From: a bacterium
Lineage (GTDB): Bacteria; Desulfobacterota; Desulfocorpusculales; Desulfocorpusculum
Length of the DNA: 64,000 nucleotides
NCBI GenBank assembly: GCA_037481695.1
Contig: JBBFLE010000006.1
Location: forward strand, 1-64,000
Reading direction: 5' to 3'
Position numbers and translations under genes: made by a program. The notes below the pieces were generated by a model, which did no database searches, was not told the DNA's origin, and saw only the letters and a list, made by a program, of their open reading frames with translations. Each line of letters opens with the position of its first letter. Within the stretch, counting starts at the first letter, position 1. Below are positions 1 through 64,000 of the stretch, one piece after another.

Positions 1-2
1 TG

Positions 3-101
3 GGGCTCAAGATGATGGGCAAGGGGAGGATGGAACTGCTGCCATCCAGGGTCAAGGACATAAAGCAGGTAAGAAGAATCATGAATGGACATAGGGTTTG
101 A
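3..101 (+). CDS. C-terminal end of an unknown protein (partial)
   Basis: An open frame enters from the left edge in phase 3 and ends at a TGA at 99-101. The last 32 residues are rich in Lys, Arg and Met (they include KMMGKGRMELLPSRVKD) and look like a basic protein tail. The neighbouring phase (2-94) is also open but gives a less protein-like Gly/Gln-rich peptide. A strong hairpin terminator about 90 bp downstream fits the end of a plus-strand transcript. No family is recognised from so short a piece. Confidence 0.4.
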   Translation, partial: GLKMMGKGRMELLPSRVKDIKQVRRIMNGHRV

Positions 102-190
102 CAGCGCGGCCGCCCAAGCCAAGAAAAAATATGGGAAACTGCGCCTGGCAAGACCCTGAAGAGCCTTTCATCTTTTCACTGCGCATTCTA

Positions 191-219
191 GCTCGGGAAA
201 AAAGCCCGAGCTTTTTTTT
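191..219 (+). terminator. Rho-independent terminator
   Basis: GCTCGGG (191-197) pairs with CCCGAGC (205-211) around an A-rich loop, and eight T residues follow at 212-219. This is a textbook plus-strand intrinsic terminator for the gene entering from the left edge. It separates that gene from the stress-protein operon. Confidence 0.88.
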
Positions 220-286
220 GCCAAAGCTTCCAAGGCACCAAACCCCTGCTCATCTCCAGGGGAAGGGGTGTTATTTGTCAAAGCAG

Positions 287-295
287 TGTTATAAT
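287..295 (+). promoter_or_regulatory. Extended -10 promoter of the stress-protein/redox operon
   Basis: A perfect TATAAT at 290-295 is preceded by TG at 287-288, one base away, which is the extended -10 signature. A good -35 at 16-18 bp is lacking (only GGTGTT-like sequence is present), as extended -10 promoters tolerate. It lies 82 bp before the start of the universal stress protein gene. Confidence 0.55.
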
Positions 296-377
296 GACTC
301 ACCTCAGCTGCGCTGTCCAAGATTCCTGAGACGGCCAGGGGAGTAACAACAGCGAATCTCTAAGGTGCCCAGGGCTC

Positions 378-923
378 ATGCGGTTTGAGAGGATTCTTTT
401 TTACTCGGATCTGAGTCAGGCGGCCGACTGTGCCTTTCCTTTTGCCTTGGGTCTTGCCGGCTCCTCTTCCAATTCTCACCTTTATGTGGTCCATGTCTTG
501 CCTTCCCCTTACAGGTTCTATGCCGAAATCCTAGAGCCAGGCCTGGCCATGGGATTGAGTCCGGAAATGGCCGCTGTGGCCGAGAAGACGCTTCAGGAGC
601 GCTACGGGGCACAACTGGAGAAGGGCCCCCAGAGTTCATTCCACGCCCTGGTGGGGGTAGAGGGCGTGGAATTGGTCAGGTTCGTAAAGAAACACCAGGT
701 GCAGGCAGTGGTCATGGCAGCTTCAGTGGGGGAGGCCCGAATGAGAGGAGTTCAAAGTCCCCTCAGGGCTTTCTTGGCCAAAAGATCCCCATGTCCGGTT
801 CTGCTTGTGCAGCCAGCAAGAGAAAGGCCCAGAAGGGCTTACCGAGGTGGGAGGGCCAAGGTCCTGGAGATGAGGGATTTCAGGAAGCGGGGAACCAGAT
901 CTGTGGTTGAGGAGTCGGATTGA
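378..923 (+). CDS. Universal stress protein (UspA) family protein
   Basis: 181 residues. The N-terminus (MRFERILFYSDLSQAADCA) is the usual UspA first strand with the Asp that sits in the nucleotide pocket, and a later block reads VVMAASVGEARMRGVQSPLR then CPVLLVQP, the region of the family's G-2x-G-9x-G-(S/T) ATP motif. The motif is imperfect (GEARMRG, then SPLR), so ATP binding is uncertain. A basic tail of about 35 residues extends past the normal end near residue 150. The gene is 58 bp upstream of a membrane cytochrome gene on the same strand, so it probably responds to the energetic or redox state served by that pair. Confidence 0.8.
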   Translation: MRFERILFYSDLSQAADCAFPFALGLAGSSSNSHLYVVHVLPSPYRFYAEILEPGLAMGLSPEMAAVAEKTLQERYGAQLEKGPQSSFHALVGVEGVELVRFVKKHQVQAVVMAASVGEARMRGVQSPLRAFLAKRSPCPVLLVQPARERPRRAYRGGRAKVLEMRDFRKRGTRSVVEESD

Positions 924-981
924 GGTTATTCTAAAAATAGGGCTTTCATGATCCCGGGGCCCGGGCAAGAAGGAGGCATAT

Positions 982-1650
982 ATGGCAGCTTTGGTTGGGG
1001 TTGTCTTTCCGTACGTTGCTTTAGTCATATTTGTGGCAGGCTTTCTCTATAGAGTGGGAGTTTGGGCCAAGGCCCCCAAGAAACTCAACTGGAAACTCTA
1101 TCCTGTGCCCCATGGTTTGGGGGCAGAGGCGGCCTACATCTTGGGAGAGTGGATAAGCTTTAGGATGCTTTTTCGCCATAACCGGGCCGTTTGGCTTGGC
1201 TCCTACGTTTTCCACCTGAGCCTTGCGGCCTTAGGAGTGTGGTTTTTACTTCTTCTGGTTGGTCCCAGTGTGCCTTGGCTTGTGCGCCTTGGGGCCGCAG
1301 CCCTTTTTTTGAGCAGTGCCTATCTTTTCTTGCTCAGGCTCTGGGTGCCTCAGATAAGGTTACTGTCTTCTCTGGTGGAGTTTTTCAATCTGGCTCTTTT
1401 CATGGCCATAGCAGCCTTGGGCTGGAGCCTCATGGGTCGCCAGATGGGTGCGGAGTTGCGCTCCTGGGCCATCTCGGTCTTGTCCCTGAAGCCAGTGGCC
1501 CTACCTGAAGAGGGGGCCTTGGTGCTTTTGGTTTTCTTGGTGGAGTTCTTCCTGGCCTACCTCCCCTTTTCCAAGATGTTCCACGCGGCCAGCAAGTATT
1601 TTGCCTTTCACAAGAGCAGATGGTTGAACCCTTATGAGATGACACATTAG
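982..1650 (+). CDS. Membrane cytochrome b subunit, HmcE/DsrM/NarI-like
   Basis: 222 residues, almost entirely hydrophobic, with about five to six membrane helices starting at residue 4. His residues at helix edges (FRHN, FHLS, then KMFHAASKYFAFHKS near the C-terminus) are plausible heme b ligands as in NarI/DsrM-type quinone-reactive subunits. The length matches HmcE of Desulfovibrio (about 226 aa) better than DsrM (about 330 aa). The next gene is an HdrD-like iron-sulfur protein 50 bp downstream, the standard partner. Expected role: exchange electrons between menaquinol and a cytoplasmic iron-sulfur subunit. The HmcE assignment rather than a TmcC or DsrM relative is inference from size and gene order. 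Confidence 0.72.
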   Translation: MAALVGVVFPYVALVIFVAGFLYRVGVWAKAPKKLNWKLYPVPHGLGAEAAYILGEWISFRMLFRHNRAVWLGSYVFHLSLAALGVWFLLLLVGPSVPWLVRLGAAALFLSSAYLFLLRLWVPQIRLLSSLVEFFNLALFMAIAALGWSLMGRQMGAELRSWAISVLSLKPVALPEEGALVLLVFLVEFFLAYLPFSKMFHAASKYFAFHKSRWLNPYEMTH

Positions 1651-1700
1651 TTGTAAGAGCAGACTCAAGTGGCTCAGCATGAAGATCTCAGGAGAGCGCC

Positions 1701-3143
1701 ATGGAAAAACAAAGCAGCCACAAGCAACAACCTCCTAAAGAGGACAAGAGGGGAACCCCCAGAAAAAAGATAGACAAATACCAGCTTTTCCGAGCCTCCC
1801 ATGTGCCCAGTGAGGGAAGGGTCAAGCCTTTCTTGGAGTGTCTGGATCAGGTGGTCAACCATGAACTCTACAAGTTTCCCCTGAGGCTCTATCTGGACAC
1901 CTGTGCCAAGTGTAACAACTGTGCGGCCCAATGCCACATAACCTGCGACGATCAGTCCAATCCCCATTGGTTGCCTGCCAAGCGTTCTGACCTGCTAAGA
2001 AAGGTTTACAAGAAGCGCTACACCCTTGCAGGGAAGATCTTGGGAAGGCTGGTGGGGGCTCAAGACCTCAGCGAAGAAATGGTGGACGAGATGTACGAGA
2101 GTTTTTACCGTTGCACCATGTGCCGTCGCTGCGCATTGGAGTGCCCCATGGGTGTGGATAACAGCCTCATAACCAGGATCGGCAGGGTTTGCCTCAGCGC
2201 CGCCGGGATGGTGCCCAACAACTTCAGGGTCAGTGTGGAGTCTCAGCTGAAGGGCCCTACCAAGAACACCTCGGCCATCCCAGAGCGGGCTTTCTTGGAC
2301 ACCATTGAGTTTCTCAACGAAGAGATGCAGGAGTTGACAGGGCTGCCCATAGAATTCCCGGTCAACGTCAAAGGAGCCAACATTCTCTTTGTGGCTCCGG
2401 TGAGCGACTACATAATGGAAGCCGACACCCTCATGGGAAATGCCATGACCTTTTACGCTGCCAAAGAAAACTGGACCATAGCCACGGGGCCTGGCAGCGA
2501 CTCCATAAACTACGGCCTTTTTTATGACGATAACTGGCTCAAGGAGATCATCTTGCAGCTTCACGAGGTGGTCAAGGAGATAGGGGCCAAGACCCTGGTC
2601 ATAGGAGAGTGCGGTCACGCCACAAAGGCCCAAAAGGTTTTTGCCGAATACTTCGGTGGGAAGCTGCCCTTTCAGATCAAGAATGTCTCCGAGGTCACGG
2701 CTCAGTATATACGCGAAGGAAGAATAAAGCTGGATCCCAGTCGCAACAGGGATTCGGTTACCCTGCATGACCCTTGCAATCAAAGCCGCATGGGAGGCCT
2801 GGCCGACACCCTCAGATTTGTTCTAAAGAGCGCGGTAACCAACTTCATTGAGATGGAGCCCCACGGCAACGAGAATTATTGCTGCGGAGGAGGGGGAGGC
2901 ACCGTGGGTTTTGAGGAGATCTATGATTTCCGTATGGAGGTGGGAGGACGCAAGAAGGTGGAACAGCTAAAGGCCACTGGGGCCAAGCTGGTGGCTGCAC
3001 CCTGTGCCAACTGCAAGAAGCAGTTGAGGGAACTGGTGGATTACCACAACCTGGAAATGGAGGTGGTGGGGATTCACGATCTGGTGGCCAAGGCTCTTGT
3101 GTTCGACAAAGTTGAACCACCCAAGATAGAACTCGTGAAATGA
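1701..3143 (+). CDS. HdrD-like iron-sulfur protein with CCG domains (HmcF/DsrK-like)
   Basis: 480 residues. Two ferredoxin-type clusters are visible: CAKCNNCAAQC (about residues 68-78) and CTMCRRCALECP (about 139-150). The C-terminal half carries the heterodisulfide-reductase CCG pattern: GECGHA, LHDPCNQSR, YCCGGGGG (about residue 393) and APCANCKKQ, ligands for the non-cubane 4Fe-4S cluster. HmcF is about 461 aa, so size and the b-type partner upstream favour an HmcF/TmcB/DsrK relative. The enzyme would act on the cytoplasmic face with the membrane subunit encoded just upstream; its disulfide or thiol substrate is unknown. Start chosen at the ATG after GGAG (spacing about 6). Confidence 0.83.
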   Translation: MEKQSSHKQQPPKEDKRGTPRKKIDKYQLFRASHVPSEGRVKPFLECLDQVVNHELYKFPLRLYLDTCAKCNNCAAQCHITCDDQSNPHWLPAKRSDLLRKVYKKRYTLAGKILGRLVGAQDLSEEMVDEMYESFYRCTMCRRCALECPMGVDNSLITRIGRVCLSAAGMVPNNFRVSVESQLKGPTKNTSAIPERAFLDTIEFLNEEMQELTGLPIEFPVNVKGANILFVAPVSDYIMEADTLMGNAMTFYAAKENWTIATGPGSDSINYGLFYDDNWLKEIILQLHEVVKEIGAKTLVIGECGHATKAQKVFAEYFGGKLPFQIKNVSEVTAQYIREGRIKLDPSRNRDSVTLHDPCNQSRMGGLADTLRFVLKSAVTNFIEMEPHGNENYCCGGGGGTVGFEEIYDFRMEVGGRKKVEQLKATGAKLVAAPCANCKKQLRELVDYHNLEMEVVGIHDLVAKALVFDKVEPPKIELVK

Positions 3144-3175
3144 CTTGCTGTTGAGGATTCTCAGCCATCAAGGGT

Positions 3176-3202
3176 GAGGTTGGGGGTCATGCCCTCAACC
3201 TC
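3176..3202. repeat. Repeated intergenic hairpin element, copy 1
   Basis: GAGGTTGGGGG (3176-3186), loop TCATG, then CCCTCAACCTC (3192-3202): an 11-bp stem with one G-T wobble. It lies between the convergent ends of the HdrD-like gene and polA. Nearly the same stem and loop recur at 36882-36908. There is no T-tract, so it is not a classical terminator on either strand. Confidence 0.7.
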
Positions 3203-3326
3203 ATGCCACATCCAGCTTTCTTTCAGGTTCTAAGCCCGGCTGGCTCCCAAATCGATTCCTTTTAGGATATGGCCAAGTTAGCTCCCATTGTTCGCTGATA
3301 GTCAAGAATGGGGGCCATGGAATGGT

Positions 3327-5903
3327 TCAATGGGCCTCTGCCCAGTTTTTCCCCCAGCCCAGATCCACCTTGAGGGGCACATCTAAGCTGTGCACGCTTT
3401 CCATCTCCTTTTTCACCAATGCTTCTATCTTTTCCCGCTCGGGCTCAAGTACCTCCAACAAGAGTTCATCGTGCACTTGCAGGATCATGCGCGAGAGGCA
3501 CCCCTCGGCCCTCAGTCTGTTGTGTATACGTATCATGGCCTTCTTGATCAGATCAGCTGCGGTTCCTTGGATAGGGGTGTTGATGGCCGTGCGCTCGGCA
3601 AATTTCCTGGCCGTGGGGTTGGAGCTCAGGATCTCAGGGAGGTATCTTCTTCTGCCCAGCAAGGTCTCCACATAGCCCTTTTCCCGGGCCTGTTCCAGGA
3701 CCTTGTCCAAGTACGCTCTGACCCCTTTGTAGCGTTGGAAATACCCATCTATGTAAGCCTGTGCCACCTTTTGTTCAACCCCCAGTTCCTTGGCCAGGCC
3801 ATAGGCAGTCATGCCGTAAATAATACCGAAGTTGACCACCTTGGCCTCCCTGCGCATCTGGGCTGTGACACTTTCCAGGGGAATTCCAAGGAGCTCAGCC
3901 GCGGTCCTGGCATGTACGTCATGCCCCTTCTGGAATGCCTCCCTCAAGACCGGGTCTGCCGAAAGATGCGCCAAGATTCTGAGCTCCACCTGGCTGTAAT
4001 CAGCCGAGAGGAACCAACACCCTTCCCCTGGCACGAAGGCGCTTCTGATCCTTTGGCCCAGCTCCGTGCGCACGGGTATGTTCTGAAGATTGGGACCTGA
4101 GGAGCTGAGTCTGCCGGTGGCCGTCACGGTCTGGTTGAAGGATGTGTGAATCCGCCCTGTTCTTGGATCCACCAGGGCAGGAAGTGCATCCACGTAAGTG
4201 CTCTTGAGCTTTGCAAGGCTCCTGTATTCGAGGATCTTGGCTGGAAGGGGGTGCCCTTTGGAGAGCTCTTCCAGGACCTCTATGTCCGTGGAGAAGCCCT
4301 TCTTGGTCTTCTTGAGCACAGGCAACTTGAGCCTTTCAAAAAGCACCTCTGATAGCTGTTGCGGGGAGTTGATGTTGAAGGTGACTCCGGCCAGATCATG
4401 GATCTCCACTTCCAGCCTCGAGAGGCTCTCTTCCATCTCCATGGAGAGTTCCTGGAGCATCCCGGTGTTCACCCTGATGCCCGAGGCTTCCATGGAGGCC
4501 AGGACAGCAATCAGGGGAAGCTCTAGCTCCATATAGAGTCCTTTCAAGCCCGCTTTGGAGAGCTCCTGTTCAAGGCTTCGGTGAAGCTTCAGTATTGCGG
4601 CCGCCCTCTGGCAAGCACCCTCATGGGAATCTGGCGTCACTTCCCCAAGCTTGGAGTCCAGAAATTCTGCGGCCAGCTCTTCCAAGCCATGGGCACGCCT
4701 CGTGGGATTCAGCACGTACGATGCCACCATGGTGTCCCCTGCCACCCCACCCAAGCAGATCCCCTTTGCCCCCAGACCCACCATGGCAGCCTTGATGTTG
4801 TGACCAACTTTGGCGGGCTGCTGTGCCTCCAGCAAGGGTCTGAGCCCTTCCAGGTCCTCTGCCCAGGGCACATACCAGGCCACAGCCTCCTCACCTGCCA
4901 GGGCCATGGCAGCAAGTCGGCCTGGCTCTTGTGCTTGCTCCTGCACCCAAAGCCCAACGGTCTCCGTATGGGAAAAAGACTCCAGAAGTACCTCCAGATC
5001 CTCCCTAGAAGCCACATCTCTACACTCCAGGCGCTGGTCCTCCCCTTCAGTGGTCCACTCCTGAAGCAAACGATGAAATTCCAGGGCCTTGAATATGCCT
5101 CTTAGCTTTTGCACGTCTGCTGGGCCGTGACGCAGACTCTCCAGGGAAACCTCCAGTTCCATGGAAGTGTCTATGGTGGCCAATCTTTTGCTCAAGAAGG
5201 CCTGGTCTCTAAATCGAGAAAGTGCCTCCCTTATCTTGGGTGGACTCACCTCTTCCAGGCAAGAAAAGACCCCTTCCAGGGAACCAAAGCGTTGGAGCAG
5301 CTCCCTGGCCCTTTTTTCCCCTATTCCCGGCACTCCAGGGATGTTGTCGGAGCTGTCCCCCATTAGGCCAAAGAGATCCGGCAGCAGCTTGGGCTCCACT
5401 CCATATCTTGCCAGCACGGCCTCACGATCAAAGACCCTGTCGTGTAAGGTGTCCACCATGATGACACCGGGTTCAATAAGCTGAAGAAGGTCCTTGTCAC
5501 CCGAGATGAGGACCACCTCCACCCCCTGGGCGCACAAGATCTTGACCAGGCTGCCCATTATGTCATCGGCTTCGTAACCCTCTTTTTCCAGGAGCCTGAT
5601 GCCCAGGGCCCTTATTATTTCATGGATCCACTGGATCTGGGGTCTTAGGCTTTCGGGCATCTCCGGGCGATTGGCCTTGTAGTGCTCGAAGGCCAGGTGT
5701 CTGAAAGTGGGGCCGCGGGCATCCACCACCACGGCCAGGAACTCCGGGTTCATCTCCCGCAACACCTTCAGAAGCATGGTGCTGAACCCGTAGATGGCGT
5801 TGGTGGGTACACCTTGGGAGGTCTTGAGTTCTCTTATGGCATAAAATGCCCTGTAGATGTAAGAGCTTCCATCTATGAGATGTACACGGGGAGTCTGGCT
5901 CAC
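3327..5903 (-). CDS. polA: DNA polymerase I
   Basis: 858 residues with all three Pol I domains: an N-terminal 5'-3' exonuclease (HLIDGSSYIYRAFYAI start, EADDIMGSL, SGDKDLLQL), a central 3'-5' exonuclease-like domain and a C-terminal polymerase. Motif A SADYSQVELR is near residue 632, motif B RREAKVVNFGIIYG near 682 and motif C QVHDELLLE near 808. In the central domain the E. coli D355/E357 region aligns as GLWVQEQ, D424 as GHNIKAAM and D501 as an Ala, so proofreading is probably lost, as in Taq and Bacillus Pol I. GTG start. It is last in the heme operon, 146 bp after ahbA, which is an unusual place for polA. Confidence 0.96.
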   Translation of the reverse strand: MSQTPRVHLIDGSSYIYRAFYAIRELKTSQGVPTNAIYGFSTMLLKVLREMNPEFLAVVVDARGPTFRHLAFEHYKANRPEMPESLRPQIQWIHEIIRALGIRLLEKEGYEADDIMGSLVKILCAQGVEVVLISGDKDLLQLIEPGVIMVDTLHDRVFDREAVLARYGVEPKLLPDLFGLMGDSSDNIPGVPGIGEKRARELLQRFGSLEGVFSCLEEVSPPKIREALSRFRDQAFLSKRLATIDTSMELEVSLESLRHGPADVQKLRGIFKALEFHRLLQEWTTEGEDQRLECRDVASREDLEVLLESFSHTETVGLWVQEQAQEPGRLAAMALAGEEAVAWYVPWAEDLEGLRPLLEAQQPAKVGHNIKAAMVGLGAKGICLGGVAGDTMVASYVLNPTRRAHGLEELAAEFLDSKLGEVTPDSHEGACQRAAAILKLHRSLEQELSKAGLKGLYMELELPLIAVLASMEASGIRVNTGMLQELSMEMEESLSRLEVEIHDLAGVTFNINSPQQLSEVLFERLKLPVLKKTKKGFSTDIEVLEELSKGHPLPAKILEYRSLAKLKSTYVDALPALVDPRTGRIHTSFNQTVTATGRLSSSGPNLQNIPVRTELGQRIRSAFVPGEGCWFLSADYSQVELRILAHLSADPVLREAFQKGHDVHARTAAELLGIPLESVTAQMRREAKVVNFGIIYGMTAYGLAKELGVEQKVAQAYIDGYFQRYKGVRAYLDKVLEQAREKGYVETLLGRRRYLPEILSSNPTARKFAERTAINTPIQGTAADLIKKAMIRIHNRLRAEGCLSRMILQVHDELLLEVLEPEREKIEALVKKEMESVHSLDVPLKVDLGWGKNWAEAH

Positions 5904-6049
5904 GATCTCTTTCGGCCCTTTCCTATGGGCAAGAACAGGCTTTTTCCATTTCTCCGGGAGTTCTTGTTGCCCGTGCTCCTTTGACTGCTTTTCAGGTCTG
6001 CTCCATTATCAGTGCTGGACTCCATATTGGCTCAAGAAACGGAAAACCC

Positions 6050-6496
6050 TTAGAGCTCGAATTTCACTCTGATCTTAAAGGTCCTTCTGGCCGGAAGGCT
6101 GACTATTTCCTTCACACCGGCCTTCTGGGCCATCTCCTCCAGGGTCCTCATCACTGCTTCCGGGCTTTCGCCTATGAGAGTAAACCATATGTTGTAGTGG
6201 TGATCCCGCTGATAGTTGTGCGTCACCCCCGGGTAGGAGTTGATCACGCTATTGAAACGCTCCAAGTCCTCTGTGGGGACCTTTGCGGCGCAAAGGGTGC
6301 TGTAGAATCCCAGCTTCCTGGAGTCAAAGCTCCCACCTATTCTGCGAATGACCCCGGCTGCCTTCATTTGGCGAACCCTCTGCAGCACCTGCTCCTCGCT
6401 CAGGCCCACCTGCCTTCCAACCTCCCCAAAGGGCCTTGGGTGCACGGGGAAGTCGCTTTGAATAAGATTGAGTATTTTTCGGTCTATCTCGTCCAT
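6050..6496 (-). CDS. ahbA: Siroheme decarboxylase subunit AhbA (Lrp/AsnC-like fold)
   Basis: 148 residues from the ATG at 6496 (upstream GGAG); a longer open frame to 6664 only adds sequence antisense to nothing conserved and overlaps ahbD. The product begins MDEIDRKILNLIQSDFP, has a winged-helix N-terminus with GVIRRIGGSF, and the core STLCAAKVP and PGVTHNY followed by HHYNIWFT, which matches the AhbA type I remember from Desulfovibrio rather than AhbB. With AhbB it removes two carboxyl groups from siroheme to give 12,18-didecarboxysiroheme. AhbB is not encoded in the window, so either it lies elsewhere or this protein acts alone. The gene is 34 bp downstream of ahbD. Confidence 0.87.
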   Translation of the reverse strand: MDEIDRKILNLIQSDFPVHPRPFGEVGRQVGLSEEQVLQRVRQMKAAGVIRRIGGSFDSRKLGFYSTLCAAKVPTEDLERFNSVINSYPGVTHNYQRDHHYNIWFTLIGESPEAVMRTLEEMAQKAGVKEIVSLPARRTFKIRVKFEL

Positions 6497-6530
6497 TTTC
6501 CAACAGCTCCACAGGTGGGCCAGGGGATTC

Positions 6531-7613
6531 CTATTTCCCCTGGCAACCCGGATAACCCGAAGGCTGGTAGGCGCAAAGAGGCTCCTCGGAAAGATAATCT
6601 CCTGTTGCCTCGTAGGCCCTGGCCCTGCACCCGCCGCAGATCCTCCTATATTCACACTTCCCACAGCGGCCTTTGTAACCGCTCAGGTCTCTGAGCCTTT
6701 CAAACACATGGGAGGAGCTCCATATTTGGGAGAGACTTTGCTTTCGCACGCTTCCACAGCTTACCTCCAGATAACCGCAGGGCTGCACATCACCCACATG
6801 GGAAATGAAGCAAAACCCCCACCCTGCCAAACACCCCCTGGTAACGGAATCCAGGTGCTGAGGGTGTCCAGGGCCGTGAAAAGCTTTGGGGGTCTTGCCA
6901 TGTTGCCGCACTATCCTTTGATATTGGGGGGCGCATGTGGCTTTGAGCTGCAAAGGAACCTTCTCTTGTTGTTCGCAGAACCAGCCCAAGGTCTCCTCGT
7001 ACTTTTGGGCCGAGAGGGCTGCTTGAGCCATCTCCTTGCCCCTGCCTGTGGGAACCAGCAGAAAGATATGGTGGGCCACAGCCCCCAAGGAGACCGCCAG
7101 TTCCAAGATGGAAGGCAGTTCCCTCAGGTTCTTCTCGGTGACAGTGGTATTTATCTGAAAGGGCAACCCGGCCTGCTGGGCAGCCCTTATGCCTTCCAGG
7201 GCGCCTTGGAAAGCCCCCTCCACCTGCCGGAAGGCGTCGTGGGTGGCCGGGCTGGAGCCATCCAGGCTGATGCTGACCCGCTGTATGCCCGCAGACTTGA
7301 GCTCCTTGGCACGACTTACAGTCAGAAGAGTCCCGTTGGGGGCCATGACCATGCGCAGCCCTAGCTGGTTTCCCCTGCGGGCCAGCTCCAGCACGTCTTC
7401 CCGCAAAAGAGGCTCCCCGCCTGTGAGTATTACCACCGGCCTGGAAAAAGAAGCCATGTCCTCCAAGAGGGCTAGGGCCTCCTGGGTGTCCAGCTCCCCG
7501 GAATATGGACCCCTTTGGGCAGAGGCTCTGCAATGCACACAGCAAAGATTGCAGGAACGGGTAACCTCCCAGGCCACCATTCTCAAGGGAGGAATCGTCT
7601 CTTGGGAATTCAT
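6531..7613 (-). CDS. ahbD: Heme b synthase AhbD (radical SAM Fe-coproporphyrin III decarboxylase)
   Basis: 360 residues. The radical SAM motif is CNLCCVHC (Cys 21, 25, 28), followed by the TGGEPLL SAM-binding glycine motif. A SPASM-like C-terminus, [18 protein letters not shown], can hold an auxiliary 4Fe-4S cluster. It belongs to the NirJ-related group; length and the start distinguish it from the 404-aa AhbC-type neighbour. It performs the last step, oxidative decarboxylation of two propionates of Fe-coproporphyrin III to vinyls giving heme b. Its ATG overlaps the hemB stop by 4 nt. The AhbC/AhbD split is based on recalled N-termini and on length. Confidence 0.87.
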
Positions 7614-8587
7614 GCTTCCTCCAGCAACCTTGCCACCTCAGGGGCGGCATAACTCAGGATGAAATCAGCTCCTGCCCTTTTGATCCCCACCAAAGCCTCC
7701 AACATGGCCTTTTGTGCGTCCAACCAGCCCAGGCGGGCTGCAGCCTGGATCATGGCAAACTCGCCGCTTACCTGATATGCGGCCACCGGGTAATGAAACT
7801 GCTCTCTGACCCTGGTTATGATGTCCAGGTAAGGCATGGCTGGTTTTACCATGATGATGTCAGCACCCTCCTGGATGTCCAGTGTTACCTCCCTGAGGGC
7901 CTCCCTCCAGTTGGGCGGATCCATCTGGTAGGACCTCCTGTCTCCAAAGCGTGGAGCAGACTGGGCAGCCTCTCTGAAAGGACCATAGAAGGAAGAACAG
8001 TACTTGGCCGCATAGGAAAGTATCGGGATCCCCTGGAACCCCTCTGCATCCAATGCCTTGCGGATGGCCGAAACCCGGCCGTCCATCATGTCCGAGGGAG
8101 CCACCATGTCCGCTCCAGCCTGCACATGGGAAAGCGCGGTGAGGGCCAGAAGCTCCAAAGAGGCGTCATTGTCCACATCTCCATTTACTATTAGGCCACA
8201 GTGCCCGTGATCCGTGTACTCGCAAAGGCACACATCTGTTATGAGTAGCAGTTCCGGGACAGCCTGCTTGAGTTCCCTCACTGCCCTCTGAACTATCCCT
8301 TGGGGATCGTAAGCCTCGGAGCCCCGTTCATCCTTACGGCTGGGCAGGCCGAAGAGAATTACACCCAGGATCCCCAGCTCATGGATCTCCCGGCCTACCC
8401 CAGGCAGCTTGTCCACCGAGAGGTGAAACTGCCCAGGCAGTGAGGATATCTCCTCTTGGACATCCCTGCCCGGCACAACAAAAAGGGGGTAGATGAGGTC
8501 CTCCGGACAAAGGCTTGTCTCCCTAACCAGTCTTCTCAGGGCTTCGTTTCTACGAAGACGCCTGGGTCTGTAAAGGGGGTAATTCAT
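7610..8587 (-). CDS. hemB: Delta-aminolevulinic acid dehydratase (porphobilinogen synthase)
   Basis: 325 residues, the usual HemB length. The two Schiff-base lysines are in [14 protein letters not shown] (K195) and [10 protein letters not shown] (K248). A Cys-rich metal site, [13 protein letters not shown] (C120, C122, C130), indicates a Zn-dependent enzyme. It condenses two ALA molecules to porphobilinogen in the cytoplasm. It sits between ahbC and ahbD, overlapping both by 4 nt (ATGA), so the three are translationally coupled. Confidence 0.97.
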
Positions 8588-9798
8588 GATGAGACCTCCT
8601 GGAGGCTCTTTTCTGTAAGACCAGAGATTTCCTCTTCGGTGAGATAGCAGGCAGGATCCTCAGCCCACACGTCCCCTGTTACGGCCTCTGCCCTGACTCG
8701 AAAGTTTCCTCCGCACACATCCAGCCAAGAGCACCTTGCACAGCGCCCCTTCACATGCCTCTTCTTGTCTTTGAGAGCAGCCATGAGGGGATCGCTGGTG
8801 TCGGTCCAGATAACGCTGAAGGGCCTCTTCCTGACGTTGCCGAAGCTTCTATGACGCCAGAATTGGTCGGCATGCACCTCTCCATCCCAACTCACGCAGC
8901 CTATGCCATGCCCTGAACTGTTCCCCTCGTTCATCTTTAGGAGCTCCAGGACCTCCTTGGCCCTCACAGGATTTTCCCTGAGAAGTCGCAGGTAAAGATA
9001 TGGGCCGTCTGCGTGGTTGTCCACGGTGAGGACCTCCACCTTTAGACCCCTTTGATGAAGGTCCCTGGTCCGATCTATTATGAGATCCACGGTCCTGCGG
9101 GTCTGCTCATGGGTCAAATCCTCCTGAACCAGGCGGCTTCCTCTGCCAGAGTATACCAGGTGATAAAAGCAGATCCTGGGAATACCCTCTTTCTCCACCA
9201 GATCAAAGATGCCCGGAATCTCTCCCACGTTGCCCTTGTGTATGGTGAAACGCAGGCCCACTTTCAGGCCCGCATCCTGGCAATGTTTCACCCCAGCCAT
9301 GGCTGCCTGGAAGGCCCCTTTCACCCCTCTGAACCTATCGTGACGCTCCCCCAGGCCATCGAGGCTTATTCCTACATAGGATAGGCCTATGGAATAAAGC
9401 CGCCTGGCCACAGTATCCTGGATACGAGTGCCATTGGTGGAAAGCACCACCCTCATGCCCAGATCCCTGGCTTTCTCTGCCAGCAGAAAAAGATCCGACC
9501 TCATGAGCGGCTCGCCCCCTGAGAGCAACAAGACCGGGCATTCAAAGGAGGCCAGGTCCTGGATGAGGTCAAGACCTTCCTGTGTGGTGAGCTCCCCCGA
9601 GGGCATGCAGGAATCGGACTGGGAATAGCAATGCACGCACCTCAGGTTGCATTGCCGGGTGACATTCCATACCACAACCGGCCTCTTGTCTTTGGAGAAC
9701 TGAAGCAGGTGGGAGGGCAGACTCTTGGAGAGCCGCCCGTACCTCAAGGGGTCCGAAGGCTCCACCGTTGCGCAATAAAGTTTGGATATACCTATCAT
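8584..9798 (-). CDS. ahbC: 12,18-didecarboxysiroheme deacetylase AhbC (radical SAM)
   Basis: 404 residues. The N-terminus (MIGISKLYC, then PSDPLRYGR and [19 protein letters not shown]) is the signature of AhbC-type NirJ proteins. Radical SAM cluster C50-NLR-C54-VH-C57, then SGGEPLM; a C-terminal [15 protein letters not shown] region is a likely auxiliary-cluster site. The enzyme removes the two acetate side chains of didecarboxysiroheme to form Fe-coproporphyrin III. It overlaps hemB downstream and cobA-hemD upstream by 4 nt each. Confidence 0.89.
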
Positions 9799-11327
9799 GG
9801 CTCCTCTTTTCCGTGCTTGAAATGGGCTACCAGAGCCTCTACCAAGCCCTCTATGTCATATCTGGTGGCCACTATGTGGGGCTCCAGACCCAGGTCTCTG
9901 GCTGTGTCGGCTGTTATGGGTCCTATGCAGGCCACGGTCACCCCGTCCAGAAGCTCCCTGAGCTGCCCATCTGCCAAAGAGGCCAGATTCTTAACGGTGG
10001 AGGAACTGGTGAAGGTCACAGCATCCAGCCTTTTTTCTCCAAGCAGTTGCTTGAAGTCAGGCCCCTTGCCTTGGGCCACCACGGTCCTGTAAACCCTGAC
10101 GACCCTCACAAGGCCTCCTAGCCGCGTGAGGCTCTGGGGTAGAACATCCCTGGCTTGCTCGGCTCTGGCCAGAAGAAATCTTTTCCCGGCTTTTGCCTCA
10201 TCCCGAAGGGCCTCTGCCAAGGCCTCGGCCCTGAACTCCTTTGGGACAAGGTCCGCCTTGAGACCCCTTGATTCCAAAGTTTTGGCCGTGCCAGCACCTA
10301 TGGCTGCAACCAGAAGGCCTCCTAGGGCCCTGCAATCTTTTCCCAGGTGAAACAATCGATCCAGGAAGAAACGCACCCCATTGGGGCTGGTTAAAATCAG
10401 CCAGTCATATTCCTTGAGAGCGAAAATGGCTTCATCCAGCTCTTTCCAATCCGATGGAGCCTCCACGGAAATGGCGGGGAATTCCACGGCCTGCGCCCCC
10501 AAGCCCCGCAGACGCTGGGCCAGTTGACTGGCCTGCTCTCTGGCTCTTGTAACCAGTATCTTCCTGCCCCACAGGGGCAGGAAGCGGACCCAATCCAGCT
10601 TGTCCCTGAGGGATACCACTTTGCCCACCACCAGAACAGCTGGAGGGCCCAGGCCTTTTTCCTTTGCCAGCAACGCCAGGTCCCCCACGGTGCCCTGGAG
10701 TGCCACCTGATCAGGGGTGGTTGCCCAGCGGATCAGAGCAGCAGGAGTGGTGGGATCCAAACCGTTTTCCTGTAATTTGTTCAAGATGAAGGAAAGATTT
10801 CTCATGCCCATGAGAAAGACCAATGTATCTACACCCTTGCCCAAATGCTCCCAACGAATGCTGGAGGAGGATTTGCTTTCATCCTCATGACCTGTCACAA
10901 AGGCCACAGAAGAGGCATATCCCCTGTGGGTCACAGGAATTCCCGCATATGCTGGGGCTGCGATGGCCGAGGTGACTCCTGGCACTATCTGGAAAGACAC
11001 ACCAGCCTCGGCAAGGGCTTCGGCTTCTTCCCCGCCCCTTCCGAAAACAAAAGGATCCCCTCCCTTGAGACGCACCACCTTATGACCCTTTAGTGCCTCG
11101 GTTACAAGGAGCCGATTGATGCTGGCCTGAGCAAGGGTATGCTCTCCGCTTTGCTTTCCCACATAGATTTTCTTACAATCCGGCGGGCACTTGGCCAAGA
11201 GTTCCTCGGGGATCAGGTGATCATAAACCACCACCTGGGCCTGCTCAAGAGCCTCCAGCCCCTTGAGGGTTATCAGGCCTGGATCTCCCGGCCCGGCTCC
11301 CACCAGTGTCACCATTGGAGAATTCAC
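9795..11327 (-). CDS. cobA-hemD: Fused uroporphyrinogen-III C-methyltransferase / uroporphyrinogen-III synthase
   Basis: 510 residues from a GTG at 11327, chosen because AGGAGG sits exactly 6 nt upstream; an ATG four codons later lacks a well-placed site. The N-terminal half is a SUMT/CobA methylase (VTLVGAGPGDPGLITLKG; VVRLKGGDPFVFGRGGEE; PGVTSAIAAPAYAGIPVTHR), and the C-terminal half from about residue 250 is HemD (KILVTRAREQASQLAQRL). It closes hydroxymethylbilane to uroporphyrinogen III and methylates it twice to precorrin-2, committing flux to siroheme and the Ahb route. A 279-bp gap with no visible feature separates it from hemC. Confidence 0.94.
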   Translation of the reverse strand: MNSPMVTLVGAGPGDPGLITLKGLEALEQAQVVVYDHLIPEELLAKCPPDCKKIYVGKQSGEHTLAQASINRLLVTEALKGHKVVRLKGGDPFVFGRGGEEAEALAEAGVSFQIVPGVTSAIAAPAYAGIPVTHRGYASSVAFVTGHEDESKSSSSIRWEHLGKGVDTLVFLMGMRNLSFILNKLQENGLDPTTPAALIRWATTPDQVALQGTVGDLALLAKEKGLGPPAVLVVGKVVSLRDKLDWVRFLPLWGRKILVTRAREQASQLAQRLRGLGAQAVEFPAISVEAPSDWKELDEAIFALKEYDWLILTSPNGVRFFLDRLFHLGKDCRALGGLLVAAIGAGTAKTLESRGLKADLVPKEFRAEALAEALRDEAKAGKRFLLARAEQARDVLPQSLTRLGGLVRVVRVYRTVVAQGKGPDFKQLLGEKRLDAVTFTSSSTVKNLASLADGQLRELLDGVTVACIGPITADTARDLGLEPHIVATRYDIEGLVEALVAHFKHGKEEP

Positions 11328-11606
11328 CCGCTTCCTCCTTCTGCCAGTATATGGGGTCCTTGATACCAGGTTCAACCAGGCTTTGCCCAAAGACCCCATG
11401 GATTGAAAAGCCAATCCCCAGCCGCCTGGGCCAAGCAAGAGGCTTTGCCTGTGTTTGCTGTTTTCTAAAGCCCAAGCGACTCTTGCACCAAGTTCTGGAA
11501 AGGAATTGCTTAAACCACCTGGCGCAATCCTTGAATTCTTAGATTTGAAGCCTCTTAGCTTCCGTGCCTGCCCATGATGGGGAAGATTTAGTTTCCAAGG
11601 ATCAGA

Positions 11607-12566
11607 TCAGGATCCTGGCTGATGCTTTCTAAGTCTCTCCAGGATCTCCGCGGCCCCCATTCTGAGCAAGGCATGGGCCACCTCCAGACCTGCCCTGTGC
11701 GGCTCGCCAAGGGCAGCTTTCAAGGAGTATTTCAAGACAGGCCGACCTTCCAAGCCAGCTACCATTGCGCTGAGCAAGATCCCCCCATCCTGCTCTGCCA
11801 AGCCCAAAGCAGCCATGGGCACCTGACATCCCCCCTGCAGCTCCCTCATGATTGCCCTCTCGGCAGTCACACAGGCCCTGGTCTCCAGATGGTCCAAGGG
11901 AGCCAGAAGTTCCCGCATCCTCTCATCCTTGGATCTGACCTCAATGGCCAAGGCCCCCTGGCCAATGGCTGGCAGGAAGTCCGTTGGATCCAGAACCTGG
12001 GTGACCCTGGACCACAGCCCCATGCGCTTTATGCCGGCAGCAGCCAAGACTATGGCCTTCAATCCACCCTCAGACCTGTCCAGTTTTGCCAGTCTTGTAT
12101 CAACGTTTCCCCTTAGCTCCACCACCCTGAGATCCGGCCTGCGCTCCAACACCTGGGCTTTTCTTCTCAGACTGCTGGTGCCCACAATGGAGCCCTCGGG
12201 GAGTTCTTCTAGGGTTTTCTCATCACTGGATATGAGCACATCGGAAGGATTCTCCCTTGGGGGCACTGCGGCCAGGGTCAGCCCTGGAGCCAGATCGGCC
12301 GGCAGGTCTTTCATGCTGTGCACAGCAAGGTCCACCTTGCCTTGTAGGAGAGCCTCCTCTATTTCTTTGACAAACAGGCCCTTTCCCCCCAAGCTGCTCA
12401 GGGGGGAATTCAAGATCTTGTCCCCCTTGGTACGAATGGTTACCAGCTGGCATCTGGCCTCTGGAAAAAGCCGGCTCAATTCTTGGGCAACCCAATTGGC
12501 CTGCCACTTTGCCAAAACACTGGCTCTGGTACCAATACGAATGGTGAATCTGGTTGATGGTTTCAC
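11607..12566 (-). CDS. hemC: Hydroxymethylbilane synthase (porphobilinogen deaminase)
   Basis: 319 residues. It starts RIGTRASVLAKWQA and carries AVHSMKDLPA, GTSSLRRKAQ and RGNVDTRLAKLD, all canonical. The dipyrromethane cofactor attaches to C247 in RELQGGCQVPMAA. It joins four porphobilinogens into the linear tetrapyrrole used by the HemD domain encoded next. The start codon overlaps the hemA stop by 4 nt. Confidence 0.97.
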   Translation of the reverse strand: MKPSTRFTIRIGTRASVLAKWQANWVAQELSRLFPEARCQLVTIRTKGDKILNSPLSSLGGKGLFVKEIEEALLQGKVDLAVHSMKDLPADLAPGLTLAAVPPRENPSDVLISSDEKTLEELPEGSIVGTSSLRRKAQVLERRPDLRVVELRGNVDTRLAKLDRSEGGLKAIVLAAAGIKRMGLWSRVTQVLDPTDFLPAIGQGALAIEVRSKDERMRELLAPLDHLETRACVTAERAIMRELQGGCQVPMAALGLAEQDGGILLSAMVAGLEGRPVLKYSLKAALGEPHRAGLEVAHALLRMGAAEILERLRKHQPGS

Positions 12567-13837
12567 TTGGCCTTCCCATTCAATCCAAAGAGTTCCCTGG
12601 CCATCTCCAGATATCCGGCCGAACCCTCCTTGCCACCCTGCTGCCTTATTCGGACTATGGGCTCATGGAGGAGTTTGCTGACTATAGCTCTTGTCATGGC
12701 ATCCAGGGTTCTCTTTTCTTTTTCATTCAGTGTTTTTAGTTTCTGAATGCTCTTTTGCAACTCTGACTGACGAACCTGCTCTGCCCATTGCGCCAGAGCC
12801 CTGATGGTGGGCTCTGCATCCAGGGAATCCAACCAGATGCAGAACCTCTGCGTTTCCTCCTCCAGAATGGCAGAGGCTTTCTTTAGTTCTTCTTGCCTTT
12901 GTCCCCTGTGGTTTTCCACCACTGTTTGCAGATCATCTAGATCGTACAGAAACACGTTTTCCAGATCCCCCACGCTGGGGTCTACATCCCGGGGCACCGC
13001 TATATCTATGAAGAACATGGGCCTGTTTTTCCTGGTCTTGAGGGCTTTCTTAACTTGTTCAGGTCCTATCAGAGGCGTGGGGGATCCCGTGCAGCTCAAT
13101 ACCATATCAGCCCGATGCAATTGGCTGCCGAGAGATTCAAACTCCAAAGCCTCACCCCCAAGTTCTGCAGCAAGAGCCTCTGCCCTGGAGAAGGTTCGGT
13201 TGCTAACCAGTATCTTTCTTACACCGCGCTCCTTGAGGTGCTTGGCCGCCAGCTCTATCATCTCTCCTGCGCCCACCAGAAGCACGGTCTTTTCAAGAAG
13301 ACTCTGGAAAATAGACCTGGCCATCTCCACAGCGGCATATGCCACGGACACGGCCCCACGGCCGATGTCGGTCTCTGTGCGCACGCGCTTGGAAACCCTG
13401 AAAGCGTGGTGGAGCAATCGGTTGAGCATGGGACCGGCAGTCCCGCTTTTAACGGCCAGTCTGTAAGCTTCCTTGACCTGTCCTAGGATTTGAGGCTCGC
13501 CTATTACCATGGAATCCATGCTAGATGCCACGGAAAAAAGATGGCGAACCGCCTCGAAATCCACCAATACATAAATATGCTCTTGAAGCTCCTTGACTGA
13601 TTGGGGGCTTCGGCTAATCATGAGTGACCTTATCCTGTCCATGCACACGTGCACATCCGCCCCATGGGCAAGAATCTCTGTACGGTTGCAGGTAGACAGA
13701 ATAAGGGCCTCGTCCAAATCAGGAGGGTAAAGCAAAGATCTGAGAATTTCGCCTTGCTCCTCTGGAGTAAAAGAGAGGCTTTCCCTCAACTCTAGTGGGG
13801 CAGTCTTGTGATTGGCTCCTATTAGGATCAAAGACAC
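12563..13837 (-). CDS. hemA: Glutamyl-tRNA reductase
   Basis: 424 residues. The N-terminal catalytic domain has LIGANHKTAPLELRE and the nucleophile C50 in LSTCNRTEI; the NADPH domain has VLLVGAGEMIELAA and the C-terminus forms the dimerisation helix. It reduces Glu-tRNA to glutamate-1-semialdehyde, the first step of the C5 pathway. HemL, the next enzyme, is not in this window. Upstream neighbour is the ccsA-like gene (13 bp), downstream hemC overlaps. Confidence 0.97.
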   Translation of the reverse strand: MSLILIGANHKTAPLELRESLSFTPEEQGEILRSLLYPPDLDEALILSTCNRTEILAHGADVHVCMDRIRSLMISRSPQSVKELQEHIYVLVDFEAVRHLFSVASSMDSMVIGEPQILGQVKEAYRLAVKSGTAGPMLNRLLHHAFRVSKRVRTETDIGRGAVSVAYAAVEMARSIFQSLLEKTVLLVGAGEMIELAAKHLKERGVRKILVSNRTFSRAEALAAELGGEALEFESLGSQLHRADMVLSCTGSPTPLIGPEQVKKALKTRKNRPMFFIDIAVPRDVDPSVGDLENVFLYDLDDLQTVVENHRGQRQEELKKASAILEEETQRFCIWLDSLDAEPTIRALAQWAEQVRQSELQKSIQKLKTLNEKEKRTLDAMTRAIVSKLLHEPIVRIRQQGGKEGSAGYLEMARELFGLNGKAK

Positions 13838-13850
13838 TTCTTGCTGTTCC

Positions 13851-14675
13851 TCAACCTTGGAATCTGTCGAAGCGATGGGGTCCCGATCCCATCAGACCCG
13901 CTCCTGCAAAGGTCAGGATCACAAAAACAAAACCTACGATGGCCATGGCCGCTGCCCTTTTGCCTCTCCAACCCGCGTTTAGCCTCTGGTGCAACAAACC
14001 AGCATAGACCAACCATGTGATGAGACCCCAGGTCTCCTTTGCCTGCCAGGACCAATAAGAGCCCCAGACCTCACTGGCCCATATGGCTCCTGTGATGATC
14101 CCTGCTGTGAGGAGCAAAAAGCCCACGCTCATGCAGCGATAATTTACCTCATCTAGGATCTCCAGGGATGGCAGGCGGCCCAGAGTCTCCACAGAGCATC
14201 TGGACCTAATTCTCCTTTCCTGAACCAGATAAAGCACGCCTGCGCCGAAGGCAGTGGCCAAGCTGGCCTCTGCTGCAAAGGAAAGAAGACCGTGTATGGT
14301 AAGCCAATGGCTCTCCAGCGAAGGAGACACAGCCACAGGCAGGCGGGGTGGCCCTCCCAGGGCCCACATGACCGCTGACAAAGGCAGGGCCACCAGCCCC
14401 ACCGAAGCCACCCGGTATCTCCAAGTGGCAACCAAATAGGCACTTATGATGCACCAGGAAAGAAAGTGCAAGGCACCAGAAAGACTCGTTATAGGGAGCC
14501 TCTGGCCGCTCCACGCCCCCCAGAGAATAACACCTGTCTGGGCCAAGAATCCCACAAACACAATACGACTCGACCATATCTGGGCCCATCTATCCTTTCC
14601 TTTTATGAACCAAAATAGAAATCCGGCTGACAAGGCATAGGCCACCAAGGAAACTTTCCAAAGCACTAGGCTCAA
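13851..14675 (-). CDS. CcsA/HemX-like cytochrome c assembly membrane protein
   Basis: 274 residues with about eight membrane helices. Near residue 205 it has WGSYWSWQAKETWGLITW, the tryptophan-rich (WWD-type) heme-handling motif of CcsA/CcmC/HemX proteins, with His residues nearby that could ligate heme. Such proteins handle heme for cytochrome c maturation (CcsA) or, as HemX, affect glutamyl-tRNA reductase levels in Bacillus. Its place directly before hemA suits a HemX-type role, but the sequence alone does not decide. It overlaps the upstream met8-like gene by 4 nt. Confidence 0.86.
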   Translation of the reverse strand: MSLVLWKVSLVAYALSAGFLFWFIKGKDRWAQIWSSRIVFVGFLAQTGVILWGAWSGQRLPITSLSGALHFLSWCIISAYLVATWRYRVASVGLVALPLSAVMWALGGPPRLPVAVSPSLESHWLTIHGLLSFAAEASLATAFGAGVLYLVQERRIRSRCSVETLGRLPSLEILDEVNYRCMSVGFLLLTAGIITGAIWASEVWGSYWSWQAKETWGLITWLVYAGLLHQRLNAGWRGKRAAAMAIVGFVFVILTFAGAGLMGSGPHRFDRFQG

Positions 14676-15346
14676 GGGCTTTTCCCTCCCTCCGGCAGGC
14701 TATACTGTTTGATGCGCATTTCAATGAGCCTTCTTAGCTGGGCCTCATTGCCGCTTTTGCAAGCATCCATCACCTGGGCATCCACGAGATTTCTAAGTAA
14801 TTCCAGCCTATTCTGTTCGGAAAGACCCATCTTTTTTATCTCAAGCCTTACCTGCGTGAGCAGATCCAATAGAATTTCATAACCGGGAAAAAGACAATCC
14901 CCTATGTAATCCCTCAGCCTTGCTGCCATAGCTGGGCTGGCCCCCCCGGTAGATACCGCTACCTCCAACCTGCCCCTTTTTAAAATGGCTGGAAAAACAG
15001 CGCTGCAAAGCTCCTTTTGGTCCACCACGTTGCACAAAATCCCTTGTTGCTCAGCCCATCGACTCACAGAGCTATTCACATCCGCTATGTCTGTAGCTAC
15101 CACAACAAGCCTTGCACCCTGCAAATCCTTGGCATCCACTTCTCTGAGCTCAAGGCTTATGATACCCTCTGCTGCCATTTGCTCTACTTCTTGACAGGCT
15201 TCTTTTGCAATTACATGGACCGAGGCCCCTCTATCTACAAGCAAGTTTATCTTACGCAAGGCCACTGAACCGGCTCCCACCACCACGCACTTACACCCGC
15301 CTATTTTGACCCAAAGGGGCATCCATCCATGGAATTCTGCACGCAC
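14672..15346 (-). CDS. Precorrin-2 dehydrogenase / sirohydrochlorin ferrochelatase (CysG N-terminal, Met8-like)
   Basis: 224 residues. The Rossmann start MPLWVKIGGCKCVVVGAGSV plus ALRKINLLVDRGA is typical of the NAD-dependent CysG-B/Met8 domain, and VSTGGASPAMAARLRDYI is the conserved central block. It oxidises precorrin-2 to sirohydrochlorin and inserts iron to give siroheme, the branch intermediate for both sulfite reductase cofactor and the Ahb pathway. The GTG at 15346 is chosen since GAGG lies 7 nt upstream; an ATG eight codons later is the alternative. It is the first gene of the heme operon. Confidence 0.9.
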   Translation of the reverse strand: MRAEFHGWMPLWVKIGGCKCVVVGAGSVALRKINLLVDRGASVHVIAKEACQEVEQMAAEGIISLELREVDAKDLQGARLVVVATDIADVNSSVSRWAEQQGILCNVVDQKELCSAVFPAILKRGRLEVAVSTGGASPAMAARLRDYIGDCLFPGYEILLDLLTQVRLEIKKMGLSEQNRLELLRNLVDAQVMDACKSGNEAQLRRLIEMRIKQYSLPEGGKSP

Positions 15347-15385
15347 TCCAAGACCTCATTTAGACCATAGTGGTAATATTTTTCT

Positions 15386-15414
15386 ATTTTACGTCACCTA
15401 GGCTTTGCGGACAA
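15386..15414 (-). promoter_or_regulatory. Sigma-70 promoter of the heme operon
   Basis: On the minus strand TTGTCC (15414-15409) and TAAAAT (15391-15386) are separated by exactly 17 bp. The -10 lies about 40 bp upstream of the met8-like start codon. No operator-like dyad is obvious around it. Confidence 0.6.
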
Positions 15415-15508
15415 TGAGCTCAGTTGCCTCCTTAAGACCTTAGAGACTAAAGCAAGGGGCTTGGCGGGCTTTGATCAAAAGAGGCTCTTTATATGGGCTT
15501 GGACTAGC

Positions 15509-15790
15509 ATTTCAACAAAGGGTGAAAATCTGGGCCATGAGCGTTGAAAATATCGTTTTTTCAACAGTTTAACTTTAACAAGGGCTTGTTGAAAATTCGT
15601 TCATATGGAGCTATAATTTGCTATGTCTGGCAGCATGGAGAGATTTCGAACAACGGCTGTGACCCGGGCAAGCGTTCTCAACTATCCGAGTTGCCTTTGG
15701 TTTTTCTGTCAACCCAGCTTACTTTTCTTTTACAAGGTTCTGTTAAATAAATTCAGTAGAGATACCAGAATGTTAAATCCATTTTCAACA
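15509..15790. other. Candidate replication origin (oriC) with TTTTCAACA boxes
   Basis: Three exact TTTTCAACA nonamers occur at 15558-15566 (+), 15587-15595 (-) and 15782-15790 (+). Near matches are ATTTCAACA at 15509-15517, TTTTCAACG at 15542-15550 (-) and, beyond dnaN, TTTTCAACC at 16966-16974 (-). The nonamer differs from the DnaA box TTATCCACA at two positions. The stretch is AT-rich (15541-15600 has 19 G/C of 60), lies at a strand switch with genes diverging on both sides, and abuts dnaN-gyrB-gyrA, a cluster commonly found at bacterial origins. dnaA itself is absent from the window. The remainder of 15347-15839 shows no gene. Confidence 0.55.
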
Positions 15791-15839
15791 AATCCACTTT
15801 GCTTATCTCTCTCACTAGAAAATACTTAGGAGATGAGAA

Positions 15840-16946
15840 ATGGAAATACAAACACCCAAGGAGATACTCCAGGCTGCTCTCCATACTGTCCAGTCTGTCT
15901 CAGACAGGCGAAACGTCATGCCCATCCTTTCTCATGTTTTGCTGGAGGCCCAGCAAGACGCTTTACGTCTGGCCGCAACAGATCTGGAACTTGCCATGGA
16001 GACCAAGATTCAGGTCAAGGTAACAGAGCCCGGATCAGCCACAGTACCGTGTCGCAAACTCTTTGAAATAGTTAGAGAGATGCCCAGCGGGCAGGTAAAC
16101 ATAAAGTCAGAGCCAGAGTTCACCATCAAGATATCATGCCAGGACGTGGTGATGAGGCTGAAAGGATTGGACCCAGCGGAATTCCCGGTTTTCAAGAGGC
16201 CATCCCATGATGTGACCACCCAGGCTGCAGCAGGCACCATTGCCCAGATGATAGACAGGACCATTTACGCTGTAGCCGGAGAGGACATGCAGTTCAACCT
16301 CACTGGGATCCACGTGGAAAGGGTGGCAGAAAGCGGAGATATAAGATTCGTTGCCACAGACGGTAACCGTCTTTCCTTGATAGACAGACCTCTTGATCTG
16401 GTCATCCCAGAGGGAGCCTCGGTGATACTGCCCAGAAAGGGCGTTTCCGAGATGAGAAGACTCATATCAACAGAAGAAGATTGCATCAATTGGGGCATAA
16501 TGGACCAGCAGATGTTTGTGTTTGCTTCAGGCTATTCGCTGTACATAAGGCTTGTGGATGGAGTATTTCCTTCTTATCAAGAAGTCATACCCCGATTTGG
16601 GCCCAATAGAGCTAGGGTCGACAGGGACAGATTCTCTCTTGCACTAAAAAGGGCTTCACTTCTTTCAGACCAAAGATTCTTTGGAGTAAACGTGGGATTT
16701 AGCAAGCAGGGAATTAGCGTTGCATCCAACAACCCTGATCTTGGGGACTCAGCGGAGATGATACCAGTAGACTATACCGGAGAGCCTCTTAACATACTCT
16801 TCAATCCTCGTTATCTGATTGACATAGCATCATCTTTGCAAAGCGAGACTATAATTCTTGAGCTAAACGACGAATCGAGCGCGGTAATAGTGAAGGATCC
16901 AAACGACGAAAAATTTCTGGCTGTTGTGATGCCTATGCGTTTATAG
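15840..16946 (+). CDS. dnaN: DNA polymerase III beta subunit (sliding clamp)
   Basis: 368 residues, standard clamp length, three repeated domains. Conserved features include the start MEIQTPKEILQAAL, VMPILSHVLLEA, LAATDLELAME, the central FVATDGNRLSLIDR and the C-terminal VVMPMRL. The ring-shaped dimer tethers polymerase III to DNA. AGGAG lies 7 nt before the ATG. No dnaA gene precedes it; instead the putative origin region does. gyrB follows after an AT-rich gap. Confidence 0.97.
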   Translation: MEIQTPKEILQAALHTVQSVSDRRNVMPILSHVLLEAQQDALRLAATDLELAMETKIQVKVTEPGSATVPCRKLFEIVREMPSGQVNIKSEPEFTIKISCQDVVMRLKGLDPAEFPVFKRPSHDVTTQAAAGTIAQMIDRTIYAVAGEDMQFNLTGIHVERVAESGDIRFVATDGNRLSLIDRPLDLVIPEGASVILPRKGVSEMRRLISTEEDCINWGIMDQQMFVFASGYSLYIRLVDGVFPSYQEVIPRFGPNRARVDRDRFSLALKRASLLSDQRFFGVNVGFSKQGISVASNNPDLGDSAEMIPVDYTGEPLNILFNPRYLIDIASSLQSETIILELNDESSAVIVKDPNDEKFLAVVMPMRL

Positions 16947-19586
<2,640 letters not shown>

Positions 19587-19605
19587 GAGAAACTTGGGAG
19601 AAAAA

Positions 19606-22029
19606 ATGGGAGATTTAAGGGACATAAGCATCGAGCAGGAACTTACTCGTTCTTATCTGGACTATGCATTGAGCGTCATAATCGGGAGGGCCATTCCGGA
19701 TGTACGCGACGGGCTCAAGCCTGTGCAAAGGCGGGTTGTTTACGCAATGCACGAGATGGGAAACACCTGGAACAGGCCTTACAAGAAGTCGGCCCGAATC
19801 GTTGGGGATGTGATAGGAAAGTATCATCCCCACGGGGATGCAGCCGTGTACGACTCCATTGTAAGGCTGGCCCAGGATTTCAGCATGCGCTACCCGCTGG
19901 TGGACGGACAAGGCAACTTCGGATCCGTGGATGGGGATCCGCCTGCTGCCATGCGTTATACAGAGGTTAGGCTCAACCGCATTGCCAAGGAGCTCCTAGA
20001 AGACATAGACAAGGAGACAGTGGGCTTTTCCCCCAATTATGACTCCTCCATGAGAGAACCCGATGTTTTGCCCTCTAGGATCCCCAATCTGCTCATAAAC
20101 GGTAGCTCGGGAATAGCCGTGGGAATGGCCACAAACATCCCTCCCCACAACCTGCGGGAAGTGATAGATGCACTGTTGGCCCGCATGGACAATCCATCGG
20201 CAGGCGTGAGCGAGTTGATGCGTTACATTAAGGGGCCTGATTTTCCCACAGGTGGAATAATCCAGGGCAGGTCAGGCATCCTGGATTCATACAAGACAGG
20301 CAGGGGTAGCATAAAGGTCAGGGCAAGAGCCCATGTGGAGCGAAACGAGAGTTCCGAAAAAACTTCCATAGTGGTCACAGAACTGCCTTACCAGGTAAAC
20401 AAGGCCAGGCTTCTGGAACGCATAGGAGAGCTGGTGAAAAATAAGGTGGTGGAGGGTATAGAGGAACTCAGGGACGAGAGCGACAAGGATGGGATGCGCG
20501 TTGTCATAACGCTCAAGAAAAACGAGATAGCCGACGTGGTGCTGGCCAAGCTCTTCAAGCACACTCAGATGGAGGTGAACTTCGGAGTAACCCTCCTGGC
20601 AATAGACAGCGGCATGCCCAAGGTCTTCTCCCTTCCTGAGCTTCTGGACAGGTTCATTCTGTTCCGAAGGGATGTGGTGCTCAGGAGGACCAGGTTTGAG
20701 CTTGCCAGGGCCGAAGAGCACTGTCACCTCCTAGAGGGCCTGAAGCTGGCTCTGGAGAATCTGGATCTGGTCCTGGGAATCATACGCAACTCGGACACGC
20801 CCAAGACAGCTCAGCAAACACTCATGAAAGAGGTGGGGCTGAGCGAGAAACAGGCCCAGGCAATACTGGAGATGCGCCTCCAGCGGCTAACCCGCCTGGA
20901 GAAAGACAAGATCATTTCTGATTACCAGGAGACCAGAAAGCGTATAGAGGATTACAGGTCCATACTTTCCAGCCAGGAGAGAGTGAGAGAAATCATCCGG
21001 AGCGAGCTTCTGGAGATACGCAATCAGTACGGTGACGACAGGCGCACGGAGATATCAGAAGAGGCCGGGGAACTAGATTACGAGGACCTCATAGTTGAAG
21101 AGAGCATGGTTGTGACAATAACCCACAGGGGCTATGTGAAGAGGACCCCGCTTTCCATCTACCGTACTCAGAGAAGGGGTGGAAAGGGTAAGGTGGGCAT
21201 AAGCATGGCCGAAAGTGATTTTGTGGAAGATCTCTTTGTTTCCAGTACCAGAAGCTATCTCTTGGTTTTCACCAACAGCGGAAGGGTGCATTGGCTCAAG
21301 GTGCACGAGGTTCCGGAGGCCAGCCGTGTGGCCAAGGGCAGGCCCATAGTGAATCTGCTTCCTATGCAAGAGGGAGAGCGGGTGGCCACGGTCTTGCCAG
21401 TGAGGGAATTCAAGGAGGGGATGTACATATTGCTGGCCACAAGGGCAGGAGTGGTAAAAAAGGTGGAGATGATGGCTTTCAGCCATCCCAGGGCAGGGGG
21501 TATCCATGCCATGACCCTGGACGAGGGTGATGAACTCATAAGTGCCATACTCACCGATGGCACACAGAGGCTCTTGATGGCTACTAAACGAGGAATGGCG
21601 CTTTTGGTGGAAGAAAGCCAACTCAGACCCATGCAGAGGGCTGCAAGGGGTGTAAGGGGAATCAGGCTCAGGCCAGGAGACCATCTGATTTCCATCAATG
21701 TGGCCCCTTCGGCTCAGGGGGCCTTTGTGACCATCACGGAGAAGGGCTATGGCAAGAGAACACTGGTGAGCCATTACCGGGTCCAGAACAGAGGTGGGAT
21801 AGGGCTTACAAACATAAAGATAACAGAGAAGAACGGGCCTGTGGTGAATGTATTTCCAGCTGGGGATGAGGACAATCTGGTCATCATAACGGACCAGGGT
21901 AAGCTCATAAGAATCAGAGCATCTGAAATAAAGCTGGTGGGCCGTGCAGCAATGGGAGTCAAGGTAATAGACGTGGCCGAGCAGGAGAGAGTAGTGGCGG
22001 TCCAGCGGGTGGCAGACAATGAGGGATAA
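19606..22029 (+). CDS. gyrA: DNA gyrase subunit A
   Basis: 807 residues from the ATG at 19606, which has GGGAG just upstream; a TTG four codons earlier is less likely. The breakage-reunion domain shows [25 protein letters not shown] and the catalytic Tyr in [10 protein letters not shown] (Tyr118). The C-terminal domain carries a GyrA-box, [10 protein letters not shown], and beta-pinwheel repeats, marking it as gyrase rather than topoisomerase IV. It lies 19 bp after gyrB and forms the A2B2 holoenzyme with it. GC content is uniform along the gene, unlike gyrB. Confidence 0.97.
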
Positions 22030-22074
22030 GAGCCAGAGGTCTCAGTGGTCCAACCCACAACACATGGAGGATCA

Positions 22075-23094
22075 ATGCGCTTTGCGGTGGTAGGGGCCGG
22101 AAGTTGGGGCACCACCCTGGCCAATCACCTCTGCGGCTTGGGGCACGAGGTGATCCTTTGGGTTTACGAGGCAGAACTTCTGGAGCAAATGCGTTCTCAG
22201 AGGCTTAACCCCCTTTACCTTCCTGGCGTGCCCTTAGATCCTCGCATGGGCTTGGAGGGGGATCTACTCAAAGCCTGCCAGGGCTCTGATTACATTCTGA
22301 TGGTGGTTCCATCCCACGTGTACAGGCGAGTCCTGGAAAACCTTATGCCCGTTGTGCATGGTTCCAAGGTGATAATTTCAGCCACCAAGGGGATAGAGAA
22401 GGAAACTCTCATGACCATGTCTCAAGTGGTGGGATCAATGGCCGCCCAAGTCCCGTACGCGGTTCTCTCTGGGCCCAGCTTTGCCAAAGAAGTGGCCAGG
22501 GGGCTTCCCACTGCGGTAACAGTTGCCTCCAGATCTCTGGATTTGGCCGTGACCCTCCAAAACCTCCTCTCCTCGGAGCGTTTCCGGGTCTATGCCCACG
22601 ACGACGTCATGGGCACAGAGCTGGGAGGTGCCATCAAGAACGTCATAGCCATCGCCGCTGGCATAAGCGATGGCTTGGGCTTTGGCCTAAATGCAAGAGC
22701 CGCTCTTTTGACCAGAGGCCTCTCCGAGATGATACGCCTGGGAATAAAAATGGGAGCCAACCCTTTGACCTTCGGAGGCCTATCTGGCATAGGGGATCTC
22801 ATCCTCACCTGCACAGGCGATCTGAGCCGCAACCGCACAGTGGGGCTCAGAATAGCAAGAGGGGAAACCCTGGAGCAGATCAGCCGCAGCATGGTGGCAG
22901 TGGCCGAGGGGGTGATGACCACCCTGTCCCTGAGGGAGCTGGCCAGGAGGGAGCAGGTGGACATGCCCATCACAGAGCAGGTCTACCAGGTGCTTTACCA
23001 GGGAAAGGATCCGCAGGAGGCTTTGAGGGATCTTATGAACAGGCCCCTCAAGAGAGAGATTTCCTTTGTTCCGGAAGTCAAGGGAGCAAACTGA
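22075..23094 (+). CDS. gpsA: Glycerol-3-phosphate dehydrogenase [NAD(P)+]
   Basis: 339 residues from the ATG at 22075, which has GGAGG 4 nt upstream; a GTG ten codons earlier extends the frame but lacks a site. The Rossmann motif VVGAGSWGTTLANHL is at the N-terminus, followed by SATKGIEKETL, LSGPSFAKEVARGLP and the catalytic-lysine block GGAIKNVIAIAAGI. It reduces dihydroxyacetone phosphate to sn-glycerol-3-phosphate for phospholipid synthesis. It ends 21 bp from the convergent kinase gene. Confidence 0.96.
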   Translation: MRFAVVGAGSWGTTLANHLCGLGHEVILWVYEAELLEQMRSQRLNPLYLPGVPLDPRMGLEGDLLKACQGSDYILMVVPSHVYRRVLENLMPVVHGSKVIISATKGIEKETLMTMSQVVGSMAAQVPYAVLSGPSFAKEVARGLPTAVTVASRSLDLAVTLQNLLSSERFRVYAHDDVMGTELGGAIKNVIAIAAGISDGLGFGLNARAALLTRGLSEMIRLGIKMGANPLTFGGLSGIGDLILTCTGDLSRNRTVGLRIARGETLEQISRSMVAVAEGVMTTLSLRELARREQVDMPITEQVYQVLYQGKDPQEALRDLMNRPLKREISFVPEVKGAN

Positions 23095-23115
23095 GGAGAC
23101 TTCTCTGGGCAAATC

Positions 23116-24357
23116 TCATCCGTTTGAGCAAGGCACTCTAAGGGTGAAACAGGTATTTCCAGGCTGGCTCTTTACTTGGATCTGGACCCTGTAAGGCTCC
23201 ATGAGCATCTTTACCATGTGCAGCCCGAGTCCGGTTCCCACTGGCCTGCCGCTGTCCTCCGGGGCTTTCTTGGTTGTGAAATAAGGCTCGAAGATCCGCT
23301 CCAGATTTTCCTGTGGTATACCGCAGCCCGTATCTGTCACGGAGATCTCTATCCAGTCCCCTTCCCCTTTGCGGCTTATCACGGTGAGCTTCTTGGTCTT
23401 GCTGTCCCTCATGGCGTCTATGGCGTTTTGGATAAGATTCAAGAATGTCTGGGAAAAATCCGAGTATATGCCTTTCACGGATGGCAGATCCTCTTGGAGA
23501 TGGTACTCTTTTTCCACATTGTGTTTGAAGAAGAGGTCCCCTTCCATGAACTTGAGCTCCTCACGGAGGATGGTGGAGAGGTTGAGAGACTGGTGGTAAT
23601 CGATTTGGTCCTGCCGGCTTTTTTGCATCACATTTCGAATTATGTCGCTTAGCTTGGCCACGTTCTCTATTATGATGTCCGTGTCCCTTAGGTTCTGATC
23701 ATATTCCTGCAGTAGAGCCAGGGTCTGGGCCCGCGCCTCCGGAGTTTGATTGCCCGAGAGGCTCTGGATCCTTGATCTCATCTGCACCAACTTGTCTTTC
23801 ATCAACTCGGCCCTTCCCAAGATGATCAGCAGGGGCGAGCTGAGATTGTGAGCCATTCCCTGGGCCAGCATCCCTATGGAAGAGAGCTTGGAGAGCTGAA
23901 GGATCTGCTTTTGGAGATTCTCCTGTTGTTCCGCCAATCTGCTACTACTTTCCTGGATCTGCCTGAGCATGCGTTGGGAATCAGGGTCGGTCTTTCCCTG
24001 TTCCAGAGCTTTTTTGACCTTTTCCAACAGGGCGAAGCTGTCAAAAGGCTTGGTTACGTAATCAAATGCCCCTACCTTCATGGCCTCAACGGCCGTATCT
24101 ATGGTACCGTAGCCTGTCACCATGATCACAGGCAGGTAGGGATTGTGCTCTTTCATGCGGCGCAAAGCTTCCATACCGTCCATCACAGGCATCTTCATGT
24201 CCATGATTACCAAGCCCACTGAGTCTGTCTTGGCTTTTTCTACCGCTTCTTTACCGTTGGTGGCAAACAGAAGGGGGAAGTGGTCTTTCAGGATCATTCT
24301 CAAAGATTCCCTGGGACCCAGCTCATCGTCCACGATCAAGATGTGAGTTTTCTGCAT
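23116..24357 (-). CDS. Hybrid response regulator / histidine kinase
   Basis: 413 residues from ATG 24357 (upstream GGGTGG); the frame is open to 24429 without a better start. An intact N-terminal receiver has VDDE, phosphoacceptor D53 in IMDMKMPVMDG and K103 in VTKPFDS. A coiled linker leads to the kinase core with H170 in QGMAHNLSSPL, then NAIDAM, DTGCGIP and GTGLGLHMVKM. There is no membrane segment, so it is cytoplasmic and probably takes phosphate from another kinase before signalling onward. It is the last of three adjacent signalling genes whose receiver starts share ESLRMILKD with the next protein, pointing to duplication. Confidence 0.88.
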   Translation of the reverse strand: MQKTHILIVDDELGPRESLRMILKDHFPLLFATNGKEAVEKAKTDSVGLVIMDMKMPVMDGMEALRRMKEHNPYLPVIMVTGYGTIDTAVEAMKVGAFDYVTKPFDSFALLEKVKKALEQGKTDPDSQRMLRQIQESSSRLAEQQENLQKQILQLSKLSSIGMLAQGMAHNLSSPLLIILGRAELMKDKLVQMRSRIQSLSGNQTPEARAQTLALLQEYDQNLRDTDIIIENVAKLSDIIRNVMQKSRQDQIDYHQSLNLSTILREELKFMEGDLFFKHNVEKEYHLQEDLPSVKGIYSDFSQTFLNLIQNAIDAMRDSKTKKLTVISRKGEGDWIEISVTDTGCGIPQENLERIFEPYFTTKKAPEDSGRPVGTGLGLHMVKMLMEPYRVQIQVKSQPGNTCFTLRVPCSNG

Positions 24358-24577
24358 GGATCCACCCCAATGCACACCTGGCCCGAAGCGTGAACCGGGC
24401 CTTGAGCTAAGCCCTATGGCCTGCCCCATCCATATAAGAGGAGCCCCATCGGGCTTCTGAGCATTTACCCCAACAAAGAGTTCCTCTTGTCTTTCCCCTG
24501 CCCGGAGACTTGGAACATCACAACTACGTTCATGATGACCGAGCCCTCAAGAACCGGCTCATTGAGCACTACTGGGG

Positions 24578-26686
24578 CTAGGTCAAGCTCACGTTTTCCT
24601 GTTTTAGACTCGTGTCCAGAGGGATCAGGAGCTTGAATCTGGAGCCTTTTCCAGGTTCTGAGTCCACCTCTATGCGTCCCCCGTGATCCTGGATTATTCT
24701 TTGAGCTATGGGCAGACCAAAGCCCATGCCTTTGACCTTTGTGGTAAAAAAAGGCGAAAAAATCTCCCGTACCTGATCAGCTGCAATACCGCAGCCTGTG
24801 TCCTCCACAAGGATCTCCACCCAATCCCTGCTTGCCAATTCCAGAGTGCCCTGGGTCCTGACCGATCGAAGCACCGGAGGCTTCACCCTCTGAGTGCGGA
24901 GCCTCAACTTGCCCCCATCCGAGCTGGCCTCCAGGCCGTTGTCTAGAATATGGCACAAGGCCTTCTCCAGATGTTCCCTGTCTGCACAGACATAAATGGG
25001 ATCAGAAGCCAGCTGCTTGACCAGCCTGATCTTTTTGGCCTCGATCCACGCGGCCCGGGATTGTATGGCCGACTCCACGATCTGGTTGATATCGTGACGC
25101 ATGGGCCTGCTTTCCCTGGGCATCGCAAATTCCATGAGCCGTTCAGTCATGAGGTTCAACCGGTCGATCTCTCCCATCACCACCGAGAAGAATTGCTCCC
25201 GGAACTCCTGGTCTGTATAACGCTCCGGAAGCAACTGGGCGAAGGTCTTAACAGCCACCAAGGGGTTTCTGATTTCCTGGGCCATGCGATTGGCCAGCAG
25301 GCTCCAGAATCTCAACCTATCTAGATCCCTTGTGCGGGCCTCCAGTTCTTTAGTCTCGCTGAGGTCTGTGAAGACCATGATGGCTCCCCGGATGCGGTTG
25401 GAGTCGTCCCTTAGGGGGGAGGTGCTCACACCCAGGGGGGCCTTGGACATGGGATGGGTCACTTCCCGACGAGAGAAGCTCTCAGCGCCTTCCAGGGTCC
25501 TGAGCAGGAGGTCTGCAAATACAGAGCCCAACTTCTGAACGCTCTTGCCTAGGATTTCCTCCCTGGGAACCCCCAGCATCCGCTCGGCTGCGGGATTGTA
25601 AGTGGTTACCTTGGCTAGGTGATCTATGGCCACCACCCCTGTGCCTATGCTCTTGAGGATGTTCTCATTGTATTTTTTCTGAAGGCAAAGTTCCCTATAG
25701 AGAAGAGAGTTCTCAACAGCCACTGCCGCGTAGTTGCCCACCATGGAGAGCTGTTCCACATCGGAATCGCTGAAAGGCCTTCCGGTTACCTTGTTGCCCA
25801 GGCACAAGATCCCCACCAGTCGGCCCTTGGTGAGCAGAGGAGCTGAGATCTTGGCATCCAAAGCTTCCATCTGCTGGAGTACCAAGGCCCCCTCCCTGGT
25901 GAAGCCCGATAGCTCCACCTCTTCACGTTTCAGGATCTGGTTGTAGCGAAGCAGCCACCCGGGCAGACCCTCTTCCAACCTGAATCCCAGGGTTCTGATC
26001 CTCAGCTCTTCTATGCCCAAAGAAGCCCTTACTCGAAACATGGAACGGGAGGGCTCCAAGAGTAGCACCGCTGCCTTATTGACCTGGAACATCTCGCAGA
26101 TGGCATGGAGCATGAAATCCAAAAGTCTTTCCAGGTCTGTGATGTGAGTAAGGGCCTTGAAGAACTCCTTCAGGGCGAACTGACTCAAGGCTGGATCCCG
26201 CTCCATGTGATACCAACTCAAAGCGGTCATGGGCACGGGAACCTCCTCTCTATAAGGCAAAGGAAAAATCCTGGTACCTCCGTTGGCCTCCACCCTGCTC
26301 TTGAGCAGACGGACCTCCCTTTGCAACCTGGTGCGCTCCAGGGCACGTTTCATGACCCATCTGACCTCCGTGCCCTCAAAAGGCTTGACCAGTACCTCAT
26401 AGCCGGCTTCACCGTCAGTGGCTTCCATAAGATCACGGCCCCTGGCATTGGTGATGAGCACCAGGCAAATATCCTGGGAGATCTGCCGCAGTCTCTCCAG
26501 CAGGCTCAAGCCGTTCATGTCGGGCAGAGTGGGCTCCAAGAGCACGATCTCCACTGGATGTTGGGCAACCATGGCCAGAGCTTCATGCCCGGAACGAGCC
26601 TGTAGGATGGAAAACTCGTCCTTTAGAATCATGCGCAGAGATTCCTGAACAGCTATCTCATGCGAGACGATCAGCACGAAGCTCAT
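24578..26686 (-). CDS. Degenerate sensor kinase: pseudo-receiver, GAF, PAS, HisKA without His, ATPase
   Basis: 702 residues from ATG 26686 (GGAG, spacing 6). Order: receiver-like domain (1-125), GAF (about 170-330), PAS (about 345-445), HisKA, HATPase (DNGLEASS, EDTGCGIAADQ, GMGFGLPIAQRI). The receiver has VSHE instead of VDDE and Glu51 (LLEPTLPDMNG) instead of the phosphoacceptor Asp. The H-box reads RMAQEIRNPL, with Gln470 (codon CAG at 25279-25277) where His is required. The ATPase motifs look intact. It overlaps the upstream kinase gene by 29 nt. It is probably a non-phosphorylating partner or scaffold for the flanking kinases. Confidence 0.85.
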   Translation of the reverse strand: MSFVLIVSHEIAVQESLRMILKDEFSILQARSGHEALAMVAQHPVEIVLLEPTLPDMNGLSLLERLRQISQDICLVLITNARGRDLMEATDGEAGYEVLVKPFEGTEVRWVMKRALERTRLQREVRLLKSRVEANGGTRIFPLPYREEVPVPMTALSWYHMERDPALSQFALKEFFKALTHITDLERLLDFMLHAICEMFQVNKAAVLLLEPSRSMFRVRASLGIEELRIRTLGFRLEEGLPGWLLRYNQILKREEVELSGFTREGALVLQQMEALDAKISAPLLTKGRLVGILCLGNKVTGRPFSDSDVEQLSMVGNYAAVAVENSLLYRELCLQKKYNENILKSIGTGVVAIDHLAKVTTYNPAAERMLGVPREEILGKSVQKLGSVFADLLLRTLEGAESFSRREVTHPMSKAPLGVSTSPLRDDSNRIRGAIMVFTDLSETKELEARTRDLDRLRFWSLLANRMAQEIRNPLVAVKTFAQLLPERYTDQEFREQFFSVVMGEIDRLNLMTERLMEFAMPRESRPMRHDINQIVESAIQSRAAWIEAKKIRLVKQLASDPIYVCADREHLEKALCHILDNGLEASSDGGKLRLRTQRVKPPVLRSVRTQGTLELASRDWVEILVEDTGCGIAADQVREIFSPFFTTKVKGMGFGLPIAQRIIQDHGGRIEVDSEPGKGSRFKLLIPLDTSLKQENVSLT

Positions 26687-29195
26687 GAGAATCTCCAATG
26701 GGTAAAGCAGCCTCGGCCTCCAGCAGTGGGAGGGCTATGGTAAAAACCGCACCTCCACCAGGGCGGTTTTCGGCGTTTATGGAGCCTTTATGCTCCCGTA
26801 CGATGCCGTGTGCTATGGAAAGCCCGAGTCCATGGCCCGTGTCCTTGGTGGTGAAAAAAGGATCGAAGATATGTTTTATGTGGCTTTCGCGAATTCCTGG
26901 ACCATTGTCGGCTATGCGCACATATGCCTCCCGGTCTCCCTGTGTGTATCCCTGGGGAAGCTTAGCAAAAGGAGCGGCTGGTGGCCAGCCCCATCTTTTT
27001 CTGGTTCCAGTGGAGATCTCCAAGGAGGGTTCTTCTTGGGATGATGTGGCCTCCAAGGCATTAAGTAGCACGTTCATAAAGACCTGCTTCAGTTGCTCTG
27101 CATCCGCGAAAACCCAAAGAGGGGTCTCGTAATACTTGGTGGTGATCTTTATTCCTTTCTTGGCCATTTCGCTAGACAGTAGTGCCAGGGTCTGTTCTAT
27201 GGGGTCATGGAGGTCTATGGGCATGGGAATAGGCTTGGGGGGCCTGGCAAAACGAAGGAGCTGCTCCACCAGGGAGTTTATCCTCTCTATCTCCCCTGCA
27301 GCTATGTGAGAAAAGGACTCACGGAACTCCGGATCATCATACTTGATGGGAAGAAGTTGGGCGAAGGTCTTCAAGGAAACCAGAGGATTCTTGATCTCGT
27401 GGGCCATGCCAGCAGCCAAAGTGCCCACAGTGGCAAGGCGCTCTGCCCTTCTAACCTCAGCCTCCAAGAGCTTTATCTCCGTTAGATCTGTGAGAACAGC
27501 TAGGGCACCGATTACCTGGCCCTGGGCATTACGTAATGGAGCTGTGGAGACGCTTAAGACGTTGGCATTGCGGTCCTTTGCCTCAACCTGAAATTCTTGA
27601 TTGCTAACGGGCAGACTCATCTTGACAGTTGAGATGAGCGCGTTCCAAATCGTAAAGGGGAGAACATCAGCTGGTTTGCCAAGAAGGTTCCTACACGGCA
27701 ATGACAGCAGCTGTTCAGTTTTTTTGTTAAACCTTGTCACCACCATATTAGTATCAACTGTCAAAATGCCACAAGTCATCTGCTCAAGTACAATCTCCAT
27801 ATATTCTTTCATCGATAGGATTTCTTCATAGAGAATGGCATTATGTATTGCAACTGCTGCCTGATTACCAAGAGTGGTCAGAAAACTAACGTCATCGCCG
27901 CTAAAAATCTCTCCACTTGTTTTCTCTCCAAGAGCGAGTAAGCCTATCACAGCTCCTTTTGTTACCAGTGGAACTACTACCGATGCGTTGAGGACATCGA
28001 AGTGTTTCTTATAATCGTAATACTCTTTCTGACCGAGTTTAGAGCGAAGTTCGTATTCTATCAAAATGACACTATCTTCATTGAATGCCTCAAAAAAGAA
28101 ATTACAACTCCGTTTTACCCCTTCGTCCGGGGCAAAAATTACCTCGCCGTTTCGCCATAGAAACAACTGACAAGTCCTCGTACGCAGCAACCTCTCCAAC
28201 CCTTTGACAAGGAATTCTCTCAACCCTTCCAGTTCATAGTGAACAGCCATACTCTTACTGAATTCTCTGAGATCCCGCTTATAATTGTAATGTCCAGAAA
28301 AAATATAACTGTCTATTATCCTTTCAGATGCAGAGTTAACCAACGGCAGGAGGAAAGCTCCTATCAAAGCTATAAGGAAGGATCCCATTACTTTTTCAAG
28401 TGGCTCTTGGGTTGCAAGTCTTGGAGATAGTAGAAAGATAGCTGGATAGAAAAACAGAGTTAACAGTAAGACCTCGCAGCCGAAAATGGTAAGCCGTCTT
28501 AGAACAACTTTAACATCTAAGAATCGATATCTAATTATTGAGTATGCAATAAAAAGAGCCAATATTGCTGTCAACGAAGGGGCGACCCCTGGAAGTGGTC
28601 TGGTTCCTAAAATAAAAGGAAGGATTAGTTGAAGTGTAGCTGCACCAATTCCTACCGAAGAAAACCCTATAAGGATCATTTTGAGTTGGGCTCGCTCTAG
28701 CGGATCGTTTACGTGACGAAGGCTTGATAAAGGCGTAAGCAAGCAAAAGACTGTATATGCCGTAAGAACTGCCGCATACACTGGGTGAAGAGGGCCGTAA
28801 ATCGGAGCGGGTCCTCGCTGGGTAAGAATAACGCTCTTTTGCACTAATTCTGTGAGCGCTAAAGGGAATATCACGCCAGCAGGAATTATAATGAGTGGCA
28901 GAGAATACCTTTTCTTGAGGAATGGATGGAGTACGGGGAAATTCATAAAAAAAATGAAAACGAGAACAAATGGTGGTATTCCGAAAGCAAAGGCGAGTCG
29001 CCCAATTTTTTCGACAAGTAAGGGGTTTTGAACCGTGTTGACCAAAATATTCATAAGGATCCATATAGATAATGATAGGCATACAAAGAAAAAAAGAAGG
29101 TTGGTCTTTTTTCGGGGATTTGTGAAGAGTACAACTATTCCCAAAAATAATATCGTTAAGAAAGATATGACTAAAAGACTAATGGGGGCAACCAC
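26658..29195 (-). CDS. Membrane histidine kinase (7TM-type N-terminus, GAF, PAS, HisKA, HATPase)
   Basis: 845 residues from a GTG with AGGAG about 9 nt upstream. About seven to eight membrane helices fill residues 1-290, GAF lies at 315-455, PAS at 465-575 and the kinase core after 585 with phosphoacceptor H599 in GMAHEIKNPL, then LLNALEATS, IADNGPGIRE and GHGLGLSIAHG. It resembles kinases with the 7TM N-terminal region. The 5' two-thirds is AT-rich (28501-28560 has 17 G/C in 60) while the 3' third is native (26701-26760 has 36 of 60), with the step near 27600, inside PAS. It is the likely catalytically active partner of the dead kinase that follows. Confidence 0.87.
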   Translation of the reverse strand: MVAPISLLVISFLTILFLGIVVLFTNPRKKTNLLFFFVCLSLSIWILMNILVNTVQNPLLVEKIGRLAFAFGIPPFVLVFIFFMNFPVLHPFLKKRYSLPLIIIPAGVIFPLALTELVQKSVILTQRGPAPIYGPLHPVYAAVLTAYTVFCLLTPLSSLRHVNDPLERAQLKMILIGFSSVGIGAATLQLILPFILGTRPLPGVAPSLTAILALFIAYSIIRYRFLDVKVVLRRLTIFGCEVLLLTLFFYPAIFLLSPRLATQEPLEKVMGSFLIALIGAFLLPLVNSASERIIDSYIFSGHYNYKRDLREFSKSMAVHYELEGLREFLVKGLERLLRTRTCQLFLWRNGEVIFAPDEGVKRSCNFFFEAFNEDSVILIEYELRSKLGQKEYYDYKKHFDVLNASVVVPLVTKGAVIGLLALGEKTSGEIFSGDDVSFLTTLGNQAAVAIHNAILYEEILSMKEYMEIVLEQMTCGILTVDTNMVVTRFNKKTEQLLSLPCRNLLGKPADVLPFTIWNALISTVKMSLPVSNQEFQVEAKDRNANVLSVSTAPLRNAQGQVIGALAVLTDLTEIKLLEAEVRRAERLATVGTLAAGMAHEIKNPLVSLKTFAQLLPIKYDDPEFRESFSHIAAGEIERINSLVEQLLRFARPPKPIPMPIDLHDPIEQTLALLSSEMAKKGIKITTKYYETPLWVFADAEQLKQVFMNVLLNALEATSSQEEPSLEISTGTRKRWGWPPAAPFAKLPQGYTQGDREAYVRIADNGPGIRESHIKHIFDPFFTTKDTGHGLGLSIAHGIVREHKGSINAENRPGGGAVFTIALPLLEAEAALPIGDSHELRADRLA

Positions 29196-29402
29196 CCGTT
29201 GATCTCCTGTTGGATAAACGTTTCGTTGTGAAGGGCACTCGAGCTGGCGACTTGGTATAGCCTTTTAGCTATGGAAAACGTAAACGAAGCTTGCTGAGAC
29301 ACGAAAGAATAGGATTTCCCGAAGGCAAGAAGTTGAGCCTCACGAAACTTGATGGGATTCAGACCGGAATGGATGTCCATCAAATCTAGACCCGAATCAA
29401 GA

Positions 29403-30650
29403 CTAAAACCCCCTGCTTTCGTGGTTAGCGAGCAGGAGGCAGGCGTCTGTTCCATTGATCCCATGGGAGTTAACCATGGCTATTTGCACAGAAGCTCTTC
29501 TGGCAACAAGGGGGACGTAGTCCAGATCGCATTCAGGGTCAGGCTCTTCTAGATTGATTGTGGGCGGTATGAACCCGTGTTTAATGCTTAACGCGGCAGC
29601 TGCGACTTGGAGAGGTCCTGCTGCTGACTGCGGATTTCCAATCATGGACTTGATAGAACTAACTGGCGTCCGGTAGGCATAATCTCCCATTACCTGTTTG
29701 ATTGCCTGAGTCTCCACAACGTCGGTTGTTGGGTCGGATGGTGCATGAGCACAAATGTAGTCGATGTCGTAAGGATGGACTCTGGCATCTTCCATGGCCA
29801 AATGCATAGCCGTAGCCATACCCTGTTTGATCCGCCGGTGTTCAACAGATTCGGCAGATTCACCGTAACCAATCACTTCGGCTATAATATCTGCTCCTCT
29901 TTCCGTCGCCCTCTCTAGGGACTCTAGGATGACTATACCAGCCCCCTCGGACAAGACCCCACCGTCCCTTCCTTTGTCAAAGGGACGGCTAGCTTTTTCG
30001 GGTGAATCATTTCTCTTGGACATTATTTCAGCGGCACAGAAGAAAAGGAATGTAATAGGAAAGATGGCCGAATCTACACTCCCGGCTATGGCTATGTCAA
30101 ATGAGCCGTTTCTTACCTCCCGGAATGCCTGACCTATGGATGTGAGCCCAGCTGTGCAAGAGGTACAGAACGCTTTTGATGCATCTCGAAAATTGTAGAA
30201 ATAGGAAATAGCCGATGAAACGCTAAAGGGGTCAATGGCCTTGAGTGCCCATGGCAGACCACCAGACAATCCCAGGGGACCTGTAAACTTTATGAACTCT
30301 GTTTCTATTAGGTCGTAGCTCGGGTTGCTAGTCCCCACAAGGCAACAACCACTATCGTTTGATGCCCCGAGCTCCAAACCGGCGTCTTCCAGGGCCAGTG
30401 CGGCAGCCCCCAAAGCTAAGCAAGTCTGGCGGCCCATTGCTTTCCATTTGTCATTCGGTATGAAGGCCCCAGGATCGAAATCTCTCACTTGTCCCGCTAT
30501 CTGGGTCGGGAGATTAGAAACGTCAAAAGATGTGATTTTGGATATACCGGACTTCCCCTCGCACAAGGCTTTCCAAAAAGCTTCTTTGCCTATTCCGTTG
30601 GGGGCCACAACTCCGATCCCCGTTATGACCACACGCCTGGGTTTCAGCAC
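29403..30650 (-). CDS. Beta-ketoacyl-ACP synthase (KAS II fold) with a C-H-N active site
   Basis: 415 residues, GTG start with GAGGAG 6 nt upstream. The thiolase-fold condensing enzyme pattern is clear: RRVVITGIGVVAPNGIG, nucleophile C165 in FCTSCTAGL, H302 in CAHAPSDPTTD and a glycine-rich end NSHGINGTDACLLL. Where FabF has KSMTGHLLGAAG this protein has SIKSMIGNPQSAAG, so the second catalytic His is Asn339, giving Cys-His-Asn as in KAS III. It could make or modify an acyl chain for a secondary lipid; no ACP or other biosynthetic gene is adjacent. It precedes the 845-aa kinase by 207 bp in which I see no convincing gene. Confidence 0.85.
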   Translation of the reverse strand: MLKPRRVVITGIGVVAPNGIGKEAFWKALCEGKSGISKITSFDVSNLPTQIAGQVRDFDPGAFIPNDKWKAMGRQTCLALGAAALALEDAGLELGASNDSGCCLVGTSNPSYDLIETEFIKFTGPLGLSGGLPWALKAIDPFSVSSAISYFYNFRDASKAFCTSCTAGLTSIGQAFREVRNGSFDIAIAGSVDSAIFPITFLFFCAAEIMSKRNDSPEKASRPFDKGRDGGVLSEGAGIVILESLERATERGADIIAEVIGYGESAESVEHRRIKQGMATAMHLAMEDARVHPYDIDYICAHAPSDPTTDVVETQAIKQVMGDYAYRTPVSSIKSMIGNPQSAAGPLQVAAAALSIKHGFIPPTINLEEPDPECDLDYVPLVARRASVQIAMVNSHGINGTDACLLLANHESRGF

Positions 30651-30737
30651 GACTGGCTCCTCACATCAAGAAAATACATTGGACCAATATCGCCCTCTTG
30701 GCACTTCTACACAACCTTGAGGGGAAAGTCAAGTAAT

Positions 30738-30766
30738 ATTTAATTTAGTTATACATAATTATGCAA
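30738..30766 (-). promoter_or_regulatory. Candidate promoter of the ketosynthase/kinase operon
   Basis: On the minus strand TTGCAT (30766-30761), 17 bp, TTAAAT (30743-30738) lies in a very AT-rich patch about 90 bp upstream of the ketosynthase start. A second candidate nearer the gene, TTGACT with TAGAAG at 17 bp, is also present on the same strand. Confidence 0.35.
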
Positions 30767-30875
30767 AAAATTTGGGTGGGTGCATGGGGACCCTGGGTTA
30801 TGGGGTGGGCTTGCTTCCCTTGGGAAACCTGCTGGCTCTGGATGATTCCGAGTAAAGCAGTCCGTCCCTTACCTC

Positions 30876-31349
30876 TCATATGGCCACTTGCACCGTTCTG
30901 GCATTCAGAATGCGAGCCAGATCCTTGGGGTCCATCTCCAGCAGTAAGCCCCTTCTGCCGCCGTTTATGTAGATCTGCGGAAGGCTTAGAATGCCTTCCT
31001 CCATGTATATGGGAAGTGGCTTTCTCAAGCCCATGGGGGATGTGCCTCCCACCAGGTAGCCTGTATGGCGCTGTGCCACCTTGGGCTCGCATGGGCTCAC
31101 CCATCGGGCCCCTATCTGGCGGGCCAGGCTGCGAGTGGAAACCCGTCTGTCTCCGTGCATGAGCACCACCAAAGGCTTGCCCTGGTCATCCTCCATGACC
31201 AGTGTCTTTATGACCAGGTGCTCGTCTATGCCCAGCTCCTGGGCTGCCACCTCGGTTCCGCCGTGCTCTTGGTATTTGTAGATATGCGCCTTGAAAGGCA
31301 CGTTGTTTTCCTTGAGCAGCCGAAGGGCTGGAGTTGTGGGCAAAGCCAT
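30876..31349 (-). CDS. ybaK: YbaK/EbsC-type Cys-tRNA(Pro) deacylase
   Basis: 157 residues from ATG 31349, which has AGGAGGAG 7 nt upstream. Family blocks are TPALRLLKENNVPFKAH, a lysine in VIKTLVMEDDQGK, and the GYLVGGTSPMGLRKPLPIY stretch that forms the INS-type editing pocket. Such proteins hydrolyse mischarged Cys-tRNA(Pro). The gene is monocistronic and divergent from the PfkB gene across a 245-bp promoter region. Confidence 0.9.
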   Translation of the reverse strand: MALPTTPALRLLKENNVPFKAHIYKYQEHGGTEVAAQELGIDEHLVIKTLVMEDDQGKPLVVLMHGDRRVSTRSLARQIGARWVSPCEPKVAQRHTGYLVGGTSPMGLRKPLPIYMEEGILSLPQIYINGGRRGLLLEMDPKDLARILNARTVQVAI

Positions 31350-31594
31350 GGCGATTCTCCTCCTAAGGCCGGAGCATCTGTGAAGATGGGAAGCCAAATC
31401 AGAGATATGTTAACATTTTCTGCTGGATTATGGCCCCATGGGGACAGCTTTGGGGCCCCAAAGCCCCTACCGTGGGCTTGCGACGGAATGGTGTCGAGTC
31501 ATAGCGGTTTTACTTTGCCTTTGTTGGGGCATCTTTGGAATCTGATGCTTTTGGCCAGAAAGGGATTGGTTTGAAAGAAGGAGGTCAGGAAAAG

Positions 31595-32572
31595 ATGAAA
31601 TTTCCTATACCCTCAAAGGCACAAAAAGCCTTCGACGTGGTGGGGCTTGGGCTCAACGCGGTGGATGATCTTTGTGTTGTACCCCATTTCCCGGAATTCA
31701 ACAGCAAGGTGAAGATGATTTCTTTGGAGCGGCAGGGGGGTGGGCAGGTGGCCACGGCCATGGTAGCCCTGGCCAAGTGGGGGCTAAAGGTACGTTATAT
31801 AGGAAAAGTGGGCGGGGATGAGCTGGGTAGCTTCTCTTTGGAGAGCATACGTTCCCAAGGCGTGGAAGTCAGCTTTGTGACCCGCGAGGAGGGCGCGCGC
31901 AATCAGTACGCCTTCATACTGATAGATGCCAGAAACGGTGAGCGCACCATAATCTGGGACAGAGATCCTCGCCTTATGTACAGGCCCGGGGAGCTTTCTC
32001 AAGAAGCGGTTTGTTCCGGCCGGGTCCTGCATCTGGACGGCCATGATGTGGGGGCCACCCTCCAGGCCCTTGGATGGGCGAAGCAAAATGGAATACCCAC
32101 GGTCATAGACCTGGACAAGGTGGAAGATGGCACCGAGGAAATGGTCGCAAAAGTTGATTACTTGATATGTTCCCAGAGATTTCCCTGCAGGCTGACAGGT
32201 ATTTCTGATCCAGTGAGGGCTCTGCAGGCCCTTGGCACCATGGCCCGGGGATTTGTGGCCATGACCTTGGGAGCCGAAGGTTGCCTGGCTCTGACCCCCT
32301 CAGGTCCTTTGCACTGTCCTGGCTTTTCAGTGAGGGCTGTGGATACCACCGGCGCAGGGGATGTCTTCCACGCTGGTTTCATCTTCGGTCTGCTGAAAGG
32401 CTGGGAGCTCAAGCAGATCCTGGAGTTTTCCAATTGTGTGGCTGCCATGAAATGTACAAAGCTGGGCGGAAGGCCTGGCATCCCCAGCTTGAGGCAGGCC
32501 CTTGATTTTCTATGCCAGAGACTGCCCCACTGGAGCAATGAAAGAGATAACATGAAGGGCTGCGAGGGTTGA
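31595..32572 (+). CDS. PfkB/ribokinase-family sugar kinase
   Basis: 325 residues from ATG 31595, with AGGA four to five nt upstream and AGGAGG further back. Ribokinase-fold signatures are FDVVGLGLNAVDDL near the start, QGGGQVATAMVALAKWG (PfkB signature 1) and AVDTTGAGDVFHAGFIFGL (signature 2 with the catalytic Asp and anion hole). The substrate cannot be told from sequence: nucleoside, fructose-phosphate and other sugars all occur in this family. It converges on the exonuclease gene with 13 bp between stops. Confidence 0.88.
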   Translation: MKFPIPSKAQKAFDVVGLGLNAVDDLCVVPHFPEFNSKVKMISLERQGGGQVATAMVALAKWGLKVRYIGKVGGDELGSFSLESIRSQGVEVSFVTREEGARNQYAFILIDARNGERTIIWDRDPRLMYRPGELSQEAVCSGRVLHLDGHDVGATLQALGWAKQNGIPTVIDLDKVEDGTEEMVAKVDYLICSQRFPCRLTGISDPVRALQALGTMARGFVAMTLGAEGCLALTPSGPLHCPGFSVRAVDTTGAGDVFHAGFIFGLLKGWELKQILEFSNCVAAMKCTKLGGRPGIPSLRQALDFLCQRLPHWSNERDNMKGCEG

Positions 32573-32585
32573 CCAGGCAGAAACC

Positions 32586-33464
32586 TCATCGCACATAACA
32601 GTTCTTAGAATCAGCAGACTGTGTGCATTGCGCATTCCAGGCAAACTCCGCCAGAAGCGGTGTATGGTCAGAAGGACGTTCTTCTTGTCTGGGGTTGGTA
32701 TCTATCCAGGCCCGAAGGCTCCTTTGGGCAAGGGATCTTGTGCCCCAGATGTGATCCACCCTCCAGCCGAGGCCCTTGGAAAGGGCTCCTCGAAGCCTGT
32801 AATCCCAAAAAGTATAATGGCCGGCCTCCTTGACGTGAAGCCTGAAGATGTCCACCCAGCCCCATTCTCTAAGCTCCTCCAAGGCTTTTCGCTCAAGGGG
32901 GTGAAATCCTATCTGCCCTGCCAGGCCTTCAGGATCGTAAACATCCTCGGGCTGCGGAGCCACATTGAAATCTCCCATCCACAGAGCATGTTGCTCGGGT
33001 CTTAGGTTTTGATTCATGAACTCCTTCAGCCTGCCTAGCCACTGGAGCTTGTACATGAACCGTGGGGACTCGGGGGAAGCGCCCTGAGGGACGTAAGTGT
33101 TCAAAACAATTAAACCCATGGTTCGCACCATGAGCAAACGCTCCCGGTCCAATGGGCCTCTGTCCTGGAGCCCTTCACGAATCACCTCAATGGGGCCACG
33201 GCTCAGCACGGCCACCCCGTTGAAACCCTTTTGCCCGCAAAAGACGCACTCATATCCCTCAGCCTTAAGCGGCGCCAAAGGAAACTGCTTGTCCTCCACC
33301 TTGGTCTCCTGCAAGGCCAAAATGTCAGGCCGTACCCTTTGGATCCAGCCCAAGAGCAGGGGCATGCGGGCCCTGATGCCGTTCACATTGAAGGTTGCGA
33401 CCCTAAGACAACCCCCTTTTTCTCCCTGGAAACCCAAGGCAGTTCCACCTCTGTCCCCATTCAT
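32586..33464 (-). CDS. xthA: Exodeoxyribonuclease III (AP endonuclease, ExoIII/XthA family)
   Basis: 292 residues. Motifs are RVATFNVNGIRAR, ILALQETKVED (metal-binding Glu), VLNTYVPQG, WMGDFNVAPQPEDVYDP and the terminal RPSDHTPLLAEF (catalytic Asp-His). The enzyme cuts at abasic sites and trims 3' ends in base-excision repair. The start is uncertain: ATG 33464 lacks a ribosome site, whereas a TTG nine codons later is preceded by AGGTGG at 7 nt and would give 283 residues. Confidence 0.92.
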   Translation of the reverse strand: MNGDRGGTALGFQGEKGGCLRVATFNVNGIRARMPLLLGWIQRVRPDILALQETKVEDKQFPLAPLKAEGYECVFCGQKGFNGVAVLSRGPIEVIREGLQDRGPLDRERLLMVRTMGLIVLNTYVPQGASPESPRFMYKLQWLGRLKEFMNQNLRPEQHALWMGDFNVAPQPEDVYDPEGLAGQIGFHPLERKALEELREWGWVDIFRLHVKEAGHYTFWDYRLRGALSKGLGWRVDHIWGTRSLAQRSLRAWIDTNPRQEERPSDHTPLLAEFAWNAQCTQSADSKNCYVR

Positions 33465-33530
33465 TCAGGAGTGAGTCATGGTAGAGATTCCTGTAAGCAG
33501 GGTATTCACCCGCCCCTCGGAATCTCTGAC

Positions 33531-35069
33531 TCAGTGCCCAGGTGCCATCCCCTGGACCTTCAGATTCCTCGCAAGCACCACCGCAGCAACAGCCAGGAGC
33601 ATCAGAAGAGCCAGATGTTTGTAAGTGGCCATGAAGGCCTCTGCTCCCGCCACTGCCTGTATGAGCCTTCTTGCCATCTCCAGTGCCACCTGAGTGGCAT
33701 TGGGGTCAAAATAGGCTCCAGGATCCGGGCTCGCCAACCAGGATCCCAAGTATCCCAGAAGCTCTTTACCTGCGTAAGATCCCCACTCTATTCTACTGGA
33801 GATGGCATCGTAGAAGGCATTTTGCCTGGAAGTCAGTATATTCGTGGATACGGCCGTGCCTATGGAGCCAGCCACCAGCCTTGTCACGTTAATGATCATG
33901 GAGCCGTGGGCAAAATCCTCTTCCTTGAGGGAGGCAAAGACGAGGTAGCTCAAGGGGGCGAACGCCCCGGAGATGGCGAATCCCCAAAGCAGGTTATCCC
34001 ATATGATGGCCGAGCGGGGATCCAAGTAGCCTGTTCGAAAGACCCAGGTGGCCCAGGCTCCTGCCAAGAGAAAGGCAATGGCCACGGTTTTAGGCCTGAG
34101 GCGATCCGCCAGGGCCCCGCCCAGAAGGGTGGCCAGTGCCGAGGCCATGGAGCCGGGCAGCATGATCAATCCCGAATCCAAGGTGGTAAATCCCTTTAAC
34201 CTCTGGAGAAACACCGGGAGAAGAAGATATACACCGTAGGCCACCATGGAGTTGAGGCCCAGTGCCAGTAGGGCCAGGGAAACCTCTTTTTGGATGAAGA
34301 CGCTCCTGGGTATGAGGGGCCTTGGAGCCAAAAGCTCCCAGAAGATGAAACCAGCGAAACAGAGGCAAAAGACCACCACCATCTGAAGGATGAAGTCTGA
34401 TTGAAGCCACTCCTTTTCCTGTCCCTTGGACACAAATACCACAAGGGAACTGAGAGCTACGGACAGGAGGATGACTCCAACCAGATCCAAGGGGGCTTGT
34501 GGAGATGATTTCCTGTTCTGGATCAACCATATCACCAACATGGCATCCAGAAGGCCAATGGGCACGTTCACGTAGAAAATCCACCTCCATGTGAGGTGTT
34601 CCGTGATAAGACCTCCCAAAGAAGGACCTATGGCTGGAGCAAAGGCTGCCCCAAGTCCGTATATCCCCATGGCCAGACCCCTCTCCTGTGGAGGAAAGGC
34701 ATCGCTGAGCAAGAGCCAGCCAACAGGGATAAGCATTCCCTCTCCCACCCCCTGAAGGAATCTGGAGGCCAGCATTGCCTCCAAGGAGGAAGCTGCTCCG
34801 CAAAGAGCGCTCATGGCAACAAACAGCATAAGACCCCACAGATAGGTGTCTCTGTGGCCAAGCAGACCTGCTATCCAGCCCACGAAGGTCATGGCCACAG
34901 CAGCTCCCATGAGATAGGCGATTATTATCCACTGGGCGTCGTACATGTCCGCTTCCAGGGTGGACATCATCTTGGGGAGGGTTATGTCCACTATGGTTGT
35001 ATCCAGGAAGGCTATGAACATGCCCATGGTGACAAGGAATGCCACGCACCACTTGTTGGGCCCCTGCAT
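33531..35069 (-). CDS. emrB: DHA2-family multidrug efflux permease (EmrB/QacA type)
   Basis: 512 residues, about 14 membrane helices. The start carries FIAFLDTTIVDITLPKM (DHA2 motif D1), the loop 2-3 GLLGHRDTYLWG, SRFLQGVGEGMLIPVGW, and motif C-like AFAPAIGPSLGGLI. It is a proton-driven drug exporter of the inner membrane. Its start codon overlaps the emrA stop by one base (TGATG), so the pair is translationally coupled. Confidence 0.92.
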   Translation of the reverse strand: MQGPNKWCVAFLVTMGMFIAFLDTTIVDITLPKMMSTLEADMYDAQWIIIAYLMGAAVAMTFVGWIAGLLGHRDTYLWGLMLFVAMSALCGAASSLEAMLASRFLQGVGEGMLIPVGWLLLSDAFPPQERGLAMGIYGLGAAFAPAIGPSLGGLITEHLTWRWIFYVNVPIGLLDAMLVIWLIQNRKSSPQAPLDLVGVILLSVALSSLVVFVSKGQEKEWLQSDFILQMVVVFCLCFAGFIFWELLAPRPLIPRSVFIQKEVSLALLALGLNSMVAYGVYLLLPVFLQRLKGFTTLDSGLIMLPGSMASALATLLGGALADRLRPKTVAIAFLLAGAWATWVFRTGYLDPRSAIIWDNLLWGFAISGAFAPLSYLVFASLKEEDFAHGSMIINVTRLVAGSIGTAVSTNILTSRQNAFYDAISSRIEWGSYAGKELLGYLGSWLASPDPGAYFDPNATQVALEMARRLIQAVAGAEAFMATYKHLALLMLLAVAAVVLARNLKVQGMAPGH

Positions 35070-36190
35070 CAGGCCCCCTCCTTCTTTACCGCTACCTGGA
35101 CCGAAAGACCTGGCACGATCTCCGGGTGTCCATTCAGCTCCAGGATCTCCAGCTCCACCGGAACCCTCTGGGTCACCTTGGTGAACTCCCCGGCCGTGAC
35201 ATCCCTGGGAATGAGAGCAAACTCTTGAGCTGCAGCAGGGGCTATGCGCCTAATCCTTCCCCTTAGGACAACCCCGGGAATGGCATCCACCCTGAGTTCC
35301 GCCTCCTGGTGGAGCTTTAGATCAGATAGCTTGTTTTCCTCGAATCGCGCCTCCACGTACCTGGTCAGAGGGTCATAGAGAGCCAACAGAGGCCTTCCCG
35401 GGACTGCAAAGTCCCCTTCTCTTATGAAGACCCTGGCCACCACACCGGTGATCGGGGCCTTAACCTCTGTGCGACCCCTGGTCCAGCGGATTTGTGCCAG
35501 TGCTGCTTTTGCCTGGTCCAGGCCCGCTTGTGTCTCCTGCAGAGCCGCCTCGGCCTCATGTACGCTTAGCCTGGCAGCCCTGGCTTCCAGCAGCCTCGCC
35601 TCTGCCAGGGCCACTTGATCTCTGGCCGCCGCCATCTCTGCCCTAGCCGCCTCTGCCCCAGAATGGACTTGGTCCCACTGGGAACGGGAAACCACGTCTC
35701 TCTGGACCAGGACCTGTATCCTTCGTTCCTGGGCCTCCAGGTAATCCAGATTGGCTTGCGCTCTCACAAGCTGTTTTCTGGCAGCAGCCAAGGCTGCATC
35801 AGCAGCCTCCACCGTTGCCTTGACAGAAGCTCTTGTGCGATCCAAGACAGCCTGTCGCCTCAGAAGCTGCCTTTCCAGCTCTGCCACCTTGGCCTGGGCC
35901 TGCTCTTCTCTGTGGAGCCAGTCGTCGTCCTGAATCCTGAGGAGTAGTTCACCCGATGTTACCCTTTGGCCCTCTCTGACCAGCACCTCCATGATCCTTC
36001 CTCCAACCTCGGGTGCCACAGAGGCCATATCAGCCTTCACGTAGGCCGCATCCGTGGTGACATGGGTCAGCCTGTGCCAAAGCCATCTGCCTGATATGAC
36101 AGCCCCTACCACCAGTGCTGCTGCAAGACAGAGAATCACAAGATTTCTTTTTGTTTGCCTGGAAGTCATCCTCTGGACTTGTCCCTCCAT
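35069..36190 (-). CDS. emrA: EmrA-type membrane fusion protein (HlyD family)
   Basis: 373 residues. One membrane anchor lies at about residues 17-35, followed by a lipoyl half (ASVAPEVGGRIMEVLVREGQ), a long alpha-helical hairpin (about 85-230, rich in Ala, Glu and Arg) and the second lipoyl half (VKAPITGVVARVFIREGD). This is the periplasmic adaptor linking EmrB to an outer membrane channel; no TolC homologue is in the operon. GAGG lies 7 nt before the ATG and the tetR stop 27 bp upstream. Confidence 0.93.
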   Translation of the reverse strand: MEGQVQRMTSRQTKRNLVILCLAAALVVGAVISGRWLWHRLTHVTTDAAYVKADMASVAPEVGGRIMEVLVREGQRVTSGELLLRIQDDDWLHREEQAQAKVAELERQLLRRQAVLDRTRASVKATVEAADAALAAARKQLVRAQANLDYLEAQERRIQVLVQRDVVSRSQWDQVHSGAEAARAEMAAARDQVALAEARLLEARAARLSVHEAEAALQETQAGLDQAKAALAQIRWTRGRTEVKAPITGVVARVFIREGDFAVPGRPLLALYDPLTRYVEARFEENKLSDLKLHQEAELRVDAIPGVVLRGRIRRIAPAAAQEFALIPRDVTAGEFTKVTQRVPVELEILELNGHPEIVPGLSVQVAVKKEGA

Positions 36191-36217
36191 CTTGGCACCT
36201 CGAACTTCACCGGTTCC

Positions 36218-36784
36218 TCAGGCCTTTATGCCTTCAAGCAGACAATCTATGAGGCTTTCCACCTCCTCGGACTTCAGGGGTTGGCCCTCAACCGCGTAGG
36301 TGCGGCTCAGGTTTTGGAGAGCTCCTTGTAAAGCCACTGCCAGCAAATTCGCATTGACGGGCCTGAGTTGCTTTTTTTCGATTCCTTCTTGGATTACTGA
36401 GGCTATCAGATTCCTCTCTCGCCTCAGAAAGTCTATTCTTCGGCTCACCAAAAATCCCTCCAGCTCGTCTGCGATCTCTTCCCTGATCCTGTAAAGTCGA
36501 CCCAGCTCCCTCACCAGCACTATCTTGGCCAAGGCCAGGGCGCATAGCTTGTCCCGTGTGGTGGCTGCGGAATTCAAAGCCTCCTCCATGGCCTCCAGCA
36601 CACGGTTCTCTTCTCTGCCAAAGACCTCTTTTACTATCTCGGCCTTGCCTCCCGGGAAGTGGTGGTAAAGTGCGCTCTTTACTACTCCCAGCCGCAATCC
36701 CAGTTCGCTGACTGAAAAACGCCTCAATCCCTCCTTGGTTATAAGTTCCAGGGCTCTGTCCAGAACCTGATCCCTAGTAAGCAT
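36218..36784 (-). CDS. TetR-family transcriptional repressor of the emr operon
   Basis: 189 residues from ATG 36784 (AGGAG, spacing 9); an open extension to 36832 would run into the promoter. The N-terminal helix-turn-helix is typical: LDRALELITKEGLRRFS, VSELGLRLGVVKSALYHHFPGGKAEIV. The C-terminal ligand-binding domain is helical and divergent. First gene of tetR-emrA-emrB, so it very probably represses its own operon through the dyad over the promoter -10. Confidence 0.92.
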   Translation of the reverse strand: MLTRDQVLDRALELITKEGLRRFSVSELGLRLGVVKSALYHHFPGGKAEIVKEVFGREENRVLEAMEEALNSAATTRDKLCALALAKIVLVRELGRLYRIREEIADELEGFLVSRRIDFLRRERNLIASVIQEGIEKKQLRPVNANLLAVALQGALQNLSRTYAVEGQPLKSEEVESLIDCLLEGIKA

Positions 36785-36807
36785 CGAAGAAGCTCCTGAA
36801 CAAAAGA

Positions 36808-36851
36808 ACATTTTGGTCAAAAAGTAAGACAAGTTCTGTTCAGAGTCAAGT
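36808..36851 (-). promoter_or_regulatory. tetR-emrAB promoter with overlapping palindromic operator
   Basis: Minus-strand TTGACT (36849-36844) and TACTTT (36826-36821) are exactly 17 bp apart. An imperfect 18-bp palindrome at 36808-36825, core TTTTG-GT-CAAAA, overlaps the -10. Wider arms CTGAACA (36796-36802) and TGTTCAG (36837-36843) flank it symmetrically. A TetR dimer bound here would block RNA polymerase. Confidence 0.6.
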
Positions 36852-36881
36852 GTGTCTCAGGTGAGCTGGATGCAGCGGGGG

Positions 36882-36908
36882 GGGGTTGGGGGACATGCCC
36901 CCAACCTC
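36882..36908. repeat. Repeated intergenic hairpin element, copy 2
   Basis: GGGGTTGGGGG (36882-36892), loop ACATG, CCCCCAACCTC (36898-36908): an 11-bp stem with one G-T wobble, the same design as 3176-3202 (same arms apart from two bases, loop NCATG). It lies between the porin stop and the tetR promoter. A G-run precedes it at 36877. Confidence 0.7.
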
Positions 36909-36932
36909 AGGGATCCTGGTGAACCATCCGGT

Positions 36933-38135
36933 CTAGAAAAGGAAGATCACGTCTCCGGCCAAGGTGAGCTGATCTTTTTTGGAGCCCCCGTCAAAGGGCT
37001 TGTTGGAAACCGCGTGATCCCATCTGATCTCCGGGCGAAATCGTAGATTCTTGAAGTCCTTGAAGGGATGGATTTCTAGGCCGAGGGTCAGTTCTGTTAG
37101 ATCTTTCGCTCCTGACAGCCGGGTCTGAGTGTCATCTCTGAAGTATTCGACTCGAGCCGTGGCTGCCCAGGCTGGAGACCACCTGTAGGTTGCATAGGCC
37201 GCCAGTCCCCACCACAAAGTGCCTTCTGTGTCTGGGAGCTGTTCGTGGCCCACATCCGCGTTAAGTGCAAAGCTCCAGTGCTTGGAGAGCTGCCATGAGG
37301 CCACCAGATCCACCACCGTACGATAACGATTTTCCCTTTGGGTCTCGGGGCCTGTGATGATATTCAGCAGCACGTTCATCTCTTCTGAAGGCTTTAATCC
37401 TACTCCCAACATATGGGAGAAACTGCTGTTGGGATCGGTGGTTATTACATCCCATCCCCGAACCAGGCCATAGTAGACATTCAGGATTTCCATTACTTGA
37501 TAGTCCAACTGCAGCCCTGTGTGGGTAAAAGGTATGGCAAAGCCGAAAAGATAGCTGTGGGAGTAAAGGGGATTTGCCGGCGCATCTATGACCTCATAGC
37601 CCAATGTGGTGACATATTTGCCCATCTTGACTGTGAGGCCTTCTCCTATTGGCAGGCGAAAGATAGTGTAAAACTGAGTCGGATCTACCTGGACCGTGTG
37701 CTTCGTAAAGGGACTGTCTGCCTCGGGTAGGTCTGAGGAGTGAATGAATCTGGAGTCAGACCCGTAAATGGCCTGAACTTTGAAGCCCCAGTCAAATCCC
37801 TTACTCTCTCCTAAAGGCCTCTCCAAAATTAATGAAAACTGGTTCATCCGGTAATCATTGGACCTATCGTCGAACACCCTAAAGAGATTCAAGCGATCCT
37901 CAGGCCTGTGGGGATTGAAGGTGTAACTCTGGGCAATCCAACCTGAAAGTTTTAGTCCCAAAGAAGAGAAAGCATCTCCCAGGCCTACTTTCCCTAGAGC
38001 TTCCATTCCCAGACTCAAAGGTTCGGGTTCCCCGGCCTCCTGCTCTGCACGGATACCTGTGGCGTTTCCCAATAAACAAAACGTGATTACCAGAACCCAC
38101 CCAGTCAATGAGAGTCTTTCTCGCCACCCCTTCAT
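36933..38135 (-). CDS. Outer membrane beta-barrel porin
   Basis: 400 residues from ATG 38135, which follows GGGAGGAG. A signal peptide (MKGWRERLSLTGWVLVITF, then ATGIRAEQEA) is followed by alternating aromatic/polar strands through to a C-terminal Phe (VIFLF), the signal for BAM insertion. The pattern (YTFNPHRPEDRLNLFRVFDD, then DYRMNQFSLILERPLG) fits the BBP2-type putative porin family. The substrate is unknown. It lies upstream of the emr operon on the same strand, separated from it by the hairpin element and a separate promoter, so it may supply no emr function. Confidence 0.82.
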   Translation of the reverse strand: MKGWRERLSLTGWVLVITFCLLGNATGIRAEQEAGEPEPLSLGMEALGKVGLGDAFSSLGLKLSGWIAQSYTFNPHRPEDRLNLFRVFDDRSNDYRMNQFSLILERPLGESKGFDWGFKVQAIYGSDSRFIHSSDLPEADSPFTKHTVQVDPTQFYTIFRLPIGEGLTVKMGKYVTTLGYEVIDAPANPLYSHSYLFGFAIPFTHTGLQLDYQVMEILNVYYGLVRGWDVITTDPNSSFSHMLGVGLKPSEEMNVLLNIITGPETQRENRYRTVVDLVASWQLSKHWSFALNADVGHEQLPDTEGTLWWGLAAYATYRWSPAWAATARVEYFRDDTQTRLSGAKDLTELTLGLEIHPFKDFKNLRFRPEIRWDHAVSNKPFDGGSKKDQLTLAGDVIFLF

Positions 38136-38542
38136 CCACTCCTCCCTTTCTGCTCTTTTCGGCCCCCAAGGTAGAAGTTCCCGGGAGGATGAACCGTTCC
38201 GGGAACTTCCCAAAAGGAGGGGCGCCTCTTGTGCCCAGAAAGGCACGTGTTTTCCCAAAAGCAACCCCTATGCCTATTTTGTATAAATCAAATGATTTCA
38301 ATAAGCTGTGGCCTGAAAAACTCTAGCCGAGGGAAGTTCTGGAAAAGGGAAACCTACATATTCGTAAGAAAAACATCTGTACGCTACAAGAATGTCGCAA
38401 ACAAGGGCTTCCATGGCTTTGTCGAGCCTTTACGGTTTCTCCGGCAGGCTGGCAATGAAAGCCCAAAGCTTTGGGCCAATGGATGTTTCAACTTGTTCTC
38501 TCTAAACCCCGTTAAGTTATAAACTGTGAGGAAAAACTTTTT
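38136..38542. other. 407-bp gene-free gap with two inverted repeats
   Basis: Upstream of the porin, GAAGTTCCCGG (38174-38184) and CCGGGAACTTC (38199-38209) form a perfect 11-bp dyad around 14 bp, 39-74 bp before the porin start: an operator or leader hairpin. A related GGGAAGTTC recurs near 38331. A perfect 16-bp palindrome, GCCCAAAGCTTTGGGC, lies at 38461-38476, about 70 bp past the reductoisomerase-like stop, and may end that transcript. No open frame here looks like a protein. Confidence 0.6.
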
Positions 38543-39526
38543 CTACCGGAGCCTTGATCTAAGCCTTTGCTCAGCCTGACTTATGGGAGAGGCCAAAGCC
38601 TCATCCAACAATCTCTTAAAGAGGGGCAAGCCCTTTTCCTGTTCCGATCTCCACTCAGAGGCGAATCCTCCTGAAAGGATGTTTTCGAACTGCTTCTGGA
38701 TGAAGTTCCGGATATAGTTCTTGTCCACTTCCTTGAACCTGGAGAGTTGTCCATATTGGCTGGTGTGGGAATGCAAGGGCATTTGTCTGAACAAGCCCAT
38801 ATCGGCCATCTTTTCCAGCATCACCGCAGGTTCCTTGGAAACATATAGTTCCATCAAGACTGCTTCCTCGGGGATGCCCTGTTCCACCTGGAAGTGGAAA
38901 ACCTCTGTAAGGACCGAAAAAATAAGGGGCCAGGTAGCCTGCTCTGCCATGAGGTCCATGAGGGTCTCCTGCCTGAAGCTTACCTCTATGGCACCACGCC
39001 TGGTGGAGCCGATGGCTTTGGCTATGGCCAGGGCGATTTGCTTCGCATTTCCCGTGGCATCCTGTTCCACGGCTACAAAAGAGGGGAATCCCTCTCCTTT
39101 TAGATAGCATTGCCTGACCCCTTCTCCTATCATGCGGGGAGCCACCATTATCACATCCAAGGTGGGCTCGGGAACTATGAAGCCGAAGGTTATGTTGTAA
39201 CCTGAGGCAAAGTTCAAGGCAGCACCCTTCTTGAGTCTCGGACCGATGCTTTTCTGGTAAACTTCCGGGGCCACCTCATCAGGGATAAGAAGAAAGATTA
39301 TGTCGGCTCTTTCAGATGCCTCTTCCACAGATGCAGTTTCAAAGCCTTCCTGGGCTGCCAGATCCAGATACTGGTCCTTTATGCCTCCCACGATTATGTT
39401 GCCAACCCCCGAGTCCCTCATGTTCAAGGCCTGGGCTCTACCCTGATTTCCGTAACCTATGATGCCCATGGTCTTGTCCTTGAGGATCTCTAGCCTTGCA
39501 TCCGCATCATAGTAGATGGCCGTCAT
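38543..39526 (-). CDS. Ketol-acid reductoisomerase-like protein with altered active site
   Basis: 327 residues. The whole length follows IlvC: ADARLEILKDKTMGIIGYG, NQGRAQALNMRDSGV (NADPH loop), VPEPTLDVIMVAPR and a C-terminal knotted helical domain. Metal-site Asp191 and Glu195 (MDLMAEQ) and Glu226 are present. The catalytic-region His of AHGFN is Ser108 (ASGYN), the second-helix Glu four residues after Glu226 is Ser, and the GPGHTVR block is MIGEGVR. So it keeps the fold and one metal ligand set but probably acts on a different substrate, or is a reductase only. No ilvB, ilvD or leu genes are nearby. AAGGAG precedes the ATG. Confidence 0.8.
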   Translation of the reverse strand: MTAIYYDADARLEILKDKTMGIIGYGNQGRAQALNMRDSGVGNIIVGGIKDQYLDLAAQEGFETASVEEASERADIIFLLIPDEVAPEVYQKSIGPRLKKGAALNFASGYNITFGFIVPEPTLDVIMVAPRMIGEGVRQCYLKGEGFPSFVAVEQDATGNAKQIALAIAKAIGSTRRGAIEVSFRQETLMDLMAEQATWPLIFSVLTEVFHFQVEQGIPEEAVLMELYVSKEPAVMLEKMADMGLFRQMPLHSHTSQYGQLSRFKEVDKNYIRNFIQKQFENILSGGFASEWRSEQEKGLPLFKRLLDEALASPISQAEQRLRSRLR

Positions 39527-39752
39527 GTGGCAGATCTCCTTTCATTATAAAGAGCCTTGAATCTTTTAGAGACTCGTGGCCGACGTTCTTCTCAAACCCG
39601 AGGACTCCCCTTGTGCATTTGGTAGATCATATCACTTTCGGGCCAAAGCAGAAGAGCAAATGTTCGCAGGGAGGCTTACAGGCTCGGTTGCCTCTAGGCT
39701 AGGACCTCATTCAAACTCCAGTATACCCATTGCTTGATAAAAAAACTCAAGC

Positions 39753-41780
39753 CTAGGGAGCTTTTCCTGAGATTTCCGTGGGGTCGAGGTTCTTTCCCTC
39801 CACCTTGAGGGTTATGTGGCGAAGCCCGCCCCATTTCGCCCCCAGAGAAGCAGATTCCGCAACCAGCAAGTAATGACCGGCTCTTGGAAATCTCACCTTG
39901 ACCTGGTAAAGGCCTGGCTCCACCTCAGATGCACCTGCCCGCCACTGCCAGTTGCCCTGAGTTGCAAAAATAATGACCCTGAGGTCTTTGAGATCACCTA
40001 TGGCCAGGCCCCGGGTCTCATCTCTTATTTCAAAGGCTACGGGCACCGGACCGGGGGAATCCAGAAAGAGTTTCTCCTGTCTTGCCACAAGAGCTATTCT
40101 TTGAGCCTGCGGCTTCTCCATGTCCCCGGTCCCCTCCACCACCAGATCGAAGCAGGCAGATGCCTTTGGGAATGGCAGGTGGAAAAGCACCTGATATGGA
40201 CCTCCCTGGCTCAGGCTGACCCGGGCTCTGTACTGCCCGGGCTCGGGGCCTTCCTGCATTCGACGGTGATAAATGAGAATACCAAGGGGTGGAGATGTCT
40301 GGAGCTTGAGTCCGCTCATGGGAGCCATCATGCCCTCCATATAATGGTAAATCATGCGGTCCCCCCCATGGGCGATCAGGGCCCCCCCGTGGCCGTGCAT
40401 GATGGCCATCTTGTTTAGATTGGAGGCTTTGGGGATCATCTCATCGGAGTTGCTCCCCACTGGGATCTCCAGGACAGGCAGTTCAGGGCCATTTCCCAGA
40501 TCAGCCTGCCTGAAAATGGTAATTTGGGCGCTTTTTGGATGGTGCACATATCCGTAATGCTGAGTGAATTCCAACTGCTCAGGGCCTTGCCCGATCCTTC
40601 CTCTTTGCACAACTGCCCCCCGCTCCAAGTCCACCACAGCCAGAGCCCTTTTTTCTGGAAAAAGGGCCAAAAGGAAACGACCATCGGGGCTTATCTTGAC
40701 AGAGGCTACCCCCGGGGCCAGGGCAATGGTGCCCAATACCATCAATGTGGAGGAATCTAGCACAAGAACCCCTCCCCCCTTGGAGTCCACTGCATAGGTC
40801 CTTCCGGTGTGAGCCGAGGAGGCCAGTTTAAGGCCTTCTCTTGGGACATCTATATTTCCAAGGAGCCCCCCTCTCCTGGCATCCATGACCTTCAGATGGG
40901 TCTCTGTGCTTGAGGCCAGAAATACTCTTGTACCGGATGGATCAAATTGCGCTTCCACAGGCCCCTGTCCCCATCTGAAGCTTCTTATGATTCTAAGCCC
41001 CTGGGACTCCACCAAAGTCACCTCGCCACTGCTAGATGTTATCCACAATAGCTCCAGCTCCTTGTCTGCAAAAAACTTATGGGGAAGGCCTTTTAACTCC
41101 AAGCGGCCTCTAATGCGATTGCCTTGGAGATCAAAGACAGCAAGCTCCCCCTTTTCCCCTCCTGCCCCCACCGCTGCAGGAATGGCCTCACTGGAGCCTG
41201 GGCCAAAGGGCGTCCTTGTTTTCTCCAGCAGCATAAATAGCAGCCCTCTTCTTTCATCCACCAAAGCTTCCACAGGCCTTCCACCCAGAGGAATTATGCT
41301 CTCTATGTTTGCTGTGGCCAGACTGACCCTGGGGTTAATCACCGAAAGGCTCTGGTCCTGATTGAGGGTCAAGATTTGCATCTTGTTGAGGGCAATGGCC
41401 TCTTCCGACTCCATGCCGCCCCTGGCCATGCGAGATACAGCCTCCTGGCAGCTCTGAGCATCCCAGGCTCCTGAAGAATCTGTTGCTCTGGCGATCCAGG
41501 CAAAGGGCTCCAGACCGATGGCTGGCCCCTTCCCATCCTCCCAGTCCAATCTAAAACCCAGTTCCAGCTCGCCGGGGGAGACTCCTTTAAGAAAGCGGGA
41601 ACCGGTTGCGGACATACGGAAATGCACCTGAAGACCTCCCGAGGACACAGGCTGCCCCAATTGTATCCAGTCCCCCAGAGAAGAGCTGCCGTAGCTGCCC
41701 GAGTGGGCGTGCTGAGCCGGGGCCGAAGTGGCATCACTGAAAAGAAGAAGCCCAATCAATGTGAGCAGCCGAAAGATCAT
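39753..41780 (-). CDS. Secreted YVTN-type beta-propeller protein
   Basis: 675 residues from ATG 41780 (GGGAGG, spacing 5). A signal peptide (MIFRLLTLIGLLLFSDATSA) is followed by an N-terminal beta domain, then propeller blades from about residue 150 to 450 with repeats such as VEAQFDPSGTRVFLA, TGRTYAVDS and VASVKISPDGRFLLALFP. A Met/His-rich stretch (MAIMHGHGG, MIYHYMEGMMAPM) could bind copper. The end (VPVAFEIRDETRG, then HYLLVAESASLGAKWG) looks like a YtkA-type domain. It is cotranscribed after the giant oxidase (65-bp gap), so it likely works with it at the cell surface or in the periplasm. No enzyme activity can be assigned. Confidence 0.78.
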   Translation of the reverse strand: MIFRLLTLIGLLLFSDATSAPAQHAHSGSYGSSSLGDWIQLGQPVSSGGLQVHFRMSATGSRFLKGVSPGELELGFRLDWEDGKGPAIGLEPFAWIARATDSSGAWDAQSCQEAVSRMARGGMESEEAIALNKMQILTLNQDQSLSVINPRVSLATANIESIIPLGGRPVEALVDERRGLLFMLLEKTRTPFGPGSSEAIPAAVGAGGEKGELAVFDLQGNRIRGRLELKGLPHKFFADKELELLWITSSSGEVTLVESQGLRIIRSFRWGQGPVEAQFDPSGTRVFLASSTETHLKVMDARRGGLLGNIDVPREGLKLASSAHTGRTYAVDSKGGGVLVLDSSTLMVLGTIALAPGVASVKISPDGRFLLALFPEKRALAVVDLERGAVVQRGRIGQGPEQLEFTQHYGYVHHPKSAQITIFRQADLGNGPELPVLEIPVGSNSDEMIPKASNLNKMAIMHGHGGALIAHGGDRMIYHYMEGMMAPMSGLKLQTSPPLGILIYHRRMQEGPEPGQYRARVSLSQGGPYQVLFHLPFPKASACFDLVVEGTGDMEKPQAQRIALVARQEKLFLDSPGPVPVAFEIRDETRGLAIGDLKDLRVIIFATQGNWQWRAGASEVEPGLYQVKVRFPRAGHYLLVAESASLGAKWGGLRHITLKVEGKNLDPTEISGKAP

Positions 41781-41803
41781 GTCTGCCTCCCTTTTTGTTT
41801 GCA

Positions 41804-41830
41804 GGTCCGGGTCTTTGATTGACCCGGACC
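41804..41830 (-). other. Intercistronic hairpin between oxidase and beta-propeller genes
   Basis: GGTCCGGGTC (41804-41813) and GACCCGGACC (41821-41830) form a perfect 10-bp stem with a 7-nt loop. On the minus-strand transcript no T-tract follows (A-rich sequence does), so it is better read as an mRNA stability or processing element than as a terminator. Confidence 0.6.
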
Positions 41831-41845
41831 ATGCTGAGGCCATCT

Positions 41846-44800
41846 CTATCTCACCTCAAAGCGGCCCCACATTCCCCTGGAGAAATGGAAGTTGGGCCCA
41901 GCTCTAAATATCCAGGTTCCTGCCTTGGCACCCCCAAAGGGTTCTGCTGTCACTGCCTTGCCCGGGGCCAGCAGGCTGGAGCCGCTGGAGAGAAAACCAG
42001 GCCTTCCGGCGTCAGGATAGTCGTGCCCGTAGAGAAAGAAGCTTGTTTGACGGGCCGGTCCCGCAGGGAAAAGAACCCTGAAACGCACCCTTTCCCCTGG
42101 CTTGGCAGTAAGCACCGGGGTGGATATGGGCCCCAGGAAGAAATCCTGGGGGTAGACCGTGTCGTTGGTATCCTGATCTGCCTCCAGCCCCAGCCTTAGG
42201 GTGAAGGGTTCAGTCTTGTAATTGATACCCATTTCTCCTGAATCCTCGGCATCGTCGGCCATGAAATGCTCGGGCATGGCCAAACCTTCCTTCAGGAGAT
42301 TCAGACCCGCCTGGTAAACCAGAACATGCTCCAGGAAATTTCCCCCGAAGCGCACTGGGGCCTGTATCCTGGCGCTCAGGTAGTTGCGGTTTCTGGACAG
42401 GGCAGCCCCTGTAACCGGATCCCTGTACCTGGAGTTTCTAGGCTCTATGATGAGAGCGCCCACAAGACCTTGACCGGGATGCTTGATCACGTCAGCTCCC
42501 GAGATCAAAGGAATTGGCCCATACTCACGCGGCCTGGCTCTTTTTCGGTCCTGACCGCCGGCTCTTTTTCCCAGCTCCATCACTCCTGCATACCACCGGT
42601 AGGTGATGCTCTGGCCCGGTCCCACAGTCTGATCCGCCGGGAATCCAGGCTGGGATGTGTTCCAACCCACGTTCACGCCGTCTCCCCTCCTGGGATCATA
42701 GTCCACCAGCTGGGGATGCAGGGAAACCCTGTTGGAAGGCCTGAACATGTCCGCTTCCATGGCTGTAATGGGCACCAACCTGGCATCTCCCTCATGATCA
42801 GGTATTTCCCCGGGGAGTCTGTTGGTCAGAGTCACCTCAATGCACTCTCCCGCATTGGCCCTTATGACCAAGGGCTCGGGCTCTTTCAGTCCCAGCATGT
42901 AGGCCTCTCTGTCTGCCGCGTGGATGAAGAGCATGCCGCTTGGGTCCTCCACAGAGTGCTCTGAGTTATATCTTATTGCCCCAGCAGGGAGCAGATCCCT
43001 GGCTGCCCATGCCTCCACCTGGTATCGTCTCACCCTGCTTGCCAAGGCCGGAGGACATCCCCTGAGAAACCGCCTCTCATCCCTTTTCAACACCGTGAGT
43101 CTCCCGTCAGGGTTTTCGGGAAGAGCTTGAAGGGTGTCGCCAATGCGCTGGCCCGTGGCAGGATCTCTGGCATCCGGACTGCTGAAGCTACGGATGAATC
43201 CCCAGGCCCCGTTCCAGAAATCATCTGTGGCATTGAAGTGATAAAGGTAATCCGCGGTCTCCGATGTGCGGGCGCTTTCGTCCATGAGCCCCATGGCCAG
43301 CTCAAAGTGCTCTGAGAGACCGAGCTCCTGGGCTCCCACCACAAGGGAGTTGGACTCATTTTGTTCCCTAGACCAGCGCATGGCGTTTATGCTGACCACA
43401 TGTTGCTCTTCCTGGGCTCCCTGGATCAGGCGCAAGACCACCCTGTCTCCTTCATAAGCCTTGAAGATCTCGGTGAAGGGATCCCCATGGACGGAGGAGT
43501 CGAAAACGTAAGCCATGTCGCCGGCTTTTCCGGGCTTGGTACCCAGGAAACTTCCGTCTTGCGGGTCAAAGAGCCCCACCCTGAGAGGTATGGGCTCATG
43601 GCGATAGTTCACCAGAAAGGTGCCTGGATCCTCTGCGGAGATGGCCTCAGGCAACAGGGGCGGATTAACGGGATTTCCAAACTCAGGCCTTATGGTGCCG
43701 GGCCTGGGTGTGGTGGTGGGATCGTAAACTATGGCGAAATCCGCCACAGCCAGTGCGAATTCCCTGTAATCAGGATGCGTATCCTTTTGCGAGGCATTGA
43801 CTATGCGCATCTGTGTGCCCACTCCCCTTGCTGGATCCATGGGCTGAGAGAGATCCTCCAGGCTGTTTGCGGCCAACCACTGGGAGCCCTCGGGCTCTAT
43901 CAAAAGAGCGCTGTAGAAGCCGTGTTGCTGAATTGAAGAGGGGGAAAAGTGATCATGGGTGAAGGCCGTTCTTATTGTGCGGTCTTTACCCAGCTGGTTC
44001 AAGAGCGGGTCTGCCCACCATCTCTGGACCGTTGTCTGGTATTGGCCTGTGGCGAAAAGTTGCACCGGGTTCCCTTGGGGATCCAAAGCCCAACCGCCTG
44101 GCTCCCTGGAGGCCCTGATGCGCTCCTCCACCTCCTGTCTGGCCAGGGTTCCGTCCTCGTAGTTCCAGCCGTTTGCCGAGCCGTCCGAGGAGGTCAGGTC
44201 GAACTTGACCAGATGGATGTGCTGGCCGATGGTATCAGTGGGGGACCTGACCTGGTAGTCGTCTCTTTCCAGCTCCCTGGGAGTGCGGTTTGTGTGGAAG
44301 AAGTTTATGCATTCTCCTGAGTTGGCCCTGAAGAAAAAGGGAGAGGCTGTGGTGCTTTTGCCCTCGAAAAGTTCCACATCCGAGTCCAGCACGTTTATCC
44401 TGGCCTGGGGATCGTGCCAACCATGGGAGTTGACCAGGAGATCCAGTTGTATGGCTGAGACATGGTAGTTTCGGGTACCAGTGGTCTTCCCAGGGGGGCA
44501 CGGATCAGCGAACGGGGCCCCAGGTACAGGGGGGAGCCCATTGACTGCCAATGTGGCAGGATTCCCCTCCGGGGTCATGCTGGGATGGCCCCCTGCGGCT
44601 GCATGGAAATCCATGGCTGCCCTCTCCAGGGTAGTGCCTTCCTTTTCCAGGAGTTGAATCTGCAGGGCCGTGTGAACCACAGAGAAATCAGCCTCCCTTC
44701 CCAAGAGCTCCTTGGTGATCCTGGCCCCGCCTGTCATGATGTGCCTGGGTAGACCTGCGTCCACTACAGGCTCCAAAGGGGGCTGTGGAGGCCTGTGCCC

Positions 44801-46384
44801 TGCCCTGCCTGCAATATAAAAGGGGTATCCTGGGAAAGCATTTGGGCCGTAAGTGGGCATGGGTACCATGGCTCTTTGAGGCATGGGGACAACGGCCGGA
44901 ATGGGCGTTCCGCCGGAGGTAAGCCCGCTTAGAGGGTCTGTGCCCGGGCCGTGCTCACCGTCCGGGAGCCTCCTAGAGCCGTCCTCGAAAGTGTCGTGGA
45001 TGCGCCAGAGGGCCCACATGCCCTGGGCAAAATGTGGGTAAAGGTGGCAGTGAAAGATGGCATCGCCAGGGGTCTTGTTCCTGTTCCCAGAGCCACCGTA
45101 GAGTATCTCTGTGGTATAGTTCTGCATGGGTCCCAAGGTCTGGGAGTCCAGGTAAGTGGAGTTTTCCCGGTTTTCAGTGGCCCCAAGCCATTGGTGGCCG
45201 TGGAGATGGTGGACATGGGTCTCTTTGACCCCACCGTGGAGCACCCTGAACTTCACGTTGTCGTTTAGGTAGCTGTGGTGAACATTGGCCGGGTCATGCT
45301 CGTATTCCACCCGAAGAGCCGGATCCCCATTGACCCATGAACTAAGGAAGAACTCCTCATAAGAACAACCCACGCAATCTTTGGCAGGCCCCAAGCTCTG
45401 CCTGTTGGCCAGCAGGATGGGTCCCATGCCGCTGGAGCCATAGTTTATGGCAAAGCCGTCCCTGACGCCTTTTAGCTGCTCCTGCTCCAAAAGGGCAAAT
45501 GCCTGCACGGCCTTTATTTCATCGTGATATATGGCCGTGAATTCCCTGAAGCTTCCCTCCGCAGTGGCCTCAATGCCGTCGTCATTTTGTTGGAATCCCA
45601 CGATAAGTGCATTCAAGTCCGAATGCACTATCTCGGTTCCCTTCAGCATGTTGAGAATGGGAGTGCCCGAGGGGTCAATTGCCTCATAGTCCAGGCGAGG
45701 ATGGCCGGTGGGCAAATACCCTACGGTGGCCTGGGCCATCTCCGAAGCTTGCACCTGGCTCCTGTACCATTTGCTGCCCCGGGGCTCGCAATGAAGGGCT
45801 CCGAAAAGCCCTTGCACTGCGCTTCCACCGTCGCCTTCACCGCCTGCGGGTGCGGCGTTGCTGAAAATGAGGTGAGTTCCCTCTCTTTCGCAGCTCCAGG
45901 TGTAAGTAGTGCTGTCACCAGGACCCACTCCAGAGATGCCCGTGTCTCCTGAAGTTGTAACACCCACCGCAACCATGGAGGCAAAACGTGTGGCCGGAGA
46001 GTCCTCGCTGGGACGCACCGGATCCAGGAGATTGGTGAACCTTACCACCAAGGTGTCCCCAACATTGGCCCGAAGCACCAAAGGACGAGGCCTTCTGTCG
46101 GGCCTGAGCATGACCTGCCCCGGTGTTCCGGCCTGACCTATGGGTTCGCCACTTAGGGAGTCCACCACATCCCGCCTGAGGGCATAGATCATTCCCGCGG
46201 GGTTGTAAGATCCAAATCTGTTGTAGAAGTAGACCTGATCCAGGGCCACAACATCCGCAGTAAGGGTCCTGGCTTGGGCACTTGCAGCTCCCCAGCAGCC
46301 GAGCACCAAAAGCCCCAAGATGAAAACGCCTCTCCCAAAAAGAAGTTTCTGACTCCTCCTGAATGGCTTAAGAGATTTCCTCAT
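41846..46384 (-). CDS. Giant secreted multicopper oxidase-like protein (OmpB/MnxG-like)
   Basis: 1512 residues. An N-terminal export signal (GVFILGLLVLGCWGAASAQA) includes VLGC, a possible lipobox. Several cupredoxin domains follow. Copper motifs in order: THVHHLHGH (390-397), FHCHLYPHFAQGM (445-456, with the type 1 Cys446), QHIHLVKFD (722-729) and FTHDHFSPSSIQQHG (H810, H812, H821). Classical oxidases have the HxH pairs first and HCH last, so the order here is permuted. The last domain repeats the layout but with FFLYGHDY and FRAGPNFHFSRGM, lacking HCH. Likely functions are metal oxidation or extracellular electron transfer, as proposed for OmpB of Geobacter. RBS AAGGAGG. Confidence 0.87.
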   Translation of the reverse strand: MRKSLKPFRRSQKLLFGRGVFILGLLVLGCWGAASAQARTLTADVVALDQVYFYNRFGSYNPAGMIYALRRDVVDSLSGEPIGQAGTPGQVMLRPDRRPRPLVLRANVGDTLVVRFTNLLDPVRPSEDSPATRFASMVAVGVTTSGDTGISGVGPGDSTTYTWSCEREGTHLIFSNAAPAGGEGDGGSAVQGLFGALHCEPRGSKWYRSQVQASEMAQATVGYLPTGHPRLDYEAIDPSGTPILNMLKGTEIVHSDLNALIVGFQQNDDGIEATAEGSFREFTAIYHDEIKAVQAFALLEQEQLKGVRDGFAINYGSSGMGPILLANRQSLGPAKDCVGCSYEEFFLSSWVNGDPALRVEYEHDPANVHHSYLNDNVKFRVLHGGVKETHVHHLHGHQWLGATENRENSTYLDSQTLGPMQNYTTEILYGGSGNRNKTPGDAIFHCHLYPHFAQGMWALWRIHDTFEDGSRRLPDGEHGPGTDPLSGLTSGGTPIPAVVPMPQRAMVPMPTYGPNAFPGYPFYIAGRAGHRPPQPPLEPVVDAGLPRHIMTGGARITKELLGREADFSVVHTALQIQLLEKEGTTLERAAMDFHAAAGGHPSMTPEGNPATLAVNGLPPVPGAPFADPCPPGKTTGTRNYHVSAIQLDLLVNSHGWHDPQARINVLDSDVELFEGKSTTASPFFFRANSGECINFFHTNRTPRELERDDYQVRSPTDTIGQHIHLVKFDLTSSDGSANGWNYEDGTLARQEVEERIRASREPGGWALDPQGNPVQLFATGQYQTTVQRWWADPLLNQLGKDRTIRTAFTHDHFSPSSIQQHGFYSALLIEPEGSQWLAANSLEDLSQPMDPARGVGTQMRIVNASQKDTHPDYREFALAVADFAIVYDPTTTPRPGTIRPEFGNPVNPPLLPEAISAEDPGTFLVNYRHEPIPLRVGLFDPQDGSFLGTKPGKAGDMAYVFDSSVHGDPFTEIFKAYEGDRVVLRLIQGAQEEQHVVSINAMRWSREQNESNSLVVGAQELGLSEHFELAMGLMDESARTSETADYLYHFNATDDFWNGAWGFIRSFSSPDARDPATGQRIGDTLQALPENPDGRLTVLKRDERRFLRGCPPALASRVRRYQVEAWAARDLLPAGAIRYNSEHSVEDPSGMLFIHAADREAYMLGLKEPEPLVIRANAGECIEVTLTNRLPGEIPDHEGDARLVPITAMEADMFRPSNRVSLHPQLVDYDPRRGDGVNVGWNTSQPGFPADQTVGPGQSITYRWYAGVMELGKRAGGQDRKRARPREYGPIPLISGADVIKHPGQGLVGALIIEPRNSRYRDPVTGAALSRNRNYLSARIQAPVRFGGNFLEHVLVYQAGLNLLKEGLAMPEHFMADDAEDSGEMGINYKTEPFTLRLGLEADQDTNDTVYPQDFFLGPISTPVLTAKPGERVRFRVLFPAGPARQTSFFLYGHDYPDAGRPGFLSSGSSLLAPGKAVTAEPFGGAKAGTWIFRAGPNFHFSRGMWGRFEVR

Positions 46385-46506
46385 TTTCTATTCCTCCTTG
46401 TCCAAGCCCATGTTCGCATCCACTGACTGCTTGGGTACATCCTTCATGCCTTCAACTTGGTTTTTCAGCAGCTCTTTTCAATGGGAAAAATCTTGTTTTC
46501 TGTAGT

Positions 46507-46520
46507 AGGTACTTGTACCC
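46507..46520. promoter_or_regulatory. Palindromic operator upstream of the multicopper oxidase gene
   Basis: GGTAC-TT-GTACC (46508-46519) is a perfect dyad about 125 bp upstream of the oxidase start; the core recurs at 48351-48376. A half site GGGTAC occurs at 46433-46438. The neighbouring NarL-type regulator is the obvious candidate binder. Confidence 0.6.
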
Positions 46521-46660
46521 CTTGGTCTTTTGGGAGTCCCTGGTGGTATTTTTGGAACTCCCCTCATGAGATGGGCAGAAGCAAGAAGAGGCTTGCCCCC
46601 AAGGCCAAAGTGCAGACAAGACACTGGCAAAGAAAAATTCCTACCATGAAAAGTTACAGC

Positions 46661-46702
46661 AAAAAAAGCCCGCATCGCGCACCCAGCCTGAACGATGCGG
46701 GC
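46661..46702 (-). terminator. Rho-independent terminator of the 502-aa secreted-protein gene
   Basis: On the minus strand GCCCGCATCG and CGATGCGGGC (46702-46693 and 46677-46668) form a perfect 10-bp stem with a 15-nt loop, followed by seven T residues (46667-46661). It lies 28 bp past the stop of the 502-aa gene, so the oxidase downstream needs its own promoter. Confidence 0.88.
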
Positions 46703-46729
46703 CTGTCTATAGCCCTGCCTTCCGATTTC

Positions 46730-48238
46730 TCACGGGAAAGGCAAGATCACTGAATTGCTCGTGCCAAAGCTGGAGACGGCCGTTATTTGCCCGCCTCTTG
46801 CTGCAGGCCTCAAGGACCTTGGAATTCCTCTTTGATCGAAACGGAAATTGCCAAGGGCATCCACTTGGGTGGTACCAATGACGGGTCCGCTTGCATCACC
46901 CAGATGAATGGTGATGGTGTTGCCTGGACCTGGGGAAGTGCTGGTTCCAGTTACGATCAGTCTACCACCTATTCTTCTTCTTGCTGTCAAGACAGTGAGG
47001 GTCTCCTCCACGATTTCCACTGCGGCAGTATCGGATCCTCCTGCAGAAGAGGTGACTGTTACAAAGGGCGGAGGAGCTGCAAGAGGCCCTGCAGTCAGTT
47101 TTCCTTCAACCAAGGTGCCCAAGGCTCCAGCCGAAAGAGTGGGCGGAGGTGTTGCCTTGTCGCTGGAGGATGCCTCCACCATCAAGGTGGAGCTGCTCAG
47201 GTTAAATACCGCCTTGCTGACCTTGACCAGGTCCACCAACTCCTTGAGGAGTGCAGAGGGATCGTTTACTCCGTCATTTGCCGATACGGTCACCACGCTA
47301 CCTGGGAGGCTGCTGGAGTCAGTCACCTGGATGTGGGCGAAGAACCGCCCTGTGCCGTCATCCACCATGGCTGTCTCGGGAATCAAGGGCAGCGAACTCA
47401 CCTTCACCGAAGCCCCGGGCACAGAGGTGGCGAACACATCCACGCTGCCCGGGTTTGTGCGGGAATAGTTGGCCCTTTGAATACTGAGGGGTGTGGCAAC
47501 GACTCCGTCGAAGAGTTGACCCTGAACCACAAACAGGTCTGTGGACTGGTCTATTCCCCCTGGTCCTCTTATGCGAAAAACAGAGCCATTGGGACCTGGC
47601 TCTATGGTGGAAGGAGTTGCTCCATCACCAAGGAAGCCTGCTGGCGGGGCAGGGTTCAGGGCTGCCAGAAGAGGCCCCACACTGCTTGTAAGGGCCAGAG
47701 AAAAGTCGCATGGAGCCGAGAAACAGCCTATGTCCTCTGTGAAATTGATGGCTCTAATCCCTGGAGAGACATCGTTGAAAATCAGTTGTCCAAAAGGATG
47801 GTCTATGGTCCAGGTGCCTACGGGTGTGCCTGCAGGCACATCCACCCTCACCCTCACCCTTCCGAATACTATTTGTTCACCGGCTGCGGGGTCCTCGTTC
47901 AAGAAGGCTGCTTCCAGCGCCAGTACAAGCAAGGCTGAGCTGGCAGCATCCCCTCCCACCCCGTCTATGGTGGCCTCAGCAGACCAGTAAAAGGCCTCCC
48001 CACCGAAGCCTATTTGCTGTGAAAAGAGGTTTCCCGGTACCACAGGGTCGAAGAGGCAGTTTGCCGGGTCCAAGCAAAGCTGCACGGCTCGCCCATTGGT
48101 GTCCTGGTACCAAACCGCATATCCGTTCACCGGGTCTACACCCGGTGATACGGCTGCCAGGGCACCATAAGCGCTTCGGCCAGCACCGAAAAGAAGTAAC
48201 GCGGTGAGGGTCAAAAGCTTAATAAGATTGGTTTTCAT
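46730..48238 (-). CDS. Secreted protein of unknown function, copper-cluster associated
   Basis: 502 residues; AGGAGGT lies 7 nt before the ATG. A signal peptide (MKTNLIKLLTLTALLLFGAG, then RSAYGALA) is followed by a domain with NGYAVWYQDTNGRAVQLCLD, two Cys pairs (LCLDPANC and GCFSAPC), FYWSAEATID and INFTEDIG. The C-terminal half is Ser/Thr/Pro/Val-rich beta sequence, resembling tandem Ig-like modules. I do not recognise an enzymatic motif. It has its own operator-like dyad and terminator and sits between the two-component genes and the oxidase, so it is probably an extracellular partner or substrate-binding component of that system. Confidence 0.72.
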   Translation of the reverse strand: MKTNLIKLLTLTALLLFGAGRSAYGALAAVSPGVDPVNGYAVWYQDTNGRAVQLCLDPANCLFDPVVPGNLFSQQIGFGGEAFYWSAEATIDGVGGDAASSALLVLALEAAFLNEDPAAGEQIVFGRVRVRVDVPAGTPVGTWTIDHPFGQLIFNDVSPGIRAINFTEDIGCFSAPCDFSLALTSSVGPLLAALNPAPPAGFLGDGATPSTIEPGPNGSVFRIRGPGGIDQSTDLFVVQGQLFDGVVATPLSIQRANYSRTNPGSVDVFATSVPGASVKVSSLPLIPETAMVDDGTGRFFAHIQVTDSSSLPGSVVTVSANDGVNDPSALLKELVDLVKVSKAVFNLSSSTLMVEASSSDKATPPPTLSAGALGTLVEGKLTAGPLAAPPPFVTVTSSAGGSDTAAVEIVEETLTVLTARRRIGGRLIVTGTSTSPGPGNTITIHLGDASGPVIGTTQVDALGNFRFDQRGIPRSLRPAARGGQITAVSSFGTSNSVILPFP

Positions 48239-48350
48239 ATCACCTACCTCCTTTGCTGAATTGCAAAATCTTCCTTATCATTCGCAGGCTATCTTGCTTT
48301 AAGGATTGCAACCTACCCAAAAGCTCTGCAATGAGGGTTAATACTCTTTC

Positions 48351-48376
48351 TTGGCTGGGTACAAGTACCCAACCAA
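48351..48376. promoter_or_regulatory. 26-bp near-perfect palindromic operator
   Basis: Left arm TTGGCTGGGTAC and right arm GTACCCAACCAA are separated by AA, with a single mismatch between the arms. It lies about 113 bp upstream of the 502-aa secreted-protein gene, nearly the same distance as the related dyad before the oxidase gene. The spacing suits an activator of the NarL/LuxR class binding upstream of -35. Confidence 0.7.
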
Positions 48377-48519
48377 GCCCCACTCGTGGCAAAGGGAGGA
48401 GGTGAAACACCCAGGAGTATGGATCCAGGGCCTATGGGTGCGGGTCTCGAAGAATCTTCTCAGGGTCAGGGGAACTTGAAAACATCTTTATGGGAAAGCC
48501 CGGGGGCTTGGGACGTGAA

Positions 48520-49161
48520 TCAGTCCATTTCAAGGGCATACCTGACCAGCTCCGCAGTTGTCTTAATTCGGAGCTTTTTCATGATGCTGGAGCGATGGTG
48601 CTCCACCGTGCGGGTGCTTATGAAAAGAAGCTTACCTATCTCCCTGCTGGATTTGCCCTCTCCTATCAATCTGAGGACCTCCCTTTCTCTGTGGGAGAGG
48701 GGATCCACCGGGCTCTTGAGCTTGCCGCGGGCCATGAGCACGAAGTCCTCCATGAGATCCCTGCTGAGGGTGGGGGAGATGTAAGTGGCGCCCCGGATAA
48801 TGGCGTCTATGGCCACAAAGAGCTCCGAGGGAGTGTCTTCTTTTAAAAGATACCCGTCGGCTCCGGCCGATAAACACATGTGGCAGTATTCCTTCTTGTT
48901 GTGCATGGTAAGCACAAGTACCTTGACCTCGGGATGCAAGGACTTTATCTCCCTTGTGGCCTCTATACCCCTGAGGCGAGGCATGGAGATGTCAAGCACA
49001 ACCAGATCGGGCTTGGTATTTCTGAGGGCCTCCAGCAGTTCCAACCCATCCCCCACCTCTGCCACCACATCCAGGTCTGGCCTCTCCAGGATCATCTTGC
49101 GCACGCCAGCCCGGAACATGGCATGGTCATCGGCCAGAAGGATCCTGTACCGAGTGCTCAT
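48520..49161 (-). CDS. NarL/LuxR-type response regulator
   Basis: 213 residues. The receiver has LLADDHAMFRAG, phosphoacceptor D57 in LVVLDISMPR and a conserved Lys in GYLLKEDTP. The C-terminal LuxR helix-turn-helix reads LSHREREVLRLIGEGKSSREI then LFISTRTVEHHRSSIMKKL. Its ATG overlaps the kinase stop by 4 nt, so they form a couple. It likely binds the GGTAC dyads upstream of the 502-aa and oxidase genes. Confidence 0.94.
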   Translation of the reverse strand: MSTRYRILLADDHAMFRAGVRKMILERPDLDVVAEVGDGLELLEALRNTKPDLVVLDISMPRLRGIEATREIKSLHPEVKVLVLTMHNKKEYCHMCLSAGADGYLLKEDTPSELFVAIDAIIRGATYISPTLSRDLMEDFVLMARGKLKSPVDPLSHREREVLRLIGEGKSSREIGKLLFISTRTVEHHRSSIMKKLRIKTTAELVRYALEMD

Positions 49162-50648
49162 AGAGCTACCCCCCTCAAGACCGGAACAGCAAGAATCACC
49201 TGGGTGCCTTTTCCTGGCTCGCTTTTAATCGAAAGGGAGCCTCCCAACATCCAAGCCCTTTCGTCCATGAATAGCAGACCCATTCCCTCTCCCCGATGGG
49301 TCTTGCGGCTTGCCCCATCTGTCTTAAAGCCTCGGCCGTTGTCGGCTATGGTGACCAGGATCTCATCCCGAGCCTTGCTGAGGCTGACCAAGACGCGGCT
49401 TGCCTGGGCGTGCTTGCCTGTGTTATTTAGGGCCTCCTGCACCACCCTGTACACCATTAATTGGGCATCCTGGGAAAGAAGCTTATCCACTTCCTCAGCC
49501 TCCAGGCAGGCCTCTATGGAGTGATGTTTGGCAAAATCATCCACCAACCATCGCAAGGCCAGCGTGAGGCCCAGATCCTCCAAGGGAGTAGGACCCAGAT
49601 CTTGGTAGAGCCTACGCACATTCTCTATGACCTCGTCGATGTAATCCGAAAGCTCCTTGCACTGGGAAATTGCCTTGGGGTCCTTTCCTGTAACAGCATT
49701 CTGTAAAGACCTTACTTGAAGCTTTAGGGTTGCCAGATCTTGGCCCAGTTGGTCATGAATCTCTCTGGCAAGGCGTTTCCTCTCTTGCTCCTGGGCTGAG
49801 AGCATCTTTGAGGAGAGAACCCGGAGTTTGTTTTCCGACTCCCTCAGAGCCTCTTCCATGACCTTGCGATCCGTTATGTCTGTGACCACTGCAAAACAAC
49901 CCATGAGGCGGCTTTCCTGGTCGAAAAAGAGCCTGGGGGAGAAGATGGTGTGGATCTCTTTACCCTCCTTGGTAACCCAGCTCACCTCTTGGTGCCCCAA
50001 GGCACATTGCCTGAGATCTTTCAATCTGGTCTCAAAGAAATCCCCTTGCTGGGGCACAAAGAAATCATTCATTGAGCGGCCTATCATCTCATCAGCTGAA
50101 TAGCCTAACATTTCGCAAAGCCTTTGATTCACGTATGTTATGTGTCCCTGGGAATCCACCACTTCCAAGCCCTCACTCATGGTGTCTATGAGAAGACGAT
50201 AGCGCTCTTCGCTCTTGCGAAGCTCACTCTCTGTCCATTTCCTGGTCTCCACCTCTTGGACAAGCCTTTGGTTGGTCTCCTGAAGTTCCTTTGTCCTTTG
50301 CTGAATTTTGCTTTCAAGGGTCTTGTTGGCCTCCTCCAGAGCCTCCTCAGCCTGCCTTCGGCGGTGAATCTCCCGGACAAGGGGACGATACATGAAGTAG
50401 TGGATCATGACGAACAGGAACAGGGTCAAGGTGAAACTGTCAAGAAGGGCGTTTTCCAAAGCAGAGAAAGGGGACAGCTCATAGATGAACCCCATTATTG
50501 TAAGCTCCGCAAAGAAAACAGATGCTGTTAGCAGAATCAGGAGCTGCCATGGGCTAACTGGCACATCCAGCCCCTCGGCGGAGGCTCTGTTTTGCGGTTC
50601 TTCCTGAGCGGAAGAGCCTGAGGTTTGAGGTGCAACTTCATTTTGCAT
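49158..50648 (-). CDS. NarX/DegS-type membrane histidine kinase with PAS domain
   Basis: 496 residues, start supported by AAGGAG at 7 nt. Two membrane helices (about 33-55 and 69-88) enclose only a short loop, so sensing is probably intramembrane or through the cytoplasmic PAS domain (about 150-262). A coiled coil lies at 95-145. The HisKA_3 box is RLAREIHDQLGQDLATL with H298, and the ATPase domain ends DNGRGF and GMGLLFMDERA. It would phosphorylate the overlapping response regulator. The signal is unknown; copper or redox state would fit the target genes. Confidence 0.9.
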   Translation of the reverse strand: MQNEVAPQTSGSSAQEEPQNRASAEGLDVPVSPWQLLILLTASVFFAELTIMGFIYELSPFSALENALLDSFTLTLFLFVMIHYFMYRPLVREIHRRRQAEEALEEANKTLESKIQQRTKELQETNQRLVQEVETRKWTESELRKSEERYRLLIDTMSEGLEVVDSQGHITYVNQRLCEMLGYSADEMIGRSMNDFFVPQQGDFFETRLKDLRQCALGHQEVSWVTKEGKEIHTIFSPRLFFDQESRLMGCFAVVTDITDRKVMEEALRESENKLRVLSSKMLSAQEQERKRLAREIHDQLGQDLATLKLQVRSLQNAVTGKDPKAISQCKELSDYIDEVIENVRRLYQDLGPTPLEDLGLTLALRWLVDDFAKHHSIEACLEAEEVDKLLSQDAQLMVYRVVQEALNNTGKHAQASRVLVSLSKARDEILVTIADNGRGFKTDGASRKTHRGEGMGLLFMDERAWMLGGSLSIKSEPGKGTQVILAVPVLRGVAL

Positions 50649-50881
50649 GGGAAGGCTCCTTCCCTGGAGGCTGTTCTAGAGATCCTTACGTCCAAGCTCA
50701 TCTTCCCATGACAGAACTCAAGGCTCAAGTCCGGATGCCGGGCCTGGAGGATCTGTTTCCATTGAAATGCCCACAGAAGCGCTCCAAGCTGGAGCCTGGG
50801 GCAGATATCCTGATAATGAACTTCCTTGTGCTCAAACGAAGCCTGATTTTTATGTGGTTCTTCACCTGCCTGAAGGACAGG

Positions 50882-51517
50882 CTATTTGCCCACAGTGGTC
50901 TTGCTCCATGAGCTATAGCTACCCAGCCACTCTGCCAGCACCCAGCCCATCATGGCCAGGCACTCCATATCCAGGTAGTTCTGGGCTCTGCTCTGAAAAA
51001 GAAGAGAGCATTGGGCTGGAAAATCCTCGTCCTGGTCATTCATGAGCAGAAGCATGGGCAGCTTGGGGAGGGCCTGGAATCTGATGGCCAGATCTACCCT
51101 GACTTCCGTCTCCACAGGCTTGCCAGCCAATTGCTCTGCTGCTTGTACAAGCTTTGGAAGCCCTCCAGCGAAAGCCTGAGCTATAGGCTTTTCGGCATGT
51201 GCCATGAAGCCTCCCACAAAGGGAGCCGCGTCTTTGAATTCCCTGTATGTCACCCACTCAGATCCCATGGGTTCTATCTCGGGGCACAAGATGAGATACT
51301 TGGAAAGAATAACGCACACGGAATGAATGGGTCTCTTGCCCTGGGGATTCAAGATACCTTTGCTTGAGACCCTGTGGAGATGGCCGAATAAGGGCACAAT
51401 AGCCTCCTGGCCCTCCCTGGCAAGCCCAAGTCTCTTGCATACTCGCTCTAGGTCCACTTGGCCCAGCTGCTCCAGATAGTCCCGGTAGATCTCCTCAAAG
51501 GCTTCGATCTTGTCCAT
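50882..51517 (-). CDS. DUF3786 family protein
   Basis: 211 residues. The region SEWVTYREFKDAAPF followed by a central hydrophobic helix, and the ends LPKLPMLLLMNDQDEDFPAQC and YLDMECLAMMGWVLAEWL, match the DUF3786 family as I recall it from sulfate reducers and other anaerobes. An N-terminal acidic helix (KIEAFEEIYRDYLEQL) precedes the domain. No catalytic residues are known. It is separated from the kinase by 233 bp with no supported gene. The assignment is from memory of the family pattern. Confidence 0.72.
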   Translation of the reverse strand: MDKIEAFEEIYRDYLEQLGQVDLERVCKRLGLAREGQEAIVPLFGHLHRVSSKGILNPQGKRPIHSVCVILSKYLILCPEIEPMGSEWVTYREFKDAAPFVGGFMAHAEKPIAQAFAGGLPKLVQAAEQLAGKPVETEVRVDLAIRFQALPKLPMLLLMNDQDEDFPAQCSLLFQSRAQNYLDMECLAMMGWVLAEWLGSYSSWSKTTVGK

Positions 51518-51579
51518 GCTTGCTTACCCCTTAGTGCCTTGATATCTTCTGCCCCGAAAGGACGATATTTCAATTCTCA

Positions 51580-52179
51580 CTAAATGGATCTCCTCTGGAA
51601 CCAATACCAGGCAGAGGGGAAACCACGTTCCTGGCCCATCACCTGTCGCATTTTTGAGAAGTGAGGATCAAAAAGGCAGTCCACTTCTTCCTGGGACATA
51701 CCCCAAGTGCTGCCCCGCCACTTCCTGGGAAGCCAAGCATAGAGCATGTACCATCCGCCTGTTCTCACAAGCCTGGCCAGCTCTCGGGCGTACCTGGCCC
51801 TTGCCTTTTTGCCCAGCCCCAAGAGGCAGCCTATGTCCAGGGCGTAATCGTAAGAATCCCTCAACATGGACAGGTCGGTCACATCCGCCCGGAGGAACTG
51901 AATCTCCAGGCCAGCAGCCCTCGCCTTGTCCCTGGCCCGTGCAATGGCCTTGGCGGAGATATCCACTGCCGTGACCTTCCAGCCATTTTTTGCCAGAGTG
52001 ATGGCATTGGTTCCGGTGCCGCATCCAAGATCCAGTGCCTTTCCAGGTGGATGCTGGGCAACGAATTCCATTACCTCCGGGGGAGTGATGTTGGTATCCC
52101 AAGGGGTCTGACCGCGAAGGTAGCGCCACTCAAACCCCCAGCGGCTTCTTCTAAGAAGATCCAGGAGTCCATGAAACAT
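51580..52179 (-). CDS. Class I SAM-dependent methyltransferase
   Basis: 199 residues from an ATG with AGGAGG at 7 nt. The SAM-binding motif I is ALDLGCGTGTNAITLAKNG, followed by VTAVDISAKAIARA (motif II) and FLRADVTDL, the usual Rossmann methyltransferase order. The substrate is not apparent; the group resembles TehB/Methyltransf_25-type small-molecule enzymes. It lies 62 bp downstream-facing from DUF3786 on the same strand and diverges from the helicase gene. Confidence 0.88.
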   Translation of the reverse strand: MFHGLLDLLRRSRWGFEWRYLRGQTPWDTNITPPEVMEFVAQHPPGKALDLGCGTGTNAITLAKNGWKVTAVDISAKAIARARDKARAAGLEIQFLRADVTDLSMLRDSYDYALDIGCLLGLGKKARARYARELARLVRTGGWYMLYAWLPRKWRGSTWGMSQEEVDCLFDPHFSKMRQVMGQERGFPSAWYWFQRRSI

Positions 52180-52452
52180 TCTGAAGCCTCCTACCCGAGA
52201 AACAGCCCCTTTGCCCTCACAGATCCATGCCAGGACCCCTTGGTTCCCAGAGCCTCAATCCTTGAGGCAAATCTCTTGTGATCCTCCGGGGGGTGACCAA
52301 AGTGGCGGCTTCCTATATTTAACAGCCCATGAGAAACCCCGGTATGAGTCTAGCAGCTTTGGCCCTGATGTGGGATCCCGGCAGATAACTACAAGAATTA
52401 CATTGACAAAAGACTCAGGCAGGAGGGTGCCATCACCCTTGGCATAGACCCC

Positions 52453-55245
52453 TTGCCATGGCATTTTAGAATTGATAACCTTGCCCGAGGCAACTTAAGC
52501 AGGAAATCATCTGCATTTGTTTACATCCTGTTGACGGGTGGATTTTCTCCCTTGAATGAAAGAAGGCTCGCCCTTTCCATCACGCCTAGAGGTAATCTAA
52601 AACCCATTTTCTGGGATGAGGCAGCGGAAGTTGAACCCCCTTTGATCCAAAGGCTTCAGAGCGCCTTTGCCAAAGGAGTTGGATTCGGACTTCTGAGCCT
52701 TGCGGCAGAGATGTCCACTGCTCTTCCCCCGGCCCTGGCCTATTGGAGAGATTTTGCCGGTCTTTATGTCACGGCGGTTTGCACCAGGAGCGATCCCAAC
52801 AGATGGGAAGGGGAGCCCTCAGAGGGGGAGAAGCGGAAGCTGGAAGCCCTGGTGGCATCCGCCCCTCTGATCCCAGGAGAGGAATACCTGAATATCCAGG
52901 TTCTTGAGGGACTCTGGGCAAGGCTTCACGCAACCTTCAAAGAAGAGCTGCAGAAGGCCGGGGGAGATGTTCAGGCATTCCTCAGGAGCCTGAGCCCGGT
53001 TTGGAACGTGGTAGGCAGGGTTCACTTCAATCTGGCCGAAAATCGGAAGGATGAGGAGGCTCCCTTTGCTTTTCTGGCCACATATACCGCGGGTGTTTCC
53101 CAGGCCGGCAGAGCGCAGCATCGGCCCCTTGCCCAGGCTTTAAAGGATTATGCCGGGGAAGCCAACAGGGAAGGACTCCTCTCACTTCTCTTGCCTGTAC
53201 AAAGGGCGGCTGAGAGCTGTGGCTGGCTCAAGAGCATGGTGGAAAAAGGGGAGATCTTCCATCCCCTAAGGTGGACTCCTCAGGAGGCCTATTGTCTCCT
53301 CAGGGATGTGCCCGAACTGGAGAGGGCGGGTGTGATCGTCAGAATGCCAGCGGCTTGGCGGGCGGGCAGGCCCCCAAGGCCGCTGGTCAGAGCCCAGGTG
53401 GGAAGTCGCCCTCCGTCCGGGATAGGCTTGGAAGCACTTTTGGATTTCAGGATGGAGGTAAGCCTGGAAGGAGAGCCACTGAGCAAAGAGGAGCTCAGAG
53501 CCCTGCTCGATACCACAGAAGGGCTCGTACTCATCCGGGGCCAGTGGGTTGAGGTCAATGGACAAAAGCTGGCACAAGCAATGGAACGATTGCGTCAAGC
53601 CGAGAAGCTTGCCCTGGAGCAAGAGCTTACCTTTGCCCAGGCCATGCGCTTATTGGCGGGAATCCCTTCATGGGAAGAGGATACAGAGCAAGCAGATCGT
53701 CAGTGGCTTCACGTCTCAGCAGGAGCTTGGCTGGCGGATGTTCTAAAGAATCTTCGCTCACCTCAAGGACTGGCCCTGGCTGATCCAGGCCCTGCCCTGA
53801 AAGGGATTCTTAGGCCTTACCAAAAAGCCGGACTGCAATGGCTCCACCTGCTTTCCCAAATGGGCCTGGGTGCATGCCTGGCGGACGACATGGGGCTTGG
53901 GAAGACCATCCAGGTGATCTCTTTAATCTTAGTCTTAAAAGCACATTCCAAGGCTGAAGGCAAGCCGAGCCTGCTTGTGGCCCCTGCCTCCCTCCTGGCC
54001 AACTGGGAGGCGGAAATAAAGCGTTTTGCTCCTACCTTGAAATGGCTCATTGCGCATCCTTCAGGCCGGAGCCCTGATGAGCTCAGAGCGTTGACCCAGG
54101 AACAACTCAAGGGCTTTGATCTGGTCATAACCAGCTATGGATATCTGGCCCGTCTTGCTTGGCTGAAAAGCACCTCCTGGAATCTGGTGATCCTGGATGA
54201 AGCTCAGGCCATTAAGAACCCGGGCACAAAACAAACCCGTGCCGCCAAGAAGCTTAAAGGAAAGGCCCGCATTGCCCTTACAGGAACTCCGGTGGAAAAT
54301 CGCCTTGGAGACCTGTGGTCAATATTTGACTTCATAAACCCGGGCCTCCTAGGCTCGGAGAAGGAGTTCGGCAGATATGCCAAGAGGCTTGCAGAGAGCC
54401 GAGGAAATCCCTACGGCCCTCTTAGGGAGCTGGTGAGGCCGTATATCTTGAGGCGTCTCAAGACCGACAGGTCTGTGATTTCAGATCTGCCCGAAAAAGT
54501 GGAAATGAAGGCTTTCTGCCATTTGAGTCGCAGGCAGGCTGCGCTCTATGAGGAAGGCGTTCAGGAGTTGGCGAAACAACTGGAAAACTCAGACGGAATA
54601 AGGCGCAAGGGAATAGTGCTTTCATTTCTCACCAGATTCAAGCAGATCTGCAATCACCCGTCTCACTGGTTGGGAGATGGGAAATGGGCTGAAAAGGACA
54701 GCGGCAAGCTGGAGAGACTTAGGGAGCTTTGCGAGGTTATAGCTGCTAAACAAGAAAAGGTTCTGGTGTTTACTCAATTCAGGGAAATGACAGGGCCCCT
54801 TGCCTCTTTTCTGACCACCGTGTTCGGCCGCCCCGGGTTAGTCTTGCACGGTCAGACCGAGGTGGGTAAGCGCAAAAAACTTGTGGATCGTTTTCAAGAA
54901 GATGAAACAGTGGATTTCTTCGTGCTTTCCCTCAAGGCAGGAGGCTCAGGACTTAATCTCACAGGGGCCTCCCATGTGATACACTTCGACAGATGGTGGA
55001 ATCCTGCCGTGGAGGATCAGGCCACAGACAGGGCTTTTCGCATCGGACAACAAAGAAATGTGGTAGTGCACAAGTTCATATGCAGGGGCACCATAGAAGA
55101 GAAGATAGATGAGCTCATCGAGTCCAAAAAGGCGCTTTCCAGAGAGCTTTTAAGCGGCACCGCAGAGCTGAACCTTACGGAGATGGAGGATGAGGAGTTG
55201 CTAAGGCTCGTGGCTTTGGACATCAGATCTGCCATGAAAGGATAG
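52453..55245 (+). CDS. SNF2-family ATP-dependent helicase/translocase
   Basis: About 930 residues. An N-terminal bacterial SNF2-associated domain (to about 430) precedes the two RecA lobes: Walker A LADDMGLGKT (about 476-485), Walker B VILDEAQAIKNPGTK (about 579), GTPVENRLGDLWSIFDF, then LVFTQFREM, LKAGGSGLNL and HFDRWWNPAVEDQATDRAFRIGQ. This is the RapA/HepA-like Swi2/Snf2 class that moves along double-stranded DNA or displaces bound protein. The start is unsure (TTG at 52453 lacks a clear site). It is followed 3 bp later by a SWIM-domain gene, a recurrent bacterial pairing. Confidence 0.93.
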   Translation: MPWHFRIDNLARGNLSRKSSAFVYILLTGGFSPLNERRLALSITPRGNLKPIFWDEAAEVEPPLIQRLQSAFAKGVGFGLLSLAAEMSTALPPALAYWRDFAGLYVTAVCTRSDPNRWEGEPSEGEKRKLEALVASAPLIPGEEYLNIQVLEGLWARLHATFKEELQKAGGDVQAFLRSLSPVWNVVGRVHFNLAENRKDEEAPFAFLATYTAGVSQAGRAQHRPLAQALKDYAGEANREGLLSLLLPVQRAAESCGWLKSMVEKGEIFHPLRWTPQEAYCLLRDVPELERAGVIVRMPAAWRAGRPPRPLVRAQVGSRPPSGIGLEALLDFRMEVSLEGEPLSKEELRALLDTTEGLVLIRGQWVEVNGQKLAQAMERLRQAEKLALEQELTFAQAMRLLAGIPSWEEDTEQADRQWLHVSAGAWLADVLKNLRSPQGLALADPGPALKGILRPYQKAGLQWLHLLSQMGLGACLADDMGLGKTIQVISLILVLKAHSKAEGKPSLLVAPASLLANWEAEIKRFAPTLKWLIAHPSGRSPDELRALTQEQLKGFDLVITSYGYLARLAWLKSTSWNLVILDEAQAIKNPGTKQTRAAKKLKGKARIALTGTPVENRLGDLWSIFDFINPGLLGSEKEFGRYAKRLAESRGNPYGPLRELVRPYILRRLKTDRSVISDLPEKVEMKAFCHLSRRQAALYEEGVQELAKQLENSDGIRRKGIVLSFLTRFKQICNHPSHWLGDGKWAEKDSGKLERLRELCEVIAAKQEKVLVFTQFREMTGPLASFLTTVFGRPGLVLHGQTEVGKRKKLVDRFQEDETVDFFVLSLKAGGSGLNLTGASHVIHFDRWWNPAVEDQATDRAFRIGQQRNVVVHKFICRGTIEEKIDELIESKKALSRELLSGTAELNLTEMEDEELLRLVALDIRSAMKG

Positions 55246-55248
55246 AAG

Positions 55249-56133
55249 ATGAGACGAAGCTGGGGTGGGTGGCCGGCCTATGTGCCTGTAGCCAAAAGAA
55301 AAAAGAAAGTGGAGCAAAGGCTCAAGAGCCTTCAGAAAAAAGGAGTCAGCACTTCCCGAATTGTTGTACAGGGGCGAACCATCGCCAACACGTTCTGGGG
55401 AAGGGCTTGGTGTGAAAACCTGGAACGTTACAGCGATTTCCACAACCGCCTTCCCAGGGGACGCACTTACTTGCGTAACGGCTCTGTGCTGGATCTGAAG
55501 ATCGCCCCTGGGGAGGTGAGGGCTCTGGTTTGCGGAACTCAGATTTACAAGGTAGCAGTGAAGATCAAAGGCGTTTCAGAAGCCCGCTGGAAAGCCATAT
55601 GTAATGATTGCGCAGGGGCCATTGATTCCCTGGTGGAGTTATTGCAAGGCCGCTTTTCCAAGGCTGTGATGGAAAGGATATGTCAAGAAAAGGTCGGGCT
55701 TTTTCCTTCTCCGTCGGAGATAGAATTTGCATGCTCATGCCCTGACTGGGCCTACATGTGCAAGCATGTGGCTGCAGTTCTTTACGGGGTGGGAGCCAGG
55801 CTAGATCAAGAACCTGAGCTTCTTTTCCGCCTGAGGCAGGTGGATGAGATGGAACTGATTGCCAAGGCAGGCAGAGAGCTTCCTTTATCTTCCAAGGACA
55901 CCGAAGCCCACAGGTTGCTCAAAGAAGAGAATCTCTCGGAGCTTTTCGGATTGGATATTCAACAGGCCCATGAACCTGCCAGGAGCCGAACCGAAGCTAG
56001 GCCCCCAGAAGTCAGCCAGTGCAAGACAAAAGAGGTCTCCAAAGCCACCAAGAGCTTAGGTTCAAAAACCAAAGCAAAGGCATCCTCCAGAAAAAAGCCT
56101 GTCAAAGAAAACAAGAAAAGATCTTACAGATAG
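55249..56133 (+). CDS. SWIM zinc-finger protein paired with the SNF2 helicase
   Basis: 294 residues. The SWIM motif CSCPDWAYMCKH (about residues 162-173) supplies CxCxnCxH zinc ligands. The N-terminal segment (GGWPAYVPVAKRKKKVEQRL; ANTFWGRAWCENLERYSDF; RGRTYLRNGSVLDL) is typical of the bacterial SWIM proteins next to SNF2 genes. The tail after 240 is Lys/Ser-rich and disordered and suits nucleic-acid contact. The 3-bp gap to the helicase stop implies translational coupling and a joint complex. Confidence 0.92.
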   Translation: MRRSWGGWPAYVPVAKRKKKVEQRLKSLQKKGVSTSRIVVQGRTIANTFWGRAWCENLERYSDFHNRLPRGRTYLRNGSVLDLKIAPGEVRALVCGTQIYKVAVKIKGVSEARWKAICNDCAGAIDSLVELLQGRFSKAVMERICQEKVGLFPSPSEIEFACSCPDWAYMCKHVAAVLYGVGARLDQEPELLFRLRQVDEMELIAKAGRELPLSSKDTEAHRLLKEENLSELFGLDIQQAHEPARSRTEARPPEVSQCKTKEVSKATKSLGSKTKAKASSRKKPVKENKKRSYR

Positions 56134-56804
56134 GGGAGCGAAAGAAGGGATCCAGGCACCTGCAGGCTTGCCCACACCAAACTGGTTTTTCTCCAAGAGC
56201 GTGAAGGGCAGCTTTGGCGCATCCAGGGCTGGGGCGGACCAGTTCCTGCCAGTCAAGCCTAAGCCGAGCACTCATTTGCATATCCCCAAGTCCCAATTAA
56301 GGAGTCGTTGGCCGCTGGTGAAAACCTTTGTGAGCGGTCGGGTTACCTTTGGCATCTCCCAAGGCGCCTTTTGGTTCTTGCTGTTCTTTGATCAGTGATC
56401 CCCCAAGGGCACCAGGAGCCCACCTGGTCGGCAAGGAACCGTTGACATGGTTTGCACTGTCTCATAGGATTTGGGAAAAACCGGACAAAACAAGAAACCA
56501 GTGGAGGCACTTCTCGGGGAGGTGTGGGCATGAATCAGCCGACCGAACTCGGGTCATCCCATGGCAGTCCCCTGGATTGGGAAGCTTATCTCAAGAGCTA
56601 CTATGAGTAGCCCCAAAGCACCAGGACATGGTCCGGTCACGAGGTAAAGGCTTTCTATGGGCCACAGGACATGGATCCTGGATCATACCATGAGCGCATA
56701 GGGGATCCTGGATCTTACCCCTTCACCAGGGGGATCCATAGAGACATGTTCAGGGGGAGGTACTGGACTCGAGGACAGGGCAGCGGAAGTCTTGGGAGGC
56801 TCAA
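56134..56804 (+). other. 671-bp intergenic region with one candidate small ORF
   Basis: No long gene is supported. Short direct repeats of GGATCCTGGAT occur near 56670-56720. The only convincing coding signal is the 26-codon frame at 56530-56610, given separately. The promoter of the acyl-CoA dehydrogenase-type gene at 56805 must lie at the right end. Confidence 0.5.
56530..56610 (+). CDS. Candidate small protein, 26 aa
   Basis: ATG to TAG gives 26 codons with a strong ribosome site GGGGAGG (56516-56522) exactly 7 nt upstream. The peptide starts MNQPTELGSS and ends DWEAYLKSYYE, an acidic, aromatic tail. It is free-standing in a 671-bp gene-free stretch. Without conservation data the ribosome site is the only support. 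Confidence 0.35.
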   Translation: MNQPTELGSSHGSPLDWEAYLKSYYE

Positions 56805-57668
56805 ATGGAGGGTATAAGAGGCGTGGCTGCGGTGGTGGGTCTGGGCACCATGGGAAGCGGCATAGCCCAGCTCCTGGCACAAGCGGGCTACGAGGTGAGG
56901 GCTGCTGAAGCAGAAAGAGCGGCTCTGGAGCGAGGGCTTGATTTGATATCTCAAAACCTGGAGAGGATAGTCAAGAAAGGCAAGCTGAGACAGGAGCAAG
57001 CCCAGAAGGCACTTTCTCGCATTGAAGGATTTAGCAGCTTGGGCGAGGCATGCTCTGGATGTGAGTTTGTAATAGAGGCGGTTCATGAAGACATGGAACT
57101 CAAAAAGAGGATCTTCAAGGAGATGGACCAGAGCTCTCCACCCCAGGCCATTCTTGCCAGCAACACCTCTACTTTGTCCATCACTGCCCTGGGGGCAGCC
57201 ACCACCAGGCCCGAGAAGGTGCTGGGCACGCACTTCCTGTATCCGGCTCCGGCCATACCCCTTGTGGAGGTTGTAAGGGGGAGATGTACCTCCGAGGAGA
57301 CACTTCAAAGGACTTTAATGTTTCTCGAGTCCCTGGGCAAGGATGTGGTGGTGGTTAATGACTATCCAGGCTTCGCCATAAACAGGCTCTTCATCCCCTT
57401 TATAAACGAGGCCTTTTATGCACTGCAGGAGGGGGTGGCCACGGCAGAGGAGATAGACAAGGCCTGCAAGATAGGCCTGGCCCACCCCTCGGGGCCTCTG
57501 ACCGCCGCGGATGCCTTTGGGCTGGATGTGGTCCTGGCAGTGATGCGGGTCCTGCACAGGGAGCTTGGTGACAAGTACAGGCCAGCTCCCCTTCTGGTCA
57601 AGCTTGTGGAAGCCGGCTGCCTGGGCCGAAAAACGGGCCGGGGAGTGTACACATACGGCTCTATTTGA
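56805..57668 (+). CDS. 3-hydroxyacyl-CoA dehydrogenase
   Basis: 287 residues, start after GGGAGG (spacing 5). The NAD-binding motif [19 protein letters not shown] is at the N-terminus; [29 protein letters not shown] (catalytic His and Glu) and [16 protein letters not shown] (Asn) complete the short-chain type of the HbdA/PaaH family. It interconverts 3-hydroxyacyl-CoA and 3-ketoacyl-CoA in beta-oxidation or butyrate-type metabolism. FLYPAP replaces the usual FFNPxP, a small active-site change. No thiolase or crotonase genes are adjacent. Confidence 0.9.
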
Positions 57669-57825
57669 CTATGAGCACTGTTGAGCCCCATGATATGTCT
57701 AAGCATCAAAGGCATGCTTGGGGCAAGAGTGGGGACCTAACAGGACAGCTTGAGACCACCAGGAAGAACCCAAAAGATCGCTTTGGGTGTTGTAGTGCAG
57801 ATCATCTGAGCTTCTTAGAATGCAG

Positions 57826-57860
57826 GCAAAAAAATAGTCGCGGACTCCGGCTTTTTTTGC
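57826..57860. terminator. Bidirectional terminator-like inverted repeat
   Basis: GCAAAAAAA (57826-57834) and TTTTTTTGC (57852-57860) are complementary and flank a small AGTC-GCG-GACT dyad. The GC stem is short (4 bp), so termination strength is doubtful. It sits 158 bp after the dehydrogenase stop and 79 bp before the next gene. Confidence 0.4.
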
Positions 57861-57938
57861 TATCTGTCAAACCCATAGAGGGCTGCTCGCCCATGGGGTC
57901 AGAGCTGGGGGCGGGAGGCCAGAAAAGGATGAGAGGGC

Positions 57939-59690
57939 ATGGGAATAAGGAACTTGGGCATCATCCTATCGGTGGTTGTTTGCTCCATCTTGGTCATACC
58001 TGCTCTTAGTGAGGCATCCGGCGACATGATCCAGCGCTGGGATCGCGTGCCGGCTGAAGGCGGCCGGCACTTGGGAACTGTTCCAGATGGGAGAACCCAG
58101 GAAGAGGCCCTCAAAGGGCTTGGCACAGAGCATTTCGGGGAGCGCAGGGGGCTCTGGCCCAAGGGAGGGGAGGTCTCATCTCCATGGGGCACGGCCTTCG
58201 GGGCAACAGGAAATCTCTCGAGGGCCAGGAACGACCTGGACGAGAATGGGGCTCTTTTTGCCGCGCTTGCAAGGTTCGGGGCCAACCCGAGCCCTGTGGG
58301 GGTGGCGAGGATCCTGGATACCATGGAGGCACACCCGGTGGAGTTTTGGGGGTTGGTGGATCGCGCCGGGGATGCGGCAAGGGGTGGGGATGCCCCAGCC
58401 TGGTGGCGGCTTTACGAGGTCGTGTGGGCCTTTAAGGAGGCCGGGGTGGTGGAAGATCAGGACTGGGATGACTTGGGCTATGTGCTGGCGCGGGTAATCC
58501 AGGTGGAAGGGGAAGACAGGGAGGCAGGGGGTGCCCGGGGGAAGGGCGATCCCATTTTTCAACGGCCCTTTGATGCCGGTGAGGGTGTCTCCGCGCCCAA
58601 GGGTGCGGGCACAGGGGGAAAGGGCAAAGGGCATGGCGTGGGGGGCTGGTTCGGGGGGAAGTTGGGTCCCGAGAACCCCTTCCAAGATCAGGGCCTGGTT
58701 AAGGACCCCACCAAATGGGGTAAGGGCGGCGTGGGGGATGGGATCATGGGTTGGTCAGATGGGGAGAAGGGACCTCCCAGGGGCTCAGCATGGGTGCCAG
58801 ATATAGACATCGGGGTCAAGCCCGGATTCAACGACCCCACGAAGGGGGGGCCGGACGGAGGATTTTACGGCGGGATCAACATAGGAAAGCTGCCAGGGCA
58901 GGCAGGGAAGGAGGACCCTCGCACAGTACTGAGCGAGACAAAGATGCGGGAATGGAACGAGTTGGCCAAATGGGCGGGAGTAAACGCGCAAAGAGCATGG
59001 TACCGAGGGGAGGACACAGTGGCTGCTATGTATACCTTGGTTCGTGAACTAGCGCGAGACATGGTGAATCGGTGGCACGATTACCAATTTGGTTTTGCTG
59101 AGCCACAAGCTGCCGTAATCGTGGAGGATCTGGGTGGTGGTTGGCAGAGCGTAGTAACCGAGGGAACGAGCTGTCTCTACCACCAAAACGGGGCCTTTGT
59201 ATACTGGGACAACAAAACAGGTGAAGGGGGCAACATGCCCCGACCAGACGGTGAAAGGGAAGGCGACTCCTCGCCCCTTCGCGACCCGCAGCTTCTCCTT
59301 CAGTTGACCAAGATCGCTGACAGGCAGCAGAACAAGCCTGAGGTGGTCCCGGGGGTGGTGGATCCCATGCCCATAGATAGGGCAGGGAAGGCCATGGAGG
59401 GTGGGGAGCTGGCCGCTGCCGGTGCCTCAAAGGCCGAGGCTGCCTGGAAATTCAGCGGCAAGAAGCCGGGCTCAGAGGTGACGGACCCGGCCGAGTGGCA
59501 GGACAAGGGCCTGGGAGACACCTCCATCAAGAGAGACCTGTCCCTGATCACGGATCCCCCGGAGCCCGAGGCAGACATGGGGGCCATGAAGGCTTCGTCC
59601 CATGGCATGACCCAACACGGGAAGCTCATCTTTGCCCAGGCCATGGGCCAGTTCCTGGTCCAGTCCATCAGGGCAGGAGGCAAGAACTGA
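57939..59690 (+). CDS. Large glycine-rich secreted protein of unknown family
   Basis: 583 residues. The N-terminus is a signal peptide (MGIRNLGIILSVVVCSILVI, then PALSEASG). Residues of about 190-310 are Gly/Pro/Lys-rich and low in complexity (GKGDPIF, GTGGKGKGHGVGGWFGGK, GVGDGIMGW). A more ordered part follows (about 325-420) with VNAQRAWYRGEDTVAAM and FGFAEPQAAVIVEDLGGGW. The C-terminus is helical (GKLIFAQAMGQFLVQSIRAG). The GC-rich third-position use fits a real gene through its whole length. I recognise no family or catalytic motif. Confidence 0.65.
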   Translation: MGIRNLGIILSVVVCSILVIPALSEASGDMIQRWDRVPAEGGRHLGTVPDGRTQEEALKGLGTEHFGERRGLWPKGGEVSSPWGTAFGATGNLSRARNDLDENGALFAALARFGANPSPVGVARILDTMEAHPVEFWGLVDRAGDAARGGDAPAWWRLYEVVWAFKEAGVVEDQDWDDLGYVLARVIQVEGEDREAGGARGKGDPIFQRPFDAGEGVSAPKGAGTGGKGKGHGVGGWFGGKLGPENPFQDQGLVKDPTKWGKGGVGDGIMGWSDGEKGPPRGSAWVPDIDIGVKPGFNDPTKGGPDGGFYGGINIGKLPGQAGKEDPRTVLSETKMREWNELAKWAGVNAQRAWYRGEDTVAAMYTLVRELARDMVNRWHDYQFGFAEPQAAVIVEDLGGGWQSVVTEGTSCLYHQNGAFVYWDNKTGEGGNMPRPDGEREGDSSPLRDPQLLLQLTKIADRQQNKPEVVPGVVDPMPIDRAGKAMEGGELAAAGASKAEAAWKFSGKKPGSEVTDPAEWQDKGLGDTSIKRDLSLITDPPEPEADMGAMKASSHGMTQHGKLIFAQAMGQFLVQSIRAGGKN

Positions 59691-59776
59691 CGGTGTATGC
59701 CCTGAGTGCAGCCCAAGGTCTTGCCAATGACAGAATCTTTGGGCCATATGACAGGCCCCAGCGCAGCCATCATTTT

Positions 59777-59795
59777 GCCCTCAAGGGGTGAGGGC
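59777..59795. other. Hairpin downstream of the glycine-rich protein gene
   Basis: GCCCTCA (59777-59783), loop AGGGG, TGAGGGC (59789-59795): a perfect 7-bp stem about 90 bp past the stop. There is no T-tract, so it may be a weak terminator or an mRNA 3' end protector. Confidence 0.45.
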
Positions 59796-59881
59796 CTTCA
59801 TGGAAAAGAGAACACCTGTGTGGAAGGAGCGCTAGTTCATCCGGTTGCCGTGCTCCAGGAAATGTAGTAAGGAATAAGCCC

Positions 59882-61540
59882 ATGAAGAAGATGCGTCTTT
59901 TGCCTCGAAGAGGGCCACGCCCTTTGGTGTTGGTGATCATGGACGGAGTGGCCTACTCATCCAATATCGAAGGAAACGCCGTGGCCAATGCATATACTCC
60001 GCACCTGGACTGGCTCTTGGCCAACTGTCCCCACACGTTGCTCAAGGCCCACGGAACCGCCGTGGGGCTTCCCAGCGACGGGGACATGGGCAATTCCGAA
60101 GTTGGCCACAATGCCATTGGTGCGGGCCGAGTCTATGCGCAGGGGGCGCGGCTGGTCAATGAAGCCCTGGCCACGGGCCGTCTTTTTCAGGGAAAGAGGT
60201 GGAAGCAGCTCATGGATTTTTGCCGAGAAAACCACGGGACCCTCCACTTCATAGGACTCTTTTCCGACGGCAACGTGCACAGCCATCTGGACCATCTAAA
60301 AAAGATGCTGGAGCAGGCCGCCTTCGTGGAGAAGATACCGCGATGTCGCCTTCACATCCTCTTGGACGGACGAGATGTGGGAGAGACCTCTGCCCTGGAA
60401 TATGTGGTGCCCTTTGAAGAGTTTCTGGCAGCACTCAACCAGAAGGCGGGCGTGGACTATCGCATAGCCAGCGGCGGCGGCCGCATGGTAATCACCATGG
60501 ACCGTTACGAGGCCAACTGGGACATGGTGGCTCGGGGCTGGAAGACCCATGTGGCAGGGGAGGGCCGAAAGTTTTCTTCTGCTGTGGAAGCCATCGAGAC
60601 ATATCGCAGGGAAATCCCTGGAGTCATAGATCAGGATCTACCGCCTTTCGTGATTGCCGATGCCAGTGGGCCCATAGGCCCCATGAGAGACGGCGATGCT
60701 GTCATATTTTTCAATTTTCGAGGGGACCGGGCCATAGAGATCAGCCGGGCTTTTGAAGAAGAGGATTTTGATAAGTTCCCCAGAGTCCCGTGCCCCAAGG
60801 TGGCTTATGCTGGAATGATGGAATACGATGGGGATCTGCATATCCCCAGGAGCTATCTCGTGGAGCCGCCTCACATCGAAAAGACCGTGAGCGAGTTTCT
60901 CTGTGCCCAGGGACTGAGACAGCTTGCCATCAGCGAGACCCAAAAATTCGGGCATGTCACCTATTTTTGGAATGGTAACCGTTCCGGAAAGTTCCATGAG
61001 ACCCTGGAGACCTATGTGGAAATCCCCTCTGACCGCGTGCCATTTGAGCAAAGACCATGGATGAAGGCTGCGGAGATCACAGACCGGGTTGTGGAGGAAA
61101 TCGCATCCAAGGATTTTGATTTCATTCGGTTGAACTTCGCCAATGGGGACATGGTGGGCCACACGGGAGTTTATCAGGCGGCTCTCATGGCAGTGGAAAC
61201 CGTGGATCTCTGTCTCGGGAGAATCATGAAAGCCGTTGAAGATGCCAAAGGCATTCTACTTATCACAGCAGACCACGGCAATGCCGACGAGATGTACGAA
61301 ATGGACAAAAAAACAGGCCGGGCCAAGCGTGATTCCCAAGGAATCCCCAAGGCCAAGACGGCCCACACCCTAAACCCCGTATGGTTCATCCTGTACAGTG
61401 GGCTCCAAGGCCTTAAGGTGCATCTAAACCCAGAAGTGAAAAGCCCTGGCCTTACAAACATCGCAGCCACACTCATGCAACTGCTGGGGCTGGAACCACC
61501 GGATTTCTATGACCCACCGCTTTTTCTCTTTGAGTCCTGA
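59882..61540 (+). CDS. gpmI: 2,3-bisphosphoglycerate-independent phosphoglycerate mutase
   Basis: 552 residues, alkaline-phosphatase superfamily. The start PLVLVIMDGVAYSS holds the first metal Asp, DGDMGNSEVGHNAIGAG contains the phosphoserine nucleophile, and later metal ligands are in FNFRGDRAIEISRAF, RLNFANGDMVGHTG and ITADHGNADEM. It converts 3- to 2-phosphoglycerate with two Mn ions. It is slightly longer than the usual 510-515 aa. It stands alone, 191 bp after the previous stop. Confidence 0.95.
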   Translation: MKKMRLLPRRGPRPLVLVIMDGVAYSSNIEGNAVANAYTPHLDWLLANCPHTLLKAHGTAVGLPSDGDMGNSEVGHNAIGAGRVYAQGARLVNEALATGRLFQGKRWKQLMDFCRENHGTLHFIGLFSDGNVHSHLDHLKKMLEQAAFVEKIPRCRLHILLDGRDVGETSALEYVVPFEEFLAALNQKAGVDYRIASGGGRMVITMDRYEANWDMVARGWKTHVAGEGRKFSSAVEAIETYRREIPGVIDQDLPPFVIADASGPIGPMRDGDAVIFFNFRGDRAIEISRAFEEEDFDKFPRVPCPKVAYAGMMEYDGDLHIPRSYLVEPPHIEKTVSEFLCAQGLRQLAISETQKFGHVTYFWNGNRSGKFHETLETYVEIPSDRVPFEQRPWMKAAEITDRVVEEIASKDFDFIRLNFANGDMVGHTGVYQAALMAVETVDLCLGRIMKAVEDAKGILLITADHGNADEMYEMDKKTGRAKRDSQGIPKAKTAHTLNPVWFILYSGLQGLKVHLNPEVKSPGLTNIAATLMQLLGLEPPDFYDPPLFLFES

Positions 61541-61701
61541 CCCTCGACTCCCAGGCTTGCGGAGCTGCCGCTGGTGCCTGCAAGACGCAAAAACAAACCA
61601 TTCAAGTGATTCTGAAGCCCTGGTGCCTTGTGCGAAAACGAAAAGCCTTTATGTGGCCGGCCTCTGCCAGGGCCTGGCAAAGGGTCACCGCCCCACCTTG
61701 C

Positions 61702-62049
61702 TCAAAAAACCAAGACATCGTACCCATCTTCCATGTATCTTGCTATGCCAGGATGTCCGCTCATCTCCTCCAAAAGACGCAGGCCTTGCCCCTCTGCTGC
61801 CTTGAGGGTGCCCATCTTGGCGGAGCAGGCCTTGCACACCCCCTCTAGTAACCCCTGTTCTTTGGCCTTCTGGTAAAGCTGCGAGAGCGGGCCTCCGGGA
61901 GAGGCGAGTTCCGGGATGAGCTTGGTGGCAGCCCCCTCGATCACGACCCTCACATCATATCCCCTGGCCTTCATGTCCAGGGCATTTAGGAGCACGTGAA
62001 CGAAACACATGGATTCCCCGTTGAAGGCGAACAAGGCCATCTTCTTCAT
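61702..62049 (-). CDS. DsrE-like sulfurtransferase-family protein
   Basis: 115 residues. A Rossmann-like fold begins MKKMALFAFNGESMCFVHV, with YDVRVVIEGAATKLIP and a possible active site VCKACSAKMG (C72 and C75). The layout matches DsrE/F-like proteins, which pass sulfur between proteins, though the single-Cys DsrE pattern is here a CxxC pair. It converges toward gpmI (162-bp gap). No tus, sox or dsr genes are beside it. Confidence 0.72.
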   Translation of the reverse strand: MKKMALFAFNGESMCFVHVLLNALDMKARGYDVRVVIEGAATKLIPELASPGGPLSQLYQKAKEQGLLEGVCKACSAKMGTLKAAEGQGLRLLEEMSGHPGIARYMEDGYDVLVF

Positions 62050-62522
62050 TTCCTCACCCCCGGGTTAATAAGTTGGTGTTCTTTGTATCTCAACTTTGGC
62101 ACTTTTTGGTGGGGTGAGTTGGGTAATGGGTTGATTTTTCTGTTGGGGACCTTCGCAATTTTGCCTTCTATTGTGTTAGGCCTACTGAAATAGAGAGGGC
62201 CAACCACGTACAAAAGTCTCATGAACCTGGGTAGGCTCGACCAGCTGGTCCGGAAAAAGATAGATGCTGAAGGTACATGCTCTCGTGGCCTATGGCACCA
62301 ACCCCAAGGTCCCATGGGCAAAGGACATAGAGCACAGAAGCGCCAGGGACTATGGCCACATGCTGGTGATGGCTTTGGGCTTCTCCGGTACAGAGCACAA
62401 GGCGGGGAGCGCGGAGCGCAGGGCACGGAGTCACTTTATCCCTCTGTTCGTATTTAGTTGGTGCCTGGCACCGTATCTACTAAAGGGAAGCTCCACATAT
62501 GTTTTTTCATCGGGCAGGGTCG
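62050..62522. other. 473-bp gap with degraded coding traces
   Basis: No full gene is supported. Two overlapping plus-strand frames at 62221-62274 (RLDQLVRKKIDAEG) and 62264-62420 (HALVAYGTNPKVPWAKDIEH) look protein-like but are in different phases, as in a frameshifted relic. A short G/C repeat (GGAGCGCGGAGCGCAGGGC) lies near 62405-62425. Confidence 0.35.
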
Positions 62523-63305
62523 TCATAGCTTAACCACTCCCTTGCAATCCGGGTAATCGCAGCAGCCCCAGAACTGGCTGCCTGCGTTCTTCCCACTTTT
62601 GGCAGTGCGAAGCACCATCAGCTTTCCGCAGAGGGGGCAATGGGGAATTTGATCGGACGGATCCGACCGATCCGACTGATCCGTCCGATCAACTCTCTTC
62701 TTCGCCCTAAACGCCAGCCTTGCGGCTGCAAGCTGCTCGCTGTAGCCGCCGGCCTCCACAAAGCCCTTTTCAAGGGCTGCAATCTGCTGGTCCAGTAGAA
62801 AATTGGCCTGGTTGATCAGGCAGATAATGGCATTTGCCCTCACCGCAGGATCATCATGTTCAAGCCAGGGGGCGTATAACGCCCAGCGCTCTTGGTCGGT
62901 TAGGTCTTTGAGATCCGTCGGATTGGTCGGATCCGACGGATTGGTCCGATCTTCCCTAAACTTCCTTGGCACCTGCCGCACTGCCCGGGCTTCCGGAGAA
63001 TCCGGCGGCCATTGCAGCAAGCGCCGGTGGCGCAGAAAATCCTCAAAATCAAGGAGCAACTCCTCCAGGCTGGCCCGTGCCACATTGAGCAGCCGCAACT
63101 CGGTTTGGGATGAAGTGGCCGCGGCCCGGCTGCCTTCGGCAATGTTCTGGCGGCCGGACCGCGCTGCCTGCACCATCTGGTCTGTCATGCGGGAATGCGG
63201 GTCAAGGAATTTTTCGCAGAACCAATAGGTGGCATCATAAATCAAGGTTGCGGTTTGAAAACTTGCGGTGGCCCGGTAGCCTCCGCTGGGTCGGATTTTG
63301 GTCAT
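62523..63305 (-). CDS. Four-helix-bundle protein with C-terminal zinc ribbon
   Basis: 260 residues. The N-terminal half (SFQTATLIYDATYWFCEKF; DQMVQAARSGRQNIAEGSRA; ELRLLNVARASLEELLLDFEDFL) is a four-helix bundle of the type first seen in 23S rRNA intervening sequences. The end CPLCGKLMVLRTAKSGKNAGSQFW followed by CCDYPDCKG is a topoisomerase-I-like zinc ribbon. Two Asp/Ser/Thr/Pro-rich inserts (RTNPSDPTNPTD; RTDQSDRSDPSDQ) are encoded by repeats noted separately. Such proteins are common in retron-like and mobile contexts, but the role is unknown. Confidence 0.8.
   Translation of the reverse strand: MTKIRPSGGYRATASFQTATLIYDATYWFCEKFLDPHSRMTDQMVQAARSGRQNIAEGSRAAATSSQTELRLLNVARASLEELLLDFEDFLRHRRLLQWPPDSPEARAVRQVPRKFREDRTNPSDPTNPTDLKDLTDQERWALYAPWLEHDDPAVRANAIICLINQANFLLDQQIAALEKGFVEAGGYSEQLAAARLAFRAKKRVDRTDQSDRSDPSDQIPHCPLCGKLMVLRTAKSGKNAGSQFWGCCDYPDCKGVVKL
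62651..62690. repeat. In-frame GATCCGAC-type tandem repeat, copy A
   Basis: A 40-bp run of alternating GATCGGACGG, ATCCGACCGA and TCCGACTGAT units encodes the Ser-Asp-rich insert near the C-terminus of the four-helix protein. The same sequence type appears 220 bp away. Confidence 0.75.
62911..62950. repeat. In-frame GATCCGAC-type tandem repeat, copy B
   Basis: GATCCGTCGG, ATTGGTCGG and ATCCGACGG units repeat through about 40 bp and encode the Asn-Pro-Ser-Asp insert in the middle of the four-helix protein. The unit and its reverse complement both occur, so it is a short palindromic repeat family. Confidence 0.72.
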
Positions 63306-63520
63306 AAGAGGTTATCCTCCAATCGGGTTGAGAGTGTTCAATCCCACGTCGCTCAGGCAGTTATTGGCCATCTCTTCCTGCCAGCCGATGGCCCCCGAAT
63401 ACATTGCCGATGATTCAGGTCCTGGTTATCATGAGTCTGCTTGGGGCATCTGAAGAATCCTCAGCGACTGCTCTCAACAGGCAGCTGCAACTAGGCGTGC
63501 GGAGAACCTGCCAGACCGAC

Positions 63521-63856
63521 TTACGGAATTCCCAGGGCGTCCATCCGCTGCCAAAGTGCAAGGAAGCGGGCAGCCTCTGGGCTTCCTCGAGCCATATCCA
63601 AGTAGATTACTCGACCATGACGCACGATCTGGCCACCCCAATAGAGGAACCGCTCCCAGAGCGTCCACACCATGGGGATCGTTTTAGTGACGGCCTTGAC
63701 CACCAATTCCCGGTAAGCCGCCGGCTCCGGCTCCAGTGCGTCCCCTTGCCCCGTACCAGAACTCCGACACGCAGATACTAGCAGCAACCTCCTTGTATCG
63801 AAGCCCCCTCCCGCATCCCAAACCAACCAGCAAACCGGCTCAGTAGTTGTACGCAT
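63521..63856 (-). CDS. Hypothetical protein, 111 aa
   Basis: The ATG at 63856 overlaps the end of the upstream partial gene by 17 bp, which suggests translational coupling, though no clear ribosome site is visible. The product has an aromatic core (VWTLWERFLYWGGQIVRHG) and an acidic/aliphatic end (RVIYLDMARGSPEAARFLALW, then MDALGIP). No family is recognised. Confidence 0.45.
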   Translation of the reverse strand: MRTTTEPVCWLVWDAGGGFDTRRLLLVSACRSSGTGQGDALEPEPAAYRELVVKAVTKTIPMVWTLWERFLYWGGQIVRHGRVIYLDMARGSPEAARFLALWQRMDALGIP

Positions 63857-64000
63857 GCATAGAGGGGAGGGCAGCGCGCTGTTTTGTTCGGGTTGCTTGC
63901 CCCTTTAACTCATTACGGTATAGATCATGAACAATCCAAATTAGCTCTTGGGCAATGTGCGCTTCCTCCACAGATAGAAAATGGAAGGGTAGATGAGCAG
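63840..64000 (-). CDS. C-terminal end of an unknown protein (partial, right edge)
   Basis: A frame runs from the right edge to a TGA at 63842-63840, giving 52 residues: SVEEAHIAQELIWIVHDLYR is followed by a basic tail (KGQATRTKQRA) and LPSMHAYNY. The amphipathic helix and basic linker look genuinely coding. The rest lies outside the window; function unknown. Confidence 0.5.
   Translation of the reverse strand, partial: AHLPFHFLSVEEAHIAQELIWIVHDLYRNELKGQATRTKQRAALPSMHAYNY

Follow-up and report, generated by a model that had tools for sequence, protein, structure and literature searches.

Layout and control of the locus

Five genes lie together on the minus strand between positions 39753 and 50648 of the window, the 64,000-nucleotide stretch of DNA analysed here. 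Their open reading frames of 496, 213, 502, 1512 and 696 aa agree with the sequence-only reading, which had placed five neighbouring genes on one strand. A sensor histidine kinase of 496 aa (49158–50648) and a NarL/LuxR-type response regulator of 213 aa (48520–49161), both identified from the list of open reading frames and domain matches, overlap by 4 nt at the end of the kinase gene and the start of the regulator. These are followed by the gene of a secreted 502-aa protein (46730–48238; list of reading frames and family searches), a secreted 1512-aa multicopper oxidase of the MnxG/MofA family (41846–46384; family, structure, alignment and tree), and a secreted YVTN-type beta-propeller with a C-terminal YtkA-like domain and an EGMxAPM motif (39753–41780). 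The propeller reading frame is annotated from 41843 (696 aa), which is probably too early, as the ATG at 41780 is preceded by GGGAGG and opens a signal peptide. The oxidase and propeller genes form a tight pair downstream of the 502-aa gene and of a terminator-like stem-loop, GCCCGCATCG..CGATGCGGGC followed by T7, on the minus strand at 46668–46702, 3′ of the 502-aa gene. Because this strong stem-loop with its T-run separates the 502-aa and oxidase genes, a division into two transcription units is reasonable.

The kinase contains PAS, HisKA_3 and HATPase domains, and the regulator a receiver and a GerE/LuxR domain, in keeping with the NarX/NarL-type pair recognised in the sequence-only reading. 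The sequence of the kinase further predicts two membrane segments with a short loop, and a coiled coil; no NarX nitrate-sensing periplasmic domain is seen in the window kinase.

The same reading had noted related palindromes upstream of both secreted-protein units, and this holds. The operator-like palindromes GGGTACTTGTACCC (48357–48370, minus strand, upstream of the 502-aa gene) and AGGTACTTGTACCC (46507–46520, plus strand, upstream of the oxidase gene) are near-perfect and have 13 identical bases in common, GGTACTTGTACCC. Their exact 12-mer core, GGTACTTGTACC, occurs twice in the whole 4,102,991-base genome, at 46508–46519 and 48358–48369, placed 123 nt from the start codon of the oxidase gene and 119 nt from that of the 502-aa gene. 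One-mismatch versions of the core occupy seven further genomic sites, and GGGTACTTGTACCC is embedded in a longer 13+2+13 inverted repeat (48350–48377). There is no copy upstream of the window kinase gene, and the relatives examined do not have the palindrome in their upstream regions. A sigma-70 scan gave no candidate near the 502-aa or oxidase starts, with total sites not above those in shuffles. As judged from sequence, this genome-unique pair is the strongest evidence that the 502-aa unit and the oxidase unit are co-regulated, and the neighbouring regulator would be the protein that binds it.

The oxidase and its propeller neighbour

The 1512-aa protein, which the sequence-only reading had called multicopper oxidase-like, matches Cu-oxidase_2 in a domain search, the MnxG model NF041487 with 824 bits in 8 stretches, and the solved MnxG chain 9bxa in a sequence search (E 1e-133). 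The equivalog cutoff of NF041487 is 3100 bits, a score reached neither by the window oxidase nor in any of the 395 genomes of the phylum sample, and because 824 bits is far below it, MnxG function cannot be assumed. All four signatures that define a multicopper oxidase (HxH, HxH, HxxHxH and HCHxxxHxxxxM/L) are present, in the order HxxHxH, HCH..., HxH, HxH that is also found in aligned MnxG. The ligands H390, H393, H395, H445, C446, H447, H451, M456, H722, H724, H810 and H812 comprise the type 1 and trinuclear sites and the axial Met, and 12/12 of these positions are invariant across 77 aligned sequences. The Bacillus chain 9bxa places an Ala (HCHLYPAF) opposite the type 1 ligand H451 of the window oxidase (HCHLYPHF), one of the invariant positions.

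In a quick tree, the oxidase falls within a clade containing the homologues of Leptothrix discophora, Sphaerotilus, Nitrosomonas, Nitrospira and methanotrophs (support 1.0). Its nearest relative is from a Desulfopila-labelled MAG, although that sister pairing has a support of only 0.23. On the strength of its full-length matches to the MnxG model and structure and of its place in the tree, we assign the 1512-aa protein to the MnxG/MofA family of manganese oxidases. Of five other MnxG proteins from the phylum sample that the tree included, four (G026, G046, G275 and G307) lie outside the clade and one (G242) lies inside it, which suggests a possible horizontal origin of the window oxidase gene. 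The gene is missing from two other sampled genomes of the same GTDB family.

The identity of the propeller was confirmed by family, sequence and fold searches, the model (pLDDT 82.5) matching YVTN and YncE propellers. The Met/His-rich patch that the sequence-only reading pointed out is present in the window protein, but only its E-G-M-x-A-P-M stretch is conserved among relatives (M505 in 89%, M509 in 65%), most of the other Met and His residues being variable; C132 and C564 are likewise conserved. The propeller is the usual neighbour of MnxG-family oxidases, lying near the oxidase gene in 54 of the 80 named loci, which span many phyla, and nearly always directly or closely downstream. Of the 26 loci lacking it, nine end within about 1.1 kb of the end of the oxidase gene.

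The window arrangement, with a YVTN propeller directly downstream of the oxidase gene, is that of the Pseudomonas-type mnxG operon. In P. putida GB-1 the propeller is the second gene, directly after mnxG (PMC11409713, Table 4; also PMC8218464), and the two-component proteins MnxS1/S2/R are needed for Mn oxidation (PMC11409713). That operon contains mnxG, the YVTN propeller, two SCO1/SenC genes, a cytochrome c/ABC-binding protein and SurA, plus mnxS1/S2 and mnxR. The window likewise has a giant MnxG-family oxidase followed by the propeller under dedicated two-component control; unlike P. putida, it is without SCO1, cytochrome/ABC and SurA genes, has an extra secreted 502-aa protein and comes from a different phylum. 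Neither SCO1/SenC nor cytochrome c/ABC-binding genes are matched in the window, and the complete window genome has no SCO1, whereas the seven other MnxG genomes of the phylum sample have two to six SCO1 matches each. Control also differs in type, with a NarX/NarL-type pair in place of a sigma54-dependent MnxR and two kinases. Pairs resembling that of the window adjoin MnxG in loci L077, L089, L094 and L103 (L112 is a weaker case), while another two-component cluster, taken to be NtrC-type, is commoner near MnxG (24/80 loci within the fetched flanks). As this other cluster is the commoner one and the P. putida regulator is sigma54-dependent, control in the window is of the same kind but from a different family.

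The window oxidase shares its strongly supported clade with homologues of L. discophora, the source of mofABC, and Sphaerotilus, but the mip-like MofB and the cytochrome c MofC are absent from the window, and the Leptothrix homologue has no propeller nearby in the available flank. Bacillus MnxEFG resembles the window system in the ligand motif order of its MnxG, and differs in that no MnxE/F is seen at the window locus. From these gene comparisons, the locus is best described as a new form of the Mnx/Mof manganese-oxidase operon that does not amount to a new type of system, and the term 'undescribed' in the sequence-only reading has to be given up for the combination of oxidase, propeller and two-component control, which is the known mnxG arrangement (PMC11409713, PMC8218464). 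Its originality lies above all in the 502-aa companions, a family linked to several multicopper oxidases, and next in the palindrome regulon with its two sites.

The 502-aa family

The 502-aa protein consists of a signal peptide, an N-terminal domain of ~210 residues (about 27–240) and Ig-like domains. It has no Pfam match above cutoff and none in NCBIfam, PHROGs or PDB by sequence search; sub-cutoff Pfam matches (CBM_6, SdrD_B, Big_6) indicate only an Ig-like C-terminus, and for the N-terminal domain no known relative was found in these four databases. A fold search with the model (pLDDT 71) returned only generic tandem Ig proteins at low TM scores and is uninformative for that domain.

Relatives of the 502-aa protein are found in 7 of the 80 named MnxG loci (8 genes). 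Across the phylum sample, 8/8 MnxG-bearing genomes have the N-terminal domain, as against 21/395 overall, for which the hypergeometric probability is about 1.5e-11 when relatedness among genomes is ignored. The gene adjoins MnxG in one genome (G307) and lies within about 10 kb of it in three (G026, G284, G046). A further 13 sampled genomes carry the family but no MnxG; in seven of these (G141, G335, G353, G324, G008, G243, G138) the gene is within about 8 kb of another multicopper oxidase, and in the first four of the seven a MauG-like di-haem peroxidase sits between or beside the two. In G191, G104 and G045 no multicopper oxidase neighbour of the 502-aa gene was identified. Because such neighbours occur in genomes with and without MnxG, the 502-aa family is associated with more than one kind of multicopper oxidase. 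Tentatively, it may constitute an undescribed family of secreted Ig-like companions of extracellular multicopper oxidases, serving MnxG/MofA enzymes and also a distinct cassette, apparently undescribed, in which a small multicopper oxidase is paired with a MauG-like di-haem peroxidase, and used at oxic-anoxic boundaries in a phylum with many sulfate reducers. As an uncharacterised protein family, it has neighbours that predict a role in extracellular metal oxidation.

The MnxG-free cassette combines a 502-aa-family protein, a large MauG-like di-haem protein and a 444–526-aa multicopper oxidase (L158 6923–13945, L166 7621–12547, L167 1071–6950, L171 7470–16772). A MauG domain protein is also encoded just upstream of MnxG in L177 (2150–7396). 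In L161 (576–6185), a 502-aa-family gene adjoins that of a 1869-aa protein with PAP2/vanadium-haloperoxidase-like, multicopper oxidase and Y_Y_Y matches. At the C-terminus of the 2636-aa MnxG-like oxidase of L112 (9755–17662) are Ig-like repeats and, last, a domain that matches the C-terminal end of the 502-aa protein, with 33% over about 110 aa; an anchoring or sorting domain at the C-terminus may be common to both proteins.

Proposed function and its alternatives

The window genome encodes dsrA, with a second, weaker match 3′ of it that is expected to be dsrB, and because the organism has dsrAB, life at least partly without O2 is probable. It also encodes a CcoN-type oxidase subunit with a CcoO-like cytochrome partner. 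The description 'apparent anaerobe' in the sequence-only reading is therefore too simple, as dsrAB coexists with a cbb3-type oxidase. Heme-copper oxidase homologues are present in 8/8 MnxG genomes compared with 139/395 overall (p 2e-4, relatedness among genomes ignored), and this, together with the CcoN/CcoO-like pair of the window genome, makes oxygen-dependent chemistry plausible.

We consider it probable that the locus is a compact Mnx/Mof-type operon, encoding an O2-dependent, switch-controlled, secreted oxidase module that most likely acts on Mn(II), with the propeller and the 502-aa protein as companions. For substrate, export route, physical partnership, palindrome binding by the regulator and the sensed signal, we infer the following scheme. 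The exported 1512-aa oxidase would oxidise a reduced metal, most likely Mn(II), outside the cytoplasm and deliver the electrons to O2 at the trinuclear copper site. The propeller, encoded on the same transcript, is probably a dedicated partner that would act in assembly, in copper loading through EGMxAPM, or in substrate docking. The Ig-like 502-aa protein would be a second secreted companion, which probably keeps the oxidase in place in the outer layer or serves as its scaffold there. Both units would be turned on together, through the palindrome core, by the membrane kinase and its NarL-type partner, in response to oxygen, redox state or metal.

Multicopper oxidases consume O2, and the enzyme could instead be mainly an oxidase of Fe(II) (or of another metal or organic substrate), or an O2 scavenger shielding a sulfate-reducer-type cell, with manganese incidental. 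The presence of dsrAB and a cbb3-type oxidase in one genome and of homologues in nitrifiers, methanotrophs and Leptothrix/Sphaerotilus fits such a role, which nonetheless appears unlikely, given that the nearest characterised relatives, MnxG and MofA, are tied to Mn and that mnxG of P. putida, which also has the propeller next to it, has been demonstrated to be an Mn oxidase gene (PMC11409713). The sequence-only reading had left metal oxidation, metal reduction and copper detoxification side by side; of the three, oxidation is likelier than the other two. Detoxification by a Cu(I) oxidase of CopA/PcoA/CueO type with a Cu-binding propeller would suit the generic multicopper oxidase fold and the Met/His-rich propeller segment. 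It is ranked low and is quite improbable, as the protein scores 19.3 bits against the CopA model TIGR01480 (cutoff 479), the module is without copper efflux, CopB/C/D or Cue/Cus genes, and most Met and His residues of the patch are not conserved.

An accessory role in metal reduction was prompted by Geobacter OmpB, a large secreted multicopper protein from a related lifestyle to which the window oxidase may be similar. The giant size and the sulfate-reducer-type genome accord with this idea, but the protein scores as MnxG and lies in the MnxG/MofA clade, the family matches of the module proteins include no haem-binding motif, and the complete type 1 and trinuclear ligand sets imply oxidase chemistry; an OmpB-like function is thus also ranked low and is highly improbable. 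It is improbable, too, that only the oxidase and propeller form a unit and that the 502-aa gene and two-component pair are chance neighbours. The sequence-only reading had joined three secreted proteins in one regulated module, and independent occurrence, which it had set against that grouping, applies in part: some genomes have the 502-aa family but no MnxG, and strong linkage of the NarL-type pair is limited to four other loci. Most of the data hold the module together, however, with the propeller beside the oxidase in most loci, the 502-aa family in every MnxG genome of the sample and near other multicopper oxidases in further genomes, and a common genome-unique palindrome at near-equal spacing.

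A published survey reported mnxG-like genes in a Desulfobacterota MAG and termed them enigmatic (PMC9224936). For such genes of sulfate-reducer lineages, the locus offers a testable case, since one genome combines an intact enzyme, a switch of its own with a regulon of two sites, and an oxygen oxidase of the high-affinity type, and it illustrates how small a working Mnx operon might be.

Elsewhere in the window, a run of TetR-type regulator, HlyD-type membrane fusion protein and MFS transporter (33531–36832) is an ordinary efflux cassette, and three large sensor/response hybrid kinases follow one another at 23116–29195. A 260-aa reading frame (62523–63305) fuses a 23S rRNA intervening-sequence-protein domain to a topoisomerase-type zinc ribbon.
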